Of a stretch of 64,000 nt of DNA, positions 1-64,000 are shown piece after piece (within the stretch, counting starts at the first letter, position 1; each line of letters begins with the position of its first letter). The DNA is from Alphaproteobacteria bacterium. GTDB lineage: Bacteria; Pseudomonadota; Gammaproteobacteria; Burkholderiales; Burkholderiaceae_C. Location: the NCBI GenBank assembly GCA_030054175.1, contig JASGCM010000008.1, positions 1-64,000 of the forward strand. Direction: 5' to 3'. Under the pieces are notes generated by a model that made no database searches, had not been told where the DNA came from, and saw only the letters and a program-made list of their open reading frames with translations. Position numbers and translations under genes: made by a program.

Positions 1-149
1 CGAACGCCAATCGGGCTAAGCACGCCCGTGCGTTTTCGCCCGAAGATTTCATGCCTTTCGCCGAACGCGCCGAGCCCCGCGCTGATGCCCGCGCAAACGT
101 CGCCCGGTTCAAGGCAATGTTTGCGCATAAGGTTAAAAAGCATGGCTGA
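1..149 (+). CDS. Tail assembly chaperone, C-terminal part (gpG-GT-like), cut by window edge
   Basis: The frame is open from base 3 and reads through to a TGA at 147-149, overlapping the tape measure start by eight bases. The peptide (…FSPEDFMPF…VARFKAMFAHKVKK) matches the end of the frameshifted chaperone product of prophage 2 (51908-52261). In lambda the G and GT chaperones coat the tape measure protein before tail tube polymerisation. The start and any frameshift site lie outside the window. Assignment rests on homology to the second copy and on position just before the tape measure gene. Confidence 0.8.
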   Translation, partial: NANRAKHARAFSPEDFMPFAERAEPRADARANVARFKAMFAHKVKKHG

Positions 150-2976
150 CCTTGGCTCCCTTGTCGTCAAGCTCTCGGCCGAGACCTCCGAGTTCAGGGC
201 CGATCTTGGGCGCACAGCGCGCCTCCTGGATCGCCACGCCAACGACATGAAGGCGTCGATGCAGCAGGTGGCAACGGTGGCCAAGACCGCATTTGCGGTG
301 GCGGTCGGCGCTGCTTCGGTTGGTGCGCTTCGGGATTTCATTGATCGAACGATCGAGGCAACGGCGGCTTTGCAGCAGTTGTCCGAGCAGACCGGCGCGA
401 GCACCACCGCTTTGTCCGGTTTGGCCCCGGTGGCAATCATCTCAGGCACTGCCATGGAGACGATTGGCACCAATCTCTCCAAGCTCTCTAAGGCTCTGGC
501 TGGGGTGGATGACGAGGGTGCTAATGCCAGCAAGGCGCTGCAGTTTCTCGGGATCACCGCCAAGGATTCGGGCGGTAATCTACGCGATCCGGCCGAGGTG
601 CTCAACGATGTGGCCTTGAAGCTGGCTGAGTTCGAGGACGGTGCCGGTAAGACGGCACTTGCCATGGACCTGTTCGGCAAGTCTGGTGCCTCAATGCTGC
701 CCTTTTTGAAGGACCTTGCAGAGAACCAGAACCTCAACATCAGGCTCACCGCGCAACAGATCGAGGAAGCTGACAAGGCATCCAAAGCAATGGCCCGGAT
801 GCGGGCAGAAAGTAGCTTTGTATCCCAGACCCTGGTGACGAGCGCCATTCCTGCGCTGTCGGTGCTATCCGAGGAACTCAAGAAGATCCTGTTCGGTACG
901 GACAACGCTGTAACGGGCATCAGCAGGCTACGTGATGATGGGACCCTGGCCAAGTGGGCAGAGACCTCGGCCTATGCAATCGCGGTGCTGGTGGACAGCC
1001 TTCGTGCGATTTTTCAAGGGATCAAGTCGATCGTCGGCAGCTTCCAGGCGGTTTGGGCTGACATTGAGTTGGCCGGAGGCTTCATTGCTCGCGGGGGTGT
1101 GCCTGGTCTGCTCATGGAAGGTAACCGCAAGGCGCTACGCGAGGCGCTTGATAAGCGCAACCAGATCGTTGAGCAGGCCAACCGCAATTATGTTGAGCTG
1201 TGGAACATGCCGCTCTTGGCTGATGCGGTGACGCAGCGATTCGATGAGATGCGGCGTAATGCTCAGGCGGGCGCGAACCCCCAAGGAGATAAACCACTGC
1301 GGCCCACTCTCAACTACAACACCGCAAGCGATGCCAACCGCGCCGAGGCGCTTGCGGGCATCGAGCGAGACGTCAAGCGGTTGCAGGATGCGCTCGATGT
1401 CGAGGCTGCGCTTTTGAAGGATCGCCAGCGCATCATTGATTTGTACGAAGGCCAGGGATTTTTGACCTTCAAGGAAGGTAGTGACGCCCGCATCGCCGCA
1501 CAGGACGACTTCACCGAGCGTCTTCGTGCAAACATGGCAGAGGAAGAGGCCATCTTGAAGCGAGGTCTTGCGACCGTAGCCAAGACGACCCAGGAAAAGG
1601 CAAAGCTCACTGCCCGGCTCGAAGAGGTCATGGCCCGGCGTGCCCGGCTTGAGCGCGAGGTCCAGATGTCGGGGCTTGAGCGCAGCATTCGCGAACCGGG
1701 TGAGGCCTTCAAGACCACACTCGCTGACATTGAGCAGCGATCGAAGGCGCTGCAGGCGCTTGCCGATGATGAGGCGGCCATCATGCGAAGCCGTCAGCGG
1801 GTGATTGACCTCTACCAAGAGCAGGGCTACCTGCGCTTTCGGGAAGCAACCGATCTACGGGCCAACGCGCAGCAGGAATACCTGGAGCGCTCGCGCGCCT
1901 ACTTCGATCAGGAAGAGGCGTTGCTGCGCACGGCACTTGAGACAGTGGCCAAAACCGCTGATCAACGTCGGCAGATCGAGGAACGACTCGCCACATTGGC
2001 GGCTAAACGCCAGCGCATGGAGCGTGAGGCTGCTCAAGTCACTCTTGAGCGCGCCATTCGCAGCCCGTTTGAGGCGCTGCGCGACATCCAGGAGCGGGCA
2101 TCCCGAGCCGAGTCCGAGTTCAAGACCCGAGAGGAGCAGATCCGGCTGCTCCGCGAATCCGGCGCTATCAGCGAGTTGGAGTCTTTGCGGCGCCTGGCCA
2201 CTGCCCGGGAAGAAAGTGCGCGGCAACTCGAGCAACTGGCCGCCGAGGCGCGCGCCGTCGCTGAATCTGCGCCGGGCAATGAGCGATTTGCAGAGTCCAT
2301 GCGCCAGATCGCAGAGAGTGCCCGTACTGCCGCAGCCGGGGCGAAGGAGTTGGGTCAGCGGGCCAAGGAAATTGCGGAGCCCTTCACCGCTGGATTTCAG
2401 AAGGGGCTCAAGAGCTTCATTGAAGATGCCGAGGCGATGGGCAAGCAAATCGAGTACATCACAAGCCGGGCGTTCAACGGCATGACCGATGCGCTCACCC
2501 AGTTCGTGATGACTGGCAAGCTCGACTTCAAGAGTTTGGCCAACTCGATCATCTCCGACCTGATCCGAATTCAGATTCAGCGAGCGATCACGGTCCCGCT
2601 GGCCAACGCCATGATGGGCTTCTTTGGCTTTGCGGGCGGTGGTGTCATGACCTCTGCTGGCCCCATGGCCTTGCGCAGCTATGCCTCGGGCGGCGTTGCT
2701 AACTCACCCCAGTTGGCGCTCTTTGGCGAAGGCAGCAGACCAGAGGCCTACGTTCCACTGCCTGACGGTCGCTCCATTCCGGTCACGATGAGCGGTAGCG
2801 CGTCTGGTGGGGATGTATTCAACATCTCGGTCAGCGTTTCGGACGCGGGTGCTTCCAGCCGCGGGGACGACCCGGGCGGACGCGATTTGGGGCGTGCGAT
2901 TGCTAGTGCTGTTCGCCAGGAGTTGCTGGCACAAAAGCGAGCCGGTGGGCTGCTTGACAGCCGGAGGGCCGTGTAA
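142..2976 (+). CDS. Tape measure protein (prophage 1)
   Basis: A 944-residue tail tape measure protein, which fixes tail length and is threaded through the tail tube. The start at MADLGSLVVKLSAETSEF was chosen because it aligns with the start of the prophage 2 copy; an upstream in-frame ATG at 28 would only read the chaperone tail out of frame. The centre is Glu/Arg/Ala-rich and probably coiled coil. The C-terminal part carries a hydrophobic Gly/Ala stretch and the conserved FGEGSRPEAYVPLPDGR motif. It is 119 residues longer than the 825-residue prophage 2 protein because a segment of about 120 residues is tandemly repeated (1360-1728 and 1729-2085). Confidence 0.93.
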   Translation: MADLGSLVVKLSAETSEFRADLGRTARLLDRHANDMKASMQQVATVAKTAFAVAVGAASVGALRDFIDRTIEATAALQQLSEQTGASTTALSGLAPVAIISGTAMETIGTNLSKLSKALAGVDDEGANASKALQFLGITAKDSGGNLRDPAEVLNDVALKLAEFEDGAGKTALAMDLFGKSGASMLPFLKDLAENQNLNIRLTAQQIEEADKASKAMARMRAESSFVSQTLVTSAIPALSVLSEELKKILFGTDNAVTGISRLRDDGTLAKWAETSAYAIAVLVDSLRAIFQGIKSIVGSFQAVWADIELAGGFIARGGVPGLLMEGNRKALREALDKRNQIVEQANRNYVELWNMPLLADAVTQRFDEMRRNAQAGANPQGDKPLRPTLNYNTASDANRAEALAGIERDVKRLQDALDVEAALLKDRQRIIDLYEGQGFLTFKEGSDARIAAQDDFTERLRANMAEEEAILKRGLATVAKTTQEKAKLTARLEEVMARRARLEREVQMSGLERSIREPGEAFKTTLADIEQRSKALQALADDEAAIMRSRQRVIDLYQEQGYLRFREATDLRANAQQEYLERSRAYFDQEEALLRTALETVAKTADQRRQIEERLATLAAKRQRMEREAAQVTLERAIRSPFEALRDIQERASRAESEFKTREEQIRLLRESGAISELESLRRLATAREESARQLEQLAAEARAVAESAPGNERFAESMRQIAESARTAAAGAKELGQRAKEIAEPFTAGFQKGLKSFIEDAEAMGKQIEYITSRAFNGMTDALTQFVMTGKLDFKSLANSIISDLIRIQIQRAITVPLANAMMGFFGFAGGGVMTSAGPMALRSYASGGVANSPQLALFGEGSRPEAYVPLPDGRSIPVTMSGSASGGDVFNISVSVSDAGASSRGDDPGGRDLGRAIASAVRQELLAQKRAGGLLDSRRAV

Positions 2977-2990
2977 ATGGTGACGAAGTA

Positions 2991-3329
2991 ATGGCGACGT
3001 TCACCTGGACACCATCGGTCGGCGCCAATTTGTCCATCCGGCCCAATGTGCGGCGTGTGGCCTTCGGCGACGGCTACGAGCAGCGCTTGGCCTTCGGCAT
3101 CAATACGCAGCCGCAGGTCTGGTCCTTGGAGTTTCGGGGGCGAACCAGCACAGAAGCAACAGCGATCGATGCGTTCTTACGTGCACGCGGTGCAGTGCAG
3201 GCCTTTGACTGGACGCCACCAGGAGGTGCTTCGGCCAAGTTCGTTTGTGAGGAATGGAGTCGATCGGTGGATGAGCCCAATGTCGAGTCTGTTCGGGCAA
3301 CCTTCAAACAGGTGTTCGATTTGTCATGA
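2991..3329 (+). CDS. Minor tail protein M-like tail-tip protein
   Basis: A 112-residue protein of the lambda gpM family (Phage_min_tail). It has the typical VRRVAFGDGYEQR stretch near residue 25 and ends in ATFKQVFDLS. In lambda, M, L, K and I cooperate with J to build the tail tip on which the tube polymerises. It lies just after the tape measure gene and overlaps the L-like gene by four bases, so the two are probably translationally coupled. The prophage 2 copy (54749-55087) has exactly the same length. Confidence 0.9.
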   Translation: MATFTWTPSVGANLSIRPNVRRVAFGDGYEQRLAFGINTQPQVWSLEFRGRTSTEATAIDAFLRARGAVQAFDWTPPGGASAKFVCEEWSRSVDEPNVESVRATFKQVFDLS

Positions 3330-4030
3330 CCGTCCAGTCCATCTCCTCTGAAATTCAAAAGCTCGCGCCCAGCAGCGTAATCGAACTCTTTGTGCTTGAT
3401 CTAGCAATGTTTGGACAGGGGCCGGTTCGCTTTCATGCTGGCACCAACGCTTTGCAGCAGCGGGTCGTCTGGCAAGGCAACGCCTTTGAGGCATTTCCCA
3501 TCGAGGTCGAAGGCTTCGAGCTCAATGGCAATGGCCAAGTTCCTCGGCCGCGCCTGCGGGTAGCGAATGTTACCGGGGCGATCACGGCGCTGGTGCTGAC
3601 CTACCAGGACTTGGTGGGCGCCAAGATCACGCGCAAGCGGACGCTTGCCAAATACCTCGATGCGGTGAACTTTGAGGGCGGTGTCAATCCGAGCGCTGAT
3701 CCATCTGCAGAATTTGCTGATGACGTCTATTACGTCGACCGCAAGTCCAGAGAAACACGGGATGTGGTCGAGTTTGAGCTGGCCGCTTCGTTTGATCTGG
3801 AGGGCGTCTCGCTCCCGCGGCGGCAGATCGTCCAAAACGTCTGTCCCTGGCGCTACCGGGGTTCGGAGTGCGGGTACACCGGGACGATATATTTTGATGC
3901 CAACGATCAGTTGGTGGGCTCCAGCAGCCTCGACGTTTGCGGCAAGCGTCTGTCCTCCTGCAAGGCGCGGTTTGGACAAAACGCTGAGTTGCCCTTTGGT
4001 GGATTCCCGGCCGCGGGCTTGATTCGTTGA
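3326..4030 (+). CDS. Minor tail protein L-like, probable Fe-S tail-tip protein
   Basis: A 234-residue gpL-family protein. The C-terminal part has four cysteines arranged as CX8C (CPWRYRGSEC) and CX6C (CGKRLSSC). In lambda gpL the C-terminal cysteines bind an iron-sulphur cluster, so the same is expected here. It overlaps the preceding gene in an ATGA arrangement and the following gene in a TGATG arrangement. The second copy at 55084-55803 keeps all four cysteines. Confidence 0.9.
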   Translation: MTVQSISSEIQKLAPSSVIELFVLDLAMFGQGPVRFHAGTNALQQRVVWQGNAFEAFPIEVEGFELNGNGQVPRPRLRVANVTGAITALVLTYQDLVGAKITRKRTLAKYLDAVNFEGGVNPSADPSAEFADDVYYVDRKSRETRDVVEFELAASFDLEGVSLPRRQIVQNVCPWRYRGSECGYTGTIYFDANDQLVGSSSLDVCGKRLSSCKARFGQNAELPFGGFPAAGLIR

Positions 4031-4746
4031 TGCTGCCCGAGAACCAAGCCGTGGCGATCGATCACGCCCGGCAGGACTACCCGCGCGAGTCATGTGGACT
4101 GCTCGTGATCCGCAAGGGTCGTGAGGTTTACTGGCGGTGCCGAAACCTTGGAGTGGGAACCGATCAGTTTGTGATTCACCCTGAGGACTACGCCAAGGCC
4201 GATGAACAAGGGACGATTGTGGCCGTGGTGCACAGCCATCCGGGCCTGCCGCCCGAGCCAAGTCAGGCTGACCGGGTGGCGTGTGAGGCCAGTGGCTTGC
4301 CCTGGCACATCGTGAGCGTACCGAGCGATACCTGGGCGAGCATTGAGCCAATTGGCTACGTTGCCCCTTTGGTAGGCCGCGAATGGTCTCACGGCGTACT
4401 CGATTGCTACGCATTGGTCCGCGACTGGTTCCGAACAGAGCGAGGGGTGGAGTTGCCCAACTTCGTGCGCTTTGACGATTGGTGGAAGCGCGGTGAGAAC
4501 CTCTACATGGAGAACTTCTCTCAGGCCGGGTTCTCTCCGGTAGATGCGATCGATCTCCAGACTGGCGACTGCTTCCTGATGCAGGTGGCATCAAGCGTTC
4601 CGAATCACGCAGCCGTTTACCTCGGAGACGGGCTGATTCTTCATCACTTGCAGGGGCGTCTTTCCAGTCGTGATGTCTACGGCGGCTATTGGCAAAAAGT
4701 CACAACACACATCCTTAGATATGGTCACGGTCATTCTTCTCGGTGA
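4030..4746 (+). CDS. Tail protein K-like: JAMM/MPN plus NlpC/P60 two-domain peptidase
   Basis: The N-terminal half is a JAMM/MPN domain: the Glu in PRESCGLL near residue 20 and HSHPGLPPEPSQAD near residue 70 form the E…HxHx(n)SxxD metal site. The C-terminal half is NlpC/P60-like, with a candidate catalytic Cys in GVLDCYALV near residue 125 and a His in NHAAVYLG. This is the lambda gpK architecture, a tail-tip protein that may process tail proteins or cut peptidoglycan during DNA entry. The ATG at 4030 overlaps the upstream stop; a TTG one codon earlier is possible. Its end overlaps the I-like gene by 26 bases. Confidence 0.9.
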   Translation: MLPENQAVAIDHARQDYPRESCGLLVIRKGREVYWRCRNLGVGTDQFVIHPEDYAKADEQGTIVAVVHSHPGLPPEPSQADRVACEASGLPWHIVSVPSDTWASIEPIGYVAPLVGREWSHGVLDCYALVRDWFRTERGVELPNFVRFDDWWKRGENLYMENFSQAGFSPVDAIDLQTGDCFLMQVASSVPNHAAVYLGDGLILHHLQGRLSSRDVYGGYWQKVTTHILRYGHGHSSR

Positions 4747-5314
4747 ACTCGGGCGCCGCTTTGGTCGCAGGCATAGCCTGGCCATTTCGTCAGCTGCAGA
4801 GGCCATTCGGGCGTTGGTAGCCAATTTCCCTGCTTTTGAGCGGGAACTGGTGTCCACTGGCGAGCGCGGCGTCGGATACCGCGTGCTGGCCGGCCGTGAG
4901 GCAATGACGTTGGATCGCCTGCACGAGCCAACGGGGCAAAACCGCATCACGATTGCACCGGTGGTCTCTGGCGCGGGTGGCAATGGCCTCGGTCAGATAT
5001 TGCTCGGCGCAGCCTTGCTGGCTGTGGCCTGGTGGAACCCGCTGGGCTGGGCTGCGTCGGGCGCGTTTTTGTCCCAGGCGACGCTTTATTCGGTGGGTAC
5101 CGCCATGATTCTTGGGGGTGTGGCGCAGATGATCGCCCCCACGCCCAAGGCCACCGAGCCCTCGGAGCGGCCTGAGAACAAGCCCAGCTACAGCTTCAAT
5201 GGCGCGGTCAACACGACCGCTCAGGGGCATCCTGTGCCTGTTGGGTATGGGCGGCTAATTGTTGGCTCGGCCGTGATCAGCGCCGGAATCGACGTGGACG
5301 AGATTGCTGCATGA
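4721..5314 (+). CDS. Tail assembly protein I-like
   Basis: A 197-residue gpI-family tail-tip assembly protein. The start at MVTVILLGELGRRFGRR was chosen by alignment with MATILLLGELGRRFGRR in prophage 2 (56606-57214). The N-terminal part is a compact ubiquitin-like region. The middle has a hydrophobic Gly/Ala-rich segment (near GWAASGAFLSQATLYSVG) that could be membrane-active or buried. The C-terminal part is conserved (GAVNTTAQGHPVPVGYGRL). It overlaps the J gene by four bases. Confidence 0.87.
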   Translation: MVTVILLGELGRRFGRRHSLAISSAAEAIRALVANFPAFERELVSTGERGVGYRVLAGREAMTLDRLHEPTGQNRITIAPVVSGAGGNGLGQILLGAALLAVAWWNPLGWAASGAFLSQATLYSVGTAMILGGVAQMIAPTPKATEPSERPENKPSYSFNGAVNTTAQGHPVPVGYGRLIVGSAVISAGIDVDEIAA

Positions 5315-8300
5315 CCAAGCTCATCATTGGTGCTGGCGGTGGCGGTAAAGGTGGTGGAGGGAGCGCCCGTGTGGCGCAAGAGGCCCCCGACAGCTTGCGC
5401 TCCAAAGCCTATGCGCGGGTGGTTGACCTCATCTCCGAGGGTGAGATTGAAGGGTTGGTCGATGGCCTTCAGTCGGTCTACCTGGACGACACGCCCATCC
5501 AGAACGCTGACGGCACTGCCAACTTCTCAGGCATCACTCTGGAGACCCGCAACGGCAGCCAGCAGCAAAGCTATGTGCCAGGGTTCTCCTCTGTTGAGAA
5601 CGAGGTAGTCGTCGGCGTAGAGGTCAAAGCCAGTCAGTCAATCGTGCGGTCCATCACTGATCCGGATGTGGATGCTGTCCGCATCAAGGTGAGCGTGCCG
5701 CAGCTCACGAACCAAGACACGACCAACGGCGATCTGAACGGGAGCTCGGTCAACTTCGCCATTGATCGGCAGGTCAATGGCGGTGGCTTCGTTGAGATCG
5801 TCAATGACACGATCTCCGGCAAGACCACCACCAAGTACCAGCGCAGCTACTACGTGCCGCTCACCGGCAGTGGCCCTTGGGAAATCCGGGTGCGTCGAAT
5901 TACTTCGGACTCCACATCCAGCGCTGTTCAGAACAAGACGTTCTTCGACTCGTACACGGAGGTCATTGAGAGCAAGCTGAGGTATCCCAACAGCGCCCTG
6001 GTGGCACTGCGTGTGGATGCCTCGCAGTTTTCCAACATTCCACGGCGCAGCTATGACATGAAGCTGCTACGGGTGCGGGTCCCCGTGAATTACGACCCCA
6101 TCACCCGGGCCTACAGTGGGGTGTGGAACGGAACCTTCAAGATCGCCTGGACCGATAACCCTGCCTGGTGCTTTTTTGATCTGGTCACCAGCACCCGCTA
6201 CGGCCTGGGTGGGTATATCCCCGAGGCCCAGGTCGACAAGTGGGCGCTCTACCGGGTAGCCCAGTATTGCGATCAACTGGTACCCAATGGCCTGGTCGGA
6301 TTTGAGCCTCGCTTTACTTGCAACCTGTATCTCCAGACTCGGGAGCAAGCCTACAAGGTCGTGCAGGACATGGCCTCGATCTTTAGAGGCATGGTGTACT
6401 GGTCTGGCGGAGCCATCACGGTGACGCAAGATGCGCCCGCTGATCCGGTCTACCAGTTCGCCCCCAGCAACGTGGTTGAAGGCGAGTTTGCTTACCAAGG
6501 GTCTTCTGCCAAAGCGCGCCACACCGTGGCCTTGGTCACCTGGAATGATCCTGAAGACTTTTACCGCCAGAAGGTGGAGTACGTTGAGGACGCCACGGGC
6601 ATTGCGCGCTACGGCATTGTGCAAAGTGAGGTGGTGGCGCTTGGCTGCACCTCCAGGGGACAGGCGTACCGCGTGGGCAAATGGCTCTTGTACTCCGAGC
6701 AGTCGGAATCCGAGATCGTCACCTTCCGCACGGGACTGGAGGGCGCTGTGGTACGCCCAGGCGATGTCATCAAAGTGGCTGACCCAGTCCGGGGTGGTAT
6801 GCGGCTTGGGGGGCGGGTCGCCGCTGCATCTGCCAGCACGGTCACCTTGGATCAAGACCTTCCGGCGGATCTTCCCTGGCGCTTGTCTGTGATATTGCCT
6901 ACGGGGGCGATTGAAGAGCGCTTGGTAGGGCCGATTTCGGGACGGACCTTGACGGTGACCATCCCCTTTAGCGCGTCACCGCAGCCAGGTGCTATTTGGG
7001 TGCTGTCATCCTCGATCATTGAGCCTCAGCTCTTTCGGGTGGTTGCGGTTGCCGAGCGTGATCCCGGTGTGCATGAGGTCACCGCGCTGGCGCACAACCC
7101 AAGCAAATTCGATGCAATCGAAAAAGGGCTGGCGTTACAACATCGCTCGATCACGGTGCTCTCGGATATGCCGCCGGCACCGACCGGCCTTGGCGTCCAG
7201 GAGAGCCTTTATCGGGTGAAAGATCAGGCGCAAGTTCTGGTGCAGGTTTCATGGAATGAGGTGCAGACCGCAGTCGCTTACCGGTTGTCCTACCGTGTGG
7301 CCGGCGGCAACTTTGTCAGTCTGCCGCTCACCAGCGCCAATTACGTCGAAATCCGCGATGCGCAGGAGGGGGCTTATGAATTCAGCCTTCGTGCCATAGG
7401 CATCACCCGCAAGGAGAGCGTGCCTGCAACTTACAGCGCCACGGTGCTGGGCAAGACGCTGCCGCCTTCGGATGTCACGGGCTTCCTGGTTCAGCGCCGG
7501 GTCTCCGATCTGCTGATTACCTGGGATGAAGTCCAAGATGCTGACCTCGCTGGCTACGAGGTCCGTGTGGGTTCTGGCTGGGACAACGGCCAGCTTGTCG
7601 CTAAAACCGCTGGCACGCAGATGGTCCATGACCAAAGCGCTGCCGGGCTGTACCCGTATCACATCCGAGCCTACGACACCTCAGGAAACTACAGCGCCCA
7701 TGTGACGACCTTTGTCCTGAGCCTGCAAGCGCCCTCGACGGTTCGCCAGTTCGATGTGGTCCAGTCAGCCAACCGGCTGGAGTTTCGCTGGCAGCCCAAT
7801 CCTGAGCCTGAAGTCGTTGGGTATGAACTCCGTGAGGGCGCGGCCTGGGATGCGTCTCTCTTTGTCGCCGAGGTCAAGTCCACCAGCTACACGCTGCCCT
7901 CGGGGTTTGATGGCGAGCGCAAATTCTGGATCAAGGCCATCGCATCGCCCGGCATCTACGGCGACGCACCGACCTTCGTGTCGACCGTGGTTGCCCAACC
8001 GCAAAACGCCAACCTGATTCTCGAGCGCGATGAGCAGGCGCTCGGCTTTCCGGGTACCAAGCACTTTGCCTCGGTCGTATCTGTAAACGGTCACAACGTA
8101 TTGCGCATGAGCACGGGGGCGCAGATAGCCGAGTACTTGTTTGAAGTCGATCTTGTCTCGCCTGTTCGCGCTCAGAACACACTGCTCAACAGTCTCGGGG
8201 CCTCGGTAGATGACCGAACCACGTGGCTCGAGGCCAATTTCCCTTGGAGCAGTGATGCGGCCAGGCGCCAGTGGGCCTACGACGGTGCAATCGCCAACGT

Positions 8301-8811
8301 GGATGCCCGGTTCCAAATCGCCAGGGAAGATGCACTGCAAGCCGGTGAAATCTACGGTTGGCGTCTTAACGGTTCAACAACCGGACTGGGTAGTCCGGTC
8401 TCCAGCCAGGCGGCAGGCGTGGCCTATGCAGCCGGCCGATATGGCGACGGACTCCTCGTCAAGGACACCACCCGTGTGGCCTGGACGGTGAGCATTCCAC
8501 CGGTGTTCCATACCTCCTTTTGGTTCATCCCTGCTGAGGTCACAACTTGCGTGATCTGGGTTGCAGCCGGATCCACAGGGCTGCTTTTGGTGGGCTATGA
8601 CGCTGCTACATCGGTCTTTTTCTTGGAAGACCAACTGTCCCGACAAGTGACTGTCCCGTTCGCCGTGTCGATGACCGATCGTATTTGCATTGGTGTCTGC
8701 CAGACTGCCTCCGAGCGGCGGCTCTTCGTTGGCCGCATGGGCGCAGATGTCGAGTCAGCAAGCGCAGCCTTAGCCCCGATCGGATCGTTTACCAGTTTGC
8801 GCTTGTACTAG
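5311..8811 (+). CDS. Host-specificity protein J-like tail-tip protein
   Basis: A 1166-residue tail-tip protein of the gpJ/TipJ family. It opens with a glycine-rich stretch (IIGAGGGGKGGGG) and the family signature LRSKAYARVVDLISEGEIEG. The centre has the TipJ body (YRQKVEYVED, SEQSESEIVTF), followed by about three fibronectin-III-like units from residue 620 onward. J proteins form the central tip fibre and usually decide receptor choice. The copy at 57211-60747 is collinear. A 74-residue block (7738-7959) is identical in both proteins although the DNA differs at many synonymous sites. A strong terminator follows. Confidence 0.92.
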   Translation: MTKLIIGAGGGGKGGGGSARVAQEAPDSLRSKAYARVVDLISEGEIEGLVDGLQSVYLDDTPIQNADGTANFSGITLETRNGSQQQSYVPGFSSVENEVVVGVEVKASQSIVRSITDPDVDAVRIKVSVPQLTNQDTTNGDLNGSSVNFAIDRQVNGGGFVEIVNDTISGKTTTKYQRSYYVPLTGSGPWEIRVRRITSDSTSSAVQNKTFFDSYTEVIESKLRYPNSALVALRVDASQFSNIPRRSYDMKLLRVRVPVNYDPITRAYSGVWNGTFKIAWTDNPAWCFFDLVTSTRYGLGGYIPEAQVDKWALYRVAQYCDQLVPNGLVGFEPRFTCNLYLQTREQAYKVVQDMASIFRGMVYWSGGAITVTQDAPADPVYQFAPSNVVEGEFAYQGSSAKARHTVALVTWNDPEDFYRQKVEYVEDATGIARYGIVQSEVVALGCTSRGQAYRVGKWLLYSEQSESEIVTFRTGLEGAVVRPGDVIKVADPVRGGMRLGGRVAAASASTVTLDQDLPADLPWRLSVILPTGAIEERLVGPISGRTLTVTIPFSASPQPGAIWVLSSSIIEPQLFRVVAVAERDPGVHEVTALAHNPSKFDAIEKGLALQHRSITVLSDMPPAPTGLGVQESLYRVKDQAQVLVQVSWNEVQTAVAYRLSYRVAGGNFVSLPLTSANYVEIRDAQEGAYEFSLRAIGITRKESVPATYSATVLGKTLPPSDVTGFLVQRRVSDLLITWDEVQDADLAGYEVRVGSGWDNGQLVAKTAGTQMVHDQSAAGLYPYHIRAYDTSGNYSAHVTTFVLSLQAPSTVRQFDVVQSANRLEFRWQPNPEPEVVGYELREGAAWDASLFVAEVKSTSYTLPSGFDGERKFWIKAIASPGIYGDAPTFVSTVVAQPQNANLILERDEQALGFPGTKHFASVVSVNGHNVLRMSTGAQIAEYLFEVDLVSPVRAQNTLLNSLGASVDDRTTWLEANFPWSSDAARRQWAYDGAIANVDARFQIAREDALQAGEIYGWRLNGSTTGLGSPVSSQAAGVAYAAGRYGDGLLVKDTTRVAWTVSIPPVFHTSFWFIPAEVTTCVIWVAAGSTGLLLVGYDAATSVFFLEDQLSRQVTVPFAVSMTDRICIGVCQTASERRLFVGRMGADVESASAALAPIGSFTSLRLY

Positions 8812-8839
8812 ATCCCAGTTTTTCAACTTATCCCCAACC

Positions 8840-8878
8840 GTGGCGCTGGTCTCGAAAGAGTCAGCGCCACTTTCTTTT
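8840..8878 (+). terminator. Intrinsic terminator after J-like gene
   Basis: A perfect nine-base stem (GTGGCGCTG / CAGCGCCAC) with a 13-base loop is followed by TTTCTTTT. It lies between the J-like gene and the next tail gene, so it probably cuts or attenuates tail transcription before the fibre genes. I see no equivalent hairpin after J in prophage 2. Confidence 0.8.
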
Positions 8879-8892
8879 AGCGAGGACTTTTC

Positions 8893-9339
8893 ATGATCGA
8901 CGAATCCATGCAGCTTCATGGCGCAATGACACTCATCCTTCGCCGCGCAAGCGGTGAAGTCGAGACGGTCCACAAGGACAACATCATCGTCAACGTTGGC
9001 TTTGATTTCATTGCCGATGCCATTGGCAAAGCCGCCAGCCGCCCCGCGACGATGGGGTTTATCGCGCTTGGCACAGGTACCACGGCGGCAGCAGCGACCC
9101 AGTCAGCACTGGTGACGGAAATTGACCGCAATGCGGCAACCTATGCGCACACCGCAGGTACAAAGACGTTCACTTTCACCGCAGACTTCTTGGCAGGGGA
9201 CAGCACCGGAGCCTTGACTGAGGCTGGCGTCTTCAATGCTTCGACCGGGGGAATCATGCTCGATCGTGTGGTGTTCCCCGTGGTCAACAAGGGTGCGGAT
9301 GACAGCCTGACCGCGGTCTTCACCTTCACGATGAGCTGA
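8893..9339 (+). CDS. Conserved tail-associated structural protein (prophage 1)
   Basis: A 148-residue protein with no family I can name. It is rich in small residues and beta-prone (IALGTGTTAAAATQ, LDRVVFPVVNKGADDSLTAVFTF). It lies between J and the fibre genes and has a same-length, near-identical partner at 60790-61236. Position and conservation suggest a small virion component, perhaps an adaptor between tail tip and fibres; that role is inference. Confidence 0.75.
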   Translation: MIDESMQLHGAMTLILRRASGEVETVHKDNIIVNVGFDFIADAIGKAASRPATMGFIALGTGTTAAAATQSALVTEIDRNAATYAHTAGTKTFTFTADFLAGDSTGALTEAGVFNASTGGIMLDRVVFPVVNKGADDSLTAVFTFTMS

Positions 9340-9344
9340 TTGTC

Positions 9345-10697
9345 ATGCCCGATACGGTGACAGTCAGCGATACCCAGGGCGCAAGGTACACCTGGGCTTC
9401 TGCTGGCTTTACATGGTCGAGCGCGAGCGCCGGGAAGAACTGGACCACGGCCTATCCCGCCGTCTACAACGTTGCGGTGGCGGTGAGCTTGGCTATCGTC
9501 GAGGCAACTAGACGACAGTCGGTCAAGCGCACCGGTGAAGGGCTTGGCTTTGCCGAGATGCTAGCCAAGCAGTTGACTCTGCGTGAATCAGAAGCAGTCG
9601 GGTTCGGAGAAACCTATTCAGACCTGATCGCGTTCGTCCTTCGTTGGATCGAAACGATAGCTGTAACCGAGGTCGCCGGGAAAGCCGCCCGCAAAGAAAT
9701 TAAGGAGGCTTTCCAAGCATCCGACTACCTCACAAGGGTGCTGACAAAAACTTCGAAGGAGAACTTGGCCTGGACTGACGGTCTGCGTCAGAGCGGTGTG
9801 AAGCGCCTGGCCGAAAGCCTTCCATTTTTGGAGTCGCCCCAACGAGGTGTCACCAAGAGCGCCTTCGAAGCCTTTGGGCTAGGGGATGACTTGGACCGTC
9901 TAATCACCAAGCGCATTGCTGAGGCAGTCGCGTTTGCCGAGACCTACACCGATCTGATCGCTTTCATCTTGCGCATCAGCGAAAGTTTGGGTGTCAGTGA
10001 TCTTGGTGCCAAGCAGGTCCGAAAACCTTTTGCGGAAGCTTTCAGCAGCACAGATAAGGCAGCGCGACAGTCGATTAAGCGAGTCGCAGAGGCCGTCGCT
10101 TGGGGGGAGGCGTTGGGTCGTACGGTGGCCTACCGTCGCAATCTGACGGAGAGTCTCTCGGTTTCGGACGCTCTTCGAAAGGCTATGCGCCTGACCGCTC
10201 GCGAGGCATTGGCGTTGGCCGAGCAGTACCGCAGGCATGCCAACGGGGTGATCAGCGACATGATCGTCGGCACCACCGAGATTACCGAGCAAGACTTTGC
10301 TGCGATCGTCGAAGCAGGTCATCCGCCAGGCTACACCGACTTTCGGGATTTCATCCAGGGTGACTACACCTACCGGCGTGCGCTTTTCAGAGCCGTCTTG
10401 AATTCGCGCAATTCCGATCGCGGCTACATCGATGGTCTGCGCGTGACAGTGGATGTGCCTGACATCTTTGATCGAGGAACGATGCAGATCACCGACGCAG
10501 CCGCTGGCGCAGTGATCTCCTTTTCGCGCAGCTTTCGCGTGGCGCCAGAGGTAACCATGACCCACAAGGGTGGAACCGCAGTGGCCATCCCACGTCTTCT
10601 CGGCGCAGTCACAACGACAGGCTTTACCGCCATTCTTGAAAACAGTTCCGGCACCCGTGTGACCGGCTCCTTCACCTGGATTGCACAGGGGTACTAG
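9345..10697 (+). CDS. Tail-tip accessory protein with helical repeats and possible H-type-lectin-like C-terminus
   Basis: A 450-residue protein. The first 50 residues are aromatic and Ser-rich (YTWASAGFTWSSASAGKNW). Residues 60-290 are degenerate helical repeats around 'EAVxFAETYxDLIAFxLR' and 'ESLxVSDxxxK'. The last 90 residues have spaced features resembling an H-type lectin fold: 'FRVAPEVTMTH', 'TTTGFTAILEN' and a terminal 'TWIAQGY'. If that holds, this is a carbohydrate-binding fibre. The lectin call is tentative. Its collinear partner is at 61242-62594. Confidence 0.75.
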   Translation: MPDTVTVSDTQGARYTWASAGFTWSSASAGKNWTTAYPAVYNVAVAVSLAIVEATRRQSVKRTGEGLGFAEMLAKQLTLRESEAVGFGETYSDLIAFVLRWIETIAVTEVAGKAARKEIKEAFQASDYLTRVLTKTSKENLAWTDGLRQSGVKRLAESLPFLESPQRGVTKSAFEAFGLGDDLDRLITKRIAEAVAFAETYTDLIAFILRISESLGVSDLGAKQVRKPFAEAFSSTDKAARQSIKRVAEAVAWGEALGRTVAYRRNLTESLSVSDALRKAMRLTAREALALAEQYRRHANGVISDMIVGTTEITEQDFAAIVEAGHPPGYTDFRDFIQGDYTYRRALFRAVLNSRNSDRGYIDGLRVTVDVPDIFDRGTMQITDAAAGAVISFSRSFRVAPEVTMTHKGGTAVAIPRLLGAVTTTGFTAILENSSGTRVTGSFTWIAQGY

Positions 10698-11714
10698 ATG
10701 CAAAACTTCACCGACATACCGTCGTCCAGAACACTGTCCGATTCTCTGATCGAGATTCTGAACAACGATAAGACCGCCATTTCATGCAACAGCGGAACAA
10801 CCTTCCCGACGACCAACCTCCAGATCGGGATGCTCTGTTACCGAACAGACCAATTAAAGCTGTACCAACTGATCGGAACCAATCCCGACAACTGGCGATT
10901 CATCATGGACTTGTCCAGTGGTATCGATGCCCAGTTCGCAGCCAAGCTCAATGCGGCGTCTTACACCGCAGCCGATGTGCTGGCCAAGCTGCTGACCGTC
11001 GACGGTACTGGAACGGGGTTGGATGCCGACCTGCTCGACGGCCAGCATGCGAGCGCCTTTGCCTCGAGCACGCACAACCATAACGCCACATACCTCGGCA
11101 TTACTGCCAAAGCCGCTGACGCCGACAAACTGGACGGTTACGACTCAACTGCTTTCGTCCGGTCGGTCAATGGAGCGGCTCCCGACGCCGCTGGCAACGC
11201 GACAGTAGTCATAGATCTCTCCAGCCGCGTAGCCAAATCCGGAGACACGATGACGGGGAATCTCGTGATGTCGGGCAACGCCACCATCCGATCAGCCAGG
11301 CCGGCAGATAACGCGCGGGACACGGGTTACAAGATGTCCGACGGTCAGGACCTGGGCGAGATGAACCGCAGCAATCAGTACTACGACGACCTTGCCAGCA
11401 ACTGCAACGGCTACGTCCCAAACGGAAATTGCCAAGGCAATCCCTACTGGACACCACCCAACGGGAACTGGTGGACCTGGTACACGCTGATCGGACAAAC
11501 CGCGTGGCACAACAGTAGTTCCTATGACGGAGCGGGCGGAACCACCTACGCCTACAACCCGGTATCGGTTGGCTACAACTATGACGGGTATTACCTCGCT
11601 GCCGACGAAATCGGTGGTGGCGAATACCACCGCAACTATCGCAATTGCAACTGCGGCGCATTCAACTGCGTGACGAACTGCAACTGCAACTGCAACTGCG
11701 CATGCAATTGCTGA
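10698..11714 (+). CDS. Tail fibre protein with Cys-Asn alternating C-terminal tail (prophage 1)
   Basis: A 338-residue fibre protein. Residues 1-190 carry the fibre motifs GLDADLLDGQHASAF and ADADKLDGYDSTAFVR, which recur in phage side-fibre and baseplate proteins. From about residue 195 it becomes Tyr/Asn/Gly/Trp-rich and unlike the prophage 2 fibre. It ends in two cysteine clusters: RNCNCGAFNC and then TNCNCNCNCACNC followed directly by the stop. Alternating Asn-Cys in a virion protein is very unusual. The four genes that follow include a radical SAM/SPASM enzyme, so the tail is a candidate modification substrate. Confidence 0.9.
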   Translation: MQNFTDIPSSRTLSDSLIEILNNDKTAISCNSGTTFPTTNLQIGMLCYRTDQLKLYQLIGTNPDNWRFIMDLSSGIDAQFAAKLNAASYTAADVLAKLLTVDGTGTGLDADLLDGQHASAFASSTHNHNATYLGITAKAADADKLDGYDSTAFVRSVNGAAPDAAGNATVVIDLSSRVAKSGDTMTGNLVMSGNATIRSARPADNARDTGYKMSDGQDLGEMNRSNQYYDDLASNCNGYVPNGNCQGNPYWTPPNGNWWTWYTLIGQTAWHNSSSYDGAGGTTYAYNPVSVGYNYDGYYLAADEIGGGEYHRNYRNCNCGAFNCVTNCNCNCNCACNC

Positions 11715-11728
11715 GGGGAGACAGCACC

Positions 11729-12679
11729 ATGTTCCGTCATACCGTACCGAGTCTGTCGACCCCTGTTTTTGTCGAAGCGCTGATTGCCGAACGGCGGATC
11801 TGCCTGAAGACGTACCAAGAAATCCCAGGGCAGACCTTTACGCTCTTCAACGCTGAAAGTCCGACCACCATGGACACACGCGTGCAACGGTCTCTCAGCC
11901 TCTCGCAGTTCGTGGCCCCTAAGACGTTCCCGCCCGAGGTCTCTGGCATCTACTTCCGCCATCTGCCTTGCATGCGTCTTGAAACGCCCTACGTAGAAGG
12001 CGCGACGCTCGATGATGCGCTGGCCGGGCGCTACTTCCGCACCCGCAGTTACTCGATGATCGATCTGGATGATCCGGCCATCGGGTCGGTCGAGCGCAAG
12101 GACGCCGCCACGTGGGTGATTGGTGTCGACTACGACGGCTACGCCCGCCCCGGATTCAACGCGCTCGCCTACGAGCACTCTACCAAGATGCATCCCTTGC
12201 GCGCCGCCCGTCAGATCGGGGCGCCCGCATGCCTGTTTGTTTACCAGCCTTTTGCATCGGTGCCATTCACGGAATGCTCGATGACGCTCAAGTTCAACCA
12301 GGGGCTTGGCTTCTACTCGAACGTTGACGCCTGGCTGCCGCGGGCAGATTTCGAATATTTGGGCGACCTGGCAGCAGCGCTACCCAGCCTGCGACGTACC
12401 GACGGTCAGACCGGCGCCATTCCGATCGCCCCGGACGGGTGGGCGACGGTTGGGCTGGAGATGGTCGATGGCACGGGCGAACTGATCAACCAGGACACCA
12501 CCCTCCACCTCGAGGCGACCGGGGGTTACCTGCCCCAGCAGCGGGTGGCCTGCACGGCGGGGCTGGCTCAGGTGCGTGTCGGCGCTCTCGGGCTGTCGGT
12601 CGGCGAGCACTTCCGGGTCAAGGCAGGCTTTTACAGCTACACCGGGCTGATCGATCTGAATTTCGAGGTGACACCGTGA
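11729..12679 (+). CDS. Unknown protein of the fibre-tail cassette, Ig-like C-terminus
   Basis: A 316-residue protein that I do not recognise. The start at MFRHTVPSL has a GAGGGGAG ribosome site six bases upstream; earlier in-frame codons only read the fibre's Cys-repeat DNA out of frame (Gln-Leu repeats) and are rejected. The first 230 residues are mixed alpha/beta with several aromatics. The last 85 residues (DGWATVGLEMVDGTGELINQ… to LIDLNFEV) look like a beta-sandwich, Ig-like domain. It starts 14 bases after the fibre and its stop overlaps the oxygenase start, so it belongs to the same transcription unit. It could be a chaperone, a second fibre subunit or a substrate-presenting protein. 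Confidence 0.8.
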   Translation: MFRHTVPSLSTPVFVEALIAERRICLKTYQEIPGQTFTLFNAESPTTMDTRVQRSLSLSQFVAPKTFPPEVSGIYFRHLPCMRLETPYVEGATLDDALAGRYFRTRSYSMIDLDDPAIGSVERKDAATWVIGVDYDGYARPGFNALAYEHSTKMHPLRAARQIGAPACLFVYQPFASVPFTECSMTLKFNQGLGFYSNVDAWLPRADFEYLGDLAAALPSLRRTDGQTGAIPIAPDGWATVGLEMVDGTGELINQDTTLHLEATGGYLPQQRVACTAGLAQVRVGALGLSVGEHFRVKAGFYSYTGLIDLNFEVTP

Positions 12680-13374
12680 TCCAGCCCATGGTCATCGCCC
12701 AGATGTGGGCCACGCCGGTAGCGCAGCAGCAGGTCGATCTTCCGGAACCCATGCGCGAGGCCCTGATCGAGGTGCTCAAGCGCAAGGACGCGCAGCGTGG
12801 CGACCTGGCCACGCGTTCCCCTGACTTCCACGCCTTCATGAAGGACAAGGGGTTCTACGCCACCTCCCACTACAACCTGTTCGACGAAGCCGAGGAGCAT
12901 CCCGAGCGCGAGGCCATTCTGATGTTTGAGCGGGTGGCCTGCATGGCCGCCCGGGAATACCTCGCGCACGCGCTCGATCTGCGAGAGGCCCGCGAGGTTC
13001 AACTGTCAGGCCGGTGCTTCGGCAACGTGCAGCGCACAGGGGATCGGACGCTTCCGCACTACCACCAGGGGGTGGATTTCGTGCTGGTGCACTACCTCAC
13101 GGTCGGCCATGGCGCGGACGCTGAGGCAGGCTCCACGCCACGTAACGGGCCACACGCACTGCTGCTCCTCGATCCCCGGCCGGTACCCACTTTCCCGTAT
13201 TGGGAAAAGGTTCACGCCATCCAGCCGCGCGTCGGACTGACCGTCCTAACCCCAGGCTACCTCTGGCACGAGACCAACCCATTCCGCTTTGACGGCGATC
13301 GGGTCTGCATCGTCGTCAATTTCAACGTCATCACCAACACCTACGCCGAACTGCATCGCCCGATGCGGTTCTAA
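12676..13374 (+). CDS. Putative 2-oxoglutarate/Fe(II)-dependent oxygenase
   Basis: A 232-residue protein resembling the 2OG-FeII_Oxy_5/TIGR02466 group often seen in phages. Candidate iron ligands are His128 and His130 in LPHYHQGVDFVLVHYL and His198 in YLWHETNPF. Arg209 in GDRVCIVVNF sits where the 2-oxoglutarate-binding Arg is expected. The block 'LLLLDPRP' matches the family's DPR motif. The GTG start overlaps the previous stop (GTGA); an ATG four codons later is an alternative. Such enzymes hydroxylate amino acids or other substrates, so modification of the fibre tail is a reasonable but unproven role. Confidence 0.72.
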   Translation: MIQPMVIAQMWATPVAQQQVDLPEPMREALIEVLKRKDAQRGDLATRSPDFHAFMKDKGFYATSHYNLFDEAEEHPEREAILMFERVACMAAREYLAHALDLREAREVQLSGRCFGNVQRTGDRTLPHYHQGVDFVLVHYLTVGHGADAEAGSTPRNGPHALLLLDPRPVPTFPYWEKVHAIQPRVGLTVLTPGYLWHETNPFRFDGDRVCIVVNFNVITNTYAELHRPMRF

Positions 13375-13383
13375 AGGAGCCCC

Positions 13384-13569
13384 ATGCAACGCACGATCGA
13401 AGTCGTGGAGTCGACCGACACCACGGTGGTGTTCACCGTGAGCGTCTCTGACGGCGAGCGGATCCGCAGCCGCCATACCTATCATATCGCCAAGCTCGCG
13501 CACCAGAAGCCGCAGGAGGCCTGCCGCCTGGCTTGCCCGGAGTTGTTCGGCGAAGAGGCCCAACCATGA
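13384..13569 (+). CDS. Small protein of unknown function in the radical SAM cassette
   Basis: A 61-residue protein with a beta-strand-rich start (TIEVVESTDTTVVFTVSVSDG) and two Cys near the end. It has an AAAGGAG ribosome site and overlaps the radical SAM gene by four bases (ATGA), so the two are coupled. It is shorter than a typical RiPP recognition element and I cannot assign one. A partner or peptide-recognition subunit for the radical SAM enzyme is possible but unsupported. Confidence 0.65.
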   Translation: MQRTIEVVESTDTTVVFTVSVSDGERIRSRHTYHIAKLAHQKPQEACRLACPELFGEEAQP

Positions 13570-14984
13570 AATTCACCCTGACACTCAATGGACGCAACGG
13601 CTTCCAGCGGGACGCCCATTACGACCCAATTGACTCGTCGCTGGTTTGGGCGGACACCGGCGAAGCGTTGCCCTTGCCGGCAGTCTTCCCGCGCCAGGCG
13701 CGCGAGTGGCAGCCGTTCTGGCATGCGCATCACCCCACGAACCCGGCTGGCAAATCGCGCGATATCCGGCACCTGAAGCTTCAGCTCGGGCTCAAGTGCA
13801 ACTACACCTGCCAATATTGCTCGCAGGCGCACCAGCCGCATGACCTCGATGGCCACCCGAGCGACGTCGAGCCCTTCATGGATCAGTTGCAGGGTTGGTT
13901 TGCAGGTGGCACCGACGGTCGTGGCTCGGGGGTCAAGATCGAGTTCTGGGGCGGCGAGCCCTTCGTCTACTGGAAACTGCTCAAGCCGCTGGGTGAGGCC
14001 GTTCGCGACCGCTATCCCGCAGCCGAGTTGTCGATCGTGACCAATGGGTCGCTGCTGGATGACGAGAAACTCGCCTGGGTCGAGACTTTGGATGTGGGGA
14101 TTGGACTGTCTCATGACGGCCCGGCCCAGGCGCATCGTGGCCCTGACCCCCTCGATGACCCGGCAACACTCAAGAACATCAAGCGCTGGGTGTCGCGCCG
14201 GATGCCGATCAACCGGATGAGCTTCAACACGGTGCTCCACCGGCACAACGATTCGCTCAAGGCGGTGCGCAAGTTCTTCGCTGACCGACTCGATCTGCCG
14301 GTGCAGATGATCGTTCTTGCCACTGAGGAAATCATGCTGCCATACGACACGGCTGGGCTTGCTCTCTCTTTGACCGGGCACGACCACGCGCGCTACCGAC
14401 ACCGGCTTTTCTGGGAACTGGCGACAGGCTCTGCCATGGCCGTCGGTACGCTGCGCGACAAGGTAGATGAGTTCCTTCGCTCCCAGGCTGAAAGTCGGCC
14501 GCTGGCTTCGCTAGGACAGAAGTGCGGCATGGATCGTGATGACTCGATCGCGGTCGACATGAAGGGCAACGTCACCACCTGCCAAAACATGAGCGCGCTG
14601 ACGCACCACAAGGTGGGCCACGTCGAGCAATTCGATGAGATTCGGCTGGACACCGCCTACCACTTCAGCACGCGCAGCGAATGCCCGCGCTGTCCGGTGG
14701 CGCAACTGTGCAAGGGCGCGTGCCTTTTCCTTGAAGGGCAGTTCTGGACCGCAGCCTGCGACAACGCCTTAACGCATAACCTGGCCGTGCTCGCGGCGGC
14801 GATCTATTACCAGACCCAGGGCTTGATCCTCACGCGGATCACGGCCGACGGCATCCGACGCGAAGGCATAACCTCGTTGGAGGTGATCGATCTCGGGTTC
14901 GTTGAAAGCAACGGCGACATGGCAACCGTCGCGCCACCACCGCGGTTGTCTAAGCCGTTCCCCGTGCAGGTCGTCGCCGCCTGA
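13566..14984 (+). CDS. Radical SAM enzyme with SPASM domain, candidate fibre-tail maturase
   Basis: A 472-residue radical SAM protein. The 4Fe-4S/SAM motif is CX3CX2C at Cys78, Cys82 and Cys85 (CNYTCQYC). GGEP follows at 129-132 (FWGGEPF). The C-terminal part carries a complete SPASM pattern: CX13GX4C (CGMDRDD…GNVTTC), then CX2CX5CX3C (CPRCPVAQLCKGAC), then a final Cys in TAACDN. SPASM proteins include anaerobic sulphatase maturases and RiPP enzymes that cross-link or modify Cys-containing peptides. The start at MKFTLTLNG overlaps the preceding stop. No precursor-peptide gene is seen nearby; the Cys-Asn tail of the fibre three genes upstream is the obvious candidate substrate. Confidence 0.92.
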   Translation: MKFTLTLNGRNGFQRDAHYDPIDSSLVWADTGEALPLPAVFPRQAREWQPFWHAHHPTNPAGKSRDIRHLKLQLGLKCNYTCQYCSQAHQPHDLDGHPSDVEPFMDQLQGWFAGGTDGRGSGVKIEFWGGEPFVYWKLLKPLGEAVRDRYPAAELSIVTNGSLLDDEKLAWVETLDVGIGLSHDGPAQAHRGPDPLDDPATLKNIKRWVSRRMPINRMSFNTVLHRHNDSLKAVRKFFADRLDLPVQMIVLATEEIMLPYDTAGLALSLTGHDHARYRHRLFWELATGSAMAVGTLRDKVDEFLRSQAESRPLASLGQKCGMDRDDSIAVDMKGNVTTCQNMSALTHHKVGHVEQFDEIRLDTAYHFSTRSECPRCPVAQLCKGACLFLEGQFWTAACDNALTHNLAVLAAAIYYQTQGLILTRITADGIRREGITSLEVIDLGFVESNGDMATVAPPPRLSKPFPVQVVAA

Positions 14985-15004
14985 TTTAACCCATTCCCCG
15001 TCCC

Positions 15005-15037
15005 GCCCGCCTGGTTCGCGCCAGCGCGGGCTTTTTT
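15005..15037 (+). terminator. Intrinsic terminator closing the fibre/radical SAM cassette
   Basis: The stem GCCCGC-CTGG pairs with CCAG-c-GCGGGC (one bulged C, six-base loop) and is followed by six T. It separates the radical SAM cassette from the lysis genes. Confidence 0.85.
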
Positions 15038-15053
15038 CATTTTGGAGGCCACG

Positions 15054-15353
15054 ATGACTGAAACCGAGAAAGCCGTACTCGTCGAGAACATGCTCCTCAT
15101 GCGCAAGGAGGACTTCGACGAGATGCTCAATAACGCCGCTGAGCGCGGTGCCGAACGCTGCCTTGCCCACCTGGGCCTTGAGAACGGCAGCGCCGCCAAG
15201 GACATCCGCGACCTGCGGGACCTGCTGGAGGCGTGGCGCGATGCGCGTCGCACCGCCTGGCGGACAGCCATCCGCGTGATCACGACCGGCGTGCTGGCGG
15301 TGCTTTTGGTCGGTACGGCGATCAAGCTCAAGATCATGGGAGGTTGGCAATGA
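15054..15353 (+). CDS. Small membrane protein next to endolysin, holin-like
   Basis: A 99-residue protein with a long charged, helical N-terminal part (to about residue 70) and one C-terminal membrane segment (AIRVITTGVLAVLLVGTAIKL). It resembles DUF6127-type phage proteins found beside lysis genes. It overlaps the endolysin gene by four bases. A role as accessory holin or lysis regulator is inferred from position and topology. Confidence 0.7.
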   Translation: MTETEKAVLVENMLLMRKEDFDEMLNNAAERGAERCLAHLGLENGSAAKDIRDLRDLLEAWRDARRTAWRTAIRVITTGVLAVLLVGTAIKLKIMGGWQ

Positions 15354-15826
15354 ACTTCGACGAATGCTTTGCCGCGCTCGTCGCGCATGAGGGTGACTTT
15401 GCGGACCTGGAGAACGACCCTGGCGGTAAGACCCGCTTCGGCGTGACGGAAGCCGTGGCGCGCGCTGCTGGATATAACGGCGACATGCGAGAACTGCCAT
15501 TAAGCCTGGCCAAGACCATCTACCGATCACAGTACTGGGACGCGGTACGCGGCGACGATTTACCCGACGGCGTTCGGTACTACGTGTTCGATGCGGCAGC
15601 AGCGTCCGGGGTACGGCAGTCCGTTCTCTGGCTGCAACGGGCACTTGGGGTGGCTGCTGACGGCGTCCTGGGGCCTGTGACGCTGGCAGCCGCCCATGCC
15701 GCGAACCCCGAAAGGCTCAAGGCGCGCTTGCTTGCGCAGCGACTTCGCTTCATGGCTGGACTGTCGAACTGGCCGTCGTTCTCGCGGGGCTGGAGCCGCC
15801 GCGTTGCAGACCTGTTGGAGGCATAG
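15350..15826 (+). CDS. Endolysin, glycoside hydrolase 108 family
   Basis: A 158-residue protein with the GH108 N-terminal pattern: HEGDFADLENDPGGKTRFGVT near residues 13-33, with the catalytic Glu in HEG. The C-terminal part resembles the family's peptidoglycan-binding half (LQRALGVAADGVLGPVT). It cleaves the glycan strands of the cell wall at lysis. It has no signal peptide, so it needs a holin for export. The next gene encodes a 3TM holin. Confidence 0.88.
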   Translation: MNFDECFAALVAHEGDFADLENDPGGKTRFGVTEAVARAAGYNGDMRELPLSLAKTIYRSQYWDAVRGDDLPDGVRYYVFDAAAASGVRQSVLWLQRALGVAADGVLGPVTLAAAHAANPERLKARLLAQRLRFMAGLSNWPSFSRGWSRRVADLLEA

Positions 15827-16231
15827 ATGGCACTCGATCCCGTCACCGCGATGCTCGACATCGGCGGCAAGGTCATCGACCGGTTGTGGCCCGATCCGGT
15901 TCAGGCGGCTCAGGCGAAGCTCGAGCTCATAAAGCTACAGCAGTCAGGCGATCTCGCACAGATTGCAGGCCAGTTGGAGATCAACAAGGCCGAGGCTGCC
16001 AGCTCGAATCCCTTCACCTCCGGGTGGCGCCCGTTTGTAGGCTGGACCTGTGGTGCCGGGTTCGCAGTGCAGTTCGTCGTCGGGCCCCTGGGGGAGTGGG
16101 TATCCGCCTTGGCTGGGCACCCGGTCAAGTTTCCGCAGATGGACCTGGGGACCATGATGCCGCTGCTGTTCGGGATGCTAGGACTTGGGGTGTACCGAAC
16201 CGCAGAAAAGCTGAAGGGCGTCGCAGCGTGA
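15827..16231 (+). CDS. Holin, 3TM family
   Basis: A 134-residue protein matching the 'holin of 3TMs' family: an amphipathic helical N-terminus (QAAQAKLELIKLQQSGDLAQ), then SSNPFTSGWRPFVGWTCGAG and hydrophobic segments around residues 65-90 and 105-125. It immediately follows the endolysin and is the last recognisable gene of prophage 1. Confidence 0.85.
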   Translation: MALDPVTAMLDIGGKVIDRLWPDPVQAAQAKLELIKLQQSGDLAQIAGQLEINKAEAASSNPFTSGWRPFVGWTCGAGFAVQFVVGPLGEWVSALAGHPVKFPQMDLGTMMPLLFGMLGLGVYRTAEKLKGVAA

Positions 16232-16500
16232 CTGACAGTATCTCGACGTGCATCTCGCGGACAAGCGTGAAACACTCCTGACTTTAGTTAGCGCAAGAAC
16301 GCACGGGCGGCGGGCAACCCAGCAGCGGAAGTCACTGTTCGAAGCTCCATTTCCTTAGCAGTTCATCACAAGCTAGAATTTAGCCTTGTGTCAAGCAAAT
16401 ACATTCTGTTGCTTGAATCCAGTCGCACAAATCGCAAATTCCTGCGCGCTGACGGAACTAGCGGAAACAGTCCTTAAACCAAACTCGGGGAGTTGCTCCT
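16232..16500. other. Non-coding junction between prophage 1 and the restriction-modification island
   Basis: GC content falls along this stretch from phage-like to AT-richer. I see no gene, tRNA or clear hairpin. It probably contains the right end of prophage 1 or of an inserted cargo segment, but no att core can be named without the left end. Confidence 0.4.
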
Positions 16501-17319
16501 ATGATAACTAAGTCTTCAGTAATAAATGAGACTTCACGCTGGGTTATTTGGTGGCTTGAGGAGCGCAAAAAGAAGCTCAGAGAGCAGTTAAGTGAAACAA
16601 TGTCAGTGAATCCATTTTTACTTCCGATTCTTTTTGAGTTGCACGACCTCAGTTCTTTGTCCGAGCTCAACAAGTTAATTGTTGCGAGTCATCTGATGAC
16701 TGGCCATGCAACCGGTTTTGGAAAATTGATGGATGAAAAAATTCTACCAAAGGTATTTGGAACAACCAAACTTGACGCTCCGTTCCGGCGACAAAGCAAA
16801 ATATATTCAAAATCTTGTTTTGATGAAGTTGATCATATTATAAAAAGAAAAAATGGCAATCCAGATATCCTATCCCTGAAGGCAGGAAAATGGACCATTC
16901 AACTGACCATGGCTGTACAGCTGAATGCAGCTTTTCACGAAATAAAAACTAATTATGGAAGTAGTTTTGGGCAAATTGCTGTCGGTGTTTTTTATGGAAC
17001 CAAGGCTGGCTTGACTGACAAGTACGATATTCTGCGCGGGATCAATCGAGGCAAAAATCATGATGTTGTAGATTTAACAGACCAAGTTTTTGTTTACGCC
17101 GGCAGAGAGTTTTGGAGCTGGCTGAATGATGGCGAAGACCAAACTCAAGATTGGGTTATTCAGGGAATCAAGCAAGGGCTGGCGCAAGATAACTCGAGAA
17201 AAGAGTGCGGGGATCTCCTAAAGTCCTTCGAATCGACCGTAGAGGCCAAATATAGAAAGTATTTTCAACCAGGCAAAGACGTCAATTGGGAAATGCTCCT
17301 GACGGACATCAACGGCTAG
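16501..17319 (+). CDS. Putative type II restriction endonuclease
   Basis: A 272-residue protein in AT-richer DNA, just upstream of a cytosine methyltransferase on the opposite strand. It contains FLPILFELHDLSS…VASHLMTGHATGFGKLMDEKILP and 'DILSLKAGKWTIQLTMAVQLN', which I associate with PmeII-type restriction endonucleases. D/E…D…K residues in that block could form a PD-(D/E)XK site. The family name is from memory and needs a profile search; the role is well supported by the neighbouring methyltransferase. Confidence 0.65.
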   Translation: MITKSSVINETSRWVIWWLEERKKKLREQLSETMSVNPFLLPILFELHDLSSLSELNKLIVASHLMTGHATGFGKLMDEKILPKVFGTTKLDAPFRRQSKIYSKSCFDEVDHIIKRKNGNPDILSLKAGKWTIQLTMAVQLNAAFHEIKTNYGSSFGQIAVGVFYGTKAGLTDKYDILRGINRGKNHDVVDLTDQVFVYAGREFWSWLNDGEDQTQDWVIQGIKQGLAQDNSRKECGDLLKSFESTVEAKYRKYFQPGKDVNWEMLLTDING

Positions 17320-17333
17320 TTGGATGATGGAAA

Positions 17334-17840
17334 ATGCCTAACGCAAAACTATCCGCCAATAAGGCTGATTATTGGTCGAAGCGCAATCACGATACAACTT
17401 GGAAATCAATCGAGATTGAAGTTGGCATGCCAGCCCGAAAACGCGGGTATTTAACTATGCCAGAGTTCTTGGAAATATGCCGATGGAAATCGCCTCGCTC
17501 ACAGCACCAGTGTATTTTAAATCCGAAGGAATTAGTTGAAGAGGTGACGGCGATTGCTCTTGCAGCGGCCCGCGAGGAGTTGCGCATCGGGTCTTTGATA
17601 TTGCTTAAGGGAGTTTCTTGGCCAACGGCGTCAACTATCCTTCATTTTTGTCATGAAGACCCCTACCCGATTCTAGACTTTCGTGCTGTATGGTCGCTGA
17701 GGTTAGAGATGCCCAACCAGTATGACTTTGATTTTTGGTGGGCTTATACTGAAAAGTGCCGGAAGCTGGCTACTGCTGCAAAATTGACCATGCGGCAGTT
17801 AGATATGGCCTTGTGGCAGTACTCCAAAGAAAAACAATAG
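17334..17840 (+). CDS. HhH-GPD-like helix-hairpin-helix protein of the RM island
   Basis: A 168-residue protein starting 14 bases after the putative endonuclease. The segment LLKGVSWPTASTILHFCHEDPYPILDFRAVW resembles a helix-hairpin-helix plus Asp region of the HhH-GPD glycosylase fold ('GV…ASAIL.F….YPI.D.RA'). The rest is not recognised. It may be a DNA-repair glycosylase-like or DNA-binding accessory to the restriction system. It ends 17 bases from the convergent methyltransferase gene. Confidence 0.6.
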   Translation: MPNAKLSANKADYWSKRNHDTTWKSIEIEVGMPARKRGYLTMPEFLEICRWKSPRSQHQCILNPKELVEEVTAIALAAAREELRIGSLILLKGVSWPTASTILHFCHEDPYPILDFRAVWSLRLEMPNQYDFDFWWAYTEKCRKLATAAKLTMRQLDMALWQYSKEKQ

Positions 17841-17857
17841 CTTATTCCGCAATAAAT

Positions 17858-19123
17858 TTACGATGAAGGACTGAATGAAAGCTCCATTTGATCCTCATCA
17901 ATGGCGTCGCCATCATCGTCGTAATAAGAATGATCCCCGGCTAGAGCTTCGCCGTTTTTCCAAAATTGTCTTGTTCTAACATGGGGACGAAGATGGATAA
18001 CCTGATGCATCGGAAGTGTTTCGTTCGGCTTTTCTGATGCCTTAATTCTGGTCATTAAATTAGCGATTACTGTTCCCGCAAAATAGCCGAGAATACAGGG
18101 CACTGCGTTTCCCACTTGTCTAAATTTCTCAGTTGCACTACCTGTAAATTTCCAGTCAGTTGGAAATCCTTGAATTGCAGCTGCCTCACCTACTGTAATT
18201 GCTCGAAGCTCTTTCGGGTGACACATGCTTGTCCCCGCGTGATTAGGCATGGTTACTACCGTCGGAGACGGAAACGCGAATGAAAGCTTTCTCCAATAGG
18301 CACTTCTCCCCCCTTTCAGGTACCAACTTTTCCCCATAGACTCCTTTTGGATTTCTTCCGGGAGACTTCGCCAATTTCCGCCTTCTGGAATCATGGAGAG
18401 GTACTTGAGTTTCCTCGGACTGAAGTTCATAACCTCTGGGCAGGGATCCGAAAAGCCAGCGCCTATGGCATCGCCAAGTGTTTTGAACGGCGGAAGATTG
18501 TCAGTAGGCCTGTTGCTATACATCGGCCCTGGGAAGTGGGCCATTAGTCCATGGCGGTTTCCAATAAAAATCAACCTCTCCCTAATTTGCGGCGCTCCAT
18601 AATTGACTGCGTTAACAACATAGCAGTCGACTCTGTATCCAATTTGCTCGAATTTCTCGAAGATTAGATTAATCAGGGAGCCTGGCTCAGTAAGAGCTCG
18701 ATCAACCTTTTTTCCAATTGCATTCTTCTTTGGGACTATGGGCATGGAAAGCAGTCCGCGCACGTTTTCCATTACGAAAGCATGTGGGCGTATTTCGTTG
18801 ATCACTCTTATAAACTCGAAGACAAGCTGCCCTCGCCGATCTTCCACACCTTTCCGATTTCCAAAAACACTAAAGGCCTGGCAAGGTGGTCCACCAATTA
18901 CAAGGGGTGGGTCGTCATTAGTCGAAATGCCCGCTCCCTGTAGGATTTCGCCGCCGGTGAGCTCGGCGATTGATTGATCGAATACCTTAAGGGTTGGACG
19001 ATTCAACTTAATCGTTGCGACAGCAGCCGCATCGATTTCTACGCATGCGGCCGTCTCAAACCCGGCTCGCTCAAAGCCAAGGTCAAGCCCCATAGCTCCG
19101 CTGAAAAGAGAAATGACTTTCAT
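17858..19123 (-). CDS. DNA (cytosine-5-)-methyltransferase
   Basis: A 421-residue C5-cytosine methyltransferase. Motif I is LFSGAMGLDLGFE, motif IV GGPPCQAFS with catalytic Cys81, motif VI ENV at 119-121, motif VIII QIRERLIFIGNR, and motifs IX-X include ITVGEAAAIQGFP and RQVGNAVP. It transfers methyl from SAM to C5 of cytosine, protecting DNA from the partner endonuclease. The ATG with AGGAAAA eight bases upstream is preferred; a TTG six codons earlier would overlap the preceding small gene. Confidence 0.93.
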   Translation of the reverse strand: MKVISLFSGAMGLDLGFERAGFETAACVEIDAAAVATIKLNRPTLKVFDQSIAELTGGEILQGAGISTNDDPPLVIGGPPCQAFSVFGNRKGVEDRRGQLVFEFIRVINEIRPHAFVMENVRGLLSMPIVPKKNAIGKKVDRALTEPGSLINLIFEKFEQIGYRVDCYVVNAVNYGAPQIRERLIFIGNRHGLMAHFPGPMYSNRPTDNLPPFKTLGDAIGAGFSDPCPEVMNFSPRKLKYLSMIPEGGNWRSLPEEIQKESMGKSWYLKGGRSAYWRKLSFAFPSPTVVTMPNHAGTSMCHPKELRAITVGEAAAIQGFPTDWKFTGSATEKFRQVGNAVPCILGYFAGTVIANLMTRIKASEKPNETLPMHQVIHLRPHVRTRQFWKNGEALAGDHSYYDDDGDAIDEDQMELSFSPSS

Positions 19124-19137
19124 CGGACTTTTCCTAA

Positions 19138-19467
19138 TCAAGGTAACAATTCCAGACTTTCCTGTTTCGAAACAAACGACTCTAGGTTGATGTCGAGGTC
19201 AAAAGCATGCATGCCACACAACTCTAGCCAGTCGCACAAACTGTCCAGAGAGGCCCACTCACGTGCCCCACCTCGAACGGCCTCCAAGTACATCTGTCGT
19301 TCTCCAACGGAAACACGAACCTTCCAAATCATGCCCCGGCCTCCCTTGCGCCGTGCTGGCTTGCCTTTCTGCGCAGAGGCACGGACGACAGTGATCGCTG
19401 TGACAGCACCACTCTCGAGGAAGGCTCGGAAGACGTGATCAAGCATGTTGTTCATCAACTTTGGCAA
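19138..19467 (-). CDS. Small conserved hypothetical upstream of the methyltransferase
   Basis: A 109-residue protein ending 14 bases before the methyltransferase start on the same strand. Its sequence (DHVFRAFLESGAVTAITVVRASAQK…LEAVRGGAREWASLDSLCDWL) resembles hypothetical proteins common on integrative elements. Methionines at residues 5 and 8 are alternative starts. Function unknown; co-transcription with the methyltransferase is likely. Confidence 0.55.
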   Translation of the reverse strand: MPKLMNNMLDHVFRAFLESGAVTAITVVRASAQKGKPARRKGGRGMIWKVRVSVGERQMYLEAVRGGAREWASLDSLCDWLELCGMHAFDLDINLESFVSKQESLELLP

Positions 19468-19567
19468 AGTCGTATCATAGCGTCGTTCCGCGTCTGGCGT
19501 CGAAGTTTCTGGATTTTTCGAACATGCACTAGAACTTCACTGCGTCCTCACGCGGCGACAGTCCCTC

Positions 19568-20203
19568 ATGTCAACAATTGGATGGTCAGCCCAAAAAATG
19601 ACAGTCAGTATCAAGAGATTCCTAGCAAAAACGTATCCAGAACATTCATGGTTTTTTTTGAATCAGCCCACAATTCCGAGAATTAAACCAAGATCAATTT
19701 CGCTCGGCGAGGCGGTTGTGCGTGTCGTTGCTGGGCAAATGCTGTCAAGTGCGGCGGCAACTACTATTTATTCAAGAATTTGCGAGGCACGAGATTCAAG
19801 ACATCTCCAAGGATCTTGGCTGCTAGACCAACAGGCGCTCAGGGGGTGCGGATTGAGCAGATCAAAGGCTGACACGATAATTAATTTCGGGAAAAAAATC
19901 GGCGCCGAAGTATCTTTGCTCAATCATTGGTATGAATTGCCGGTCGATGACTTGATGGCCGAAATTTGTAGTAACAAAGGTATGGGGGAATGGACTGCCG
20001 GGATCATTGCGATGTTCTATGTGGGACATCAGGATGTGTTTCCAGCAGGCGATGGAAGCCTTCGACGAGCTGTTGAATTGCTAAACGCGAGGGCAAACGG
20101 CGAATGCGTCAATCACCGGCTAGATTCAGGCTTAGCGCGCCCATATCGTTCCTACTTGGCCTTATACCTATGGCAAGGTCTTGATTCCGGCCTGTTGAAA
20201 TGA
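19568..20203 (+). CDS. AlkA-like HhH-GPD DNA glycosylase
   Basis: A 211-residue DNA glycosylase. The helix-hairpin-helix is NKGMGEWTAGIIAMF (about 136-150), followed by the Gly/Pro/Asp loop VFPAGDGSLRRA, in which Asp162 aligns with the catalytic Asp of AlkA. It lacks the N-terminal TBP-like domain of AlkA. Such enzymes excise damaged or mismatched bases. Next to a C5-cytosine methyltransferase it could repair T:G mismatches from deaminated 5-methylcytosine, the job often done by Vsr; that is inference. The start is uncertain, with an ATG at residue 11 as alternative. Confidence 0.8.
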   Translation: MSTIGWSAQKMTVSIKRFLAKTYPEHSWFFLNQPTIPRIKPRSISLGEAVVRVVAGQMLSSAAATTIYSRICEARDSRHLQGSWLLDQQALRGCGLSRSKADTIINFGKKIGAEVSLLNHWYELPVDDLMAEICSNKGMGEWTAGIIAMFYVGHQDVFPAGDGSLRRAVELLNARANGECVNHRLDSGLARPYRSYLALYLWQGLDSGLLK

Positions 20204-20246
20204 AATCTTCGCCTCTCAATTAGAGCCTGGGTTGAGCCCCTTTTAA

Positions 20247-20267
20247 CTCTGGCGTGTTTCGCCAGAG
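20247..20267 (+). terminator. Perfect hairpin downstream of the glycosylase gene
   Basis: CTCTGGCG-tgttt-CGCCAGAG forms a perfect eight-base stem 44 bases after the glycosylase stop. There is no T-run on either strand, so termination efficiency is uncertain. Confidence 0.4.
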
Positions 20268-20338
20268 ATGATTTACTGCTTTGCAAGTGCCACCCAGAAA
20301 AGTAGAGCAGCACTTCTTTCGCCATCTGTCGTTTGTGC

Positions 20339-20482
20339 TATGATGTCCCTACATTTTGAAATGGGTTGACGCCCATGCCAACCTGCCCGCCCGGGCAAGG
20401 TGGATCGCGAAAGCGGATGTGGTTCCCTCAGGGAGCAACCAAGCGGGTAAAGCGTCGGCCCTCCTTCAACGGAGGCTTTTTT
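20339..20482 (+). promoter_or_regulatory. Structured leader RNA with attenuator-like terminator upstream of DUF3293 gene
   Basis: A TATGAT -10-like box (20339-20344) precedes about 130 bases of serial hairpins: ATGGG/CCCAT (20361-20376), TGCCC/GGGCA (20384-20397), CGC-GAAA-GCG (20406-20415) and GGT-TCCC/GGGA-ACC (20421-20440). The last is CCTCC/GGAGG followed by six T (20460-20482), ending at the ATG. A terminator directly in front of a start codon after a folded leader is the layout of a riboswitch or attenuator. I do not recognise the class. A SAM synthetase-like gene lies further down the same gene run. Confidence 0.55.
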
Positions 20483-20914
20483 ATGCCTGAAACGACGCAG
20501 ATTCACCCCGACAAGGTCCGGGCCTACCTAGCCACAGACTACCGGCTCGGCCACACCGCAGAGGACATCATCCTCACCGTCGGTCAGCGCTCGGAGCGGC
20601 TGGCCGCATTGTTCGCTTCCAAAGGCGTCAGTTGCGGCGCTTTCCTCACCGCTTTCAACCCGCGCGGGACTATCCAATCTGACGCCGCGAACGCGGCTGG
20701 GCACGCTGAACTGGCCGCATTACTTCATGACCAGCGCCTTCGCGGCATAGAAGGCTCCGGCAGCGAGGCGGGCACCGACTGGCCATCCGAGAAAAGCTGG
20801 TTCGCCTTGGGCTTGCATCTGGATCCGGCCAAAGCGCTCGGCCACCACTTCGACCAGGACGCCATCGTATGGGCCGGCGCGGACGCCGTGCCCCAATTGA
20901 TCCTGCTGCGCTGA
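20483..20914 (+). CDS. DUF3293-like protein
   Basis: A 143-residue protein resembling DUF3293 (YLATDYRLG near the start, FLTAFNPRG at about 55, 'ALGLHLDPAKALGHHFDQDAIVWAGADAVPQLILL' at the end). The start is the ATG right after the leader's terminator hairpin. Function of the family is not known to me. It is the first gene of a rightward run with an AAA ATPase, a VWA protein and a SAM synthetase-like gene. Confidence 0.75.
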   Translation: MPETTQIHPDKVRAYLATDYRLGHTAEDIILTVGQRSERLAALFASKGVSCGAFLTAFNPRGTIQSDAANAAGHAELAALLHDQRLRGIEGSGSEAGTDWPSEKSWFALGLHLDPAKALGHHFDQDAIVWAGADAVPQLILLR

Positions 20915-21009
20915 AAGCTTTCTGGCTGGCCCACCTCAACGGGCCGGGGGGATTTGATCCAGATTGCCGCCCCCGACACATCGTCAATGCGGCTAAACAG
21001 GAGAAGTGA

Positions 21010-21327
21010 ATGTCATCGCCATCAACCGGCCCGTCGGCGGAAGTCAAACCCGGAAGCACCCTGTGCGTCCTGCACGATGTCGGGCCGTACCACGAGGTGC
21101 TGAGCCTTGCCCCGCTGGAGGTGTTTGCCGACACGTGGCTGCTCAAGGTGGATAGCCTGCTGGACACGGCGCGCGATCCTTCCCAAGCCAGGGTGCGGTA
21201 CGCCACCACCCTCGACCGTGAGGCCATAACCCGGCTTCGCGACGCCATCGATGAAGCCTTGCGCGGCGAGCCCCACGCACGCTCTTCGCTTCGCAGCGCG
21301 GCAGGCGGCTCCGGGTGGCCACGATGA
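21010..21327 (+). CDS. Hypothetical protein in AAA/VWA cluster
   Basis: A 105-residue protein (LCVLHDVGPYHEVLSLAPLEVFADTWLLKVDSLL…) preceded by an AGGAGAAGTG ribosome site. No family recognised. It lies 95 bases after the DUF3293 gene and 166 bases before the AAA ATPase. Confidence 0.6.
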   Translation: MSSPSTGPSAEVKPGSTLCVLHDVGPYHEVLSLAPLEVFADTWLLKVDSLLDTARDPSQARVRYATTLDREAITRLRDAIDEALRGEPHARSSLRSAAGGSGWPR

Positions 21328-21493
21328 CCTGAGGTAGCCCATTCACGGGGAGCCTGGCCCCGCAACTCCAGGCGTCGCCGATTTAAGTGACAACTTGCAG
21401 GGCGACTCACAAGTGCTGCTAAAGCGTTGGTGAGGCCTCCTGTCGTCCGGCCGATCCGCGCACTGCGGATTCCGGACGACGAGGAGAACTCCC

Positions 21494-23023
21494 ATGGCCA
21501 CTCGGTCATCCCGCGCGGCGCCAGCCGCAACACCGTCAACGAACCTTTCGGCTGTCTCGGCCACGGCCCCACCCAGACGCGACCTCATCGCCCGGCTGGG
21601 TCTGGTCGGGCTGGCCTCGCTGGAGCCTGTGGTGCTGGCTTCGCTGGCCACGCGCAGCCCACTGCTGCTCATCGGATCGCACGGCAGCGGCAAGTCGCTG
21701 CTGTTGGAGCGCTTGGCCGTGGCGCTGGGCCTGTCCTGGCGGCACTACAACGCTGCGCTTGTCAACTTCGACGATCTCGTGGGCTACCCCTTGCCCGACG
21801 AGCGCGGACAGCTGCGCTTTGTGCAGACGCCGGCCTCGGTGTGGGGCGCGCAGTGCGTGTTCATCGACGAGATCTCACGCGCGCGGCTGGACGTTCAGAA
21901 CCGCCTGTTCCCAATCATCCACGAGCGGCGCGTGCAGGGCATCGCGCTGGAGTCGCTGCAGCACCGCTGGGCTGCGATGAACCCACCCGCGGGCGACGAC
22001 GATGACCAGGCTGTCTATGCCGGAAGCCAGCCGCTCGACCTTGCGCTGGCGGACCGATTCGCGCTGCAGGCCCGCGTGCCCGACTGGAGGGTCTTTGGCG
22101 AGGCCGAGCAGGAGGCGGTGATCCGCGCCTCACAGACCGGGCCCGACGCCCAGGCCGGCGCGCTATGGTCGGCCGCGGTCCAGGCGACGCGCGACCGCCT
22201 GCCGATGGTGCAGGCGCAGTGGGCGCCCTCCATCGCCCGCTACGTGCGCTTGCTGGCCGCGCTGTTGGCCGAGGCTGGCGCAGTGCTGAGCGCGCGGCGC
22301 GCGGGCATGCTGGCCTCCAATGTGGTGGCAGTGCACGCCGCAAGGCTCACGGCCGAAGAGGCGGCGGGCATCGAGGACTCGGCCTGGATCGCCGCGCTGA
22401 ACTCGATGCCCTTCGCCGCTGCAGGCGGCAAGCTCGATGATGCAAAGCTGCTCGCCTGTCACCGCGAGGCGTGGCGCCAGGCCGCGGCGCGGGCTGAAGA
22501 CCCGATGTCGCGCATCCTTGCCGAGCGCGACCCCGTGGCTCGCGTGAAACTGGCGCTGGCCGCCACAGGCCTTCCAGACGGCGAGCTCACCACCATCGTC
22601 ACCGACGCGCTGGCCTCCTGCCCTGACGGGCGGCGACACGCGCTGGCTGAGTGGCTCTTCGGCGGCGACCAGGGTGAGGGCGGTGCGTTGCACCGGCTGT
22701 CTGTGGTTGCTGCCGAAGCCGTGGCCGAGACCGTTCGCGATGTGGCCTGTGTGCAGGAAATCCACGAGCAGGTCCAACCCAACGGCCAGCGCCATCGCGT
22801 ATGGAAGCACCTGCAGCAACGCCTCGGTGCGCACGCGACCTCTTCTTCTCCCCAGGCAGTCGAGGCCGCCGAGCGCCAAGGCAATCTGCTGGCGGCGATG
22901 TTCGCTGCCGGTCGGCTGCAGGCTGAGGCGGATGTGGACCTGGTGCTGGAGCGTTACCGGACAACCCGTGAGCAACTATGCGGGTCGGACCATGTGGGCG
23001 CAGCGACTGGAGTGGCGGCATGA
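21494..23023 (+). CDS. MoxR-type AAA+ ATPase
   Basis: A 509-residue AAA+ protein. Walker A is GSHGSGKS (61-68) and Walker B VFIDEIS (122-128), followed by the MoxR-type 'RLDVQNRLFPIIHERRVQG' and a sensor 'WAAMNPP'. MoxR ATPases usually act with a VWA-domain partner to remodel or load metals into client proteins. The partner is two genes downstream. Its stop overlaps the next start (ATGA). Confidence 0.85.
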   Translation: MATRSSRAAPAATPSTNLSAVSATAPPRRDLIARLGLVGLASLEPVVLASLATRSPLLLIGSHGSGKSLLLERLAVALGLSWRHYNAALVNFDDLVGYPLPDERGQLRFVQTPASVWGAQCVFIDEISRARLDVQNRLFPIIHERRVQGIALESLQHRWAAMNPPAGDDDDQAVYAGSQPLDLALADRFALQARVPDWRVFGEAEQEAVIRASQTGPDAQAGALWSAAVQATRDRLPMVQAQWAPSIARYVRLLAALLAEAGAVLSARRAGMLASNVVAVHAARLTAEEAAGIEDSAWIAALNSMPFAAAGGKLDDAKLLACHREAWRQAAARAEDPMSRILAERDPVARVKLALAATGLPDGELTTIVTDALASCPDGRRHALAEWLFGGDQGEGGALHRLSVVAAEAVAETVRDVACVQEIHEQVQPNGQRHRVWKHLQQRLGAHATSSSPQAVEAAERQGNLLAAMFAAGRLQAEADVDLVLERYRTTREQLCGSDHVGAATGVAA

Positions 23024-23664
23024 AGGCTCATCGCACCACAGTTCATGGCGTGGCGGAGGGCGCTCCCGGGCTGTTGCACAACGTCGGTGGCCCGCCTCGG
23101 GCCACGATCAGCTGGCGCGGGCTGGGTCGCACACAGTCCGGCTCCGCCGCTCAAGGTGGCGCCCCGGTCGCCGGGCACGGCCGTCCGCCCGGCATGTGGC
23201 TGCAGCTCACCATCTCCATCGGCCAGCGCGACTCCCGCTACCGACGTGACTGGAACACAGCCGCCGCGTTGCTGGCACTCGTCGAACCCGGACACGGTCT
23301 GGCTGAAGCTCCTGCTCAGGAGCGACTGGTCGCCTTCATCGAGGAGGAGACCGCGCGCTGCGCCTGGCCTGCCTGCCTGCTTGCAAGGCGCGGTGGCTGG
23401 AACGCCAGTCGGCCCGGTGACCCGCACGTGGAACTCGACCATGTGCCCACCACCTTCGTGGCATTGGCCAAGTGCACCGGCAGCCTCTGGCTGCGCGACC
23501 GGCGGCCGCACCTCGCACCACTGCAGACCCCCACCCTCGTCGAGCCTGGCAGCACGCCCATGCGCGGGGTGCGCTGGAGCCAGATGCTGTGGTTCCCCCA
23601 GGGCATTCCGCAGGAATTGCTGTCGCGGCTCGGCACTCCCCGAGCGACAACCGTGGCCAGATGA
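23020..23664 (+). CDS. Hypothetical protein between the ATPase and VWA genes
   Basis: A 214-residue protein translationally coupled to the AAA ATPase by a four-base overlap. Sequence (GMWLQLTISIGQRDSRYRRDWNTAAALLALV…) is not recognised. Always lying between ATPase and VWA partner would suggest a subunit of the same complex, but I can only see one example. Confidence 0.65.
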   Translation: MKAHRTTVHGVAEGAPGLLHNVGGPPRATISWRGLGRTQSGSAAQGGAPVAGHGRPPGMWLQLTISIGQRDSRYRRDWNTAAALLALVEPGHGLAEAPAQERLVAFIEEETARCAWPACLLARRGGWNASRPGDPHVELDHVPTTFVALAKCTGSLWLRDRRPHLAPLQTPTLVEPGSTPMRGVRWSQMLWFPQGIPQELLSRLGTPRATTVAR

Positions 23665-23713
23665 GGCAGCGCCATCGAGCCGCCCACCTTACTCACCACT
23701 TCAGGAGCCAACC

Positions 23714-25081
23714 ATGATTTCCACGAACCTTGCCACCCTCAAGGGCCGCCTCTTTGACTGCCTTCCCGCCGGGCGCTACGCGCTGGCCGGGCTCCTGCGC
23801 CTGGTGGACGTCGTCGAGACCGACGCCGTGCCCACCGCCGCCGTGGAGTGCCACGCGCAGCCGCGCCTGCTCGTCAACCCTGATTTCGTTGCGCAGCACG
23901 CGCAAACGCCCGAGAAGCTGATGATGCTGGTGCTGCACGAAATCCACCATGTGCTGCTTGGCCACACGCGTCGCCTGTCGGGGCCCACGCCCACCGACAA
24001 CTTCGTCTTCGACGCGATCATCAACGCGTTGCTGTGCCGGATGTTTCCGCAGCCGGCCTACACGGCGCTGTTCCGCGACTTCTACGCGAATGACGCCTTC
24101 CCGGAATGCCTGCTTCGGCCACCCGAGGGCTGGGATCCAGCGGCCCGCGTGGTACCGGTGCCCCCCGCTCTGGAGCCCAAGGGAATGGGTCCAGCGCGGC
24201 AGGTGTACGCGAGCCTGTACAGCCGCGAAGGCGCGAGCTATGACGATGTGCGCCACATCTTGCGCGCCTTCCTGCAACGCCGCGAAGGCGCGTTGGCCGG
24301 CGTGCCGCTGCTGGGCGACCATGACGTCGAGTCCAACCTGGCCAGCGCAAGCGGCAGCGCCTTCGCGCAAGGCGTGGCCGACATCGTGCGCCACTGGCCG
24401 GCGCCGCCCCAGCCGGTGCGCGGCCTGTCGCTGGATGACCTGCTGCGCGACACCCGCGTTCGCGTGCAGCGCCCGCCCAGTGCGCGCAGGCTGCTGCGCG
24501 AGCTGATCTCTCGCGTGGCCAGCGGTGGCTCTGCCCGACGCGGCGCCGTTCGCTGGACCGTGGCGCCGATGGTGGTGGAGACACCGGTGCCTGTGCCCGA
24601 CCGGCGCGCCGCTACCTGCCGCGCGCTGGGCATGACGCCGCTGCTGTACCGCGGCGAGGTGGCGGTAGCGCAGCGCCTGCCCGAGCAGGAACGGGTGCAC
24701 ATCTACGTGGACGTCTCGGGCAGCATGGAAGGCATCAAGGGCCCGTTGTACGGCGCCGTGCTCGACTGCCAGGCGCTGGTTCACCCGAGCGTCCACCTCT
24801 TCTCCACGCAGGTCGCGGAGGTCACGCCCGCGCAGATGCGCGCCGGCGTATGCCGCAGCACCGGTGGCACCGACATCCAGTGCGTCACGCGGCATATGGC
24901 CAGGCACAAGGTGAAGCGTGCCGTGGTGCTGACCGACGGCTACGTAGGCCAGGCCGGACCTGCGGGCGCGCAGTGGCTGAAAGCCGCGAGGCTCGGCGTG
25001 GGTTACCTAGGCGACTTCATCGACGAGCGACCGCTTGCGCCCTACGCCGATGCTTCGGTGCGCCTGCCCATCCACGCTTGA
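23714..25081 (+). CDS. VWA protein with N-terminal putative metallopeptidase domain (DUF2201-like)
   Basis: A 455-residue protein. The N-terminal half carries a zinc-peptidase-like HEIHHVLLGH at 75-84. The C-terminal half is a VWA domain with the MIDAS DxSxS in IYVDVSGSMEG near residue 333 and later 'TGGTDIQCV' and 'VVLTDGYVG'. This is the DUF2201-type architecture that pairs with MoxR ATPases. The start at MISTNLATLK has an AGGAG site; upstream in-frame codons lie inside the previous gene and were rejected. A role in protein remodelling or a conflict system is inferred. Confidence 0.85.
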   Translation: MISTNLATLKGRLFDCLPAGRYALAGLLRLVDVVETDAVPTAAVECHAQPRLLVNPDFVAQHAQTPEKLMMLVLHEIHHVLLGHTRRLSGPTPTDNFVFDAIINALLCRMFPQPAYTALFRDFYANDAFPECLLRPPEGWDPAARVVPVPPALEPKGMGPARQVYASLYSREGASYDDVRHILRAFLQRREGALAGVPLLGDHDVESNLASASGSAFAQGVADIVRHWPAPPQPVRGLSLDDLLRDTRVRVQRPPSARRLLRELISRVASGGSARRGAVRWTVAPMVVETPVPVPDRRAATCRALGMTPLLYRGEVAVAQRLPEQERVHIYVDVSGSMEGIKGPLYGAVLDCQALVHPSVHLFSTQVAEVTPAQMRAGVCRSTGGTDIQCVTRHMARHKVKRAVVLTDGYVGQAGPAGAQWLKAARLGVGYLGDFIDERPLAPYADASVRLPIHA

Positions 25082-25095
25082 AAGGAGAGCCAACA

Positions 25096-25943
25096 TGAAA
25101 ACGAACGTGACCTTGCGCGCGGCCGAGTGGGTGCTGCCCGGCCACCCCGACAAGCTCGCCGACGCGGTGGCCGATGCCCTAGTGCAGGCCGCGCAGCAGC
25201 GCCAGCCGGAAGCCCTATGCGCGATCGAGGTGGCGGTGCACCGCGACCAGGTCTTCCTCACCGGACGGCTGGCCTGCGAGGAGGCGCACACCCTGCCGCT
25301 GCATGACCTCGTGCGTGAGGTCTACCGCTCGGCGGGCTACGGGCAGGACACCGGTCCCTGGCGACCCACCCCGCAGGAGATCGCCGTGGGCGGTAACCTT
25401 TGCGTGGAGCCGCTGGTGCCTGGCGAGGAGGGCATCCGCCACATCAGCGACGACCAGTCGATCGTCACCGGCTATGCAGTGGACCTGCCCGGCATCGGCT
25501 TCATCCCGCCTGAGCAGTGGCTCGCCCGCGAGGTGGCGCGCAGGCTGTTTGCGCTCGTGAACTCGCCTCTTCGGCTGTGCCCCGACGGCAAGGTGCTGGT
25601 GGTGCTGGAGGAATCGTGTGGGCCGGACGGCTTGCCGTGTGGCTGGAAGCTGAGTGCGGTGTCCTGCTCCCTGCTGGCCCAGGCCGGGGATATGGAGCTT
25701 CACCGTTGCGCGGCACAGGTCGTCTGCGAGGCCGTGCAGGAGCTCGCAAAGCGGCTGCCCGGCTTCGAGCCGTCTGATCCGAGTGAACTCGTCGTCAACG
25801 GCAGTGGCACTTTCTCCATCGGGGGTCCCGAGGGCGACAACGGGCTGTCGGGCAAGAAGCTGCTGCTGGACCACTACGGTCCGCGGGTGCCAATCGGCGG
25901 CACCGCGCTGAGTGGCAAGGACTATATCTGCAGCGGCAAGTGA
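25096..25943 (+). pseudogene. metK: S-adenosylmethionine synthetase-like gene, 3'-truncated
   Basis: A 282-residue protein with clear MetK motifs: LPGHPDKLADAVADAL (14-29), DDQSIVTGYA and GGPEGDNGLSGKKLLLDHYG, then SGKD. Normal MetK is about 384 residues and continues from SGKD into a conserved C-terminal third (KVDRSAAY…), which is missing here. The sequence leaves the family at SGKDYICSGK and stops. It probably lost its 3' end at a recombination junction near 25930; the leftward recombinase operon follows. The fragment is unlikely to be an active synthetase, though a shortened paralogue cannot be excluded. Confidence 0.75.
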
Positions 25944-26110
25944 TTTCAAGTAGATCACCGCAGTGCTGAAATCAAATGTGCCAAGCACATCGACTGCCGA
26001 AAGGTGATCGCGCTGAGCTACCCGTTTTTCAAATTCTGATCCACGCATTTTCTCTATCCCTATGATTGCCAGATTCGAGGTTGTTACCGTGAGCGCGCTC
26101 GCTGATGTCG

Positions 26111-26145
26111 ACCGGCTCCTTCCGCTGCGAAGCAGCCGGTTTTAT
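26111..26145 (+). terminator. Hairpin with short T-run after the metK fragment
   Basis: ACCGGCT (26111-26117) pairs with AGCCGGT (26134-26140) and TTTAT follows. It lies between the rightward metK fragment and the end of the leftward recombinase operon, so it could serve the rightward run. Confidence 0.45.
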
Positions 26146-26165
26146 GACCGATCCGAGATCCGATC

Positions 26166-26618
26166 CTAATCGGTTTGATTTTGATCGATACCTTGAATCT
26201 TTTGATATTGTTGTTCCCACTCCCAAGGTATGGGGTTTGAGTTGAACCAATTCATAGTCAGTCCCTCAGGCTGCCGACCACGAAGGATGCTTTCAACGAT
26301 TCCCGGATCGAGCAATGTCAACCGCAGGATTTCGTTGACAGTGGCCAGGTCCATGTTTTCTTTGCGGGCGATCTCGGTACCACTGTGAACAATCCCCCGC
26401 TCAAGCAAACGTTGCCAGTGAAACGCTTTCGCAAGAGCGTTCATCAATGTCGTGTCAGGCAGAGGGCCATGCGGCGCTGTCATTTTCATTGCGTCTTCCG
26501 CTGTGGTCACAACACAGCGCCCTGAGCGCTTGGCAAACTTCAACGGGATGAATGTGCTGATTTGTTTTTCACGATCAGATGTCGTGACTGGCGTGCCGGT
26601 CAGATAAAAATAGTTCAT
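26166..26618 (-). CDS. Recombinase-associated hypothetical protein
   Basis: A 150-residue protein, last gene of the leftward operon, overlapping the recombinase gene by four bases. The segment VHSGTEIARKENMDLATVNEILRLTLLDPGIVESIL looks helix-turn-helix-like and ParB-like. Proteins of this kind often sit beside phage serine recombinases. Exact function unknown. Confidence 0.6.
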   Translation of the reverse strand: MNYFYLTGTPVTTSDREKQISTFIPLKFAKRSGRCVVTTAEDAMKMTAPHGPLPDTTLMNALAKAFHWQRLLERGIVHSGTEIARKENMDLATVNEILRLTLLDPGIVESILRGRQPEGLTMNWFNSNPIPWEWEQQYQKIQGIDQNQTD

Positions 26619-27328
26619 GCGACCTCCAACTCGAGCAGTTCACTGCCAACAGTGTTTCTGGGTGGAGTGCCCATGAGTGCTCCCCAAGCTTCATAACGCC
26701 ACTGCAGATCAATGCCATCAGGTGTTACGGTGACCCGCTTGATCAGGGTTCGAACAATGTCTTGCTTGGCCTGTGTGGCCAACTTGTTCCAAATCGTGGC
26801 GGTGTAGCCCAGCGGCACAGGTCCGCCCATCCACAGGCCTTTGCGCTTGGATGCGGCAATCTTGTCTCGGATGCGCTCACCGGTGACCTCTCGTTCGAAT
26901 TGAGCAAAAGACAGCAGGACGTTAAGCATCAGCCTGCCCATGGACGTGGCCGAATTGATTTGCTGCGTAACGGAGCTGAAGCTGACCTTGTGCTGATCAA
27001 AGACTTCGACCATCTTGGCAAAGTCCGCCAATGATCGAGACAGGCGGTCGATCTTGTAGACCACCACGATGTCGATCTTGCCGTCCTGAATGTCTTGCAT
27101 CAGGCGCTTGAGGCCCGGGCGCTCCATGTTCCCTCCAGAAAACCCAGGGTCCTCGTAGCTGTCGTCCACCCGCACCCAACCCTCGGCACGTTGACTGGCG
27201 ATGAACGCAGCACCGGCCTCGCGCTGAGCATCGATGGAATTGAAGGTCTGGTCCAGGCGTTCGTCCGAGGAAACGCGGCAATAGACAGCGCACCGTTTCA
27301 AAATGGGTTGTTCAATGAGGGTGCTCAT
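26615..27328 (-). pseudogene. Serine recombinase with an internal in-frame deletion
   Basis: A 237-residue reading frame. The resolvase catalytic domain is complete: VYCRVSSDE with the catalytic Ser near residue 20, VVVYKIDRLSRSL and QFEREVTGERIRDKI. Large serine recombinases continue after GGPVPLGY into a recombinase domain, zinc ribbon and coiled coil of about 250-300 residues. Here the sequence jumps directly to KLATQAKQDIVRTLIKRVTVTPDGIDLQW, which looks like the extreme C-terminus of that family. The frame is intact but the DNA-binding domains are gone, so integration activity is doubtful. The ATG at 27328 was chosen over an upstream codon inside the DUF2924 gene. Confidence 0.75.
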
Positions 27329-27795
27329 GCTTTCTTGCCTTTCAAGCCAAAAAAGGCAGGTCCGGACCATTGCGTTCCGGTGATCAGTTTGGCTATTGCA
27401 GACAGGCTCTTGTAATTTTTGCCATCGAACTCATAAAGGCCATCTGGAAGCACAGTGACTTTGTATTGCTGACCCGCAAAATCACGAAGTAGCGTTGTTC
27501 CGGGCAACACTGCATGCGTAGGTGCAGAGCCGGATTTGATGGCAGAAAGTCTCTCGCCGTAGTCGGCCAACATGGCGCGAGTGGTTTCTGGTAAAGCGCC
27601 ATAGGTCATCTCTTGCAGTTTGTAGGCCAGCCTTGACTCGATGAACTTGCGGTTCGGATGCGACGGGCGGTGAGGGAAATACTGATCCCAGAGTGCCCAC
27701 AGTTCGGACATTTTTTGGGTCGAGAGATTGGCGATTTGTTCGGAGACCCGACCGGCAAGCTCGCTTGCGTGGACCGGTGGTGCAGTGGTTTTCAA
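27325..27795 (-). CDS. DUF2924 family protein
   Basis: A 156-residue protein of the DUF2924 type (SELWALWDQYFPHRPSHPNRKFIESRLAYKLQEMTYG; GTTLLRDFAGQQYKVTVLPDGLYEFDGKNYKSLSAIAKLITG). This family regularly lies directly upstream of serine recombinases. It overlaps both neighbours by four bases. Confidence 0.8.
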   Translation of the reverse strand: MKTTAPPVHASELAGRVSEQIANLSTQKMSELWALWDQYFPHRPSHPNRKFIESRLAYKLQEMTYGALPETTRAMLADYGERLSAIKSGSAPTHAVLPGTTLLRDFAGQQYKVTVLPDGLYEFDGKNYKSLSAIAKLITGTQWSGPAFFGLKGKKA

Positions 27796-28031
27796 GGCTG
27801 TTTTCCTAAGTTGATAGACGGGTTTGTATTCACGCTCTGGTGGGCATGGAAGTCGAGAAACACGTCTCTATCTGTCGCATAAACCCGACTGCGGTGTGCG
27901 ATCACGAACTCCTGGTGCTGGCTGACCGTGGCTTGTGCAATCAGATGGGCAATCTGGGGGAGGGTGAGGTAGCCGCTCTTTTCGGCCGGCACGTTCGCAG
28001 GTCTTGCGGTGTTGGTTTGGAGATGGTTCAT
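27792..28031 (-). CDS. Small hypothetical protein, first gene of the recombinase operon
   Basis: A 79-residue protein (KSGYLTLPQIAHLIAQATVSQHQEFVIAHRSRVYATD) overlapping the DUF2924 gene by four bases. No family recognised. Its start faces the rightward gene at 28322 across a shared regulatory region. Confidence 0.6.
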   Translation of the reverse strand: MNHLQTNTARPANVPAEKSGYLTLPQIAHLIAQATVSQHQEFVIAHRSRVYATDRDVFLDFHAHQSVNTNPSINLGKQP

Positions 28032-28321
28032 TCAGGTGGTTTGGGTGACTAGAACTAGCCTGAAATCGTAAAAAACAACCCCTCCAGAGGTAACGTGTTT
28101 TGGCGGGCCAATGAGGGACACGAGCTGGAAACCTGCATAAATACTGAACTTTTGAAGTCGAGGCCTGCAGCCAAGCGGCTCGCGAATGCGGTTTTGACAA
28201 ATCTGTAAAAAGTTGTATATTTATCCAGCAATCTGGCAAAACTCATCCCAAGCCCCCGGTCTTCAGATCAGGGGTTGAGACGCCTCATTGCCAAAACAAA
28301 CAGCAACAAAGGAGACAACGA
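28032..28321. promoter_or_regulatory. Divergent regulatory region with a sigma70-like promoter
   Basis: On the plus strand TTGACA (28194-28199) and TATATT (28216-28221) are 16 bases apart, close to consensus, and precede the gene at 28322 with an AAAGGAG ribosome site. The element CGTGTTTTGGCG (28094-28105) recurs at 38064-38075. The region is AT-richer than its surroundings. Confidence 0.6.
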
Positions 28322-29563
28322 ATGAGCCGCACTCAGACCTACGCCGACATCTTGCTGAACCTGCCTGTCGACGACACCCTCAAAATCTTCATCGAGCGCC
28401 ACACATTGCCTATGCCCGAGGGCTGGGTCTGGCATGACTCGATCCAAGCCTCCAAGAGCCTGATTGGCTTGATTCAGATGCACCCGAATGTCGCTATGCG
28501 CGACCGCATCGTGGCCGGTTTACACGCCAGCACTCTGCTAGCCCACCCCTTGGGCAAGCAGGCCATGTTTCAGGCTGCGCATGACCGGCCGACGGAATTG
28601 ATGGGGTTGATCGCTTGCAAGAGCGACTTGCACCGGGCGTTCTGGTTGTATGTCCATCACCCGGCGCTGTTTGAAGCGGCGGCCGAAATCGAATATCTGG
28701 ACCACCATGGTCAGCAAGCCCAACAGCACGATCTTCGGATCAAGCATCCCATCAAGCGCGACGAGACCTCGATTGCTGCGTTCAGTGACGCCATCAAAGG
28801 TTTCTACCAGCGGGAGTTGGGGTGTGGCGAGGTGTGCGTGGTCAATGTACTGGACCGAGCACGCGGCACGCAATTGATCTCTATCCACGCCAAAGACCTG
28901 GCCACGGCCAAGCTGGAATTCGAGGGCAGTCAGCTGCAGCGGCGGGTGGGTAGTCCGAACATCCACATGGTGCTGGAATACGCCCAAGTCACCGGTGTGG
29001 CTCGCACCATCATCCGTGGCGGAGCCAAGTACCACGCCATGCTGTGTGAGGCCTTCGCCAGGCACCTGCTTGGTGTGGATGTCGATGCGCAGCGGATTCA
29101 GGCGCCACGCCTGAATCTGTCCACGCTGCGCTTGGGGCTGAACATATCGCAGGCAATCGATGATGGATTCGTTGGGTTGCAGGTCAAGAGCGTGACCGTG
29201 GTCAGTGGATGTGGGCGGCTCAAGATGGAATGCATGGCCAGTGCGTCTAGCGATCAACGCTGCGTGACGGAGCTGCTGCAGGACTACTTCGTCGCAGAAA
29301 ACCCGCTTGCACGCGGCTGGACCATCCAGGCTGCTGTCCTCAACTTTTATCTGGCACCGATGCAGGGCAAGCACCGCTGTCAGGTGGTCAGTGTGGAGAT
29401 CACCAGCAAGGGGCGACTGAACCTGCACAAGTTCGATGAGAAGCTGCGTGCGCAGTTGGAGGGCTACCTGGTTCAGCTGGGCATCCTGAAGGCGCAGCAG
29501 GTCCTCAAGACCGGACGGGAGCAGGAGGAGCCTGCGACCATGGACGGCAGCTTGTTCGAGTGA
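28322..29563 (+). CDS. Hypothetical protein, 413 residues
   Basis: An unrecognised soluble protein. It begins MSRTQTYADILLNLPVDDTLKIFIERH and contains 'CVVNVLDRARGTQLISIHAKDLATAKLEFEG' in the middle. It has a good ribosome site and a near-consensus promoter. It is followed eight bases later by a zinc-ribbon protein, so the two form an operon. Not a known replication or integration protein as far as I can see. Confidence 0.75.
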   Translation: MSRTQTYADILLNLPVDDTLKIFIERHTLPMPEGWVWHDSIQASKSLIGLIQMHPNVAMRDRIVAGLHASTLLAHPLGKQAMFQAAHDRPTELMGLIACKSDLHRAFWLYVHHPALFEAAAEIEYLDHHGQQAQQHDLRIKHPIKRDETSIAAFSDAIKGFYQRELGCGEVCVVNVLDRARGTQLISIHAKDLATAKLEFEGSQLQRRVGSPNIHMVLEYAQVTGVARTIIRGGAKYHAMLCEAFARHLLGVDVDAQRIQAPRLNLSTLRLGLNISQAIDDGFVGLQVKSVTVVSGCGRLKMECMASASSDQRCVTELLQDYFVAENPLARGWTIQAAVLNFYLAPMQGKHRCQVVSVEITSKGRLNLHKFDEKLRAQLEGYLVQLGILKAQQVLKTGREQEEPATMDGSLFE

Positions 29564-29570
29564 GGTGTGA

Positions 29571-30545
29571 ATGGAGTTGACCCTCAATCAGCAAGCCATC
29601 AGCTTGGCCGCTTTGATGTTCGTGCGAGGCAGCGCTTCTTTTGAGAGTAGCCTGCACGATGAAGAAATTGCAGCCCTACAGATTCTCAAACAGGTGAAGG
29701 CCGTTGTGACTGGTGTCGTCAACAGCCAGGATGCCCTGTGTGCTTTCTGTGGCCTGTACCGTGGCCTGATTTTCAGAACAGACGATGGGCTCATGGTGCA
29801 GTGTCCCGACTGTGGTCCGTTTGCCCTGGATCCAGCCAGTCAGCGCAGTTGGCGGCTGGACGACGAATGGTTGATTCGAAAGTTGCGTGGCGCATTGGAC
29901 ATCTCGCCGCACGCAACTGCCACCCACATCGTTGATGGTGTGTGGGACATTGGTCGGTACAAGAAGCGGCCGGTGGTGCTGGCTCGCCGTATCGATCTGG
30001 TCGAGCTGCACGGGCTGCGGATATTCCATGGACCCGAGCCACGCAGCCAAAGCTGGGTGATCACGCCACGGCCTTTGGTACGGCAACCGCTGGACCCGTT
30101 AGCGGGGACGGCTACGTGGTGGCATCTGGAAGATCGGTTCGCCCTGCATGGTTTGGCATTGCGATTGCTCGATCCGGACCAAGGTGAAAAAGCTGACATC
30201 AGGCAAGTCAACATCCCGAGCGTGGCTGTCCATGGACCGTTCAGTGCAGATTTCGTCTGGGTGCATCTGGAGGACTGGCCACACGGCCCCATTCGTTTGA
30301 CCGATGCCCAGGCCCGGGTGTTTGCGGCGCTGTGGGAGCACCGTGATCGGACGCAATCATCGGAATTCATCATGCGATCGGCAGGGCTCGACAGCGAAAA
30401 GCCCATGGACGTGTTCAAGTTGAAGGCCGCAAACCGAGGTGATCCCGTCTACGAGGGGCCATTGCATGCGTACGAACAACTGGTCAGTCGGCAGCGCAGG
30501 CTGGGGCTGTATCGGTTGGTCTGGGCGGAGCCGTCAAGTCTTTGA
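29571..30545 (+). CDS. Hypothetical zinc-ribbon protein
   Basis: A 324-residue protein. CAFCGLYRGL… and VQCPDCGPF near residues 58 and 82 form a CX2C…CX2C zinc ribbon. The remainder (VLARRIDLVELHGLRIFHGPEPRSQSWVITPRPL) is not recognised. It is the second gene of the 28322 operon. Possibly a DNA- or RNA-binding partner of the upstream protein. Confidence 0.7.
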   Translation: MELTLNQQAISLAALMFVRGSASFESSLHDEEIAALQILKQVKAVVTGVVNSQDALCAFCGLYRGLIFRTDDGLMVQCPDCGPFALDPASQRSWRLDDEWLIRKLRGALDISPHATATHIVDGVWDIGRYKKRPVVLARRIDLVELHGLRIFHGPEPRSQSWVITPRPLVRQPLDPLAGTATWWHLEDRFALHGLALRLLDPDQGEKADIRQVNIPSVAVHGPFSADFVWVHLEDWPHGPIRLTDAQARVFAALWEHRDRTQSSEFIMRSAGLDSEKPMDVFKLKAANRGDPVYEGPLHAYEQLVSRQRRLGLYRLVWAEPSSL

Positions 30546-30552
30546 GGACAGG

Positions 30553-30611
30553 ATCTAACATTGAGTTTGACTTTTAACATTAACAATGTTAGATTCAATT
30601 CGTATGTTAGA
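30553..30611 (+). promoter_or_regulatory. Palindromic operator of the AbiE-like pair
   Basis: ATCTAACATTG (30553-30563) and CAATGTTAGAT (30584-30594) are perfect 11-base inverted repeats. An inner palindrome TAACATT-AAC-AATGTTA lies at 30575-30591 and a third half-site ATGTTAGAT at 30603-30611. They overlap the start of the antitoxin-like gene, as expected for autoregulation. Confidence 0.65.
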
Positions 30612-31605
30612 TAAGCTGCTTCCCCAACAAACTGTCCGGTACTTGAACCAAGTACTCGGAGGGGAGGCTGTGCGCGTGGCTGGCAACTCAAGAACCGCTG
30701 AGTTGACCTATTTTCTTCAAGAAACCTATGACGTGTTGACCGGCGAGCTGCTGGGACAACCGATCACACTGGCCTGTGTCAAAGGGCATCAGCCACTGGC
30801 TGCTCAGCAAATAAGCCAACACACCAAACTGCTGCGTGAGCTGTTGGATACGCCAGTCATCATCGCATTGCCAGAGATTGCCCCCGGTGAGCGCAAGCAA
30901 ATGATTGCACACGGTGTGGCCTTTGTAGTTCCGGACAGGCAACTGTTCGCACCACAGTTGGGGATGATATTGACCGAGCGCTTTGGCGTTGAACCTCGCA
31001 GGGAGCAGGAACTGTTCAGCCCTGCCACTCAGGCGCTGTTGATCTGGTTTTTGAATCACCATCCGGTCACGCAAACCTGGCATCCGTTTGAAGAGGCTGC
31101 AGCGCTAGGTTATGCAGGGATGACGGCCACACGGGCTGTGCGCGAGTTGCTGCAATTCGAACTGTTTGAACTAGACGTGCGAGGCCGTGCCAAATACCTC
31201 AAGCTCCAAAGTACTCGCCGTGATCTTTGGGAAAAGGCCAAGCCTCACCTGCGCACTCCGGTCCTCAGAACCTTATGGACCTACGAAAAGCGCATTGTGC
31301 AAGTGACGGGCGCACGTTGGGCTGGGGAGAGCGCATTGGCTCACCTGACCATGCTCAATGAGCCGCGCCAGCATGCTGTGGCCCTGACGGTCGAAGCTGA
31401 GCGGCGTGCGAAGCAGGCAGGTATTTTCTTCGAACCCCGTGAGATTGCCGATGGCATTGCTGTGCAGGTGTGGCGCTATGAGCCCGGCATGCAGGTGAAA
31501 GAAAATACAGTAGATCGTTTGTCTTTGTGGCTCAGCTTGAGGGACAGCCGTGACGACCGGATCCAGATGGCGCTCGATGAAATTGAGGAGAAGTTTTTGT
31601 GGTGA
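30586..31605 (+). CDS. AbiEi-like antitoxin/transcriptional regulator
   Basis: A 339-residue protein upstream of an AbiEii-like nucleotidyltransferase. Residues about 170-205 (EAAALGYAGMTATRAVRELLQFELFELDVRGRAKYL) read as a winged helix-turn-helix. The first part is not recognised. In AbiE-type (type IV) toxin-antitoxin systems the first gene encodes a DNA-binding antitoxin that represses its own promoter, which fits the palindromes at the start. An ATG six codons later is an alternative start. Its stop overlaps the toxin start region. Confidence 0.7.
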   Translation: MLDSIRMLDKLLPQQTVRYLNQVLGGEAVRVAGNSRTAELTYFLQETYDVLTGELLGQPITLACVKGHQPLAAQQISQHTKLLRELLDTPVIIALPEIAPGERKQMIAHGVAFVVPDRQLFAPQLGMILTERFGVEPRREQELFSPATQALLIWFLNHHPVTQTWHPFEEAAALGYAGMTATRAVRELLQFELFELDVRGRAKYLKLQSTRRDLWEKAKPHLRTPVLRTLWTYEKRIVQVTGARWAGESALAHLTMLNEPRQHAVALTVEAERRAKQAGIFFEPREIADGIAVQVWRYEPGMQVKENTVDRLSLWLSLRDSRDDRIQMALDEIEEKFLW

Positions 31606-32339
31606 GAGGGCAGTCAATTTTTCAAGAATGGTTCAAGGACTTCGAAAACCAGTACGTGCTGATCGGCGGGACGGCCGCCTCAATCACCATGGAAGAGGCA
31701 GGTGTGCCGTTTCGAGGCACCAAGGATCTGGACATCGTTTTGCATGTAGAGGTATTGACACCTGCTTTTGGACAGAAATTTTGGGAATTCGTGCAAGCTG
31801 GTGGTTACCAACAAAAAGAAGGCGACCCGGAGAAAAAGCCCTGCCTGTACCGTTTCCAGAAACCGCTGGACGACGATTTTCCGTACATGCTGGAGCTGTT
31901 TTCTCGGGTGCCGGACGGCTTGAGCTTTGTGCCTTCAGGGCATCTGACGCCCATTCCAATGGACGAGCAGGTCTCCAGCCTGTCGGCCATCTTGCTTGAT
32001 GATGAGTATTACCAGTTCGTGCTCACCGGTCGAAAAAACAAGCACGGCATACCGTCTTGGGTGGGCGAGGACCGACTGATTCCATTGAAAGCGGTGGCAT
32101 GGATGGAAATGACCGAGCGTGTCCGGCAGGGTGTAGTCATCGATTCCAAAAATATCAACAAGCACCTGTCGGACATCGTGAAGTTGTCAGCATTGCTGCA
32201 GCCGGGGCAAGTGATTGAGTTGCCCGCCAAACTCCGTGCCGACTTACAGGCGTTTGCCCAGGCAGTTGTCGAATTGAATCGGCCCGAACAGTTGCAAGCC
32301 ATGGACCGGGTTGCTGCTGCATACGCTTTCGATTTGTAA
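31599..32339 (+). CDS. AbiEii/AbiGii-like nucleotidyltransferase toxin
   Basis: A 246-residue nucleotidyltransferase. The motif is LIGGTAASI (GG at 23-24) with TKDLDIVL at 41-48, giving Asp43 and Asp45 as metal ligands. AbiEii toxins transfer nucleotides and arrest growth to abort phage infection. Two adjacent GTG codons (31599, 31602) could start it; GAGGAG lies eight bases before the first. It overlaps the regulator gene. Confidence 0.78.
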   Translation: MVRGQSIFQEWFKDFENQYVLIGGTAASITMEEAGVPFRGTKDLDIVLHVEVLTPAFGQKFWEFVQAGGYQQKEGDPEKKPCLYRFQKPLDDDFPYMLELFSRVPDGLSFVPSGHLTPIPMDEQVSSLSAILLDDEYYQFVLTGRKNKHGIPSWVGEDRLIPLKAVAWMEMTERVRQGVVIDSKNINKHLSDIVKLSALLQPGQVIELPAKLRADLQAFAQAVVELNRPEQLQAMDRVAAAYAFDL

Positions 32340-32461
32340 ATTCACCCTCAGTCCGTCGGCCAGCGCCATCCGACGGATCTATTCACGCCACATCAGCCAC
32401 TCGACTTGCGCAGCCGGGTGGGTGACGCACCCCATGTGTCATGTCCGCTGAATGTCGGCTG

Positions 32462-32515
32462 TGATTAAGGAACTGGAGATTTCGCCAAAGTTCCTTAATC
32501 AGTTCCTTATCAGTT
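32462..32515 (+). promoter_or_regulatory. Inverted and direct repeats upstream of the excisionase-like gene
   Basis: TGATTAAGGAACT (32462-32474) and AGTTCCTTAATCA (32489-32501) form a perfect 13-base inverted repeat. The right arm is followed by partial direct repeats AGTTCCTTATC and AGTTCC. This arrangement suggests an operator or excisionase-type binding array for the small DNA-binding protein encoded next. Confidence 0.6.
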
Positions 32516-32573
32516 CCCCATTGATTTTCTGAAATAGCAGCGTTGTCCCTCAACTCTCTGAAAGGAGTGACCC

Positions 32574-32843
32574 ATGCTGCTAGCAACACCAGCGCTTTCA
32601 ACGCTCAACCCCCTGAGCGTCATGGCCCCAGAGCCACACATACCCCCAAGGCAAGTCCTGAGCGAAGCCGATTTGGCCTCGCGATGGGGCATGAGCCCCA
32701 AGACCCTCCAACGTTGGCGAATGGAGGGGCGTGGCCCCCATTACTTGAAGCTGGGCAAGCGGGTGAACTACCCACTCAATGCTGTGATCGCCTTCGAGAA
32801 CTGCGTCCAGCACGTCTCCACTTCTCAACGAGCAACTGCTTAA
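32574..32843 (+). CDS. Excisionase-like helix-turn-helix protein
   Basis: An 89-residue protein. VLSEADLASRWGMSPKTLQRWRMEGRGPHYLKLGKRVNYP is a typical HTH_17/MerR-like DNA-binding motif, as in excisionases and AlpA-type regulators. It has an AAAGGAG ribosome site and a repeat array upstream. It is probably the first gene of the prophage 2 early region. Confidence 0.8.
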   Translation: MLLATPALSTLNPLSVMAPEPHIPPRQVLSEADLASRWGMSPKTLQRWRMEGRGPHYLKLGKRVNYPLNAVIAFENCVQHVSTSQRATA

Positions 32844-32854
32844 GGAGCCAGCCC

Positions 32855-33340
32855 ATGAATCACCTTCAATTGCAACAGGCGGCCTTGCCTGACCTCTCCG
32901 AGAGCCAGATCAGCCGTCTGCCCAAAGACCAGCTGGCTCACTTCAGCAACGCGGTGCAGCAACTCCATGACTGGACGCTGCAGATGCGCGGCCGAATCAA
33001 CCGGGGCATGGAAATCCGCTATGCCGACCAGATTCGACAGGCCGAGAGCCTTGGCCAAGACGAGGCGGCCAGATTCCGAATCGACGACGGTGACCTGCAG
33101 ATCGATGTCTCGCAGCCAAAAGAAATCGTCTGGGACCAAAAGCACCTGTCTGAAATCGCCGAGCGGATGGTCGTTGCCGGTGACCGCGTACAGGACTTCA
33201 TGCAGGTCCAGTTCTCGGTGGCCGAGCAGGACTACGCCCGCTGGCATCCACTGCTGCGCGCGGCATTTCAGCCCGCCCGCAAGGAACTCATCACCGAGCC
33301 CAACTTCCAGATCCGCTGGGTAGGCGATGTCCAGCTCTGA
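32855..33340 (+). CDS. Hypothetical early-region protein
   Basis: A 161-residue protein with an AAGGAG site, starting 11 bases after the HTH gene. It is helical and Gln-rich (ISRLPKDQLAHFSNAVQQLHDWTLQMRGRINRG). Function not recognised; earlier in-frame starts read the HTH gene out of frame and were rejected. Confidence 0.7.
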   Translation: MNHLQLQQAALPDLSESQISRLPKDQLAHFSNAVQQLHDWTLQMRGRINRGMEIRYADQIRQAESLGQDEAARFRIDDGDLQIDVSQPKEIVWDQKHLSEIAERMVVAGDRVQDFMQVQFSVAEQDYARWHPLLRAAFQPARKELITEPNFQIRWVGDVQL

Positions 33341-33394
33341 GCACCCAAAGCCTTCATCTTCACCCAAACACCACCAATCAAAGGAGATTTCTCA

Positions 33395-34072
33395 ATGAAC
33401 CACGACAACCACCACCAGGCTGCATGGTCTGATTTCAATGACGCCGATGCCCAGCAAGGCGAGTTCAACCTGATCCCCAAAGGCACCCAGGCCCTGGTGC
33501 GCATGGCCATCAAACCCGGCGGCCATGACGATGCCAGCAAGGGCTGGACAGGTGGTTATGCCACGGCATCGGATGAAACGGGGGCCGTATTCCTGTCCTG
33601 CGAATTCGTGCTGCTCACGGAACCATTTGCCAAGCGCAAGATCTGGAGCAATGTGGGCCTGCACTCCAACAAGGGGCCAACCTGGGCGCAGATGGGGCGC
33701 AGCTTCATCAAGGCGGTGCTCAACAGCTCGCGCAACATCCACCCCGATGACAACTCATCCGAAGCACAGCGCGCTCGCCAGATCCGCAGCTTTGGTGACC
33801 TCGATGGTGCTGAATTTGCCGCGCGCATCGGTATCGAAAAAGATGGCCAAGGCGAGTACCGCAACATCATCCGGCTGGTGATTGAGCCTGACCTCAAGGA
33901 GTACGCAGACCTGATGCAGGCCAAGCTGCAACGTGATGGAGGAACGGGTGGGGGCTCTGGCGGGGCACCAGCGACTGCCGTACCCACATCAGCGGCGCAA
34001 GCCTCCCAGTCGGGGGTCAGCTACACCCCCCGTCCCGGCAACGTGCAGGGACGACCTGCATGGGCGCTGTGA
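33395..34072 (+). CDS. Hypothetical early protein, possibly ssDNA-binding
   Basis: A 225-residue protein with a beta-rich body (GEFNLIPKGTQALVRMAIKPGG… GAVFLSCEFVLLTEPFAKRKIWSNVGL) and a low-complexity Gly/Ala/Thr tail ending GRPAWAL. Body plus flexible tail near a primase gene resembles phage single-strand-binding or DUF669-like proteins, but I cannot confirm a family. Confidence 0.65.
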   Translation: MNHDNHHQAAWSDFNDADAQQGEFNLIPKGTQALVRMAIKPGGHDDASKGWTGGYATASDETGAVFLSCEFVLLTEPFAKRKIWSNVGLHSNKGPTWAQMGRSFIKAVLNSSRNIHPDDNSSEAQRARQIRSFGDLDGAEFAARIGIEKDGQGEYRNIIRLVIEPDLKEYADLMQAKLQRDGGTGGGSGGAPATAVPTSAAQASQSGVSYTPRPGNVQGRPAWAL

Positions 34073-34084
34073 TGGCGAGGCTGC

Positions 34085-34525
34085 ATGAAGTGCTGGGTGT
34101 GTTCCCGTCAGGCCAGAGGATTTGGCCATGTGGATCTGCGCTTCAGGGTGGGGCATCCCAAGCGATATCCCATCGACTGGATCTTCTGCTCAAGGCGTTG
34201 CCAAGATTGTTTCCATCGGCTTTACGCGGCCGGTGTGCGCTATCTCGAACGCGAGGGCGCATTGCCGACGGCAGCAGACTTGGGAGTGGGCGTGATAGAT
34301 CCCACTGAAGCAGAACTGGCCGCCATGCAGCAGTGCCTCAAACCTTTGGGCGAAGCCGCCAGCGAGATCGGAATGGATCGCCCGCTGTCGAGCTACACCC
34401 AGCAAGAGGCTCTGCAGCTGATCAATGCCGTGGTCACGACCTATGTTGAGGCCATGGTTCAAGAACACGAACGCAGCAAGTACCCAAGCGTTCGTATGCA
34501 CCTGGATGCCCAGCCAATCAACTGA
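34085..34525 (+). CDS. DUF6511-like zinc-finger protein
   Basis: A 146-residue phage protein. The N-terminal MKCWVCSRQARGFGH and FCSRRCQDCFH supply a CX2C…CX3C zinc site typical of DUF6511. The C-terminal half is helical. Commonly found in early regions of proteobacterial prophages; function unknown. Confidence 0.72.
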   Translation: MKCWVCSRQARGFGHVDLRFRVGHPKRYPIDWIFCSRRCQDCFHRLYAAGVRYLEREGALPTAADLGVGVIDPTEAELAAMQQCLKPLGEAASEIGMDRPLSSYTQQEALQLINAVVTTYVEAMVQEHERSKYPSVRMHLDAQPIN

Positions 34526-34560
34526 GCTGAGCGTCCTTCCAACCTTCAAAAACCAACTGA

Positions 34561-34597
34561 TGCAGACGGCGAAAGCCGTCTGCAGGGATGACTTTTT
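34561..34597 (+). terminator. Ten-base perfect hairpin with GAAA loop followed by a T-run
   Basis: TGCAGACGGC-GAAA-GCCGTCTGCA is a perfect ten-base stem closed by a GNRA loop. GGGATGAC and then six T follow, so the T-run is eight bases away from the stem. It may be an imperfect terminator or an mRNA structure controlling the next gene. Confidence 0.5.
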
Positions 34598-34647
34598 TCA
34601 TGAAAAAAACCAAACCAATGATTTCTTCAAAGAGGCAGGTAGGCCAT

Positions 34648-34887
34648 ATGGCGGCTGACTTCGCGGAGGACTTTCTCGTCACGGCCGAGCAGGCTTCGGC
34701 AGCGCTGAATTTGCCGCTGTACTACTTCATCGACGCTCGCAAGCGCACTGAGCTGGGAATCCCGTACTACTCCATCAATCGCATGGTGCGCTATCGGATC
34801 CGGGAACTTCACAAATGGCAAGTGAGGTACGCAGCCGAGCAGGTCAAGCACCCAGATGCATCTCCGGCGGGAGGTGCGCATGCTTGA
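34648..34887 (+). CDS. Small DNA-binding-like protein upstream of the primase
   Basis: A 79-residue protein (FLVTAEQASAALNLPLYYFIDARKRTELGIPYYSINRMVRYRIRELHKWQ) with an excisionase-like HTH pattern. The ATG at 34648 follows AGGTAGG; an ATG at 34588 just after the hairpin is possible and would add 20 residues. It overlaps the primase gene by eight bases. Confidence 0.65.
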   Translation: MAADFAEDFLVTAEQASAALNLPLYYFIDARKRTELGIPYYSINRMVRYRIRELHKWQVRYAAEQVKHPDASPAGGAHA

Positions 34888-37198
34888 CTTCAACGATGTC
34901 CCCATCGGGCGCGCGCGCAAGGTAGCAGAGGGCAGCACGGACACGGCGCGCGAGAAGGATGAAATCCGCTCAGCCCTAAACGAACAACTGGCCTTGCTGG
35001 TACTGGATATCTGGCCTTCGGGCAAACGTCGCCAGAACAAGTACCTGGTCGGCGATGTGATGGGTGGCCCAGGCGACAGCTTGGAACTTCTGCTTTCGGG
35101 CACTAAGGCTGGCTTGTGGACCGACCGCGCTACGGGTGAAGGCGGTGACATCCTCGACCTCATTGCCCGTTACTACAGCCTCGATGTGCAGGCCCAATTT
35201 CCGCAAGTTCTTGAGCGGGCCAAGGGTTGGCTTGGCCGTGTCTCAGCCATGCCCGCAAGCAGCGTGGCAGCCAGTAAAGCCAAAGCACCTGCAGTCGATG
35301 AGCTCGGCCCAGCAACGGCCAAGTGGGATTACCAGGACGCCAGCGGAAAACTCATCGCTGTGGTTTACCGCTACGACCCTGAGCCCGGGCGCAAGGAGTT
35401 CAGGCCCTGGGATGTGCGCCGCCGCAAGATGGCTCCTCCCGAGCCGCGTCCTCTGTACAACCAGCCGGGCATGCTCAAGGCTGAGCAGGTCGTGATGGTG
35501 GAGGGCGAGAAGTGCGCCCAGGCATTGATTGATTTGGGGGTGTGCGCCACCACGGCCATGCATGGTGCCAACGCTCCCGTCGAAAAAACCGACTGGTCTC
35601 CCTTGTCTGGCAAGCACGTGCTGATTTGGCCAGATCGGGACAAGCCGGGCTGGCAATACGCCGACCATGCCTCACAGGCCATCATGCAGGCGGGGGCGAA
35701 GTCGTGCGTGATTTTGCAGCCCCCGGCAGAGAAGCCCGAGGGTTGGGATGTTGCCGATGCCGTGCAGGACGGCTTTGACATTACGGGCTTTCTGGCCGTT
35801 GGCGAGAGGGTTCCTGTGGTGCATCAGATCGATGTGCATGCGCCCATGCACTTGGTCGACGGCATCGACTACACGAACGAGGATGGCTTGGCCATGGCCT
35901 TTTCTCACCAGTTCTCCGAGGACTGGCGCTACTGCGCGCCGTGGAGCAAGTGGCTCGTGTGGAATGGTGTGCGCTGGAACATCGACAAAGCCTTGTATGT
36001 GATGCACCTGTGTCGCCTGATCTGCAGGGCTGCTTCGGTACAAGCGGATGGCACCAAGCTCAAAGGTCGCTTGGCCAGCTCTGGAACGATCTCGGCGATA
36101 GAGCGCATTGTGCGTTCGGAGCCGCGTCACAGCGCTACGGTCGAACAGTGGGACTCCAGCGTCTGGCTCCTGAACACGCCTGGTGGCATTGTGGACTTGC
36201 GCACTGGTGCACGTGGCCCACACGATCGGGATCGCCGCATGACCAAGGTCACCACGGCCACGCCGCAAGGCGATTGCCCGGTCTGGCGCAATTTCCTGGT
36301 GAACGTCACTGGCGGTGATGAAGAGCTTCAGGACTACCTGCAACGCGTGGTGGGTTACTGCCTGACTGGCGACATCAGCACTCACGCGCTCTTTTTCCTG
36401 TACGGCACGGGAGCCAATGGCAAGTCGGTGTTTGTGAACGTGATCTCCACGGTTCTTGGTGACTATGCCGCCAACGCTCCCATGGACACCTTCATGGAAT
36501 CGCGCTCGGACCGGCACCCCACCGATCTGGCAGGACTGCGTGGTGCCCGCTTTGTTTCGGCAACTGAGACAGAGCAAGGCAGGCGCTGGAACGAATCCAA
36601 GATCAAGGCGATCACGGGTGGGGATGACATCACGGCGCGCTTGATGCACCAGGACTTCTTCACCTACAGGCCGCAGTTCAAGCTGCTCATCGCAGGTAAT
36701 CACAAGCCTGCGATCCGCAACATCGACGAGGCTATGCGCCGCCGCATGCACCTGATCCCTTTCACGATCACGGTTCCTCCTGAAAAGCGCGATCCGCTCC
36801 TGACCGAGAAGCTGCTTGCCGAGCGCGACGGAATCATGGCCTGGGCGGTGCAGGGCTGCCTGCTTTGGCAAAGCCAGGGCCTGGTCCAACCCAAGTCCGT
36901 GGTGAGTGCGACCGAAGAGTACTTCGAGGCCGAGGATGCCATGGGGCGGTGGATGAGTGAGCGCTGCAACCTGGGCGTCAACCACAAGGCATTGACAGCC
37001 ACTCTCTTCAACGACTGGAAGCAGTGGGCCGAACTCAGTGGTGAGTACATAGGCACGCAACGCCGGTTCTCAGACGCCTTGTTGGCCAGACGGTTCGAGA
37101 AGTGGCGCAACTCTATGGGCGTGCGTGGCTATCAGGGGATCGACCTCAAACAGCCCACTTCCTTGCCTGCCCGGTCCTATCCATACAACGATGATTGA
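34880..37198 (+). CDS. P4-type primase-helicase
   Basis: A 772-residue replication protein. The TOPRIM part has VVMVEGEKCAQALID and LIWPDRDKPGWQ (about residues 200-255). A D5-like region follows. The superfamily 3 helicase Walker A is YGTGANGKS near residue 510, and later ARFVSATETEQGRRWNE and LLIAGNHKP are typical of the phage/plasmid primase P4 C-terminal family. It starts replication by priming and unwinding. GGGAGG seven bases before the chosen ATG supports the start. Confidence 0.92.
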   Translation: MLDFNDVPIGRARKVAEGSTDTAREKDEIRSALNEQLALLVLDIWPSGKRRQNKYLVGDVMGGPGDSLELLLSGTKAGLWTDRATGEGGDILDLIARYYSLDVQAQFPQVLERAKGWLGRVSAMPASSVAASKAKAPAVDELGPATAKWDYQDASGKLIAVVYRYDPEPGRKEFRPWDVRRRKMAPPEPRPLYNQPGMLKAEQVVMVEGEKCAQALIDLGVCATTAMHGANAPVEKTDWSPLSGKHVLIWPDRDKPGWQYADHASQAIMQAGAKSCVILQPPAEKPEGWDVADAVQDGFDITGFLAVGERVPVVHQIDVHAPMHLVDGIDYTNEDGLAMAFSHQFSEDWRYCAPWSKWLVWNGVRWNIDKALYVMHLCRLICRAASVQADGTKLKGRLASSGTISAIERIVRSEPRHSATVEQWDSSVWLLNTPGGIVDLRTGARGPHDRDRRMTKVTTATPQGDCPVWRNFLVNVTGGDEELQDYLQRVVGYCLTGDISTHALFFLYGTGANGKSVFVNVISTVLGDYAANAPMDTFMESRSDRHPTDLAGLRGARFVSATETEQGRRWNESKIKAITGGDDITARLMHQDFFTYRPQFKLLIAGNHKPAIRNIDEAMRRRMHLIPFTITVPPEKRDPLLTEKLLAERDGIMAWAVQGCLLWQSQGLVQPKSVVSATEEYFEAEDAMGRWMSERCNLGVNHKALTATLFNDWKQWAELSGEYIGTQRRFSDALLARRFEKWRNSMGVRGYQGIDLKQPTSLPARSYPYNDD

Positions 37199-37210
37199 GA
37201 GGAAATTTCA

Positions 37211-37411
37211 ATGAAAAAGATTTCAGATATCGGCTGTTTGACACAACTGACGAGTCATTACATTGGTTCTTTACGCGGGCGCGTAGACGCGCATAAAGAG
37301 AAGGAGTGTTTTGTACCGTCAAAAGCGTCAGACCCATTGTCAAAACCGGACAAGTCCGTTTTTGACTTTCCAGCGGCGCATCGGAATATTTCGTTTGGAG
37401 GGCAGGTATGA
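37211..37411 (+). CDS. Small hypothetical protein
   Basis: A 66-residue protein preceded by GAGAGGAAA and 12 bases after the primase gene. It overlaps the next start in an ATGA. AT-richer and Lys/Ser-rich; no family recognised. Confidence 0.5.
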   Translation: MKKISDIGCLTQLTSHYIGSLRGRVDAHKEKECFVPSKASDPLSKPDKSVFDFPAAHRNISFGGQV

Positions 37412-37650
37412 AGATCCCTCCAGCACGTTACCCATCGCCCCTTGGACGCATGCAGGCCACACCCATGGATGTCGAGGCGACAAAGCGCCAGGGGTGGCGC
37501 GAGCAGCACATTCTGGTCATCTCGGAAGAGGACGAGCGCCTGGACTTCCTGGAGCGCCAACTCATTCGCACCATTGGTGAGCGGCTCTACGGCCAAGGTC
37601 AGGGCCAAAACCATGGTCACTCTCAATCCAAAGGAGGTGGCCATGGTTGA
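37408..37650 (+). CDS. Small hypothetical protein
   Basis: An 80-residue protein with a charged helical middle (QHILVISEEDERLDFLERQLIRTIGERL) and a Gly/Gln/His-rich end. It overlaps the DUF6362-like gene by eight bases, so it belongs to the same operon. Function unknown. Confidence 0.6.
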   Translation: MKIPPARYPSPLGRMQATPMDVEATKRQGWREQHILVISEEDERLDFLERQLIRTIGERLYGQGQGQNHGHSQSKGGGHG

Positions 37651-38038
37651 AACCTGGACAGTCGAAGCGGTGGCCGAGCGCTTTGTCGATGCGGCGAGAA
37701 CTGCCAGGCGCCTGCCACGTGTGGCGGTACAGGGTTACGCCAGCACCTGGCCCATCGTGATCTTGCCAAGCGACGCCTACCCGGATCCGCACAGGGTGTA
37801 CCGAATGGCGCCTCCATCCCCACAGGATGTCGAGCGAATGCTCGAAGTCATGCGCTGGGTGCAGATGCTTGAACTCGACGAGCGGCACCTGGTGTGGATG
37901 CGGGCCAAGCGTTTTGACTGGGTGGAAATCAGCAAGCGTTTTGCCTGTGACCGAACCACGGCGTGGAGACGGTGGAAGCGGGACATGCAAGTGGTGGCTG
38001 ATCTGCTCAACAGGCAGGTAGCGCAACCGAAAAAGTGA
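37643..38038 (+). CDS. DUF6362-like helix-turn-helix protein
   Basis: A 131-residue protein. It begins WTVEAVAERFVDAARTARRLPRVAVQGYASTWP, the DUF6362 pattern, and ends with a helix-turn-helix-like stretch (RFDWVEISKRFACDRTTAWRRWKRDM). AAGGAGG lies just upstream of its ATG. It sits where late regulators or packaging-associated proteins often lie; function not known. Confidence 0.75.
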   Translation: MVETWTVEAVAERFVDAARTARRLPRVAVQGYASTWPIVILPSDAYPDPHRVYRMAPPSPQDVERMLEVMRWVQMLELDERHLVWMRAKRFDWVEISKRFACDRTTAWRRWKRDMQVVADLLNRQVAQPKK

Positions 38039-38061
38039 GGATTCGAACCAGAGAGGAAATT

Positions 38062-38137
38062 AGCGTGTTTTGGCGTGCATGCGCGGCGCAATTCAAATTC
38101 AAAAGGGAATGCGCGGTTTTGGTGGCCAAAACACGCT
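38062..38137. repeat. Inverted repeat with 50-base spacer
   Basis: AGCGTGTTTTGGC (38062-38074) and GCCAAAACACGCT (38125-38137) are a perfect 13-base inverted pair. ATGCGCGG occurs twice between them. The core CGTGTTTTGGC also occurs at 28094-28104 near the recombinase operon. It could be a recombinase or regulator site. Confidence 0.6.
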
Positions 38138-38217
38138 GCAACATTTCGGTGATTTGCAGCTACATTTCCGTCTACGGTCGACAAAGGTGTGTGTGCAGCA
38201 ACTGCACCGCCCCCGAC

Positions 38218-38466
38218 CTATCGCAAGACGACGATTTCCCCAGAGGCCTCGTACTCCGCCAGCTTCTCCAGCGGCAGGAACACAGTTGGTTTTTCCTCGC
38301 GAAGAACCTCAAGTCGACCTTCGACCTCCGACCCCACTCGGTATATCCCAGCAGTTAACGGCACAAAGCCGGTTTCTGCACTGGTCGTTTCATTTGAACT
38401 TTTGCGGGCCAGAACCCCGCGAACTACTTTGATTTGCACTGCAAGACATTCTCGTTTTGCGGCCAA
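38218..38466 (-). CDS. Possible small protein antisense to the preceding intergenic region
   Basis: An 82-residue frame with a plausible composition (GIYRVGSEVEGRLEVLREEKPTVFLPLEKLAEYEASGEIVVL). It has only a TTG start and no obvious ribosome site, so it may not be a gene. It would be divergent to the methyltransferase. Confidence 0.35.
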   Translation of the reverse strand: MAAKRECLAVQIKVVRGVLARKSSNETTSAETGFVPLTAGIYRVGSEVEGRLEVLREEKPTVFLPLEKLAEYEASGEIVVLR

Positions 38467-38483
38467 TTTTACCGGTCACTCCC

Positions 38484-39743
38484 ATGAATCATCCTGAGAT
38501 CCGCATGGTCCCAGTGGACGTGCTCGTCCCCTATGCACGCAATGCCCGCACCCACAGCGATGCCCAGGTGGCGCAAATCGCGGCCTCGATCACCGAGTTC
38601 GGCTGGACCAACCCGATCCTCACGGACGGTGCCAAGGGCTTGATCGCGGGGCACGGCCGCTTGATGGCAGCGCGCAAGCTAGGCCTCAAGGAGGTGCCAG
38701 TCATTGAGCTCGGGCACCTCACGCCCGAACAGAAGAAGGCCTACATCCTGGCCGACAACCGTCTGGCTGAGAACGCGGGTTGGGACGATGAGCTCCTGAA
38801 ACTCGAGTTGGCTGAACTCAAAGCGGCTGACTTTGATCTTGACCTGATGGGTTTCTCCGACAAAGAGCTCGAAGACCTGCTGAATGGGGACGAATCAGGC
38901 GGTGGTTTGACTGAAGATGATGCAATCCCAGAAGCACCAGTAGACCCTGTATCCAGACCTGGGGACTTGTGGATTCTCGGCAACCACCGCCTCCTTTGTG
39001 GTGACTCCACCGTCTTGTCGGATGTGGAGCGCCTCATGGGCGGTCAACTGGCCGACATGGCCTTCACCGACCCACCCTACAACGTGGACTACGGCAACAG
39101 CGCCAAGGACAAGATGCGCGGCAAAGACCGGCGCATCATGAACGACGATCTGGGTGAGGGGTTCTTTCAGTTCCTCTACGACGCCTGTCTGAACCTGCTT
39201 GTGGTAACCAAGGGCGCCTGCTATGTGTGCATGAGCTCATCGGAGCTGCACACCTTGCAAAAGGCCTGGCTCAAGGCAGGCGGTAAGTGGTCCACGTTCA
39301 TCATCTGGTCCAAGAACACCTTCACGCTCGGTCGTGCCGATTACCAGCGCCAGTACGAACCCATCCTGTACGGCTGGAAACAGGGATCGGACCACTTCTG
39401 GTGCGGGGACCGGGACCAGTCGGACATCTGGAACTACAACAAGCCCCGGGTCAATGACTTGCACCCGACCATGAAACCGGTCGAGCTGGTCGAGCGGGCC
39501 ATCAAGAATTCATCGAAGAGCCGGGACATCGTGCTGGACCTGTTTGGTGGTTCTGGCACCACCCTGATCGCCAGCGAGAAGACTGGGCGTCACGCCCGTC
39601 TCATCGAACTAGATCCCAAATTCGTGGATGTGATCATCAAGCGCTGGGAGGACTACACCGGTCAGCAGGCAGTGCGTGAAGACGACGGCTTGAAGTTTTC
39701 TGAGGCAAGCGAAACGGCGCTTGCAGATGCAGCAGCCCAATGA
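38484..39743 (+). CDS. ParB-domain/adenine-type DNA methyltransferase fusion
   Basis: A 419-residue protein. Residues 5-95 form a ParB/Srx-like domain (VPYARNARTHSDAQVAQIAASI, LIAGHGRLMAARKLG). The catalytic domain has DPPY at 196-199 (FTDPPYNVDYG), and FGGSGTTLIASE near 354 forms the SAM pocket, giving beta-class order (N6-adenine or N4-cytosine). Such fusions are common orphan methylases in phages, protecting phage DNA or regulating expression. No cognate nuclease is adjacent. Confidence 0.9.
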   Translation: MNHPEIRMVPVDVLVPYARNARTHSDAQVAQIAASITEFGWTNPILTDGAKGLIAGHGRLMAARKLGLKEVPVIELGHLTPEQKKAYILADNRLAENAGWDDELLKLELAELKAADFDLDLMGFSDKELEDLLNGDESGGGLTEDDAIPEAPVDPVSRPGDLWILGNHRLLCGDSTVLSDVERLMGGQLADMAFTDPPYNVDYGNSAKDKMRGKDRRIMNDDLGEGFFQFLYDACLNLLVVTKGACYVCMSSSELHTLQKAWLKAGGKWSTFIIWSKNTFTLGRADYQRQYEPILYGWKQGSDHFWCGDRDQSDIWNYNKPRVNDLHPTMKPVELVERAIKNSSKSRDIVLDLFGGSGTTLIASEKTGRHARLIELDPKFVDVIIKRWEDYTGQQAVREDDGLKFSEASETALADAAAQ

Positions 39744-39806
39744 GGGTGGTCGACATGGGCTTGCGTCAAAATCATGGGTAAGTCCAAACCATGAACTCAG
39801 ACCGGC

Positions 39807-40304
39807 ATGTTCAGCCTTCACTGCACCAAGAAGCTTCTCGATCGCATCAAGCCAGAGCTTGAAGCGCCTCGGGCCGGTACAACACGCCTTGGCAACTGGT
39901 ATGCCACGGCGCTGTTTTGGAAGCCTCAGATGGCACTTGTGGTCAATGAGAGAACGCTTTTGCCTGTGCTGCTTCCATTGGCACCGGCTGCAACGCTTGC
40001 GCAGAGATTCCCGATTGCGCTGCGAGATGTGCTGCAAGCACTCGACATGCCAGCCGAATTCATTGATTCAGAAATCAGTGGCATGAGTGAGGTGGTCTAT
40101 GCCAAGACCGCCAACCGCAGCATTTTAGGCGTGATGAACGAGTTCGTTTATCTGGCAGAGGGCTACCGCGAGCAAGATGGATCAGTCGATCCGGTTTGGT
40201 TGTCACTCAGGTTGGCAGGAACACCCTGTGGCCCGCTCTACAAAGGCGCGGTTTTTCCGGACAAGGCTGTGCGTGAGCTGATTCAAGGTGGAGTGATTCA
40301 CTGA
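39807..40304 (+). CDS. DUF6933-like protein
   Basis: A 165-residue protein opening MFSLHCTKKLLDRIKPE and containing LGNWYATALFWKPQMALVVNERTLLPVLLPLAPA, the pattern of DUF6933. These proteins are scattered in bacterial accessory DNA. It lies in the prophage 2 middle region, converging on a leftward operon, and may be a moron gene. Confidence 0.7.
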   Translation: MFSLHCTKKLLDRIKPELEAPRAGTTRLGNWYATALFWKPQMALVVNERTLLPVLLPLAPAATLAQRFPIALRDVLQALDMPAEFIDSEISGMSEVVYAKTANRSILGVMNEFVYLAEGYREQDGSVDPVWLSLRLAGTPCGPLYKGAVFPDKAVRELIQGGVIH

Positions 40305-40337
40305 CTTTCCCCTGCAGAAAATCGGTTCGGCTTGCCC

Positions 40338-40544
40338 TTAGTTTTCCGAGAAATTCGGGTACAGATCGCCACTGCTGATGTCGGCCGTGTAGGTGAGCTT
40401 GTCGAATTCACCTCGCTCATCGGCCAGGTACACGCCTCCGACCGACTGGATGGCCATACCGTATTTGCGTGTGAGTTCGGTCAGCTTGGTAATGAAGCGG
40501 TCGTAATTCTGTTCGGCCTGCGTTGTGGTTTTGAGGGCTGCCAT
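40338..40544 (-). CDS. Small hypothetical protein, end of leftward prophage operon
   Basis: A 68-residue protein (NYDRFITKLTELTRKYGMAIQSVGGVYLADERGEFDKLTYTAD). It is the last gene in a leftward run of five small genes (42033 to 40338). Function unknown. Confidence 0.65.
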   Translation of the reverse strand: MAALKTTTQAEQNYDRFITKLTELTRKYGMAIQSVGGVYLADERGEFDKLTYTADISSGDLYPNFSEN

Positions 40545-40554
40545 GGTCGCCTCC

Positions 40555-40920
40555 TCAAGCGGTCAGTGATTCTTCGATGAGCTGGGCGTGGATCACAAAC
40601 CCACTCAGGTAGGGCATGCCCCTTGGGATGCCTGTTTCGCGTGCGGTGATGCGACCAATCTTCCAGTCCATCCATTTGGTGATGGCCTTGGTAACAGCGG
40701 CGTCCATCGCGAGGCCAGAGGCCAAGCCGTCCTGGACCGAGTCTGCGAAATGCCTGCCTTGCTTGCTGTCCAGAAAGGCTCGTACAGATTCAAATGGTTC
40801 GTCTGTGACCTCGGCAATTTGGGTCATGGCGATCGGCCAGGCCAAACTGGCGTAGCCACCCATCGTTCCCCAAAACCCCCAGGCCTCGTTTTGTGTCATC
40901 GGTATTGCGTTGTTGCTCAT
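40555..40920 (-). CDS. Hypothetical prophage protein
   Basis: A 121-residue protein (EAWGFWGTMGGYASLAWPIAMTQIAEVTDEPFESVRAFLDSKQGRHFADSVQDGL) of a kind seen in prophages and integrative elements. It lies ten bases before the next gene of the leftward operon. Function unknown. Confidence 0.65.
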   Translation of the reverse strand: MSNNAIPMTQNEAWGFWGTMGGYASLAWPIAMTQIAEVTDEPFESVRAFLDSKQGRHFADSVQDGLASGLAMDAAVTKAITKWMDWKIGRITARETGIPRGMPYLSGFVIHAQLIEESLTA

Positions 40921-41019
40921 TGGCTTGTCCTTGTTGCGATGTCTGTATGAACGCTCTACTTGGGGATGAAGTAAAGCGATTCATCAAATTTTTTTGATTT
41001 GTCGCTTCTCGGAGACTGA

Positions 41020-41379
41020 TCAGCCAAGGCGTGCGCAATAGCGTCCGTAGTTCGACCCAGAGGGATCGATGAAGAGGTAAGGGCGACCGGGTGCATGCAC
41101 TTCGACACACAGCCTGCCATCTCCGTAATAGCCGCCCTTGCCACCCAGCCAATCACGAGACTGGAGCAGGTTCCGCGCAAAGTGGTCGAACTCTGCAGGC
41201 TCCATCTCGCGGGTCTCGGTGATGTAGACGGTGCAGTCTTCGCTGCCAGCGATCTCGCTCATGGTGGCGGGCTTGCGGCCAAAGGGCAGACGGATGCCGA
41301 GCTCTTCGACTTGCATGTCTTTGCCATCGAAGTGGATGGTCAATGGTTTACGTTCAATCGTGATGGTCATGGTTTTCAT
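41020..41379 (-). CDS. Hypothetical prophage protein
   Basis: A 119-residue protein (ITIERKPLTIHFDGKDMQVEELGIRLPFGRKPATMSEIAGSEDCTVYITET) starting seven bases after the DUF3489 gene. Beta-rich; family not recognised. Confidence 0.65.
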   Translation of the reverse strand: MKTMTITIERKPLTIHFDGKDMQVEELGIRLPFGRKPATMSEIAGSEDCTVYITETREMEPAEFDHFARNLLQSRDWLGGKGGYYGDGRLCVEVHAPGRPYLFIDPSGSNYGRYCARLG

Positions 41380-41386
41380 GTGAACC

Positions 41387-41830
41387 TCAGGCGACTTGGT
41401 TGGTGATTCGGTAGATGCGGTCTGAGCCGGGTTGCTTTTCTGAAATGATCTCCAGGCCCAGCTTTTTCTTGAGGGCTCCAGCCATGGCGCCTCGCACCGT
41501 GTGAACCTGCCAACCTGTGGCCTCGGTCATCTGCGGCAGCGTCGCACCTTCTGCGCGCGTGAGCAGCTCAATCAGTACAGCTTGCTTGGTGCCCTCACGC
41601 TTGGCGCGCGGTGCCTGGACCGTGATGCCAATCGCCTGCAGCCCTGTGGCTGTGGCCACATACACCTCAGGCTCTGCAGCGCTTGGCTCGATGAGCTCGG
41701 CGTTGTGCATCGAGGTGAGCACCTTGATGCGAGCCCCGCCCTTGAGAGTGTCGGGGAAGTTCGTCAGTTTCTTTTGTGGATGCTGCGCAGCCGCTTCGAG
41801 CAGAGCGCGTTGGGTGTCCGTGAGTTTCAT
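41387..41830 (-). CDS. DUF3489 protein
   Basis: A 147-residue protein beginning MKLTDTQRALLEAAAQHPQK and ending in a winged-helix-like DUF3489 segment (KQAVLIELLTRAEGATLPQMTEATGWQVHTVRGAMAGALKKKLGL). Its start overlaps the DUF6900 gene by four bases. Probably DNA-binding; common in proteobacterial prophages. Confidence 0.83.
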   Translation of the reverse strand: MKLTDTQRALLEAAAQHPQKKLTNFPDTLKGGARIKVLTSMHNAELIEPSAAEPEVYVATATGLQAIGITVQAPRAKREGTKQAVLIELLTRAEGATLPQMTEATGWQVHTVRGAMAGALKKKLGLEIISEKQPGSDRIYRITNQVA

Positions 41831-42033
41831 TGTTTGCCTTTCGATGTTGTTGATGTGTTTTTTCCTGCTTCGATCCCTGCGGCGTAAGCAGCCTCCAGAG
41901 CGCTCTTGATGGACCAGACCGCGACGTCGTGGAAGTCCGAGCGATCGCTGTGCTGTGTCTCCAGCGTTTCGATGAACAAGTGTTCTTTGGCGATCTGCTC
42001 GAGCAGCTTGTTCAGGTCCTTGTTTTGTTTCAT
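41827..42033 (-). CDS. DUF6900 protein
   Basis: A 68-residue protein with the family core LLEQIAKEHLFIETLETQHSDRSDFHDVAVWSIKSALEAAYAAG. It is the first gene of the leftward operon and is coupled to the DUF3489 gene. Function unknown. Confidence 0.8.
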   Translation of the reverse strand: MKQNKDLNKLLEQIAKEHLFIETLETQHSDRSDFHDVAVWSIKSALEAAYAAGIEAGKNTSTTSKGKQ

Positions 42034-42140
42034 TGGCTTTGTTCCTTTCGTTTATCCAATGTGATGGATTGACGCTCTGAATCAAGGTGAAGCCAAGTCA
42101 ATTTTTGAAGCTGTCGCTTATTCCTTGAAAGACGATTGAG

Positions 42141-42509
42141 ATGCCGCGAAGTGCGCCTACTCCATGCCGATACCCGGGTTGCGCACAGGTGCTCAACGTG
42201 CCTGGGTACTGCGCCAATCACCAGTCGAAAGTGCACCGTGAGTACGGCCGCGCGCGCAGAGGGTTTGATACGGAGCTCGGGTTTTATCAATCGGTCAGGT
42301 GGCGCAACACGCGTGCAGCGGTGTTACGGGATAACCCGCTTTGCTGCAGGTGCCAGGCCAAGGGGTTGTTGCAACCGGCCAAGGTCGTTGACCACATCGT
42401 TCCAGTCAAAGAAGGCGGTGAGCGCTTTGAGCGAGCGAACCTGCAGAGCCTGTGCGTGCCCTGTCACAACGCCAAGACCGCCTCAGAGAGCGCGTCCTCG
42501 CGCCAGTGA
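42141..42509 (+). CDS. HNH endonuclease of the packaging module
   Basis: A 122-residue HNH protein. The motif is VDHIVPVKEGGERFERANLQSLCVPCHNAKT, with zinc-binding cysteines in NPLCCRCQ and CVPC. HNH proteins next to terminase genes assist DNA cleavage at packaging in HK97-type phages. It opens the late operon of prophage 2. Confidence 0.88.
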   Translation: MPRSAPTPCRYPGCAQVLNVPGYCANHQSKVHREYGRARRGFDTELGFYQSVRWRNTRAAVLRDNPLCCRCQAKGLLQPAKVVDHIVPVKEGGERFERANLQSLCVPCHNAKTASESASSRQ

Positions 42510-42673
42510 CCCCGTCCTGAGGGGGTAGGGGGGATGAATCTCTACAGACTGCCTTCGAAGATGCGTTGGCTTGCGCAAATTTTTGTGCGTGCAAATTGAA
42601 CAAGGGGGGGTATCCCCCAAAGCCTGCAGAAAAGGCCGTGCATCAGATGAACATCAAACCAAGCGGGTGATTT
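42510..42673 (+). other. Non-coding gap between HNH and small terminase, candidate cos/packaging site
   Basis: A 164-base gap carrying G-rich runs (GAGGGGGTAGGGGGGAT near 42521-42537 and GGGGGGG near 42605). HNH-gap-small-terminase order is where cos sites lie in many HK97-like phages. No cos overhang can be defined from this sequence alone. Confidence 0.4.
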
Positions 42674-43135
42674 ATGGGTGGACGCAAGCCGCTACCGACT
42701 CAAGTCAAGCAGATCAAAGGTACCTTGCAGCCATGCCGGACCAACTACCACGAGCCTGTCCCAGAGGGCTTACTGGTCGAGCCCCCGGACTACATGCCTG
42801 AGGGGGCCAAGGCTGCCTGGCGCTACGCGCTTGAATGTGCCCCGCCCACGCTGATTCGCAAGCTGGACATGTCCGTGCTGGAGATCTGGGCCTGTGCGGC
42901 AGATCTGTACCGACAGGCCCAGACGGGCATCGGTAAGACCGGGCTGCTGGTGAAGGCGCCCCACAGCGGTGTGCCCATGCAGTCGCCGTACCTGGCCATT
43001 GCCAACAAGCAGGCCCAAATCATGACCAAAGCTGCGATCGAGATGGGATTCACCCCGGCATCTCGCTCGCGCATCTCCATTCCAAATGAACGCCCGGGCG
43101 AGGAGCTCGATCTCTGGGAGGACATCGTGGGCTGA
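42674..43135 (+). CDS. Terminase small subunit, P27 family
   Basis: A 153-residue protein beginning MGGRKPLPTQVKQIKGT and ending EELDLWEDIVG, typical of the P27 small terminase family. It recognises phage DNA and recruits the large subunit. It precedes the large terminase by 16 bases. Confidence 0.88.
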   Translation: MGGRKPLPTQVKQIKGTLQPCRTNYHEPVPEGLLVEPPDYMPEGAKAAWRYALECAPPTLIRKLDMSVLEIWACAADLYRQAQTGIGKTGLLVKAPHSGVPMQSPYLAIANKQAQIMTKAAIEMGFTPASRSRISIPNERPGEELDLWEDIVG

Positions 43136-43151
43136 CCCAAAGGGATACAGG

Positions 43152-44858
43152 ATGAGCACATACGCCGCGAGCTCCAAGCAATATGCTGAGCGCGTTATCT
43201 CCCATGAGATTCTGACCTGCGAGTGGGTCCAAAAAGCCTGCAAACGCCAGCTCGATGACCTGATCCGCTTCAAACGCAAGAGCAGTCTCTACCAGTTCAA
43301 CCCGGAACTGCTTGACCGCTATGGCAGGCCCTACCGGCCAGCGGACAACCTGTGCGCCTTCATTGAGCGACTGCCCCACGTCAAAGGCCCACTGGCGAGC
43401 AAAATGATCGTTCTGGAGCCCTGGCAGGTGTTCATCCTGTCCACGGTCTTCGGATGGGTCAAATCAGACGGCAAGCGCCGCTTCAGGCGCTCCTACATCG
43501 AGGTGCCTCGGGGCAACGCCAAGTCCACCCTGTCCTCGGCAGTGGGCTTGTACATGCTGGCAGCTGACCGCGAGGGCGGCGCTGAGGTGTATTCCCTGGC
43601 CACCACCAGGGATCAGGCACGCATTGTCTTTGGCGATGCCCAGACCATGGCACGCCTGAGCCCGGGATTTCGGAACCGCTTTGCCGTGAACGTCGGGGCA
43701 CACAACATGCATGTGCTTCAGACTGGCTCTAAGTTCGAGGCACTCTCGGCAGAAGGCTCCACGCTCGATGGCTTGAATATCCACTTCGGATGCATCGATG
43801 AGCTGCACGCCCACAAGACCCGAACGGTCTATGACGTGGTGGAGACCGGTACCGGCAAGCGGGACAACTCTCTGCTGTGGGTGATCACCACGGCGGGCAG
43901 CAACCGATCGGGCATTTGCTACGAGGTCCGAAGCTTTGTCACCAAGCTGCTCAACCGGGTGTTCGAAGACGATTCCCAGTTTGGAATCATTTATGGGCTC
44001 GATGAAAGTGATGACTGGGCCGCCAAGGACTCGCTCATCAAAGCCAACCCCAACTGGGGCATCTCGGTGCGCGAGGAGATCCTGGTACCGCTGCAGGCCA
44101 AGGCCATGCAGTTGCCCAGCGCGGTCAACAACTTCAAGACCAAGCACCTCAACGAGTGGGTGAGTGCGGACAAGGCCTGGATGGACATGAGGGCCTGGGA
44201 CACGAACACCAACCCCGATCTGGAACTGGACCAGTTCCTGGGCCAGCCCTGCTGGGTGGGGCTGGATCTGGCCAGCAAGACGGACATTGCGGCGCTCGTC
44301 ATGGTGTTCGAGCACCCCGACACACCCGACGCATACGCGGTGTTTGGCAAGTACTACCTGCCTGAGGACACGGTCCAAGCAGCGGGTAACAGCCAGTATG
44401 AGGGCTGGGCCCATACCGGACGCCTGTCGGTGACACCGGGCAACGTGATCGATTTCAGTTGGATTGAAGCCGATTTGCTGGACATCGCATCCCGCTTCGC
44501 GGTGGAAGCTGTGGCCTTCGATCCGTTTCAGGCCACGCAGCTGTCCACGCGCATGTTGTCCGAGGGCCTGCCCATGATCGAGGTGCGTCCCACGGTGCTC
44601 AATTTCAGCGAACCGATGAAGACGCTTGAGGCCTTGGTCCTGCAAAAGAAGCTCGTCCATGACGGCGACCCGGTACTGGCCTGGATGGCCAGCAACGTGG
44701 TCGCCCACACGGACGTCAAAGACAACATTTACCCGCGCAAGGAGCGAGCAGAAAACAAGATCGACGGCATCGTGGCACTGATCATGGCCCTCTCACGGGC
44801 AATCAAACCGGGGGACTCGGTGGTGCTGGGATCCGACTATGAGCTGATGCTGCTCTAA
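43152..44858 (+). CDS. Terminase large subunit
   Basis: A 568-residue packaging motor. The ATPase motif is EVPRGNAKSTL (Walker A variant) with Walker B FGCIDELHAHKT and the coupling segment VITTAGSN. The C-terminal nuclease part contains WVGLDLASKTDIAALV and VEAVAFDPFQATQ. It translocates DNA into the prohead and cuts it. The ATG at 43152 was chosen for its distance from the small subunit; earlier codons overlap that gene. Confidence 0.93.
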   Translation: MSTYAASSKQYAERVISHEILTCEWVQKACKRQLDDLIRFKRKSSLYQFNPELLDRYGRPYRPADNLCAFIERLPHVKGPLASKMIVLEPWQVFILSTVFGWVKSDGKRRFRRSYIEVPRGNAKSTLSSAVGLYMLAADREGGAEVYSLATTRDQARIVFGDAQTMARLSPGFRNRFAVNVGAHNMHVLQTGSKFEALSAEGSTLDGLNIHFGCIDELHAHKTRTVYDVVETGTGKRDNSLLWVITTAGSNRSGICYEVRSFVTKLLNRVFEDDSQFGIIYGLDESDDWAAKDSLIKANPNWGISVREEILVPLQAKAMQLPSAVNNFKTKHLNEWVSADKAWMDMRAWDTNTNPDLELDQFLGQPCWVGLDLASKTDIAALVMVFEHPDTPDAYAVFGKYYLPEDTVQAAGNSQYEGWAHTGRLSVTPGNVIDFSWIEADLLDIASRFAVEAVAFDPFQATQLSTRMLSEGLPMIEVRPTVLNFSEPMKTLEALVLQKKLVHDGDPVLAWMASNVVAHTDVKDNIYPRKERAENKIDGIVALIMALSRAIKPGDSVVLGSDYELMLL

Positions 44859-44890
44859 AGAGACGGCAGGCGCGTTTTCTGACACCACCG

Positions 44891-46369
44891 ATGGGAATCT
44901 TCAACCTCTTTGACCGATTCAAAGCCTCCACAAGTGATCGCTCCCCATGGGGCGATTTCTTTTTTGAGCCGGTGTCGGTGCGCAGCGTTTCTGGCATGCG
45001 CGTCTCGGCCGATTCGGCCATGCGCCTGGCTGCGGTCTACGCTTGCGTGCGCATTCTCTCGGAGACCATGGCCTCGCTGCCACTGGTTGTCTACCGTGCT
45101 CGAGCGGACGGGGGCAAGGACCGGGTGACGGACCACTGGCTCTACCGGGTGCTGGGCAAGAAGCCCAACCGCTACCAGAACCCGTTCGAGTGGCGTGAGA
45201 TGCTGCAGGGGCACCTGGCCCTGCGTGGCAATGCCTTCTGCCAGATCCTGGCCAACGGCCGGGGCGAGATCACCGAGTTGATCCCGATTCATCCTGACCG
45301 GGTGCGCATGGAGCTGCTCACCGATGGAGACTACCGCTACCGGATTCAGAACCAGCCGGGTCACGAGTTGGTTCTGCCTCGTGGCGAGGTCTGGCACCTG
45401 CGGGGCTTGTCCTCGGACGGCCTGCTGGGACTGAGCCCGATCGAGCTCTCCCGAGAGAGCTTGGGCATGGCGTTGGCCGCGCAGGACTACGGTGCTCGGT
45501 TCTTCAACAACGATGCCAAACCCACGGGAGGGTGGATCGAGTTCCCGGGCAACTTCAAGGACACCGAGGCCAAGCGGGTGTTTCGGGAGTCCTACCAGGC
45601 TGCTCAGTCCGGTGCCAACCGAGGCAAGGTGCTTGTGCTGGAAAACGGCATGAAGTTCCATGAGGTGGGTGTTACGAACAAGGACGCCCAGTTCCTGGAG
45701 CTGCGTAAGTTCCAGATCACGGACATCGCTCGCCTGTTTCGGGTGCCGCCTCACATGATCGCGGACCTGGACCGGGCGACGTTCTCCAACATCGAGCAGC
45801 AGAGCTTGGAATTCGTCATGCACACCATGACGCCGTGGGCCGAGCGCTGGGAGGCTTCGATCGAAGCGGACTTGATGCTGGACGGTGATGAACTCGAAAT
45901 CGAATTTGACTTCGCCAACCTGATGCGCGGCGATGCAGCCAGTCGCTCGGCCTACTACCAAAGCGGCATCCAAAACGGCTGGCTCACCCGCAACGAGGCC
46001 CGAATCGCCGAGAACCTCAATCCGATCAAAGGACTCGATCAACCGCTCAGGCCCCTGAACATGGTTGAAGAAGAGGAAGCCGAAGCGCAGGAGTCAGAAG
46101 ACGAGGGGACTGACGCAGCAGACGCAGACACCCCGGTCGAGCCTGATCAACAAATGAGCCAGCGATTGCGCAAGCTCATTGAAGTCAACGCCCAGCGTCT
46201 GGCCCGGCGCATCAGCAAGAAGGGCAGCCTGGACGCTCAGGAAATCACCCTCATTGCCCAAGCCCTGGGCCTGCAAGAGCCCGTTGTGCGTGCCTGGGCG
46301 CTATCTCAACCGTCTACCGATGAACCAGTGCTGCTCAAGACGCTGATCCAACTTGGAAACTCCACATGA
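44891..46369 (+). CDS. Portal protein, HK97 family
   Basis: A 492-residue portal protein (SAMRLAAVYACVRILSETMASLPL; FFNNDAKPTGG; ITDIARLFRVPPHMIADLDRATFSNIE). It forms the dodecameric vertex through which DNA enters. The last 100 residues are acidic and helical. It overlaps the protease gene by four bases. Confidence 0.93.
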   Translation: MGIFNLFDRFKASTSDRSPWGDFFFEPVSVRSVSGMRVSADSAMRLAAVYACVRILSETMASLPLVVYRARADGGKDRVTDHWLYRVLGKKPNRYQNPFEWREMLQGHLALRGNAFCQILANGRGEITELIPIHPDRVRMELLTDGDYRYRIQNQPGHELVLPRGEVWHLRGLSSDGLLGLSPIELSRESLGMALAAQDYGARFFNNDAKPTGGWIEFPGNFKDTEAKRVFRESYQAAQSGANRGKVLVLENGMKFHEVGVTNKDAQFLELRKFQITDIARLFRVPPHMIADLDRATFSNIEQQSLEFVMHTMTPWAERWEASIEADLMLDGDELEIEFDFANLMRGDAASRSAYYQSGIQNGWLTRNEARIAENLNPIKGLDQPLRPLNMVEEEEAEAQESEDEGTDAADADTPVEPDQQMSQRLRKLIEVNAQRLARRISKKGSLDAQEITLIAQALGLQEPVVRAWALSQPSTDEPVLLKTLIQLGNST

Positions 46370-47304
46370 ACAAACACCTTCTGATTTCTGAATTCCTGAC
46401 CACGCCGTGGGCGCTCATGCCCGAGCGTTTGCAGGCCATGACCGCTGTTCTTACCCGCTGGTCCTCAGATGAGCCGCCCAGCGACGAAACCTTGTTTCAG
46501 GTGAATGCGGACCGGGTTCTGTGCGACACGCGCAAACAGTTCGCCTCAGATCGTGCTGCTTCCAATGCCGGAGCTGGCATCGCGGTCCTGCCCCTGTATG
46601 GGGTGGTCACGCAGCGCGGCAACATGGTCGATGACATCTCCGGGCCGGGCAGCACCAGCACCCAGAAATTCACGAGCGCTTTGCGCCAGGTACTGGCTGA
46701 CAACACTGTGGGGCAGATCCTGATCGACATCGACAGCCCTGGTGGCAGCGTCTACGGCGTGGCCGAGCTGGCCACCGAGATCGTCAAAGCCCGGGCCCAA
46801 AAGCCCGTGGTGGCCGTGGCCAACAGTCTGGCCGCCTCTGCCGCCTACTGGATCGGCTGCTCGGCCGGTGAGTTCTACGTCACCCCAGGAGGCGAGGTTG
46901 GCTCCATTGGTGTCTGGCAGGCCCACTTTGATTATTCGAAGGCGCTGCAAGAGGAAGGGGTTAAACCCACCCTGATCTCGGCTGGCAAGTTCAAGGTCGA
47001 GGGCAACCCATATGTGCCGCTGGATCCTGAAGCGCAGGCCTTCATGCAGTCCCGCGTGGACGATTACTACAACGCCTTCATCAAAGCCGTGGCCAAGGGC
47101 CGAGGCGTCTCGGTTGCTGATGTGCGAGGTGGCATGGGCGAAGGCAGGGTGCTGGGTGCCGATGCAGCCCTTGCCGCCAAGATGGTGGACGGCATTGCCA
47201 CCTTCGATGATGTGCTGGCCAAGATGCAAAAGTCGGCCATCTCTCAAAAGCCACCGGGTGCCTCCCGGCTTGGTCAGGCCCGCGCTGCTCTCGCGCTGAT
47301 CTGA
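46366..47304 (+). CDS. S49-family prohead protease
   Basis: A 312-residue SppA/ClpP-fold protease (IDIDSPGGSVYGVAELA; NSLAASAAYWIGCSAGEFYVTPGGEVGSIGVW; SAGKFKVEGNPYVPL). The Ser in LAASAAYW and Lys in GKFKVEG are the expected Ser-Lys dyad. It cleaves scaffold and capsid proteins during head maturation, like lambda gpC. Confidence 0.9.
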   Translation: MNKHLLISEFLTTPWALMPERLQAMTAVLTRWSSDEPPSDETLFQVNADRVLCDTRKQFASDRAASNAGAGIAVLPLYGVVTQRGNMVDDISGPGSTSTQKFTSALRQVLADNTVGQILIDIDSPGGSVYGVAELATEIVKARAQKPVVAVANSLAASAAYWIGCSAGEFYVTPGGEVGSIGVWQAHFDYSKALQEEGVKPTLISAGKFKVEGNPYVPLDPEAQAFMQSRVDDYYNAFIKAVAKGRGVSVADVRGGMGEGRVLGADAALAAKMVDGIATFDDVLAKMQKSAISQKPPGASRLGQARAALALI

Positions 47305-47364
47305 TCTCCTACAGATTCCGTTTTCCCAATTCAGCAGTCCTCCGTTGAGGGCTGCCGATCACCT

Positions 47365-47424
47365 GCGACCCGTTGGTCGCGCCTCAAACCGCCGCCCCGA
47401 GCTTGACGCCAGGGCGGCTTTTTT
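47365..47424 (+). terminator. Tandem hairpins and T-run before the major capsid gene
   Basis: GCGACC-CGTT-GGTCGC (47365-47380) is followed by GCCGCCC/GGGCGGC (47391-47397, 47412-47418) and six T. The second is a good intrinsic terminator or attenuator placed just upstream of the most highly expressed structural gene. Confidence 0.75.
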
Positions 47425-47442
47425 ATATCTGGAGCAACACCA

Positions 47443-48783
47443 ATGAGCAAGCAATTGCGCGAGCTGCAAGCCCGCAAAGCCACCCTGGTCAAGGACGCCC
47501 GAGCCCTGACCGATGTCGCCGCAGCCCAAGAGCGCGACATGACCGATGAAGAGCTCGCCGCCTTCAACGCCCTCAAGGCCAAGATCGAGGCGGCATCGGC
47601 TGCCATTGACCGCGAGTCGGCCCTGATCGCCGAAGAGGCTCACATGGCCAACGTGATGCAGTCGGCGCATTCGACCATTTCCCATGGCCATACGGCCACG
47701 GTGATTTCCGTCACCGACAACCTCGAAACCGACCCCAAGCACGGCTTCAAAACCGTGGGTGACTTCCTCAAAACCGTGCGCCAGGCGCAAAACCCCGGCA
47801 GCGCCATTGATGAGCGCCTCTTAATTGGTTCAAGTCGAAGCGCCGTGGCCCCTGCCTCCTTTGGCAGCGAGGGCTCGGCACAAGACGGTGGCTTCCTGGT
47901 GCCTCCCCAGTTCGCTCAAGAAATCTTTCAACTGTCTTTAGGCGAAGACTCCTTGCTGCCGCTGACCGACAACGTCGAGATCACGGGCAACACCATGGCC
48001 TTCCCCAAGGACGAGACCACACCCTGGGGCACCAACGGCATCCGTGCCTACTGGCAAGGCGAAGCCAACCCAGCCGGAGCCACCAAGCCGGTGCTGGGCC
48101 TGTCGACCCTGCGCCTCAAAAAGCTCATGGCGCTGGTGCCGGTGACGGACGAGCTGCTGGACGACACCAATGCGCTGTCAACCTACCTGCCCGACAAGAT
48201 CGCCACCTCCATTCGCTGGAAGACCAACGAGTCGATCCTGTTTGGTTCTGGCACAGGCCTGCCGGTGGGTTGCATGACCAATGCCACCACGGTGACGGTG
48301 GCCAAGGAATCTGGCCAGGCTGCTCAGACCCTGCTGGCCCAGAACCTGGCCAAGATGATCTCTCGCCTTCCGCCGGGCTCCTTTGGCAAAGCCGTGTGGA
48401 TCGTCAACAACGACGTGTTGCCAGCCCTCTTCACGCTCATGCTGGGCAACTACCCGATTTACTTGCCCACGGGCTTGAATGTTGGCGGCATTCAAGTCTC
48501 ACCCTACGGCACCTTGCTGGGGCGTCCGGTGTTCGTCTCCCAGCACGCCAACAGCTTTTCTGCTGCGGGGGATGTGTTGCTCGCTGACTTGTCGTACTAC
48601 CAGACCATCACCAAGGCGGGAGGTATGCAAACGGCCACCTCCATGCATCTGTACTTTGATTCGGACCTCACGGCGTTTCGCACCACGTTCCGCATGGACG
48701 GCCAATCCAAGATCGCAGCGCCCATTGCGCCTGCCAAGGGCAACGCCACCTTGTCGCCTTTTGTCCAACTGGGCGCGCGTTGA
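47443..48783 (+). CDS. Major capsid protein, HK97 family
   Basis: A 446-residue capsid protein. Residues 1-70 form a coiled-coil scaffold-like delta domain (ELQARKATLVKDARALTDVA). The HK97-fold body follows (SQDGGFLVPPQFAQEIF-like AQDGGFLVPPQFAQ; LKKLMALVPVTDELLDD; FKTFRMDGQ-like FRTTFRMDGQ). The N-terminal part is presumably removed by the upstream protease. Confidence 0.92.
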   Translation: MSKQLRELQARKATLVKDARALTDVAAAQERDMTDEELAAFNALKAKIEAASAAIDRESALIAEEAHMANVMQSAHSTISHGHTATVISVTDNLETDPKHGFKTVGDFLKTVRQAQNPGSAIDERLLIGSSRSAVAPASFGSEGSAQDGGFLVPPQFAQEIFQLSLGEDSLLPLTDNVEITGNTMAFPKDETTPWGTNGIRAYWQGEANPAGATKPVLGLSTLRLKKLMALVPVTDELLDDTNALSTYLPDKIATSIRWKTNESILFGSGTGLPVGCMTNATTVTVAKESGQAAQTLLAQNLAKMISRLPPGSFGKAVWIVNNDVLPALFTLMLGNYPIYLPTGLNVGGIQVSPYGTLLGRPVFVSQHANSFSAAGDVLLADLSYYQTITKAGGMQTATSMHLYFDSDLTAFRTTFRMDGQSKIAAPIAPAKGNATLSPFVQLGAR

Positions 48784-48812
48784 TCGTCGCCTGAACCCTA
48801 AGGAGAACCCTC

Positions 48813-49262
48813 ATGTTTCCCAACGCAAAAGGCAGCGAGCAGCTGTCCATTCTTGCCGCGCTCGATCCGGGCAATCAGGCCACGGGTGCTGCCAACACCG
48901 GCTGGGTGCCGTTGAACACCCACCATGGCCTGCTGGCGCTGGTGCAAACCGGTGCACTGGCCACCGGCTCCACCGTGGACGCCAAGCTGCAGCAAGCACT
49001 TGACACCAGTGGCTCAGGTGCCAAGGACGTGTCGGGCAAAGCCATCACCCAGCTGAGTCAGGCCAACAACGGTGCCAACTGTCAGGCACTCATCAATCTG
49101 CGCCCTGAAGAGCTCGATGTGAACAACGGCTTTGCCTACGTTCGCCTCGTGGTCACGGTGGCTACTGCTGCGGCCAACACCTCGGCGCAGCTACTGGGCA
49201 TCAATCCGCGACTGGCCTCAGCCGAGACAGCCAACCAGGCTGCAGTGGCTCAGATCGTTTGA
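48813..49262 (+). CDS. Hypothetical head protein, possible decoration protein
   Basis: A 149-residue protein right after the capsid gene, with AAGGAGAACC upstream. It is Ala/Thr/Asn-rich and beta-prone (GSTVDAKLQQALDTSG, LRPEELDVNNGFAYVRLVVTVATAAANTSAQLLG). Position and composition suggest a small head component; no family recognised. Confidence 0.7.
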   Translation: MFPNAKGSEQLSILAALDPGNQATGAANTGWVPLNTHHGLLALVQTGALATGSTVDAKLQQALDTSGSGAKDVSGKAITQLSQANNGANCQALINLRPEELDVNNGFAYVRLVVTVATAAANTSAQLLGINPRLASAETANQAAVAQIV

Positions 49263-49282
49263 TCTGAAGCGCAGAGCCGTGC

Positions 49283-49906
49283 ATGCCCATGCAGTTGATT
49301 ACCCTGCCAGTGGCTGAGCCGGTCTCGCTGGCTGAAGCCAAGCTCCACCTGCGCGTGGACTTTGACGAGGACGATGCCCTGATCCAGACCCTGATCTCGG
49401 CAGCCCGCCAAGCGGCCGAGATGCTGACCCAGCGGCAGTTGGTGACGGCCCGCTGGCGCATGGTGCTCGACAGCTTTCCTGGCTGTGGCCTCATGGGGGT
49501 GCCTGCAGGGCAGGCCTTCACGCTGCCCGGGCATGCCATCCTGATCCCTAAGTCGCCCCTGCAATCGGTGGTGGAAATCCGTTACCTGGACATGGCGGGT
49601 GCTTGGCAGGCCATGCCAGCAGCGAACTACACCGTCGACAGTGCCTGCGAGCCTGCCCGCATCACCCCTGTATTCGGGCAGATCTGGCCAGTATCTCTCC
49701 CGCAAATCGGAGCCGTCTCGGTGGTCTTTGATGCCGGGTATGGCGGGGCAGAGCAAGTGCCCGAAGGCCTCAAAAGCTGGATCAAGCTGCGCCTGGGCAG
49801 TCTCTACGCCCACCGCGAGGAAGTGGCGTCTATGGCCCGAGGTCGCATTGATCCCTTGCCTTTCGTCGACGGCTTGCTCGATCCCTACAAGGTACCCCTG
49901 ATATGA
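49283..49906 (+). CDS. Head-tail connector protein, HK97 gp6-like
   Basis: A 207-residue connector. The N-terminal VSLAEAKLHLRVDFDEDDALIQTLISAARQAAEMLTQRQLV is diagnostic of the gp6-like adaptor family. It binds below the portal. An ATG two codons later is an alternative start. Confidence 0.88.
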   Translation: MPMQLITLPVAEPVSLAEAKLHLRVDFDEDDALIQTLISAARQAAEMLTQRQLVTARWRMVLDSFPGCGLMGVPAGQAFTLPGHAILIPKSPLQSVVEIRYLDMAGAWQAMPAANYTVDSACEPARITPVFGQIWPVSLPQIGAVSVVFDAGYGGAEQVPEGLKSWIKLRLGSLYAHREEVASMARGRIDPLPFVDGLLDPYKVPLI

Positions 49907-49913
49907 GGCTTCT

Positions 49914-50264
49914 ATGAACCCGATCGGAGCCGGCGCATTGACGCGCCGCATCAAGATCCAGCGCCCCAGCACAACCAAAGACCGCCTGGGTGGCCCCTGC
50001 CGAACCTGGCTCGATGTGGCTACCGTGTGGGCCGACATCCAGCCCCTGTCCGGGCGTGAGGCGGTGATCGCTGGCCGACTCTCAGCTGAACTGACCCACC
50101 AGATCACGGTGCGCTACCAGCGTCTTTTTGACGACCCTCAGCAGGTGGCCCAGATGCGCGTGCTCTACAAGACCCGGGTGTTCAACATTCACTCAGCCTT
50201 GGACGAAGACGAGCGCCGGGTCAAACTCATTTTGCTGGCTTCGCAAGGGCTCGATGATGGCTAA
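49914..50264 (+). CDS. Head closure/head-tail joining protein
   Basis: A 116-residue phage head-tail joining protein (GALTRRIKIQRPSTTKDRLGGPCRTWLDVATVWADIQPLSGRE; YKTRVFNIHSALDEDERR). It seals the connector after packaging. It overlaps the following gene. Confidence 0.87.
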   Translation: MNPIGAGALTRRIKIQRPSTTKDRLGGPCRTWLDVATVWADIQPLSGREAVIAGRLSAELTHQITVRYQRLFDDPQQVAQMRVLYKTRVFNIHSALDEDERRVKLILLASQGLDDG

Positions 50265-50748
50265 ACGTGAAACCGTGAAGGTCGAAGGTCTGGCAGAACT
50301 GGGCAAAGCCCTGCGCGAATTGCCAGGGCGTGTCGCCAAAAACGGTCTGCGTGCCTCGGTCTACGCCGGGGCCAAGGTCGTGCGGGACGAAGCGCGTGCT
50401 CAGGCACCCAAAGCAGCTCAGTCCTTGGGCGCAAACCAGCCTCCGCCGGGAACGCTCAAACGCTCTGTGATCATGAAGCACATCCCCGAGCTCTCTAGCC
50501 TGACGCGTCAGACCTTCTTTGTGACCGTGCGCCACGGCAAGAAGTACCGCAAGCAGGGCAAGAAGGGCAACTTGTCCCAGGACGCTTGGTACTGGCGCTT
50601 TGTGGAGTTTGGCACCCGCAAGATGAGTGCACGCCCCTTTCTGCGCCCGGCGCTTGAAACCAAACGCCGCGAAGCCGTGCAGGCTATTAAAGAACGCTTG
50701 CAGCAACGGGTGGCGCTTGAAGCCAAAAACTTCAGAACAAAAACCTAG
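50257..50748 (+). CDS. HK97 gp10-type tail completion protein
   Basis: A 163-residue protein (KVEGLAELGKALRELPGRVAKNGLRASVYAGAKVVRDEARAQAP; FVEFGTRKMSARPFLRPALE) of the HK97-gp10 family. It links head and tail. Two consecutive ATG codons (50254, 50257) could start it. It overlaps the upstream gene by eight bases. Confidence 0.88.
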   Translation: MAKRETVKVEGLAELGKALRELPGRVAKNGLRASVYAGAKVVRDEARAQAPKAAQSLGANQPPPGTLKRSVIMKHIPELSSLTRQTFFVTVRHGKKYRKQGKKGNLSQDAWYWRFVEFGTRKMSARPFLRPALETKRREAVQAIKERLQQRVALEAKNFRTKT

Positions 50749-50754
50749 GACCTC

Positions 50755-51117
50755 GTGGTGCAGGACTTCTTTGACGTCATCAAGGTTTTGGCAGGTGGCG
50801 AGGTGTATGCCCTCGTGGCCCCACAAAGCACCCAGTACCCGGCCATCGTCTACACGCCCATCGCGCAAGAGCACATCTTCGGCATCGATGGGCCCAATTT
50901 GTCACGAGGCCTGCAGCGCGTGCGCGTGCAGGTCGACACCTACGCCAGAACGTACCAGGAGGCTTTGCACCTGCAAGACCAGGTCCTGGCGGCGCTTTTG
51001 GCGGACAAGAGCACCGTTGCCGATGTGCGCATGGGACTCAGTGAATTTGAAGATCAGGCCCGGCTGTACCGGGTGAGCGTGGACTACACCTACTACCGAC
51101 AGGGCAGTTCACCATGA
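50755..51117 (+). CDS. Tail terminator-like protein (DUF3168)
   Basis: A 120-residue protein (AQEHIFGIDGPNLSRGLQRVRVQVDTYARTYQEALHLQDQVLAAL) matching DUF3168/tail-completion proteins, which cap the tail tube. It starts with GTG; a second GTG follows immediately. Confidence 0.82.
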   Translation: MVQDFFDVIKVLAGGEVYALVAPQSTQYPAIVYTPIAQEHIFGIDGPNLSRGLQRVRVQVDTYARTYQEALHLQDQVLAALLADKSTVADVRMGLSEFEDQARLYRVSVDYTYYRQGSSP

Positions 51118-51133
51118 AACAAGGAGCATGTAC

Positions 51134-51544
51134 ATGAGCAGCACCGCCATCACCGCCCAGGGCATTGCCATTGCCCGCTTTGGCACCACCACCTTTGAAA
51201 CCATCCCCAATGTGGTCTCGTTTCAGGGCCCCGGGGGCCAGGCCTCGGTCATTGATGTGACCAATCTGGCCTCCACGGCCAAAGAAAAACGAGTGGGTCT
51301 GCGCGACGAAGGGCAGCTGTCGCTCAGCCTGCACTACAACCCCGAAGACGCAGTGCACCAGGGCTTGCGCAACGACCGCGCCAACCGCATCCGTCGACAG
51401 TTTCGGATCACCTTCACCGATGTGGCGGCCGCCACCTGGACTTTTTACGGCTATGTCACGCAGTTCAGCGTGCAAGGCGGCGTGGACGCGGTGGTCGAGG
51501 CCAGTGTGACCATTGAAATCGACGGCGACATCACAGAAAGTTAA
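51134..51544 (+). CDS. Major tail tube protein
   Basis: A 136-residue tail tube protein (GGQASVIDVTNLASTAKEKRVGLRDEGQLSLSLHYNP; FTDVAAATWTFYGYVTQFSVQGGVDAVVEASVTIEI). AAGGAG is seven bases before this ATG and only one base from the ATG at 51128, so the later start is preferred. It polymerises around the tape measure protein. Confidence 0.88.
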   Translation: MSSTAITAQGIAIARFGTTTFETIPNVVSFQGPGGQASVIDVTNLASTAKEKRVGLRDEGQLSLSLHYNPEDAVHQGLRNDRANRIRRQFRITFTDVAAATWTFYGYVTQFSVQGGVDAVVEASVTIEIDGDITES

Positions 51545-51548
51545 AACC

Positions 51549-51914
51549 ATGAATCTCCTGTCCAAAGAGGCCATCCTGGCCGCCGATGATTTGCCGCGTG
51601 AAGTCGTGAGCGTTCCCGAGTGGGGCGGTGTGGTGCATGTGCGCACCATGACCGGTACCGACCGCGACGCCTTCGAAGCCAGCCTGATCACAAAAGAATC
51701 CGTCCCGTCGTCCAAAGACCAACGCATGCATAACGTCCGCGCGCGTCTGGTCGCGCTCACCTTGTGTGATGAGTCGGGCGAGCGCTTGTTCCTGGATGGT
51801 GAGATCGACGCTCTTGGCCGCAAAAGTGCCCGGGCGCTTGACCGGGTGTTTGCCGTGGCCCAGCGCCTGAACGGCATTGGCACCGATGAGGCACAAGCCG
51901 CAAAAAACGCCTGA
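51549..51914 (+). CDS. Tail assembly chaperone (gpG-like), zero-frame product
   Basis: A 121-residue protein starting MNLLSKEAILAADDLPREVVSVPEWGG, typical of phage tail assembly chaperones. The in-frame end is GCA AAA AAC GCC TGA. The heptamer A-AAA-AAC at 51902-51908 is a canonical minus-one slippery site, ten bases before the end of the gene, giving a longer product with the next frame. In lambda the G:GT ratio from such a shift is needed for tail assembly. Confidence 0.9.
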   Translation: MNLLSKEAILAADDLPREVVSVPEWGGVVHVRTMTGTDRDAFEASLITKESVPSSKDQRMHNVRARLVALTLCDESGERLFLDGEIDALGRKSARALDRVFAVAQRLNGIGTDEAQAAKNA

Positions 51915-52261
51915 TCGTCAGCCCCGCCCGGCGCTTTGTGTTTCGGCTGGCGCTGGCTTTGGGTCTGCCAGTGCGCGAGTTGCTGGCGCGCATGGGCTCG
52001 GATGAGCTCACCGAGTGGATGGCGTTTTATCAACTGGAGCCCTTTGGGGATTTTCGGGCAGACCTGCGCTCGGCCATTGTGGCGTGCACCTTGGCCAACG
52101 CCCACCGCAGCAAAGAGGGCAGGCCGTTCACGCCCGAGGACTTCATGCCCTTTGTGGACAGGCAGCACAAGGCAGATTCACCCAAGACGCCTGCCATTGA
52201 CGAGTCTCGGCTGAACATCGTCCGTTTCAAGGCCATGTTCGCTCACCGGGTTAAAAGATGA
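51908..52261 (+). CDS. Frameshift extension of the tail assembly chaperone (gpGT-like)
   Basis: The minus-one frame is open right through the slippery site and continues RLIVSPARRFVFRLALALGLPVRELLARMGSDELTEWMAFYQ… to TGA. It has no good start of its own (only a GTG at 51938 without a ribosome site), so expression by frameshift is the best reading. The T domain recruits tail tube protein to the tape measure. Its end resembles the partial gene at the left edge of the window. Confidence 0.87.
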   Translation, partial: RLIVSPARRFVFRLALALGLPVRELLARMGSDELTEWMAFYQLEPFGDFRADLRSAIVACTLANAHRSKEGRPFTPEDFMPFVDRQHKADSPKTPAIDESRLNIVRFKAMFAHRVKR

Positions 52262-52270
52262 GGAAACCCC

Positions 52271-54748
52271 ATGGCTGATATCGGCTCTCTGGTCATCAAA
52301 CTTGCTGCCGATACTGCTGAGTTTCAGGCCGATCTCGGGCGCAGCGCGCGTCTTTTGGATAGGCATGCCTCGGATATGAAAGCCTCGCTGCAGCAAGTGG
52401 CAGGCGTTGCCAGGACCGCCTTTGCGGTGGTCATTGGCACCACTTCGGTGGCCGCGCTGCGCGACTTTGTCGTTCAAACCCTGGAGACATCGGCTGCGTT
52501 GCAAGGCCTGGCTGAGCAAACGGGGGCGAGTGCCACGGCACTGTCGGGCTTTGCGCCGGTGGCCACCATCTCGGGCACCGCCATGGACGCCATTGGCGGG
52601 AGCCTTGCCAAACTCTCCAAGGGCCTGGCAGGCGTGGACGATGAAACGGCCGGTGCCACCAAGGCGCTGCAGTTTTTGGGCATCCGGGCCAAGGATGCCA
52701 GCGGCAACCTGCGCGATCCGGCTGAGGTCATGAACGATGTGGCCTTGAAGCTTTCCGAATTTGAGGACGGTGCGGGTAAAACAGCGCTTGCTATGGAGCT
52801 CTTTGGCAAGTCGGGCGCGACCATGCTGCCTTTCCTCAAAGACCTTGCAGAAAACCAGGACCTGAACATCCGCCTCACGGCCCAGCAGATCGAGGAAGCG
52901 GACAACGCCTCCAAGGCCCTGGCGCGCATGAAGGCCGAGACCGGCTTTGTCGCGCAGACTCTGGTGACGGCCGCCATTCCGTCCATGACGGTGTTGGCGC
53001 AGGAGCTCAAACAGGTGCTCTTTGGCACCGACGATGCTGTGGGCGGCATCCAGCGCTTGCGCACCGATGGCGCGCTCACCACCTGGGCCCAAAACTCCGC
53101 TTACGCCATTGCCGTAGTCATCGACGCCCTGCGCGGCATCGGCCAGACTATTAAATCGGTGATTGGCAGTTTCCAGGCGGTATGGGCAGACATCGAGTTG
53201 GCGGGGACTTTCCTCGCAGGCGGTGAGGGCGTGAACCCGTTTTCTGAAGAAAACCGCTCTCGCCTCAAAGCGGCGCTCGATAAGCGCAACGCGATCGTCG
53301 CGCAAGCCAACCAGAACTATGTCGAACTTTGGGACATGCCGCTGCTGGCCGATGCGGTCTCCAAGCGCTTTGAAGACATTCGCAAAGGCACCGATGCAGC
53401 CAATGCTGAAACTGCTGTGAATGCTCCCCGCAAGCGCCTGAACTACAACACCGCCACTACGGCCGTAACAGCCACAGCCTTGGCGGGCATCGACAGTGAG
53501 CTCAAGCGCCTGCAAGGCCTGGTGGATGTGGAGTCGGGCATCCTCAAGGACCGACAACGCATCATCGATCTTTATGAAACCCAGGGCTACCTCAGTTTCA
53601 AGGAAGCCAGTGACGCCCGTCTGGCTGCGCAGCAAGATTTCACGCAAAAGCTCGGTGCCTTGTCTTCTGATGAGGAAGCTGTTTTGCGCCGAGGTCTGGA
53701 TACGGTCGCTAAAACCAGTCAAGACAAACTCAAGCTTCAAGACAAACTCGCGGAAATCGCCCTCAAGCGTCAAAAGCTCGAGCGCGATGCCCAGCAGTCG
53801 GACCTGGAGCGCCAGATCCGCTTGCCGGGTGAATCGCTCAAAGACCTGCAAGAGCAGGCCTCGCGTGGCCAGGCCCAGTTGCGTGCGAGCGAAGAGCAGA
53901 TCAAGACTCTGCGAGAGACCGGCTCCATCAGCGAGCTGGACTCGCTGAGCCGTTTGGCTGAGGCCAGGCAGGCAAGTGCCAACCAGCTGGCCACCCTGGC
54001 CCAGCAGGCGCGTGCGCTGGCAGACGCCGCCCCCGGCAACGAAAAACTCGCCGACGCTCTCCAAAAAATCGAGGACGCTGCGCGCCAGGCGGCAGACGGT
54101 GCTCAGCTGTTGACGCAGCGGGCCAAGGAGCTCTCGGACCCCGAGGCCGGATTTGCCAAAGGCCTGCGCGCTATGGCCGAGGAAGCCGAGCAAATTGGCA
54201 AGCAAATGGAAGCGGCCACCATCCGCGCTTTCAACGGCATGACGGATGCGCTGGTGGGCTTTGTGATGACGGGCAAGCTCGATTTCAGGTCACTGGCGAA
54301 CTCCATCATCTCGGATCTGATCCGCATCCAGATCCAGCGCGCCATCACGCTGCCTCTGGCCAAAGCCATGAGCAGCTTCTTTGGCTTTGCCGATGGCGGC
54401 GTCATGACGGCAGAGGGACCACTGCCGCTACGGGGATACGCCAGTGGCGGCATTGCCAACTCACCTCAACTGGCTGTGTTTGGCGAGGGCTCGCGGCCAG
54501 AGGCCTATGTGCCCTTGCCCGATGGACGGACCATTCCCGTGACCATGAGCGGTGGCGCTGCGGGTGCCGGCTTGGGGTCAGGCACCGTCTTCAACATTGC
54601 CGTGAACGTCTCCGATGCAGGTGCATCAACACGAGGCGACAACGCTGGCGGTCGTGACCTGGGTCAGGCGGTGGCCAATGCGGTGCGCCAGGAGTTGCTC
54701 GCGCAAAAGCGGGCCGGTGGTTTGCTCGACAGCAGGAGGGCTTTGTAA
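52271..54748 (+). CDS. Tape measure protein (prophage 2)
   Basis: An 825-residue tape measure protein, collinear with the prophage 1 protein but with a single copy of the segment that is duplicated there. It has a GAGGAAACC site before MADIGSLVIKLAADTAEF. The C-terminal part contains the conserved FGEGSRPEAYVPLPDGR. A long open frame on the opposite strand here is a composition artefact. Confidence 0.93.
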   Translation: MADIGSLVIKLAADTAEFQADLGRSARLLDRHASDMKASLQQVAGVARTAFAVVIGTTSVAALRDFVVQTLETSAALQGLAEQTGASATALSGFAPVATISGTAMDAIGGSLAKLSKGLAGVDDETAGATKALQFLGIRAKDASGNLRDPAEVMNDVALKLSEFEDGAGKTALAMELFGKSGATMLPFLKDLAENQDLNIRLTAQQIEEADNASKALARMKAETGFVAQTLVTAAIPSMTVLAQELKQVLFGTDDAVGGIQRLRTDGALTTWAQNSAYAIAVVIDALRGIGQTIKSVIGSFQAVWADIELAGTFLAGGEGVNPFSEENRSRLKAALDKRNAIVAQANQNYVELWDMPLLADAVSKRFEDIRKGTDAANAETAVNAPRKRLNYNTATTAVTATALAGIDSELKRLQGLVDVESGILKDRQRIIDLYETQGYLSFKEASDARLAAQQDFTQKLGALSSDEEAVLRRGLDTVAKTSQDKLKLQDKLAEIALKRQKLERDAQQSDLERQIRLPGESLKDLQEQASRGQAQLRASEEQIKTLRETGSISELDSLSRLAEARQASANQLATLAQQARALADAAPGNEKLADALQKIEDAARQAADGAQLLTQRAKELSDPEAGFAKGLRAMAEEAEQIGKQMEAATIRAFNGMTDALVGFVMTGKLDFRSLANSIISDLIRIQIQRAITLPLAKAMSSFFGFADGGVMTAEGPLPLRGYASGGIANSPQLAVFGEGSRPEAYVPLPDGRTIPVTMSGGAAGAGLGSGTVFNIAVNVSDAGASTRGDNAGGRDLGQAVANAVRQELLAQKRAGGLLDSRRAL

Positions 54749-55087
54749 ATGGCAGAGTTCACATGGATCCCTTCCTTGGGTGCCAGTCTGGCCATGCGGC
54801 CCAACGTTCGCCGGGTGGCATTTGGCGATGGCTATGAGCAGCGCCTGGCCTTTGGCATCCACACGCAAGCCGAGGTCTGGACGCTGGAGTTTCGCGGACG
54901 CACTGCGCAAGACGCGGGTGTGATCGATGCGTTTTTGCGCGCTTGCGGGGGTGTGCAAGCCTTTGAGTGGACCACGCCTGCAGGTACTGCTGCCAAGTTC
55001 ACCTGCGAAGAGTGGAGCCGCTCGATCGATGAGCCCAACGTCGAGACGGTCAGGACCACTTTTAAACAGGTGTTTGATCTGTCATGA
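54749..55087 (+). CDS. Minor tail protein M-like (prophage 2)
   Basis: A 112-residue gpM-family protein equal in length to the prophage 1 copy, with RPNVRRVAFGDGYEQRLAFGI. Its ATG follows directly after the tape measure stop (TAAATG) and it overlaps the L-like gene by four bases. Confidence 0.9.
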   Translation: MAEFTWIPSLGASLAMRPNVRRVAFGDGYEQRLAFGIHTQAEVWTLEFRGRTAQDAGVIDAFLRACGGVQAFEWTTPAGTAAKFTCEEWSRSIDEPNVETVRTTFKQVFDLS

Positions 55088-55803
55088 CCGAGTCAATCCA
55101 TACCTATCCAGCGATCACCGCAGAAATCCAGAAACTTGCACCCAGCGCCGTGATCGAGCTGTTTGTCCTCGATCTGTCCCTGTTTGGTCAAGGGCCGGTG
55201 CGGTTTCATGCCGGTACCAACGCACTCATGCAGCGCGTGGTCTGGCAAGGCCATGCCTACGAGGCATTTCCGATTCAGGTCGAGGGCTTTGAGTTCAACG
55301 GCGGCGGACAGGTGCCTCGCCCCCGGCTGCGGGTGGCCAACGTCACGGACACGATCACCGCGCTCGTGCTGAGCTACCAGGACCTCGTGGGTGCCAGGAT
55401 CACGCGTAAACGCACGCTTGCCAAGTACCTGGATGCGGTCAATTTTGCAGACGGCGTGAACCCGGCCGCTGACCCACAGGCCGAGTTTGCCGACGATGTG
55501 TACTGCGTTGATCGCAAGTCGCGCGAGACCCGCGAGGCGGTCGAGTTCGAATTGGCCGCAGCGTTTGACTTGGAAGGCGTCAGCTTACCTCGCCGTCAGA
55601 TCGTGCAAAACGTCTGCCCCTGGTCCTACCGGGGTGCCGAGTGCGGCTACACGGGCAGCGCGTTCTTCAATGCCAATGATGAGGTGGTGAGCGGCAAGGC
55701 GCAAGACGCCTGTGGCAAACGCCTGGCGTCTTGTCAGAGGCGCTTTGGGGCCAATGCCGAGTTGCCGTTTGGGGGCTTTCCGGCAGCGGGCTTGTTCAGG
55801 TGA
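55084..55803 (+). CDS. Minor tail protein L-like (prophage 2)
   Basis: A 239-residue gpL-family protein with the four candidate Fe-S cysteines conserved (CPWSYRGAEC, CGKRLASC). Five extra residues near the N-terminus account for the length difference from the prophage 1 copy. Confidence 0.9.
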   Translation: MTESIHTYPAITAEIQKLAPSAVIELFVLDLSLFGQGPVRFHAGTNALMQRVVWQGHAYEAFPIQVEGFEFNGGGQVPRPRLRVANVTDTITALVLSYQDLVGARITRKRTLAKYLDAVNFADGVNPAADPQAEFADDVYCVDRKSRETREAVEFELAAAFDLEGVSLPRRQIVQNVCPWSYRGAECGYTGSAFFNANDEVVSGKAQDACGKRLASCQRRFGANAELPFGGFPAAGLFR

Positions 55804-55854
55804 TGAACGAAGTCAGCAAATGAAATCCACGAATGCAATCCATGAACGAGATCC

Positions 55855-56583
55855 ATGAACGAAATCAATCAATCCTTGGCACTGGCCCACGCTGCGAAAG
55901 AATTCCCCCGTGAAGCCTGCGGGCTGCTGATCGTTCAAAAGGGCAGGCAGGTGTACTGCCCCTGCCGCAACATCGGTGTGGGCACCGACCAGTTCGTGAT
56001 CCACCCGGAGGACTACGTCCAGGCCGACCGCCAAGGCGAAATCGTCGGTGTTTTTCATTCGCACCCGAACCTGCCCGCTGAGCCCAGCCAGGCCGATCGT
56101 GTGGCCTGCGAGGCGACGGGTCTGCCCTGGTTCATCGTGTCGTTTCCAGCAGTTCAGTGGGTCGAGATCAAGCCTCAGGGCTACGTCGCGCCGTTGGTGG
56201 GCCGCCAATGGGCGCATGGGGTGCTCGACTGCTACGCCTTGGTGCGTGACTGGTATGCCCAGGAGCGCGGCATCGAGTTGCCTGATTTTGAGCGCTTTGA
56301 CGAGTGGTGGAAGCGGGGCATGAGCCTGTACTTGGACAACTTCGGCTCCGCTGGGTTTCACACTACCGATCTGGCAGACCTTCAGGTGGGGGATGTGCTT
56401 TTGATGCAGGTGGCTTCCCCTGTGCCCAACCATGCGGCGGTGTATTTGGGGGATGGTTTGATCCTGCACCACCTGCAGGGCAGGCTCTCGAGTCGGGACG
56501 TGTATGGCGGTTACTGGCACAAGGTCACCACCCACGCCTTGCGGCATCCACACCTTTATCCATATCTTCAACGATCCCTTTAA
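55855..56583 (+). CDS. Tail protein K-like (prophage 2)
   Basis: A 242-residue JAMM plus NlpC/P60 protein: PREACGLLIV with the JAMM Glu, HSHPNLPAEPSQAD metal site, and GVLDCYALVRDWY with the NlpC Cys. The 50 bases upstream contain imperfect direct repeats of ATGAACGA(G/A)(A/G)TC, offering several ATGs; the last in-frame one aligns with the prophage 1 protein. It ends 22 bases before the I-like gene. Confidence 0.9.
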   Translation: MNEINQSLALAHAAKEFPREACGLLIVQKGRQVYCPCRNIGVGTDQFVIHPEDYVQADRQGEIVGVFHSHPNLPAEPSQADRVACEATGLPWFIVSFPAVQWVEIKPQGYVAPLVGRQWAHGVLDCYALVRDWYAQERGIELPDFERFDEWWKRGMSLYLDNFGSAGFHTTDLADLQVGDVLLMQVASPVPNHAAVYLGDGLILHHLQGRLSSRDVYGGYWHKVTTHALRHPHLYPYLQRSL

Positions 56584-56605
56584 CGCTTCAAGCACGAGTC
56601 ACGCG

Positions 56606-57214
56606 ATGGCCACGATCCTTCTTCTTGGTGAACTGGGCAGGCGCTTTGGTCGTCGCCACCAGATGGCGGTGGCCTCGGCCGCAGAGGCTGTTCGGGCCCT
56701 GTGCGCCAATTTCCCTCAATTCGAGCGGGAGCTGGTGTCCTCTGGCGAGCGGGGCGTGGGCTACCGGGTACTGGTCGGGCGCGATGCTTTGGTGCTCGAT
56801 CGCCTGCATGAGCCCACCGGCCAGCAGCGCATCACCATCGCGCCCGCTGTCTCGGGTGCTGGAGGTAATGGCATAGGCCAGATTCTCTTGGGGGCGGCGC
56901 TGATCGCGGTGTCCTGGTGGAACCCGATGGGCTGGGCAGCAGCGGGTTCATTCCTGTCCCAAGCCACCCTGTATTCGGTGGGCACATCCATGATCTTGGG
57001 CGGTGTGGCCCAGATGATTGCGCCTACGGCCAAGGCCTCTGAGCCATCCGAGCGCCCAGAAAACCGCCCCAGCTATGTCTTCAACGGGGCCGTGAATACC
57101 ACCGCCCAAGGCCATCCGGTACCCGTGGGCTATGGCCGAATGATCGTGGGCTCGGCCGTGATCAGCGCAGGCATAGATGTAGATGAAATACCTGTCGATG
57201 AGATCCCCACATGA
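56606..57214 (+). CDS. Tail assembly protein I-like (prophage 2)
   Basis: A 202-residue gpI-family protein (MATILLLGELGRRFGRR…, GAVNTTAQGHPVPVGYGRM). It overlaps the J-like gene by four bases. Unlike prophage 1, it does not overlap the K-like gene. Confidence 0.87.
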   Translation: MATILLLGELGRRFGRRHQMAVASAAEAVRALCANFPQFERELVSSGERGVGYRVLVGRDALVLDRLHEPTGQQRITIAPAVSGAGGNGIGQILLGAALIAVSWWNPMGWAAAGSFLSQATLYSVGTSMILGGVAQMIAPTAKASEPSERPENRPSYVFNGAVNTTAQGHPVPVGYGRMIVGSAVISAGIDVDEIPVDEIPT

Positions 57215-60200
57215 CGAAGCACATGAAGCCAGGCCTAACCCCTTTGATCATCGGCGCAGGTGGTGGGGGTAAGTCCGGTGGGGGCAGCGCCCGTGTGGCG
57301 CAAGAGGCTGCCGACAGCCTGCGCTCCAAAGCCTATGCACGTGTGGTGGATCTGGTGTGCGAGGGAGAAATCGAAGGCCTGGTGAACGGCCTACAGTCGG
57401 TTTTTCTGGACGACACACCCATACAAAATGCCGATGGCAGTTACAACTTTTCTGGAGTGACGCTCGAGCGCCGCCCGGGCACCCAGCAGCAAGGCTACAT
57501 CCCAGGCTTTGCCTCGGTAGAAAGCGAGGTTTCGGTTGGTGTGGAGTGCAAGTTCGCCCAACCGGTCGTGCGCTCCATCACAGACCCCGACGTGGACGCT
57601 GTTCGCCTCAAAGTGAGTGTGCCCGCGCTGACTTTGCAGGACACGACCAACGGCGATCTGAATGGCACATCGGTCAGCTACGCGATCGACTTGCAGTCGG
57701 TGGGCTCCGGGTTTGTGCAGGTGCTCGCCGATACGGTCTCAGGCAAAACCACCTCGCGTTACCAGCGCAGCTATTACGTGCCGCTGTCAGGCACTGGCCC
57801 TTGGGATGTGCGTCTGCGCAGGCTAACCGAAGACTCTGGCCAAAGCAGCCTGCAAAACAAGACGTTTTTGGACTCGTACACCGAGGTCGTCGAGAGCAAG
57901 CTGCGCTATCCCAACAGCGCCTTGATGGCCCTGCGTGTGGATGCTTCGCAGTTCAACGCCATTCCCCGGCGTAGCTATGACTTGAAGCTCCTGCGTGTGC
58001 GGGTGCCCTCCAACTACGCCCCTGAAGCCCGGTCATATGCCGGAATCTGGGATGGCACCTTCAAGGTGGCCTGGACCGACAACCCGGCCTGGTGCTTTTA
58101 CGATCTGGTCACCAACACCCGCTATGGCCTTGGTCATTTCATCCCTGAGTCCCAGGTTGACAAATGGGCGCTGTACCGGGTGGCCCGTTACTGCGACGAG
58201 CTGGTGCTCGATGGCCTGGGTGGGCAAGAGAGCCGCTTTACCTGCAACCTGTACTTTCAAACCCGTGAGCAGGCCTACAAGGTGGTGCAGGACATGGCCT
58301 CAGTCTTCAGGGGCATGGCTTATTGGTCGGGTGGTGCCATCACGGTCACGCAGGACGCGCCGCAAGACCCGGTCTATCAGTTCACCGCCGCCAACGTCAT
58401 CGACGGCGAGTTCGCCTACCAAGGCTCATCTGCCAAGGCGCGCCACACCGTGGCCCTGGTCAGTTGGATCGATCCGGAGGATTTTTACCGTCAGAAGGTG
58501 GAATACGTCGAGGACGTTGCTGGCATCGCGCGCTACGGCGTGGTGCAAGCCGATGTGGTGGCCATGGGCTGCACTTCGCGCGGCCAGGCCAATCGGGTGG
58601 GCAAGTGGCTGCTGTACTCCGAGCAGTCCGAGTCAGAAATCATCACCTTCCGCACAGGCCTGGAAGGTGCTGTGGTGCGCCCAGGTGATGTCATTCAGGT
58701 GGCCGACCCGAGCCGGGGCGGAATGCGCTTGGGAGGTCGCATCGCAGCGGCTACCACCACCACCGTCACTCTGGACCAAGAATTGCCAGCCGACTTGCCT
58801 TGGCGGCTCTCGGTCATCTTGCCGAACGGTACCGTGGAAGAGCGTCTTGTTGGTGCCGCCGTTGACTCACCAAGGGGCCGAACGCTCACGGTGACCATCC
58901 CCTTCAGCATGGCACCGCAAACCGATGCCATCTGGGTGCTGGCTTCCTCCATCATCGAGCCGCAACTGTTCCGGGTGGTCTCGGTGGCTGAGACCGAGCC
59001 TGGTGTGCATGAGGTCACGGCGCTGGCCCACAACCCTGGCAAGTACGCTGCCATCGAAGAAGGCCTGGCGCTGCAGCCGCGCGCCATCACGGTGTTGTCG
59101 GACACGCCAGCCCTCCCGACGGGCCTCGTCATGCAAGAGCGCCTGTACCGGGTCAAAGACCGGGCTCAGGTGCTGGTGCAACTGTCCTGGGCTGAAGTGC
59201 CAACGGCCATCGCCTATCGACTGTCTTACCGAGTGGCGGGCGGCAACTTCGTGAGCTTGCCACTGACCAGTGCCAATTACATTGAAATTCGCGATGCGCA
59301 GGAGGGCGCTTACGAGTTCAGCTTAAGAGCCATCGGCATCACCCGAAAGGAGAGTGCTCCCGCCACACTCAGCGCTACGGTGCTGGGCAAGACACTGCCA
59401 CCGTCGGATGTGACCGGCTTTACGGTCCAGCGCCGCATGACCGATTTGCTGCTGAGCTGGGACGAACTGCTCGATGCCGACTTGGCTGGCTACGAGGTGA
59501 GGGTTGGGCCCGGCTGGGACGACGCCCAACTGGTGGCTACAACCTCGGGCACGCAGATGGTCCACGACCAGGATGCGGCCGGGCAGTTCCCGTACCACAT
59601 CCGTGCCTACGACACCTCGGGCCACTACAGCGCGAATGTCACCACTTTCGTGTTGACCTTGTTGACTCCGGCCACAGTTCGCCAGTTCGATGTGGTGCAG
59701 TCTGCCAACCGGCTGGAGTTTCGCTGGCAACCCAACCCAGAGCCCGAGGTGGTGGGCTACGAGCTGCGAGAAGGGGCGGCATGGGATGCATCGCTGTTTG
59801 TGGCCGAGGTCAAGTCCACCAGCTACACGCTGCCCTCGGGTTTTGATGGCGAGCGCAAGTTCTGGATCAAGGCGATCGCCTCGCCCGGCATCTACAGCGA
59901 CACGCCCACCTTCGTCTCGACCGTGGTGGCCCAGCCGCAAAACGCCAACCTGATCCTCGAGCGTGACGAGCAAGCAAGGGGCTTTGCTGGCACCAAGCAC
60001 TTCGCCTCGGTGGTCACGGTCAATGGAAAAAATGTGCTGCGCATGAACACCGGCGCGCAAGTGGCCGAATACCTGTTCGAGTTGGATCTGGTCTCGCCCA
60101 TCCGGGCACAGAACACCTTGCTCAGCAGCCTGGGCGCTTCGGTCGATGACCGCACCACCTGGCAGGAAGCCAACTTTGTCTGGAGCGGTGACGCCGCCCG

Positions 60201-60747
60201 GCGGCAGTGGACCTACGACGGCGCCATCGCTAACGTGGATGCGCGGTTTCAGATGGCGCGAGAGGATGTGCTGCACCCGGGTGAGCTCTACGGCTGGCGG
60301 CTCAGCGGATCTGTGATGGGCATTGGCAACCCGGTAACGAGCCAGTCGGCGGGCGTGAGTTACGGCGATGGCCGCTATGGCATGGGGCTCATGGTCAAAG
60401 ACACCACTCAGGTGGCCTGGACTGTGAACATGCCGCAGGTGTTCCACACCTCGTTCTGGTTCATCCCCCAAGAGGTCACGACCTGCGTGATCTGGAAAGC
60501 AACAGGGCCAGTCGGCGCTTTGCTGCTGGGCTATGACGCCCAAACGCAAGACTTCTTCTTGGAAGACCATTTGTCCAGGCGCGTCACGCTCGCATTTGGA
60601 CTGGAATCATCCGATCGGATCTGCCTGGGGGTGTGCCAGACCAGCACAGAACGCCGCCTCTTTGCCGCCGGGATGGGCGGCGGTGTCCAGTCGGCCAGCG
60701 CACGGCTTGAGCCCGTGGGTGCGTTCAGCAGTTTGCGGCTGTATTGA
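57211..60747 (+). CDS. Host-specificity protein J-like (prophage 2)
   Basis: A 1178-residue gpJ-type tail-tip protein, collinear with the prophage 1 copy from the glycine-rich start through the fibronectin-III-like repeats to the end (SSLRLY). Small insertions near residue 545 and at the N-terminus explain the 12 extra residues. It determines the central tip fibre and probably the receptor. Confidence 0.92.
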   Translation: MTKHMKPGLTPLIIGAGGGGKSGGGSARVAQEAADSLRSKAYARVVDLVCEGEIEGLVNGLQSVFLDDTPIQNADGSYNFSGVTLERRPGTQQQGYIPGFASVESEVSVGVECKFAQPVVRSITDPDVDAVRLKVSVPALTLQDTTNGDLNGTSVSYAIDLQSVGSGFVQVLADTVSGKTTSRYQRSYYVPLSGTGPWDVRLRRLTEDSGQSSLQNKTFLDSYTEVVESKLRYPNSALMALRVDASQFNAIPRRSYDLKLLRVRVPSNYAPEARSYAGIWDGTFKVAWTDNPAWCFYDLVTNTRYGLGHFIPESQVDKWALYRVARYCDELVLDGLGGQESRFTCNLYFQTREQAYKVVQDMASVFRGMAYWSGGAITVTQDAPQDPVYQFTAANVIDGEFAYQGSSAKARHTVALVSWIDPEDFYRQKVEYVEDVAGIARYGVVQADVVAMGCTSRGQANRVGKWLLYSEQSESEIITFRTGLEGAVVRPGDVIQVADPSRGGMRLGGRIAAATTTTVTLDQELPADLPWRLSVILPNGTVEERLVGAAVDSPRGRTLTVTIPFSMAPQTDAIWVLASSIIEPQLFRVVSVAETEPGVHEVTALAHNPGKYAAIEEGLALQPRAITVLSDTPALPTGLVMQERLYRVKDRAQVLVQLSWAEVPTAIAYRLSYRVAGGNFVSLPLTSANYIEIRDAQEGAYEFSLRAIGITRKESAPATLSATVLGKTLPPSDVTGFTVQRRMTDLLLSWDELLDADLAGYEVRVGPGWDDAQLVATTSGTQMVHDQDAAGQFPYHIRAYDTSGHYSANVTTFVLTLLTPATVRQFDVVQSANRLEFRWQPNPEPEVVGYELREGAAWDASLFVAEVKSTSYTLPSGFDGERKFWIKAIASPGIYSDTPTFVSTVVAQPQNANLILERDEQARGFAGTKHFASVVTVNGKNVLRMNTGAQVAEYLFELDLVSPIRAQNTLLSSLGASVDDRTTWQEANFVWSGDAARRQWTYDGAIANVDARFQMAREDVLHPGELYGWRLSGSVMGIGNPVTSQSAGVSYGDGRYGMGLMVKDTTQVAWTVNMPQVFHTSFWFIPQEVTTCVIWKATGPVGALLLGYDAQTQDFFLEDHLSRRVTLAFGLESSDRICLGVCQTSTERRLFAAGMGGGVQSASARLEPVGAFSSLRLY

Positions 60748-60789
60748 GCAGGCGCTGATTTTTTTAGCAATTCAGTTTTAAGGCATCAC

Positions 60790-61236
60790 ATGATTGACGA
60801 AACCATGCAACTTCAGGGGGCGATGACCCTCATTGTCCGGCGCGCCGATGGCGACATCGAAACCGTTCACAAAGACAACATCATCGTGAACGTGGGCTTT
60901 GATTTCATCGCAGACGCCATCGGCAAATCCGTCAGTCGTCCCTCGGTCATGGGCTTCATCGCCTTGGGCACGGGCACCACGGCGGCCGCAGCCAGCCAGT
61001 TGGCCCTGGTTTCCGAGCTTGACCGCAATGCCGCCACCTACGCCCACGCGGTGGGCACCAAAGCCTTCAGCGTCACGGCCGACTTCCCTGCAGGTGACGG
61101 CACGGGGGCAATCACGGAAGCTGGGGTGTTCAATGCCGCATCGGGCGGCATCATGCTCGACAGGGTGGTGTTCCCGGTGGTGAACAAGGGGGCAGACGAC
61201 AGTCTGACGGCAGTGTTCACCTTCACCATGAGCTGA
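60790..61236 (+). CDS. Conserved tail-associated structural protein (prophage 2)
   Basis: A 148-residue partner of the prophage 1 protein at 8893-9339, the same length and nearly the same sequence (HKDNIIVNVGFDFIADAIGK; GIMLDRVVFPVVNKGADD). Function unknown. Confidence 0.75.
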   Translation: MIDETMQLQGAMTLIVRRADGDIETVHKDNIIVNVGFDFIADAIGKSVSRPSVMGFIALGTGTTAAAASQLALVSELDRNAATYAHAVGTKAFSVTADFPAGDGTGAITEAGVFNAASGGIMLDRVVFPVVNKGADDSLTAVFTFTMS

Positions 61237-61241
61237 TCGCC

Positions 61242-62594
61242 ATGGCCGAGACGGTCACCGTAGGCGAGTCCCAAGGGCCGTGCTACACCTGGGCCAATGC
61301 CAGTTTCACTTGGCATAGCGCCAGTGCAGGCAAATCGTGGCTCACGGCTTACCCCGCTGTCTATGTGGTCGCAGTGGCTGCCACACTCGCTTGGGTTGAG
61401 GCTTCAGGCCGTCAGCATGGCAAACGCCTGACTGAAACTTTGTCCCTTGCAGAAACCCGTCGGCATCAAGCCGCGTTGCAAAAGACGGAGGCACTCGGGT
61501 TTGCCGACACCTACTACGACCTGATTGCCTATGTCCTTCGTTGGGTTGAGTCGATGGGAGTGGCGGAAGGCGTTTCCAACTCCAGCCGCAAGTCCGTTCA
61601 AGAAAACTTTCGAACGCTGGATGGCTTGGCCCGCTCGGTTGCCAAAGCCCTGCAAGAGGGCTTGCCTTTGACAGAGGGGTTGTCTCGGCAGATGCGCCAA
61701 AAGCATGCCGAGAGCCTGCCGGTGGCATCAGTATCCGCTCGGGTGACCACCAAAGCAGTTGCTGAAAGGGTGAATTTGACCGATGACCTGGATCAGCGTT
61801 TCAGAAAGCAGGTCACCGAAGCATTGAATTTTGCCGAAACCTATTACGACCTGATCGCTTTCATCTTGCGCATTGGCGAAGGACTGACTGTGAGCGATCA
61901 GAGCTCCAAGCGGCTTCAAAAGTCAGTCGCTGAGGCTATCAGCACAAAAGATCAGCTCAACCGCAGATCCGTCAAGCAGGTGGTTGAGGCATTGATGTTT
62001 GCCGAAACCTTGGGCCGCACGGTAGCGTACAGGCGGCTCCTGCAAGAAGGGCTGGGTGTCTCGGACGCTCTGCGCCGGGCGATGCGTCTCAAGGCTCATG
62101 AAGCCCTGGCGCTCGCTGAGCAGTACCGTCGCCACGCCAACGGTGTGATCAGCGACATGATCGTGGCCAGCACCGAGATCACCGAGGTCGACTTTGCAAG
62201 CATCGTCAAAGCGGGCCATCCCCCGGGCTACACGGATTTTCGGGACTTCATTCAGGGGGACTACACCTACCAGCGCGCCTTGTTTAGGGCCATCTTGAAG
62301 TCCAGAAACTCCGACCGGGGTTTTATTGACGCGCTACGCGTGACGGTAGACGTGCCCGATGTCTTTGACCGGGGCACTGTGCAGATCACCGATGCGCAGG
62401 CAGGTGCTGTGATTGGCTTTGCCCGAATTTTTAGGGTGCCGCCCGAGGTGACCATGACCCACAAGGGCGGCACGGTGGTCGCCATCCCGCGCCTGTCCAG
62501 TGCGGTCACCCGAACAGGCTTCACGGCAGTTTTAGAAAACACCGCTGGCGCTCGCGTGACCGGCACCTTCACCTGGATCGCTCAGGGGTACTGA
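61242..62594 (+). CDS. Tail-tip accessory protein with helical repeats (prophage 2)
   Basis: A 450-residue partner of the prophage 1 protein at 9345-10697, identical in length. The helical repeat region is more diverged than the ends. The C-terminal part keeps the possible H-lectin-like features (FRVPPEVTMTHKGG, TRTGFTAVLEN, TWIAQGY). Confidence 0.75.
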   Translation: MAETVTVGESQGPCYTWANASFTWHSASAGKSWLTAYPAVYVVAVAATLAWVEASGRQHGKRLTETLSLAETRRHQAALQKTEALGFADTYYDLIAYVLRWVESMGVAEGVSNSSRKSVQENFRTLDGLARSVAKALQEGLPLTEGLSRQMRQKHAESLPVASVSARVTTKAVAERVNLTDDLDQRFRKQVTEALNFAETYYDLIAFILRIGEGLTVSDQSSKRLQKSVAEAISTKDQLNRRSVKQVVEALMFAETLGRTVAYRRLLQEGLGVSDALRRAMRLKAHEALALAEQYRRHANGVISDMIVASTEITEVDFASIVKAGHPPGYTDFRDFIQGDYTYQRALFRAILKSRNSDRGFIDALRVTVDVPDVFDRGTVQITDAQAGAVIGFARIFRVPPEVTMTHKGGTVVAIPRLSSAVTRTGFTAVLENTAGARVTGTFTWIAQGY

Positions 62595-62634
62595 CAGCTC
62601 CCATGTACCTCAGTCACTTGCCCACCCATTCACC

Positions 62635-63570
62635 ATGCAAAACTTCACCGACATACCGTCGTCGCGCACGCTGTCTGACTCGCTGATTGAGATCCTGAAC
62701 AACGACAAGACGGCGATCTCCTGCAACAGTGGCACTACGTTTCCAACGACCAACCAGCAAGTGGGCATGCTGTGCTACCGCACGGATCAGCTCAAGCTCT
62801 ATCAGTTGATCGGCACCAACCCAGACAACTGGCGCTTCATCATGGATCTGGCCAGTGGGATCGACGCCCAGTTTGCGGCCAAGCTCAATGCCGCTGCGTA
62901 CACCGCTGCCGATGTGCTCGCCAAGCTGCTTACATTGGATGGCGCTGGCTCCGGGCTCGATGCCGACCTGCTCGACGGCCAGCACGCCAGCGCTTTTGCA
63001 TCGGCTTCACACAACCACAACTCGGCCTATCTGGGCATCAGCGCCAAGGCGACGGACGCAGACCGGCTGGACGGCTACGACGCCTCGGCCTTCGTCCGCT
63101 CAGTCAATGGCGGCGGACCCGATGCCAACGGCAATGCCACCGTCAATATCGATTTGTCAGGACGCGTAGCACGTACGGGTGACAGCATGAGTGGGCGCCT
63201 GACACTGCCCAGCCAGACCGTACAGAGCACCTCGCCCACGATCGACTTTTACGACACAGACCAGGGCAGCACCCGCTACCTGCACGTCAACAGCAACCTG
63301 ATGGGATTTCTGAAAACTGACGGCAACTGGGACATGTACATGAACAACGGCGGCTCCATGTGGACCGCCAACTATGGCTGGCTGCACGACTACTTCTTCA
63401 GGCAAGTGGCCAATTGCGGTGGTACTGGTTACGCCATCAATTGCTATGGCAGCGGCAACATCACCAGTCGGCATGACTACGAGTTGATTGATGAAGGTGG
63501 ACAGGTGAGGTTGCGCACGGTGAACGTGCTGACCAATTGCAACTGCAATTGCAACTGCTGTGGCTGCTGA
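62635..63570 (+). CDS. Tail fibre protein with Cys-Asn alternating C-terminal tail (prophage 2)
   Basis: A 311-residue fibre. The first 185 or so residues are nearly the same as in prophage 1 (MQNFTDIPSSRTLSDSLIEI; GLDADLLDGQHASAF). From about residue 195 the sequence is unrelated (TIDFYDTDQGSTRYLHVNSN; MYMNNGGSMWTANYGWLHDY). It nevertheless ends TNCNCNCNCCGC before the stop, with extra Cys at VANCGGTGYAINC. Keeping the Cys-Asn tail after the tip domain has been exchanged argues that the tail has its own function. Confidence 0.9.
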   Translation: MQNFTDIPSSRTLSDSLIEILNNDKTAISCNSGTTFPTTNQQVGMLCYRTDQLKLYQLIGTNPDNWRFIMDLASGIDAQFAAKLNAAAYTAADVLAKLLTLDGAGSGLDADLLDGQHASAFASASHNHNSAYLGISAKATDADRLDGYDASAFVRSVNGGGPDANGNATVNIDLSGRVARTGDSMSGRLTLPSQTVQSTSPTIDFYDTDQGSTRYLHVNSNLMGFLKTDGNWDMYMNNGGSMWTANYGWLHDYFFRQVANCGGTGYAINCYGSGNITSRHDYELIDEGGQVRLRTVNVLTNCNCNCNCCGC

Positions 63571-63583
63571 AAGGGATCTGCTC

Positions 63584-64000
63584 ATGAAAACCATCCGCAT
63601 GCCTTATCCGCTGCAAAGCCCTGCGAGCACAACAAACGCGCACCGAACCAACCTCATTCGCATTCAGAAGGTGGAGGCCGATTTCTTGATCGAACACCTC
63701 ACGCCCGCTTTTGAGCAAGCCTTGGATGAAAGTGGCCGGGTCATTGATGAGTCGTCTGCGCCCATGTTGGTCGGCCATCAAAGTGCATTTGTCCACGCTG
63801 TCATAGTAAGTGACCTGCAAAACCTCGCGCAAGATCCCGGCAATGCCCACACCGTCTGGCTCTTTGCACTGCGTCGAGGGGAGAGCGAGCCGGTGTGGAT
63901 CAACAAGTTCGCGCAAACTGCCTTGTCTAAAGAAGGGTTTCGGCAGTACTGGAACCAGCAGCCCATGCTGGTCTTGGCCCAGCTTTGGATTCCACCCTTG
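63584..64000 (+). CDS. Unknown protein after the fibre gene, cut by window edge
   Basis: A frame open from ATG (with AAGGGATC upstream) to the last base, 139 residues without a stop. It reads MKTIRMPYPLQSPASTTNAHRTNLIRIQ… and 'VWLFALRRGESEPVWINKFAQTALSKEGFRQYWNQQPM'. It is not similar to the gene in the same position in prophage 1. It is probably the first gene of prophage 2's own post-fibre cassette. Confidence 0.65.
   Translation, partial: MKTIRMPYPLQSPASTTNAHRTNLIRIQKVEADFLIEHLTPAFEQALDESGRVIDESSAPMLVGHQSAFVHAVIVSDLQNLAQDPGNAHTVWLFALRRGESEPVWINKFAQTALSKEGFRQYWNQQPMLVLAQLWIPPL

What the first reader, a model, noticed from the sequence alone, without database searches (positions are those of the whole stretch)
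10698..14984. Phage tail fibre with a Cys-Asn alternating tail in one cassette with a radical SAM/SPASM enzyme and a 2OG-Fe(II) oxygenase-like protein
Seen: the fibre ends RNCNCGAFNC…TNCNCNCNCACNC. Four co-directional genes follow with overlaps or gaps of at most 14 bases and end at a strong terminator. They encode an unknown protein, an oxygenase-like protein (HxH…H…R), a 61-residue protein and a radical SAM protein with a complete CX3CX2C and SPASM cysteine pattern. Known: SPASM enzymes often modify Cys-containing peptides, and phage 2OG oxygenases of this type hydroxylate substrates. Inferred: the fibre tip is matured after translation (thioether, cross-link, hydroxylated Asn or metal site), altering receptor binding or stability. 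I know of no described virion-maturation system of this kind.
Basis: partly seen in the sequence, partly recalled or inferred. Interest (0 to 1): 0.94.

Follow-up and report, generated by a model that had tools for sequence, protein, structure and literature searches.

The report
Enzyme-finished phage tail-fibre tips
Many bacterial viruses appear to carry dedicated enzymes that chemically rework an unusual asparagine-cysteine tail at the tip of the fibre they use to touch a cell, a way of finishing a virus particle that we have not seen described.

Summary
A lambda-like prophage fibre ending in (Asn-Cys)n is followed by a U protein, a 2OG oxygenase, a 61-aa protein and a radical SAM/SPASM enzyme. 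The same genome holds five such cassettes. Starting from the enzyme, 78 of 100 non-redundant entries with at least 5 kb upstream have a CxCxCxC-tailed gene there and 8 more loci a shorter NC end; downstream, 0 of 75. Starting from (NC)4 DNA, 55 of 58 terminal tails with at least 3.5 kb downstream are followed by this enzyme family; two of the three misses are one simple repeat, the third a cut-off cassette. Beyond the tail, 386 of 455 Cys within 150 residues follow Asn, against 3% in control ORFs. Accessory enzymes vary; some fibres carry a Hint-like domain behind the tail. The enzyme's nearest solved folds include a thioether-forming one. Most likely each Cys of an Asn-Cys pair is linked to a neighbouring residue and some residues are hydroxylated, giving a hardened or receptor-active tip. 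Dedicated modification is well supported; chemistry and function are inferred. Ten searches of open papers listed no description.

The parts
5311..8811 (+). central tail fibre J-like protein (context)
   Evidence: phrog_31 central tail fiber J, 1016 bits
9345..10697 (+). tail-fibre-like protein upstream of the NC fibre (context)
   Evidence: weak phrog_14469 tail fiber, E 0.0075; an ORF of the same length stands at the same place in the second module, 61242-62594
10698..11714 (+). tail fibre with Asn-Cys tail (substrate)
   Evidence: tail-fibre PHROGs, best E 4.2e-10; T4 long-tail-fibre chain E 0.0044; C-terminal NC tract
11623..11711 (+). NC-rich C-terminal tract of the fibre (approximate limits)
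   Evidence: sequence
11729..12679 (+). U protein: partner gene next to the fibre, C-terminal part resembles Ig-like domains
   Evidence: AF2 pLDDT 85; weak Ig-like matches in the PDB and uncharacterised viral proteins; a U-type gene (three BLAST clusters) in 78 of 96 cassettes
12676..13374 (+). 2OG-Fe(II) oxygenase (GTG start)
   Evidence: PF13759 E 1.3e-10; phrog_81 E 4.2e-17
13384..13569 (+). 61-aa protein, function unknown
   Evidence: its BLAST cluster is found in 10 of 96 cassettes
13566..14984 (+). radical SAM/SPASM enzyme
   Evidence: phrog_1802 E 5.7e-55; TIGR04085; AF2 pLDDT 90, best PDB fold 5why
15013..15032 (+). terminator-like hairpin followed by T run
62635..63570 (+). second NC-tailed fibre in another tail module, different distal domain, ends TNCNCNCNCCGC
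   Evidence: its radical SAM gene lies outside the window, match at C17:66674-67894
63584..64000 (+). start of the gene after the second NC fibre (a U-type place), cut by the window end
   Evidence: no Pfam match for the part in the window

Best explanation
This is a phage-borne maturation cassette for a virion protein. The fibre's distal domain and C-terminal tail carry Asn-Cys (less often Ala-Cys or Asp-Cys) pairs. The neighbouring radical SAM/SPASM enzyme acts on these pairs before or during virion assembly. Most likely it joins each cysteine sulfur to a carbon of a neighbouring residue as a thioether, repeated along the tract (about 0.45 for this chemistry). The oxygenases, where present, most likely hydroxylate Asn, Asp or other residues of the same region. 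In some phages a Hint-like domain is placed to cut off whatever follows the tract, so that the finished tail ends the protein. The result would be a rigid, protease- and redox-resistant tip used for adsorption. SHOWN: gene content, order, co-occurrence, NC rule, predicted fold and cofactor motifs. INFERRED: that the enzyme modifies the tract, the bond type, hydroxylation, Hint cleavage, and the role at the tip.
For: Enzyme-first survey: 78 of 100 entries have a CxCxCxC-tailed gene upstream, plus 8 loci with a short NC end read by eye; same-strand control downstream 0 of 75. Tail-first survey: 55 of 58, or 40 of 42 distinct tails. NC rule: 386 of 455 Cys within 150 residues of the tract, 0 of 21 further away, control ORFs 132 of 4538. 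Residues between tract Cys: N 429, A 105, D 81 of 651. The two window fibres are 80% identical over 209 stem residues, then part, yet both end in NC tails. Accessory enzymes: an oxygenase-type gene in 46 of 96, a second radical SAM gene in 13 of 96. Hint-like domain at the end of the tract. All 31 aligned enzymes hit RiPP-maturase models at E 1e-5 or better, geopeptide and PapB with the best values. Closest solved folds: 5why/5wgg, titled thioether bond formation (E 2.4e-11; the name CteB is recalled), then ChlB and anSME. PapB accepts Cys-Xn-Asp with n = 0-6 (PMC9413430, abstract and passages).
Against: No mass spectrum exists. For the window enzyme no NCBIfam reaction-level cut-off is reached (PapB 57.6 against 340; SCIFF 34.6 against 425), and fold scores for 5why, ChlB, anSME and TigE are close, so the bond type is not settled. 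12 of 100 enzyme-first entries show no NC end by script, and of the 10 counted as short ends one (L177) looks spurious and one repeats L091; whether those relatives lie in phages was not tested. Opposite-strand control ORFs anywhere in the loci gave 8 and 9 of 100, part of them complementary readings of the tails. The NC-rule proteins are related to one another and Asn-rich (8.9%), and 15 of 89 proteins with body Cys have no NC majority. A second radical SAM group shows 17 of 147 Cys after Asn and U 19 of 199, above the 3% background. In contig C23 the radical SAM frame is short (about 330 aa) while the NC tail is intact.
Confidence: 0.77

Rival explanations
1. The radical SAM enzyme epimerises every second residue, giving an alternating D/L tail (as in polytheonamide-type peptides) that folds as a beta-helix able to insert into membranes.
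For: x-Cys alternation over up to about ten repeats; repeated acceptor residues N, A, D. The epimerase EpeE is among the structural matches. The polytheonamide comparison is recalled, not looked up.
Against: EpeE scores well below 5why and anSME (E 1.8e-6 against 2.4e-11 and 4.7e-10). A full SPASM domain and the dependence on Cys, also at isolated NC pairs away from the tail, fit a Cys-based reaction better. No epimerase profile of the proteusin type was run.
Confidence: 0.1
2. The enzyme works like anaerobic sulfatase maturase and oxidises tail cysteines to formylglycine or a similar aldehyde, giving a chemically reactive tip that bonds to the host surface.
For: anSME gives the longest sequence alignment among solved structures (4k36, profile 75-391, E 2e-16) and a close fold (E 4.7e-10).
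Against: No CxPxR-type sulfatase motif (recalled) is seen around the NC pairs in the tails listed. The Asn before Cys is unexplained. The anSME model is not reached (41.3 against 349 bits) and RiPP-maturase models score higher for the window enzyme.
Confidence: 0.07
3. The NC tract is a metal-binding or disulfide tip, by analogy with the HxH iron sites of T4 gp37; the enzymes are cargo or act elsewhere.
For: Alternating CxC in a trimeric fibre could stack ligands as HxH does (T4 and marine phages: PMC11705849, passages).
Against: Does not explain near-obligate pairing with one enzyme family in both directions, nor the preference for Asn before Cys outside the tract.
Confidence: 0.05
4. The enzymes modify a small molecule, DNA or a host protein and sit beside the fibre by chance.
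For: A paper on Thermus phages suggests DNA modification for a different phage radical SAM module (PMC11437467, passages). PHROGs files the oxygenase family phrog_81 under moron and auxiliary genes.
Against: Linkage across many phage contigs and host records and differing fibre ends, and the NC sequence rule.
Confidence: 0.01

Closest known systems
Radical SAM/SPASM RiPP maturases (PapB ranthipeptide, SCIFF, geopeptide, nif11 models)
   Same: Same core and SPASM cysteines, nearest profiles and folds, a Cys-rich repetitive substrate beside the enzyme.
   Different: The substrate is the end of proteins whose ORFs run from about 70 to 1,000 residues, not a short peptide. No leader-cleaving enzyme was noticed. 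Reaction-level cut-offs are not reached by the window enzyme.
phrog_1802 (phage radical SAM domain-containing protein)
   Same: All 31 aligned enzymes match it; the records of phages JWF and 2-1 carry it.
   Different: The PHROG gives no substrate or function; the link to NC tails is not in its description.
Hint/hedgehog-intein autoprocessing domains
   Same: PF05203 above cut-off in phage 2-1 and L320, with the likely nucleophile at the end of the NC tract.
   Different: Here fused behind a phage fibre tail beside a radical SAM gene; only some cassettes have it, not the window's.
T4 gp37-type HxH iron-binding fibre tips
   Same: Alternating ligand-like residues in a receptor-binding fibre (PMC11705849, passages).
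   Different: No modifying enzyme is mentioned in the passages read; here Cys with Asn, not His.

Membership tests
Radical SAM/SPASM enzyme | CX3CX2C cluster motif | tested here: met
   C78, C82, C85 invariant in 31 of 31
Radical SAM/SPASM enzyme | seven-Cys SPASM domain | tested here: met
   C320, C339, C373, C376, C382, C386, C398 invariant; TIGR04085 35.7 against 27 bits
Radical SAM/SPASM enzyme | fold | tested here: met
   AF2 pLDDT 90; Foldseek to 5why E 2.4e-11
PapB ranthipeptide maturase (NF047865) | curated score cut-off 340 | tested here: not met
   57.6 bits for the window enzyme
SCIFF maturase (TIGR03974) | curated score cut-off 425 | tested here: not met
   34.6 bits
Anaerobic sulfatase maturase (TIGR03942) | curated score cut-off 349.45 | tested here: not met
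   41.3 bits
RiPP pathway | short precursor peptide with leader | tested here: not met
   most substrate ORFs are structural-protein sized, about 70 to 730 aa, up to 1084 aa
RiPP pathway | recognition element (RRE) in the enzyme | tested here: inconclusive
   N-terminal region modelled mainly as strands, no winged helix seen in the DSSP line; no RRE profile was run
RiPP pathway | covalent modification of the precursor | not testable with these tools
   needs mass spectrometry
2OG-Fe(II) oxygenase | Pfam gathering score | tested here: met
   window enzyme PF13759 42 against 27 bits. Of 9 candidate enzymes in the other four cassettes 3 pass, 4 match below cut-off and 2 have no match
Hint domain proteins | Hint profile above cut-off behind the tail | tested here: met
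   phage 2-1: 46.6 against 32.1; L320: 44.5; of the other 8 scanned, 6 below cut-off and 2 with no match. Not present in the window's own fibres
Phage tail fibre | tail-fibre homology and place between J and lysis genes | tested here: met

The most novel reading that the evidence does not exclude
Tailed phages widely build RiPP-like, enzyme-modified tips on their receptor-binding proteins: an Asn-Cys code is written into the fibre's distal domain and tail, and exchangeable radical SAM enzymes, oxygenases and Hint domains turn it into new covalent chemistry. A parallel system in other phages uses (His-x-Asp)n proteins with a different radical SAM enzyme. Together they would form a new class of virion maturation.
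Probability: 0.6. Interest if true: 0.96.

Novelty: categorically new. Interest (0 to 1): 0.92.

Why it matters
Known virion maturation relies on proteolysis, cross-linking of capsids and chaperone-aided folding (recalled). Radical-based modification of the structure that touches the host would be a new layer of phage biology. It would bear on host range and on how adhesion tips withstand the environment, and it would be a natural source of enzymes that process the end of a large protein, useful for peptide and protein engineering. It also suggests a function for an unassigned phage enzyme family (phrog_1802).

Tried and rejected
DNA-repeat artefact: rejected by mixed codons. The two tail-first misses L218 and L243 hold the same simple-sequence stretch. 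The third miss, L299, has after its tail a U-place gene, then three more genes including a desaturase-like one, as in L277; in L277 the enzyme starts 5.3 kb after the tail, beyond the 3.6 kb held for L299 (judged by eye).

Genome-level pattern survey: among 250 genomes of the family the radical SAM enzyme is in 4 and the NC-type DNA pattern in 14. I checked 13 stretches from the 11 pattern-only genomes, looking only at the three longest ORFs over each match. 11 show no tail near a stop. L317 (57-aa ORF, 1 residue from its end, with an overlapping QL reading) and L315 (a perfect repeat ending 26 residues before a stop) are ambiguous. Of the 4 enzyme genomes, 3 have an NC tail (one Hint-fused) and 1 (L321) has none recognised.

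Negative control: three phage loci with other radical SAM matches (L322, L323, L324) contain no CxCxCxC ORF of 40 aa or more. Plasmids: no match at E 1e-20. Searches of phage records with one small NC-tail protein and one U protein found nothing.

U protein: PDB matches are weak and Ig-like; the N-terminal half stays unknown. U0, U6 and U7 are grouped by place, not by shown homology. Single-linkage clustering of fibre bodies gave 8 clusters, one of 116, probably chained by NC-rich sequence, so I claim no number of independent fibre families.

Gene calling between fibre and enzyme is a greedy script; some frames are over-extended at the start, so module counts are approximate, and oxygenase clusters are named from a few scanned members. 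The first tail-first count covered 80 of the 120 stretches; one search replaces it with 119 of 120. The dereplicated count (105 of 129) mixes enzyme-first and tail-first loci; one search gives the enzyme-first part alone. The lax short-end test counted 10; one search shows 8 loci that look genuine (L089, L091, L097, L106, L109, L130, L146, L169), a second ORF of L091, and L177, which looks spurious. L092, counted as a miss, ends ACNCAGGACDCG. The Hint count of 11 of 96 is by motif; I did not check L304 and do not count it. One search was read one base off and corrected; the script found no files and was redone.
Full report
WHAT IS THERE. The window is contig C17 of a genome of 3.1 Mb. A lambda-like tail module runs from a tape-measure protein (28-2976) through a J protein (5311-8811) to fibres and an endolysin (15350-15826). 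Fibre 10698-11714 ends in alternating Asn-Cys. It is followed by a U protein, a 2OG-Fe(II) oxygenase (PF13759 above cut-off), a 61-aa protein and a radical SAM/SPASM enzyme, tightly packed up to a terminator-like hairpin. A second tail module in the same window ends with another NC fibre at 62635-63570. The two fibres share 80% identity over 209 stem residues and then part, yet both end in NC tails. Five such cassettes lie in this genome, on contigs C17 (two), C23, C11 and C30. The C23 enzyme frame is short.

CO-OCCURRENCE. 176 enzyme ORFs in 159 of these loci fall into 124 clusters at 90% identity; 100 have at least 5 kb upstream. Of these, 78 have a CxCxCxC tail ORF upstream on the same strand, 10 more pass a lax short-end test, and 12 have neither. 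Reading the 10 shows 8 loci with a convincing short NC end. The same tests applied to 7 kb downstream on the same strand found 0 of 75. Of 119 examined, 88 encode a tail within 11 residues of a stop. With at least 3.5 kb downstream, 55 of 58 are followed by this enzyme family on the same strand (54 at 150 bits or more), and 40 of 42 distinct tails. Of the 31 stretches without a counted terminal tail, 3 have an enzyme hit, one of which (L295) is in fact a slightly longer NC tail.

THE NC RULE. In 109 tail proteins, Cys outside the tract follows Asn in 386 of 455 cases within 150 residues of the tract and in 0 of 21 further away; 74 of 89 proteins with such Cys have an NC majority. Controls: 132 of 4538 Cys in long ORFs of the same loci, 19 of 199 in U0 proteins, 17 of 147 in the second radical SAM group, 2 of 146 in the main oxygenase group. 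Inside tracts, the residue between cysteines is N 429, A 105, D 81 of 651. The proteins are related and Asn-rich, so the counts are not independent events. Still, a rule about the residue before Cys points to an enzyme acting on the dipeptide; simple disulfides or metal sites would not need it.

MODULES. In 96 dereplicated tailed cassettes a U-type gene is present in 78 and is first after the tail in 74; an oxygenase-type gene is in 46, two or more in 11, a second radical SAM gene in 13, and the 61-aa protein in 10 (approximate gene calls). Two of the 13 second radical SAM genes were scanned and both pass Pfam Radical_SAM. One oxygenase-like group has no Pfam match in 4 members scanned but keeps HxD...H...R in 6 of 6 aligned. 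Two loci carry a pair each of related genes, one of which was scanned and matches fatty-acid desaturases (PF00487). In phages JWF and 2-1 the tract is followed directly by a Hint-like sequence, and no oxygenase is annotated between fibre and enzyme. Similar fusions are seen in L073, L080, L088, L121-L124, L181 and L320. Pfam support is above cut-off for 2-1 and L320, below it for six, absent for L080 and L122; for JWF it rests on the record's annotation. L265 looks like another by sequence, not scanned.

ENZYME CLASS. All cluster cysteines are invariant in 31 enzymes. All 31 hit RiPP-maturase models such as PapB and geopeptide; the window enzyme reaches no reaction-level cut-off among the 25 models shown. 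All 31 match phrog_1802. The AF2 model (pLDDT 90) is closest to 5why/5wgg (title: thioether bond formation), then ChlB, anSME, TigE, SuiB and SkfB among others. I therefore favour Cys thioether formation, at about 0.45; PapB is reported to accept directly adjacent Cys and Asp (PMC9413430, abstract and passages).

LITERATURE. Ten searches of the open-access library listed no paper that by title, abstract start or the passages I read describes NC tails or radical SAM maturation of phage fibres; several lists were cut. Papers seen by passages only: PMC10783043, PMC3556154, PMC9062424, PMC7824862, PMC11705849, PMC9413430, PMC11437467. Subscription journals and preprints are not covered.

VERDICT. 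Dedicated enzymatic modification of the fibre tip is the best reading; bond type and biological role need mass spectrometry.

Noticed in passing
L323 (Thermus phage Cumys, PQ109079.1) 6940-7971 and 7980-9230: A protein with long His/Asp repeats lies directly upstream of a different radical SAM gene. In an HxD-pattern scan of viral contigs (58 stretches), 6 of the 7 ORFs with at least 20 HxD units are followed at once by that enzyme type; the seventh (L353) reaches the end of its stretch, and none of the other 51 loci has it. The Cumys paper proposes DNA modification (passages).
   Followed up: partly
L195, L201, L235, L260: ORFs of 67-82 aa ending in NC tails stand near divergent radical SAM genes: 4 hits in L195, 3 in L235.
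   Followed up: partly
L105, L230, L253, L287, L304: Three small NC-tailed ORFs (93-167 aa) in a row before one radical SAM gene.
   Followed up: no
L277 8362-9879, L300 4888-6395: Pairs of desaturase-like genes inside NC cassettes, unusual for a phage tail region; the one member scanned matches PF00487.
   Followed up: no
window 16501-19141: EcoO109I-like restriction endonuclease (PF14511 E 2.6e-05) and a C5 DNA methylase (PF00145 E 2e-61) beyond the lysis genes: a likely restriction-modification pair.
   Followed up: partly
L164, L166, L168, L172, L175, L178, L179, L180, L182: Relatives of the enzyme without a recognised NC tail, several on Variovorax and Ramlibacter contigs: possibly an outgroup with other substrates; phage context not tested.
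   Followed up: no
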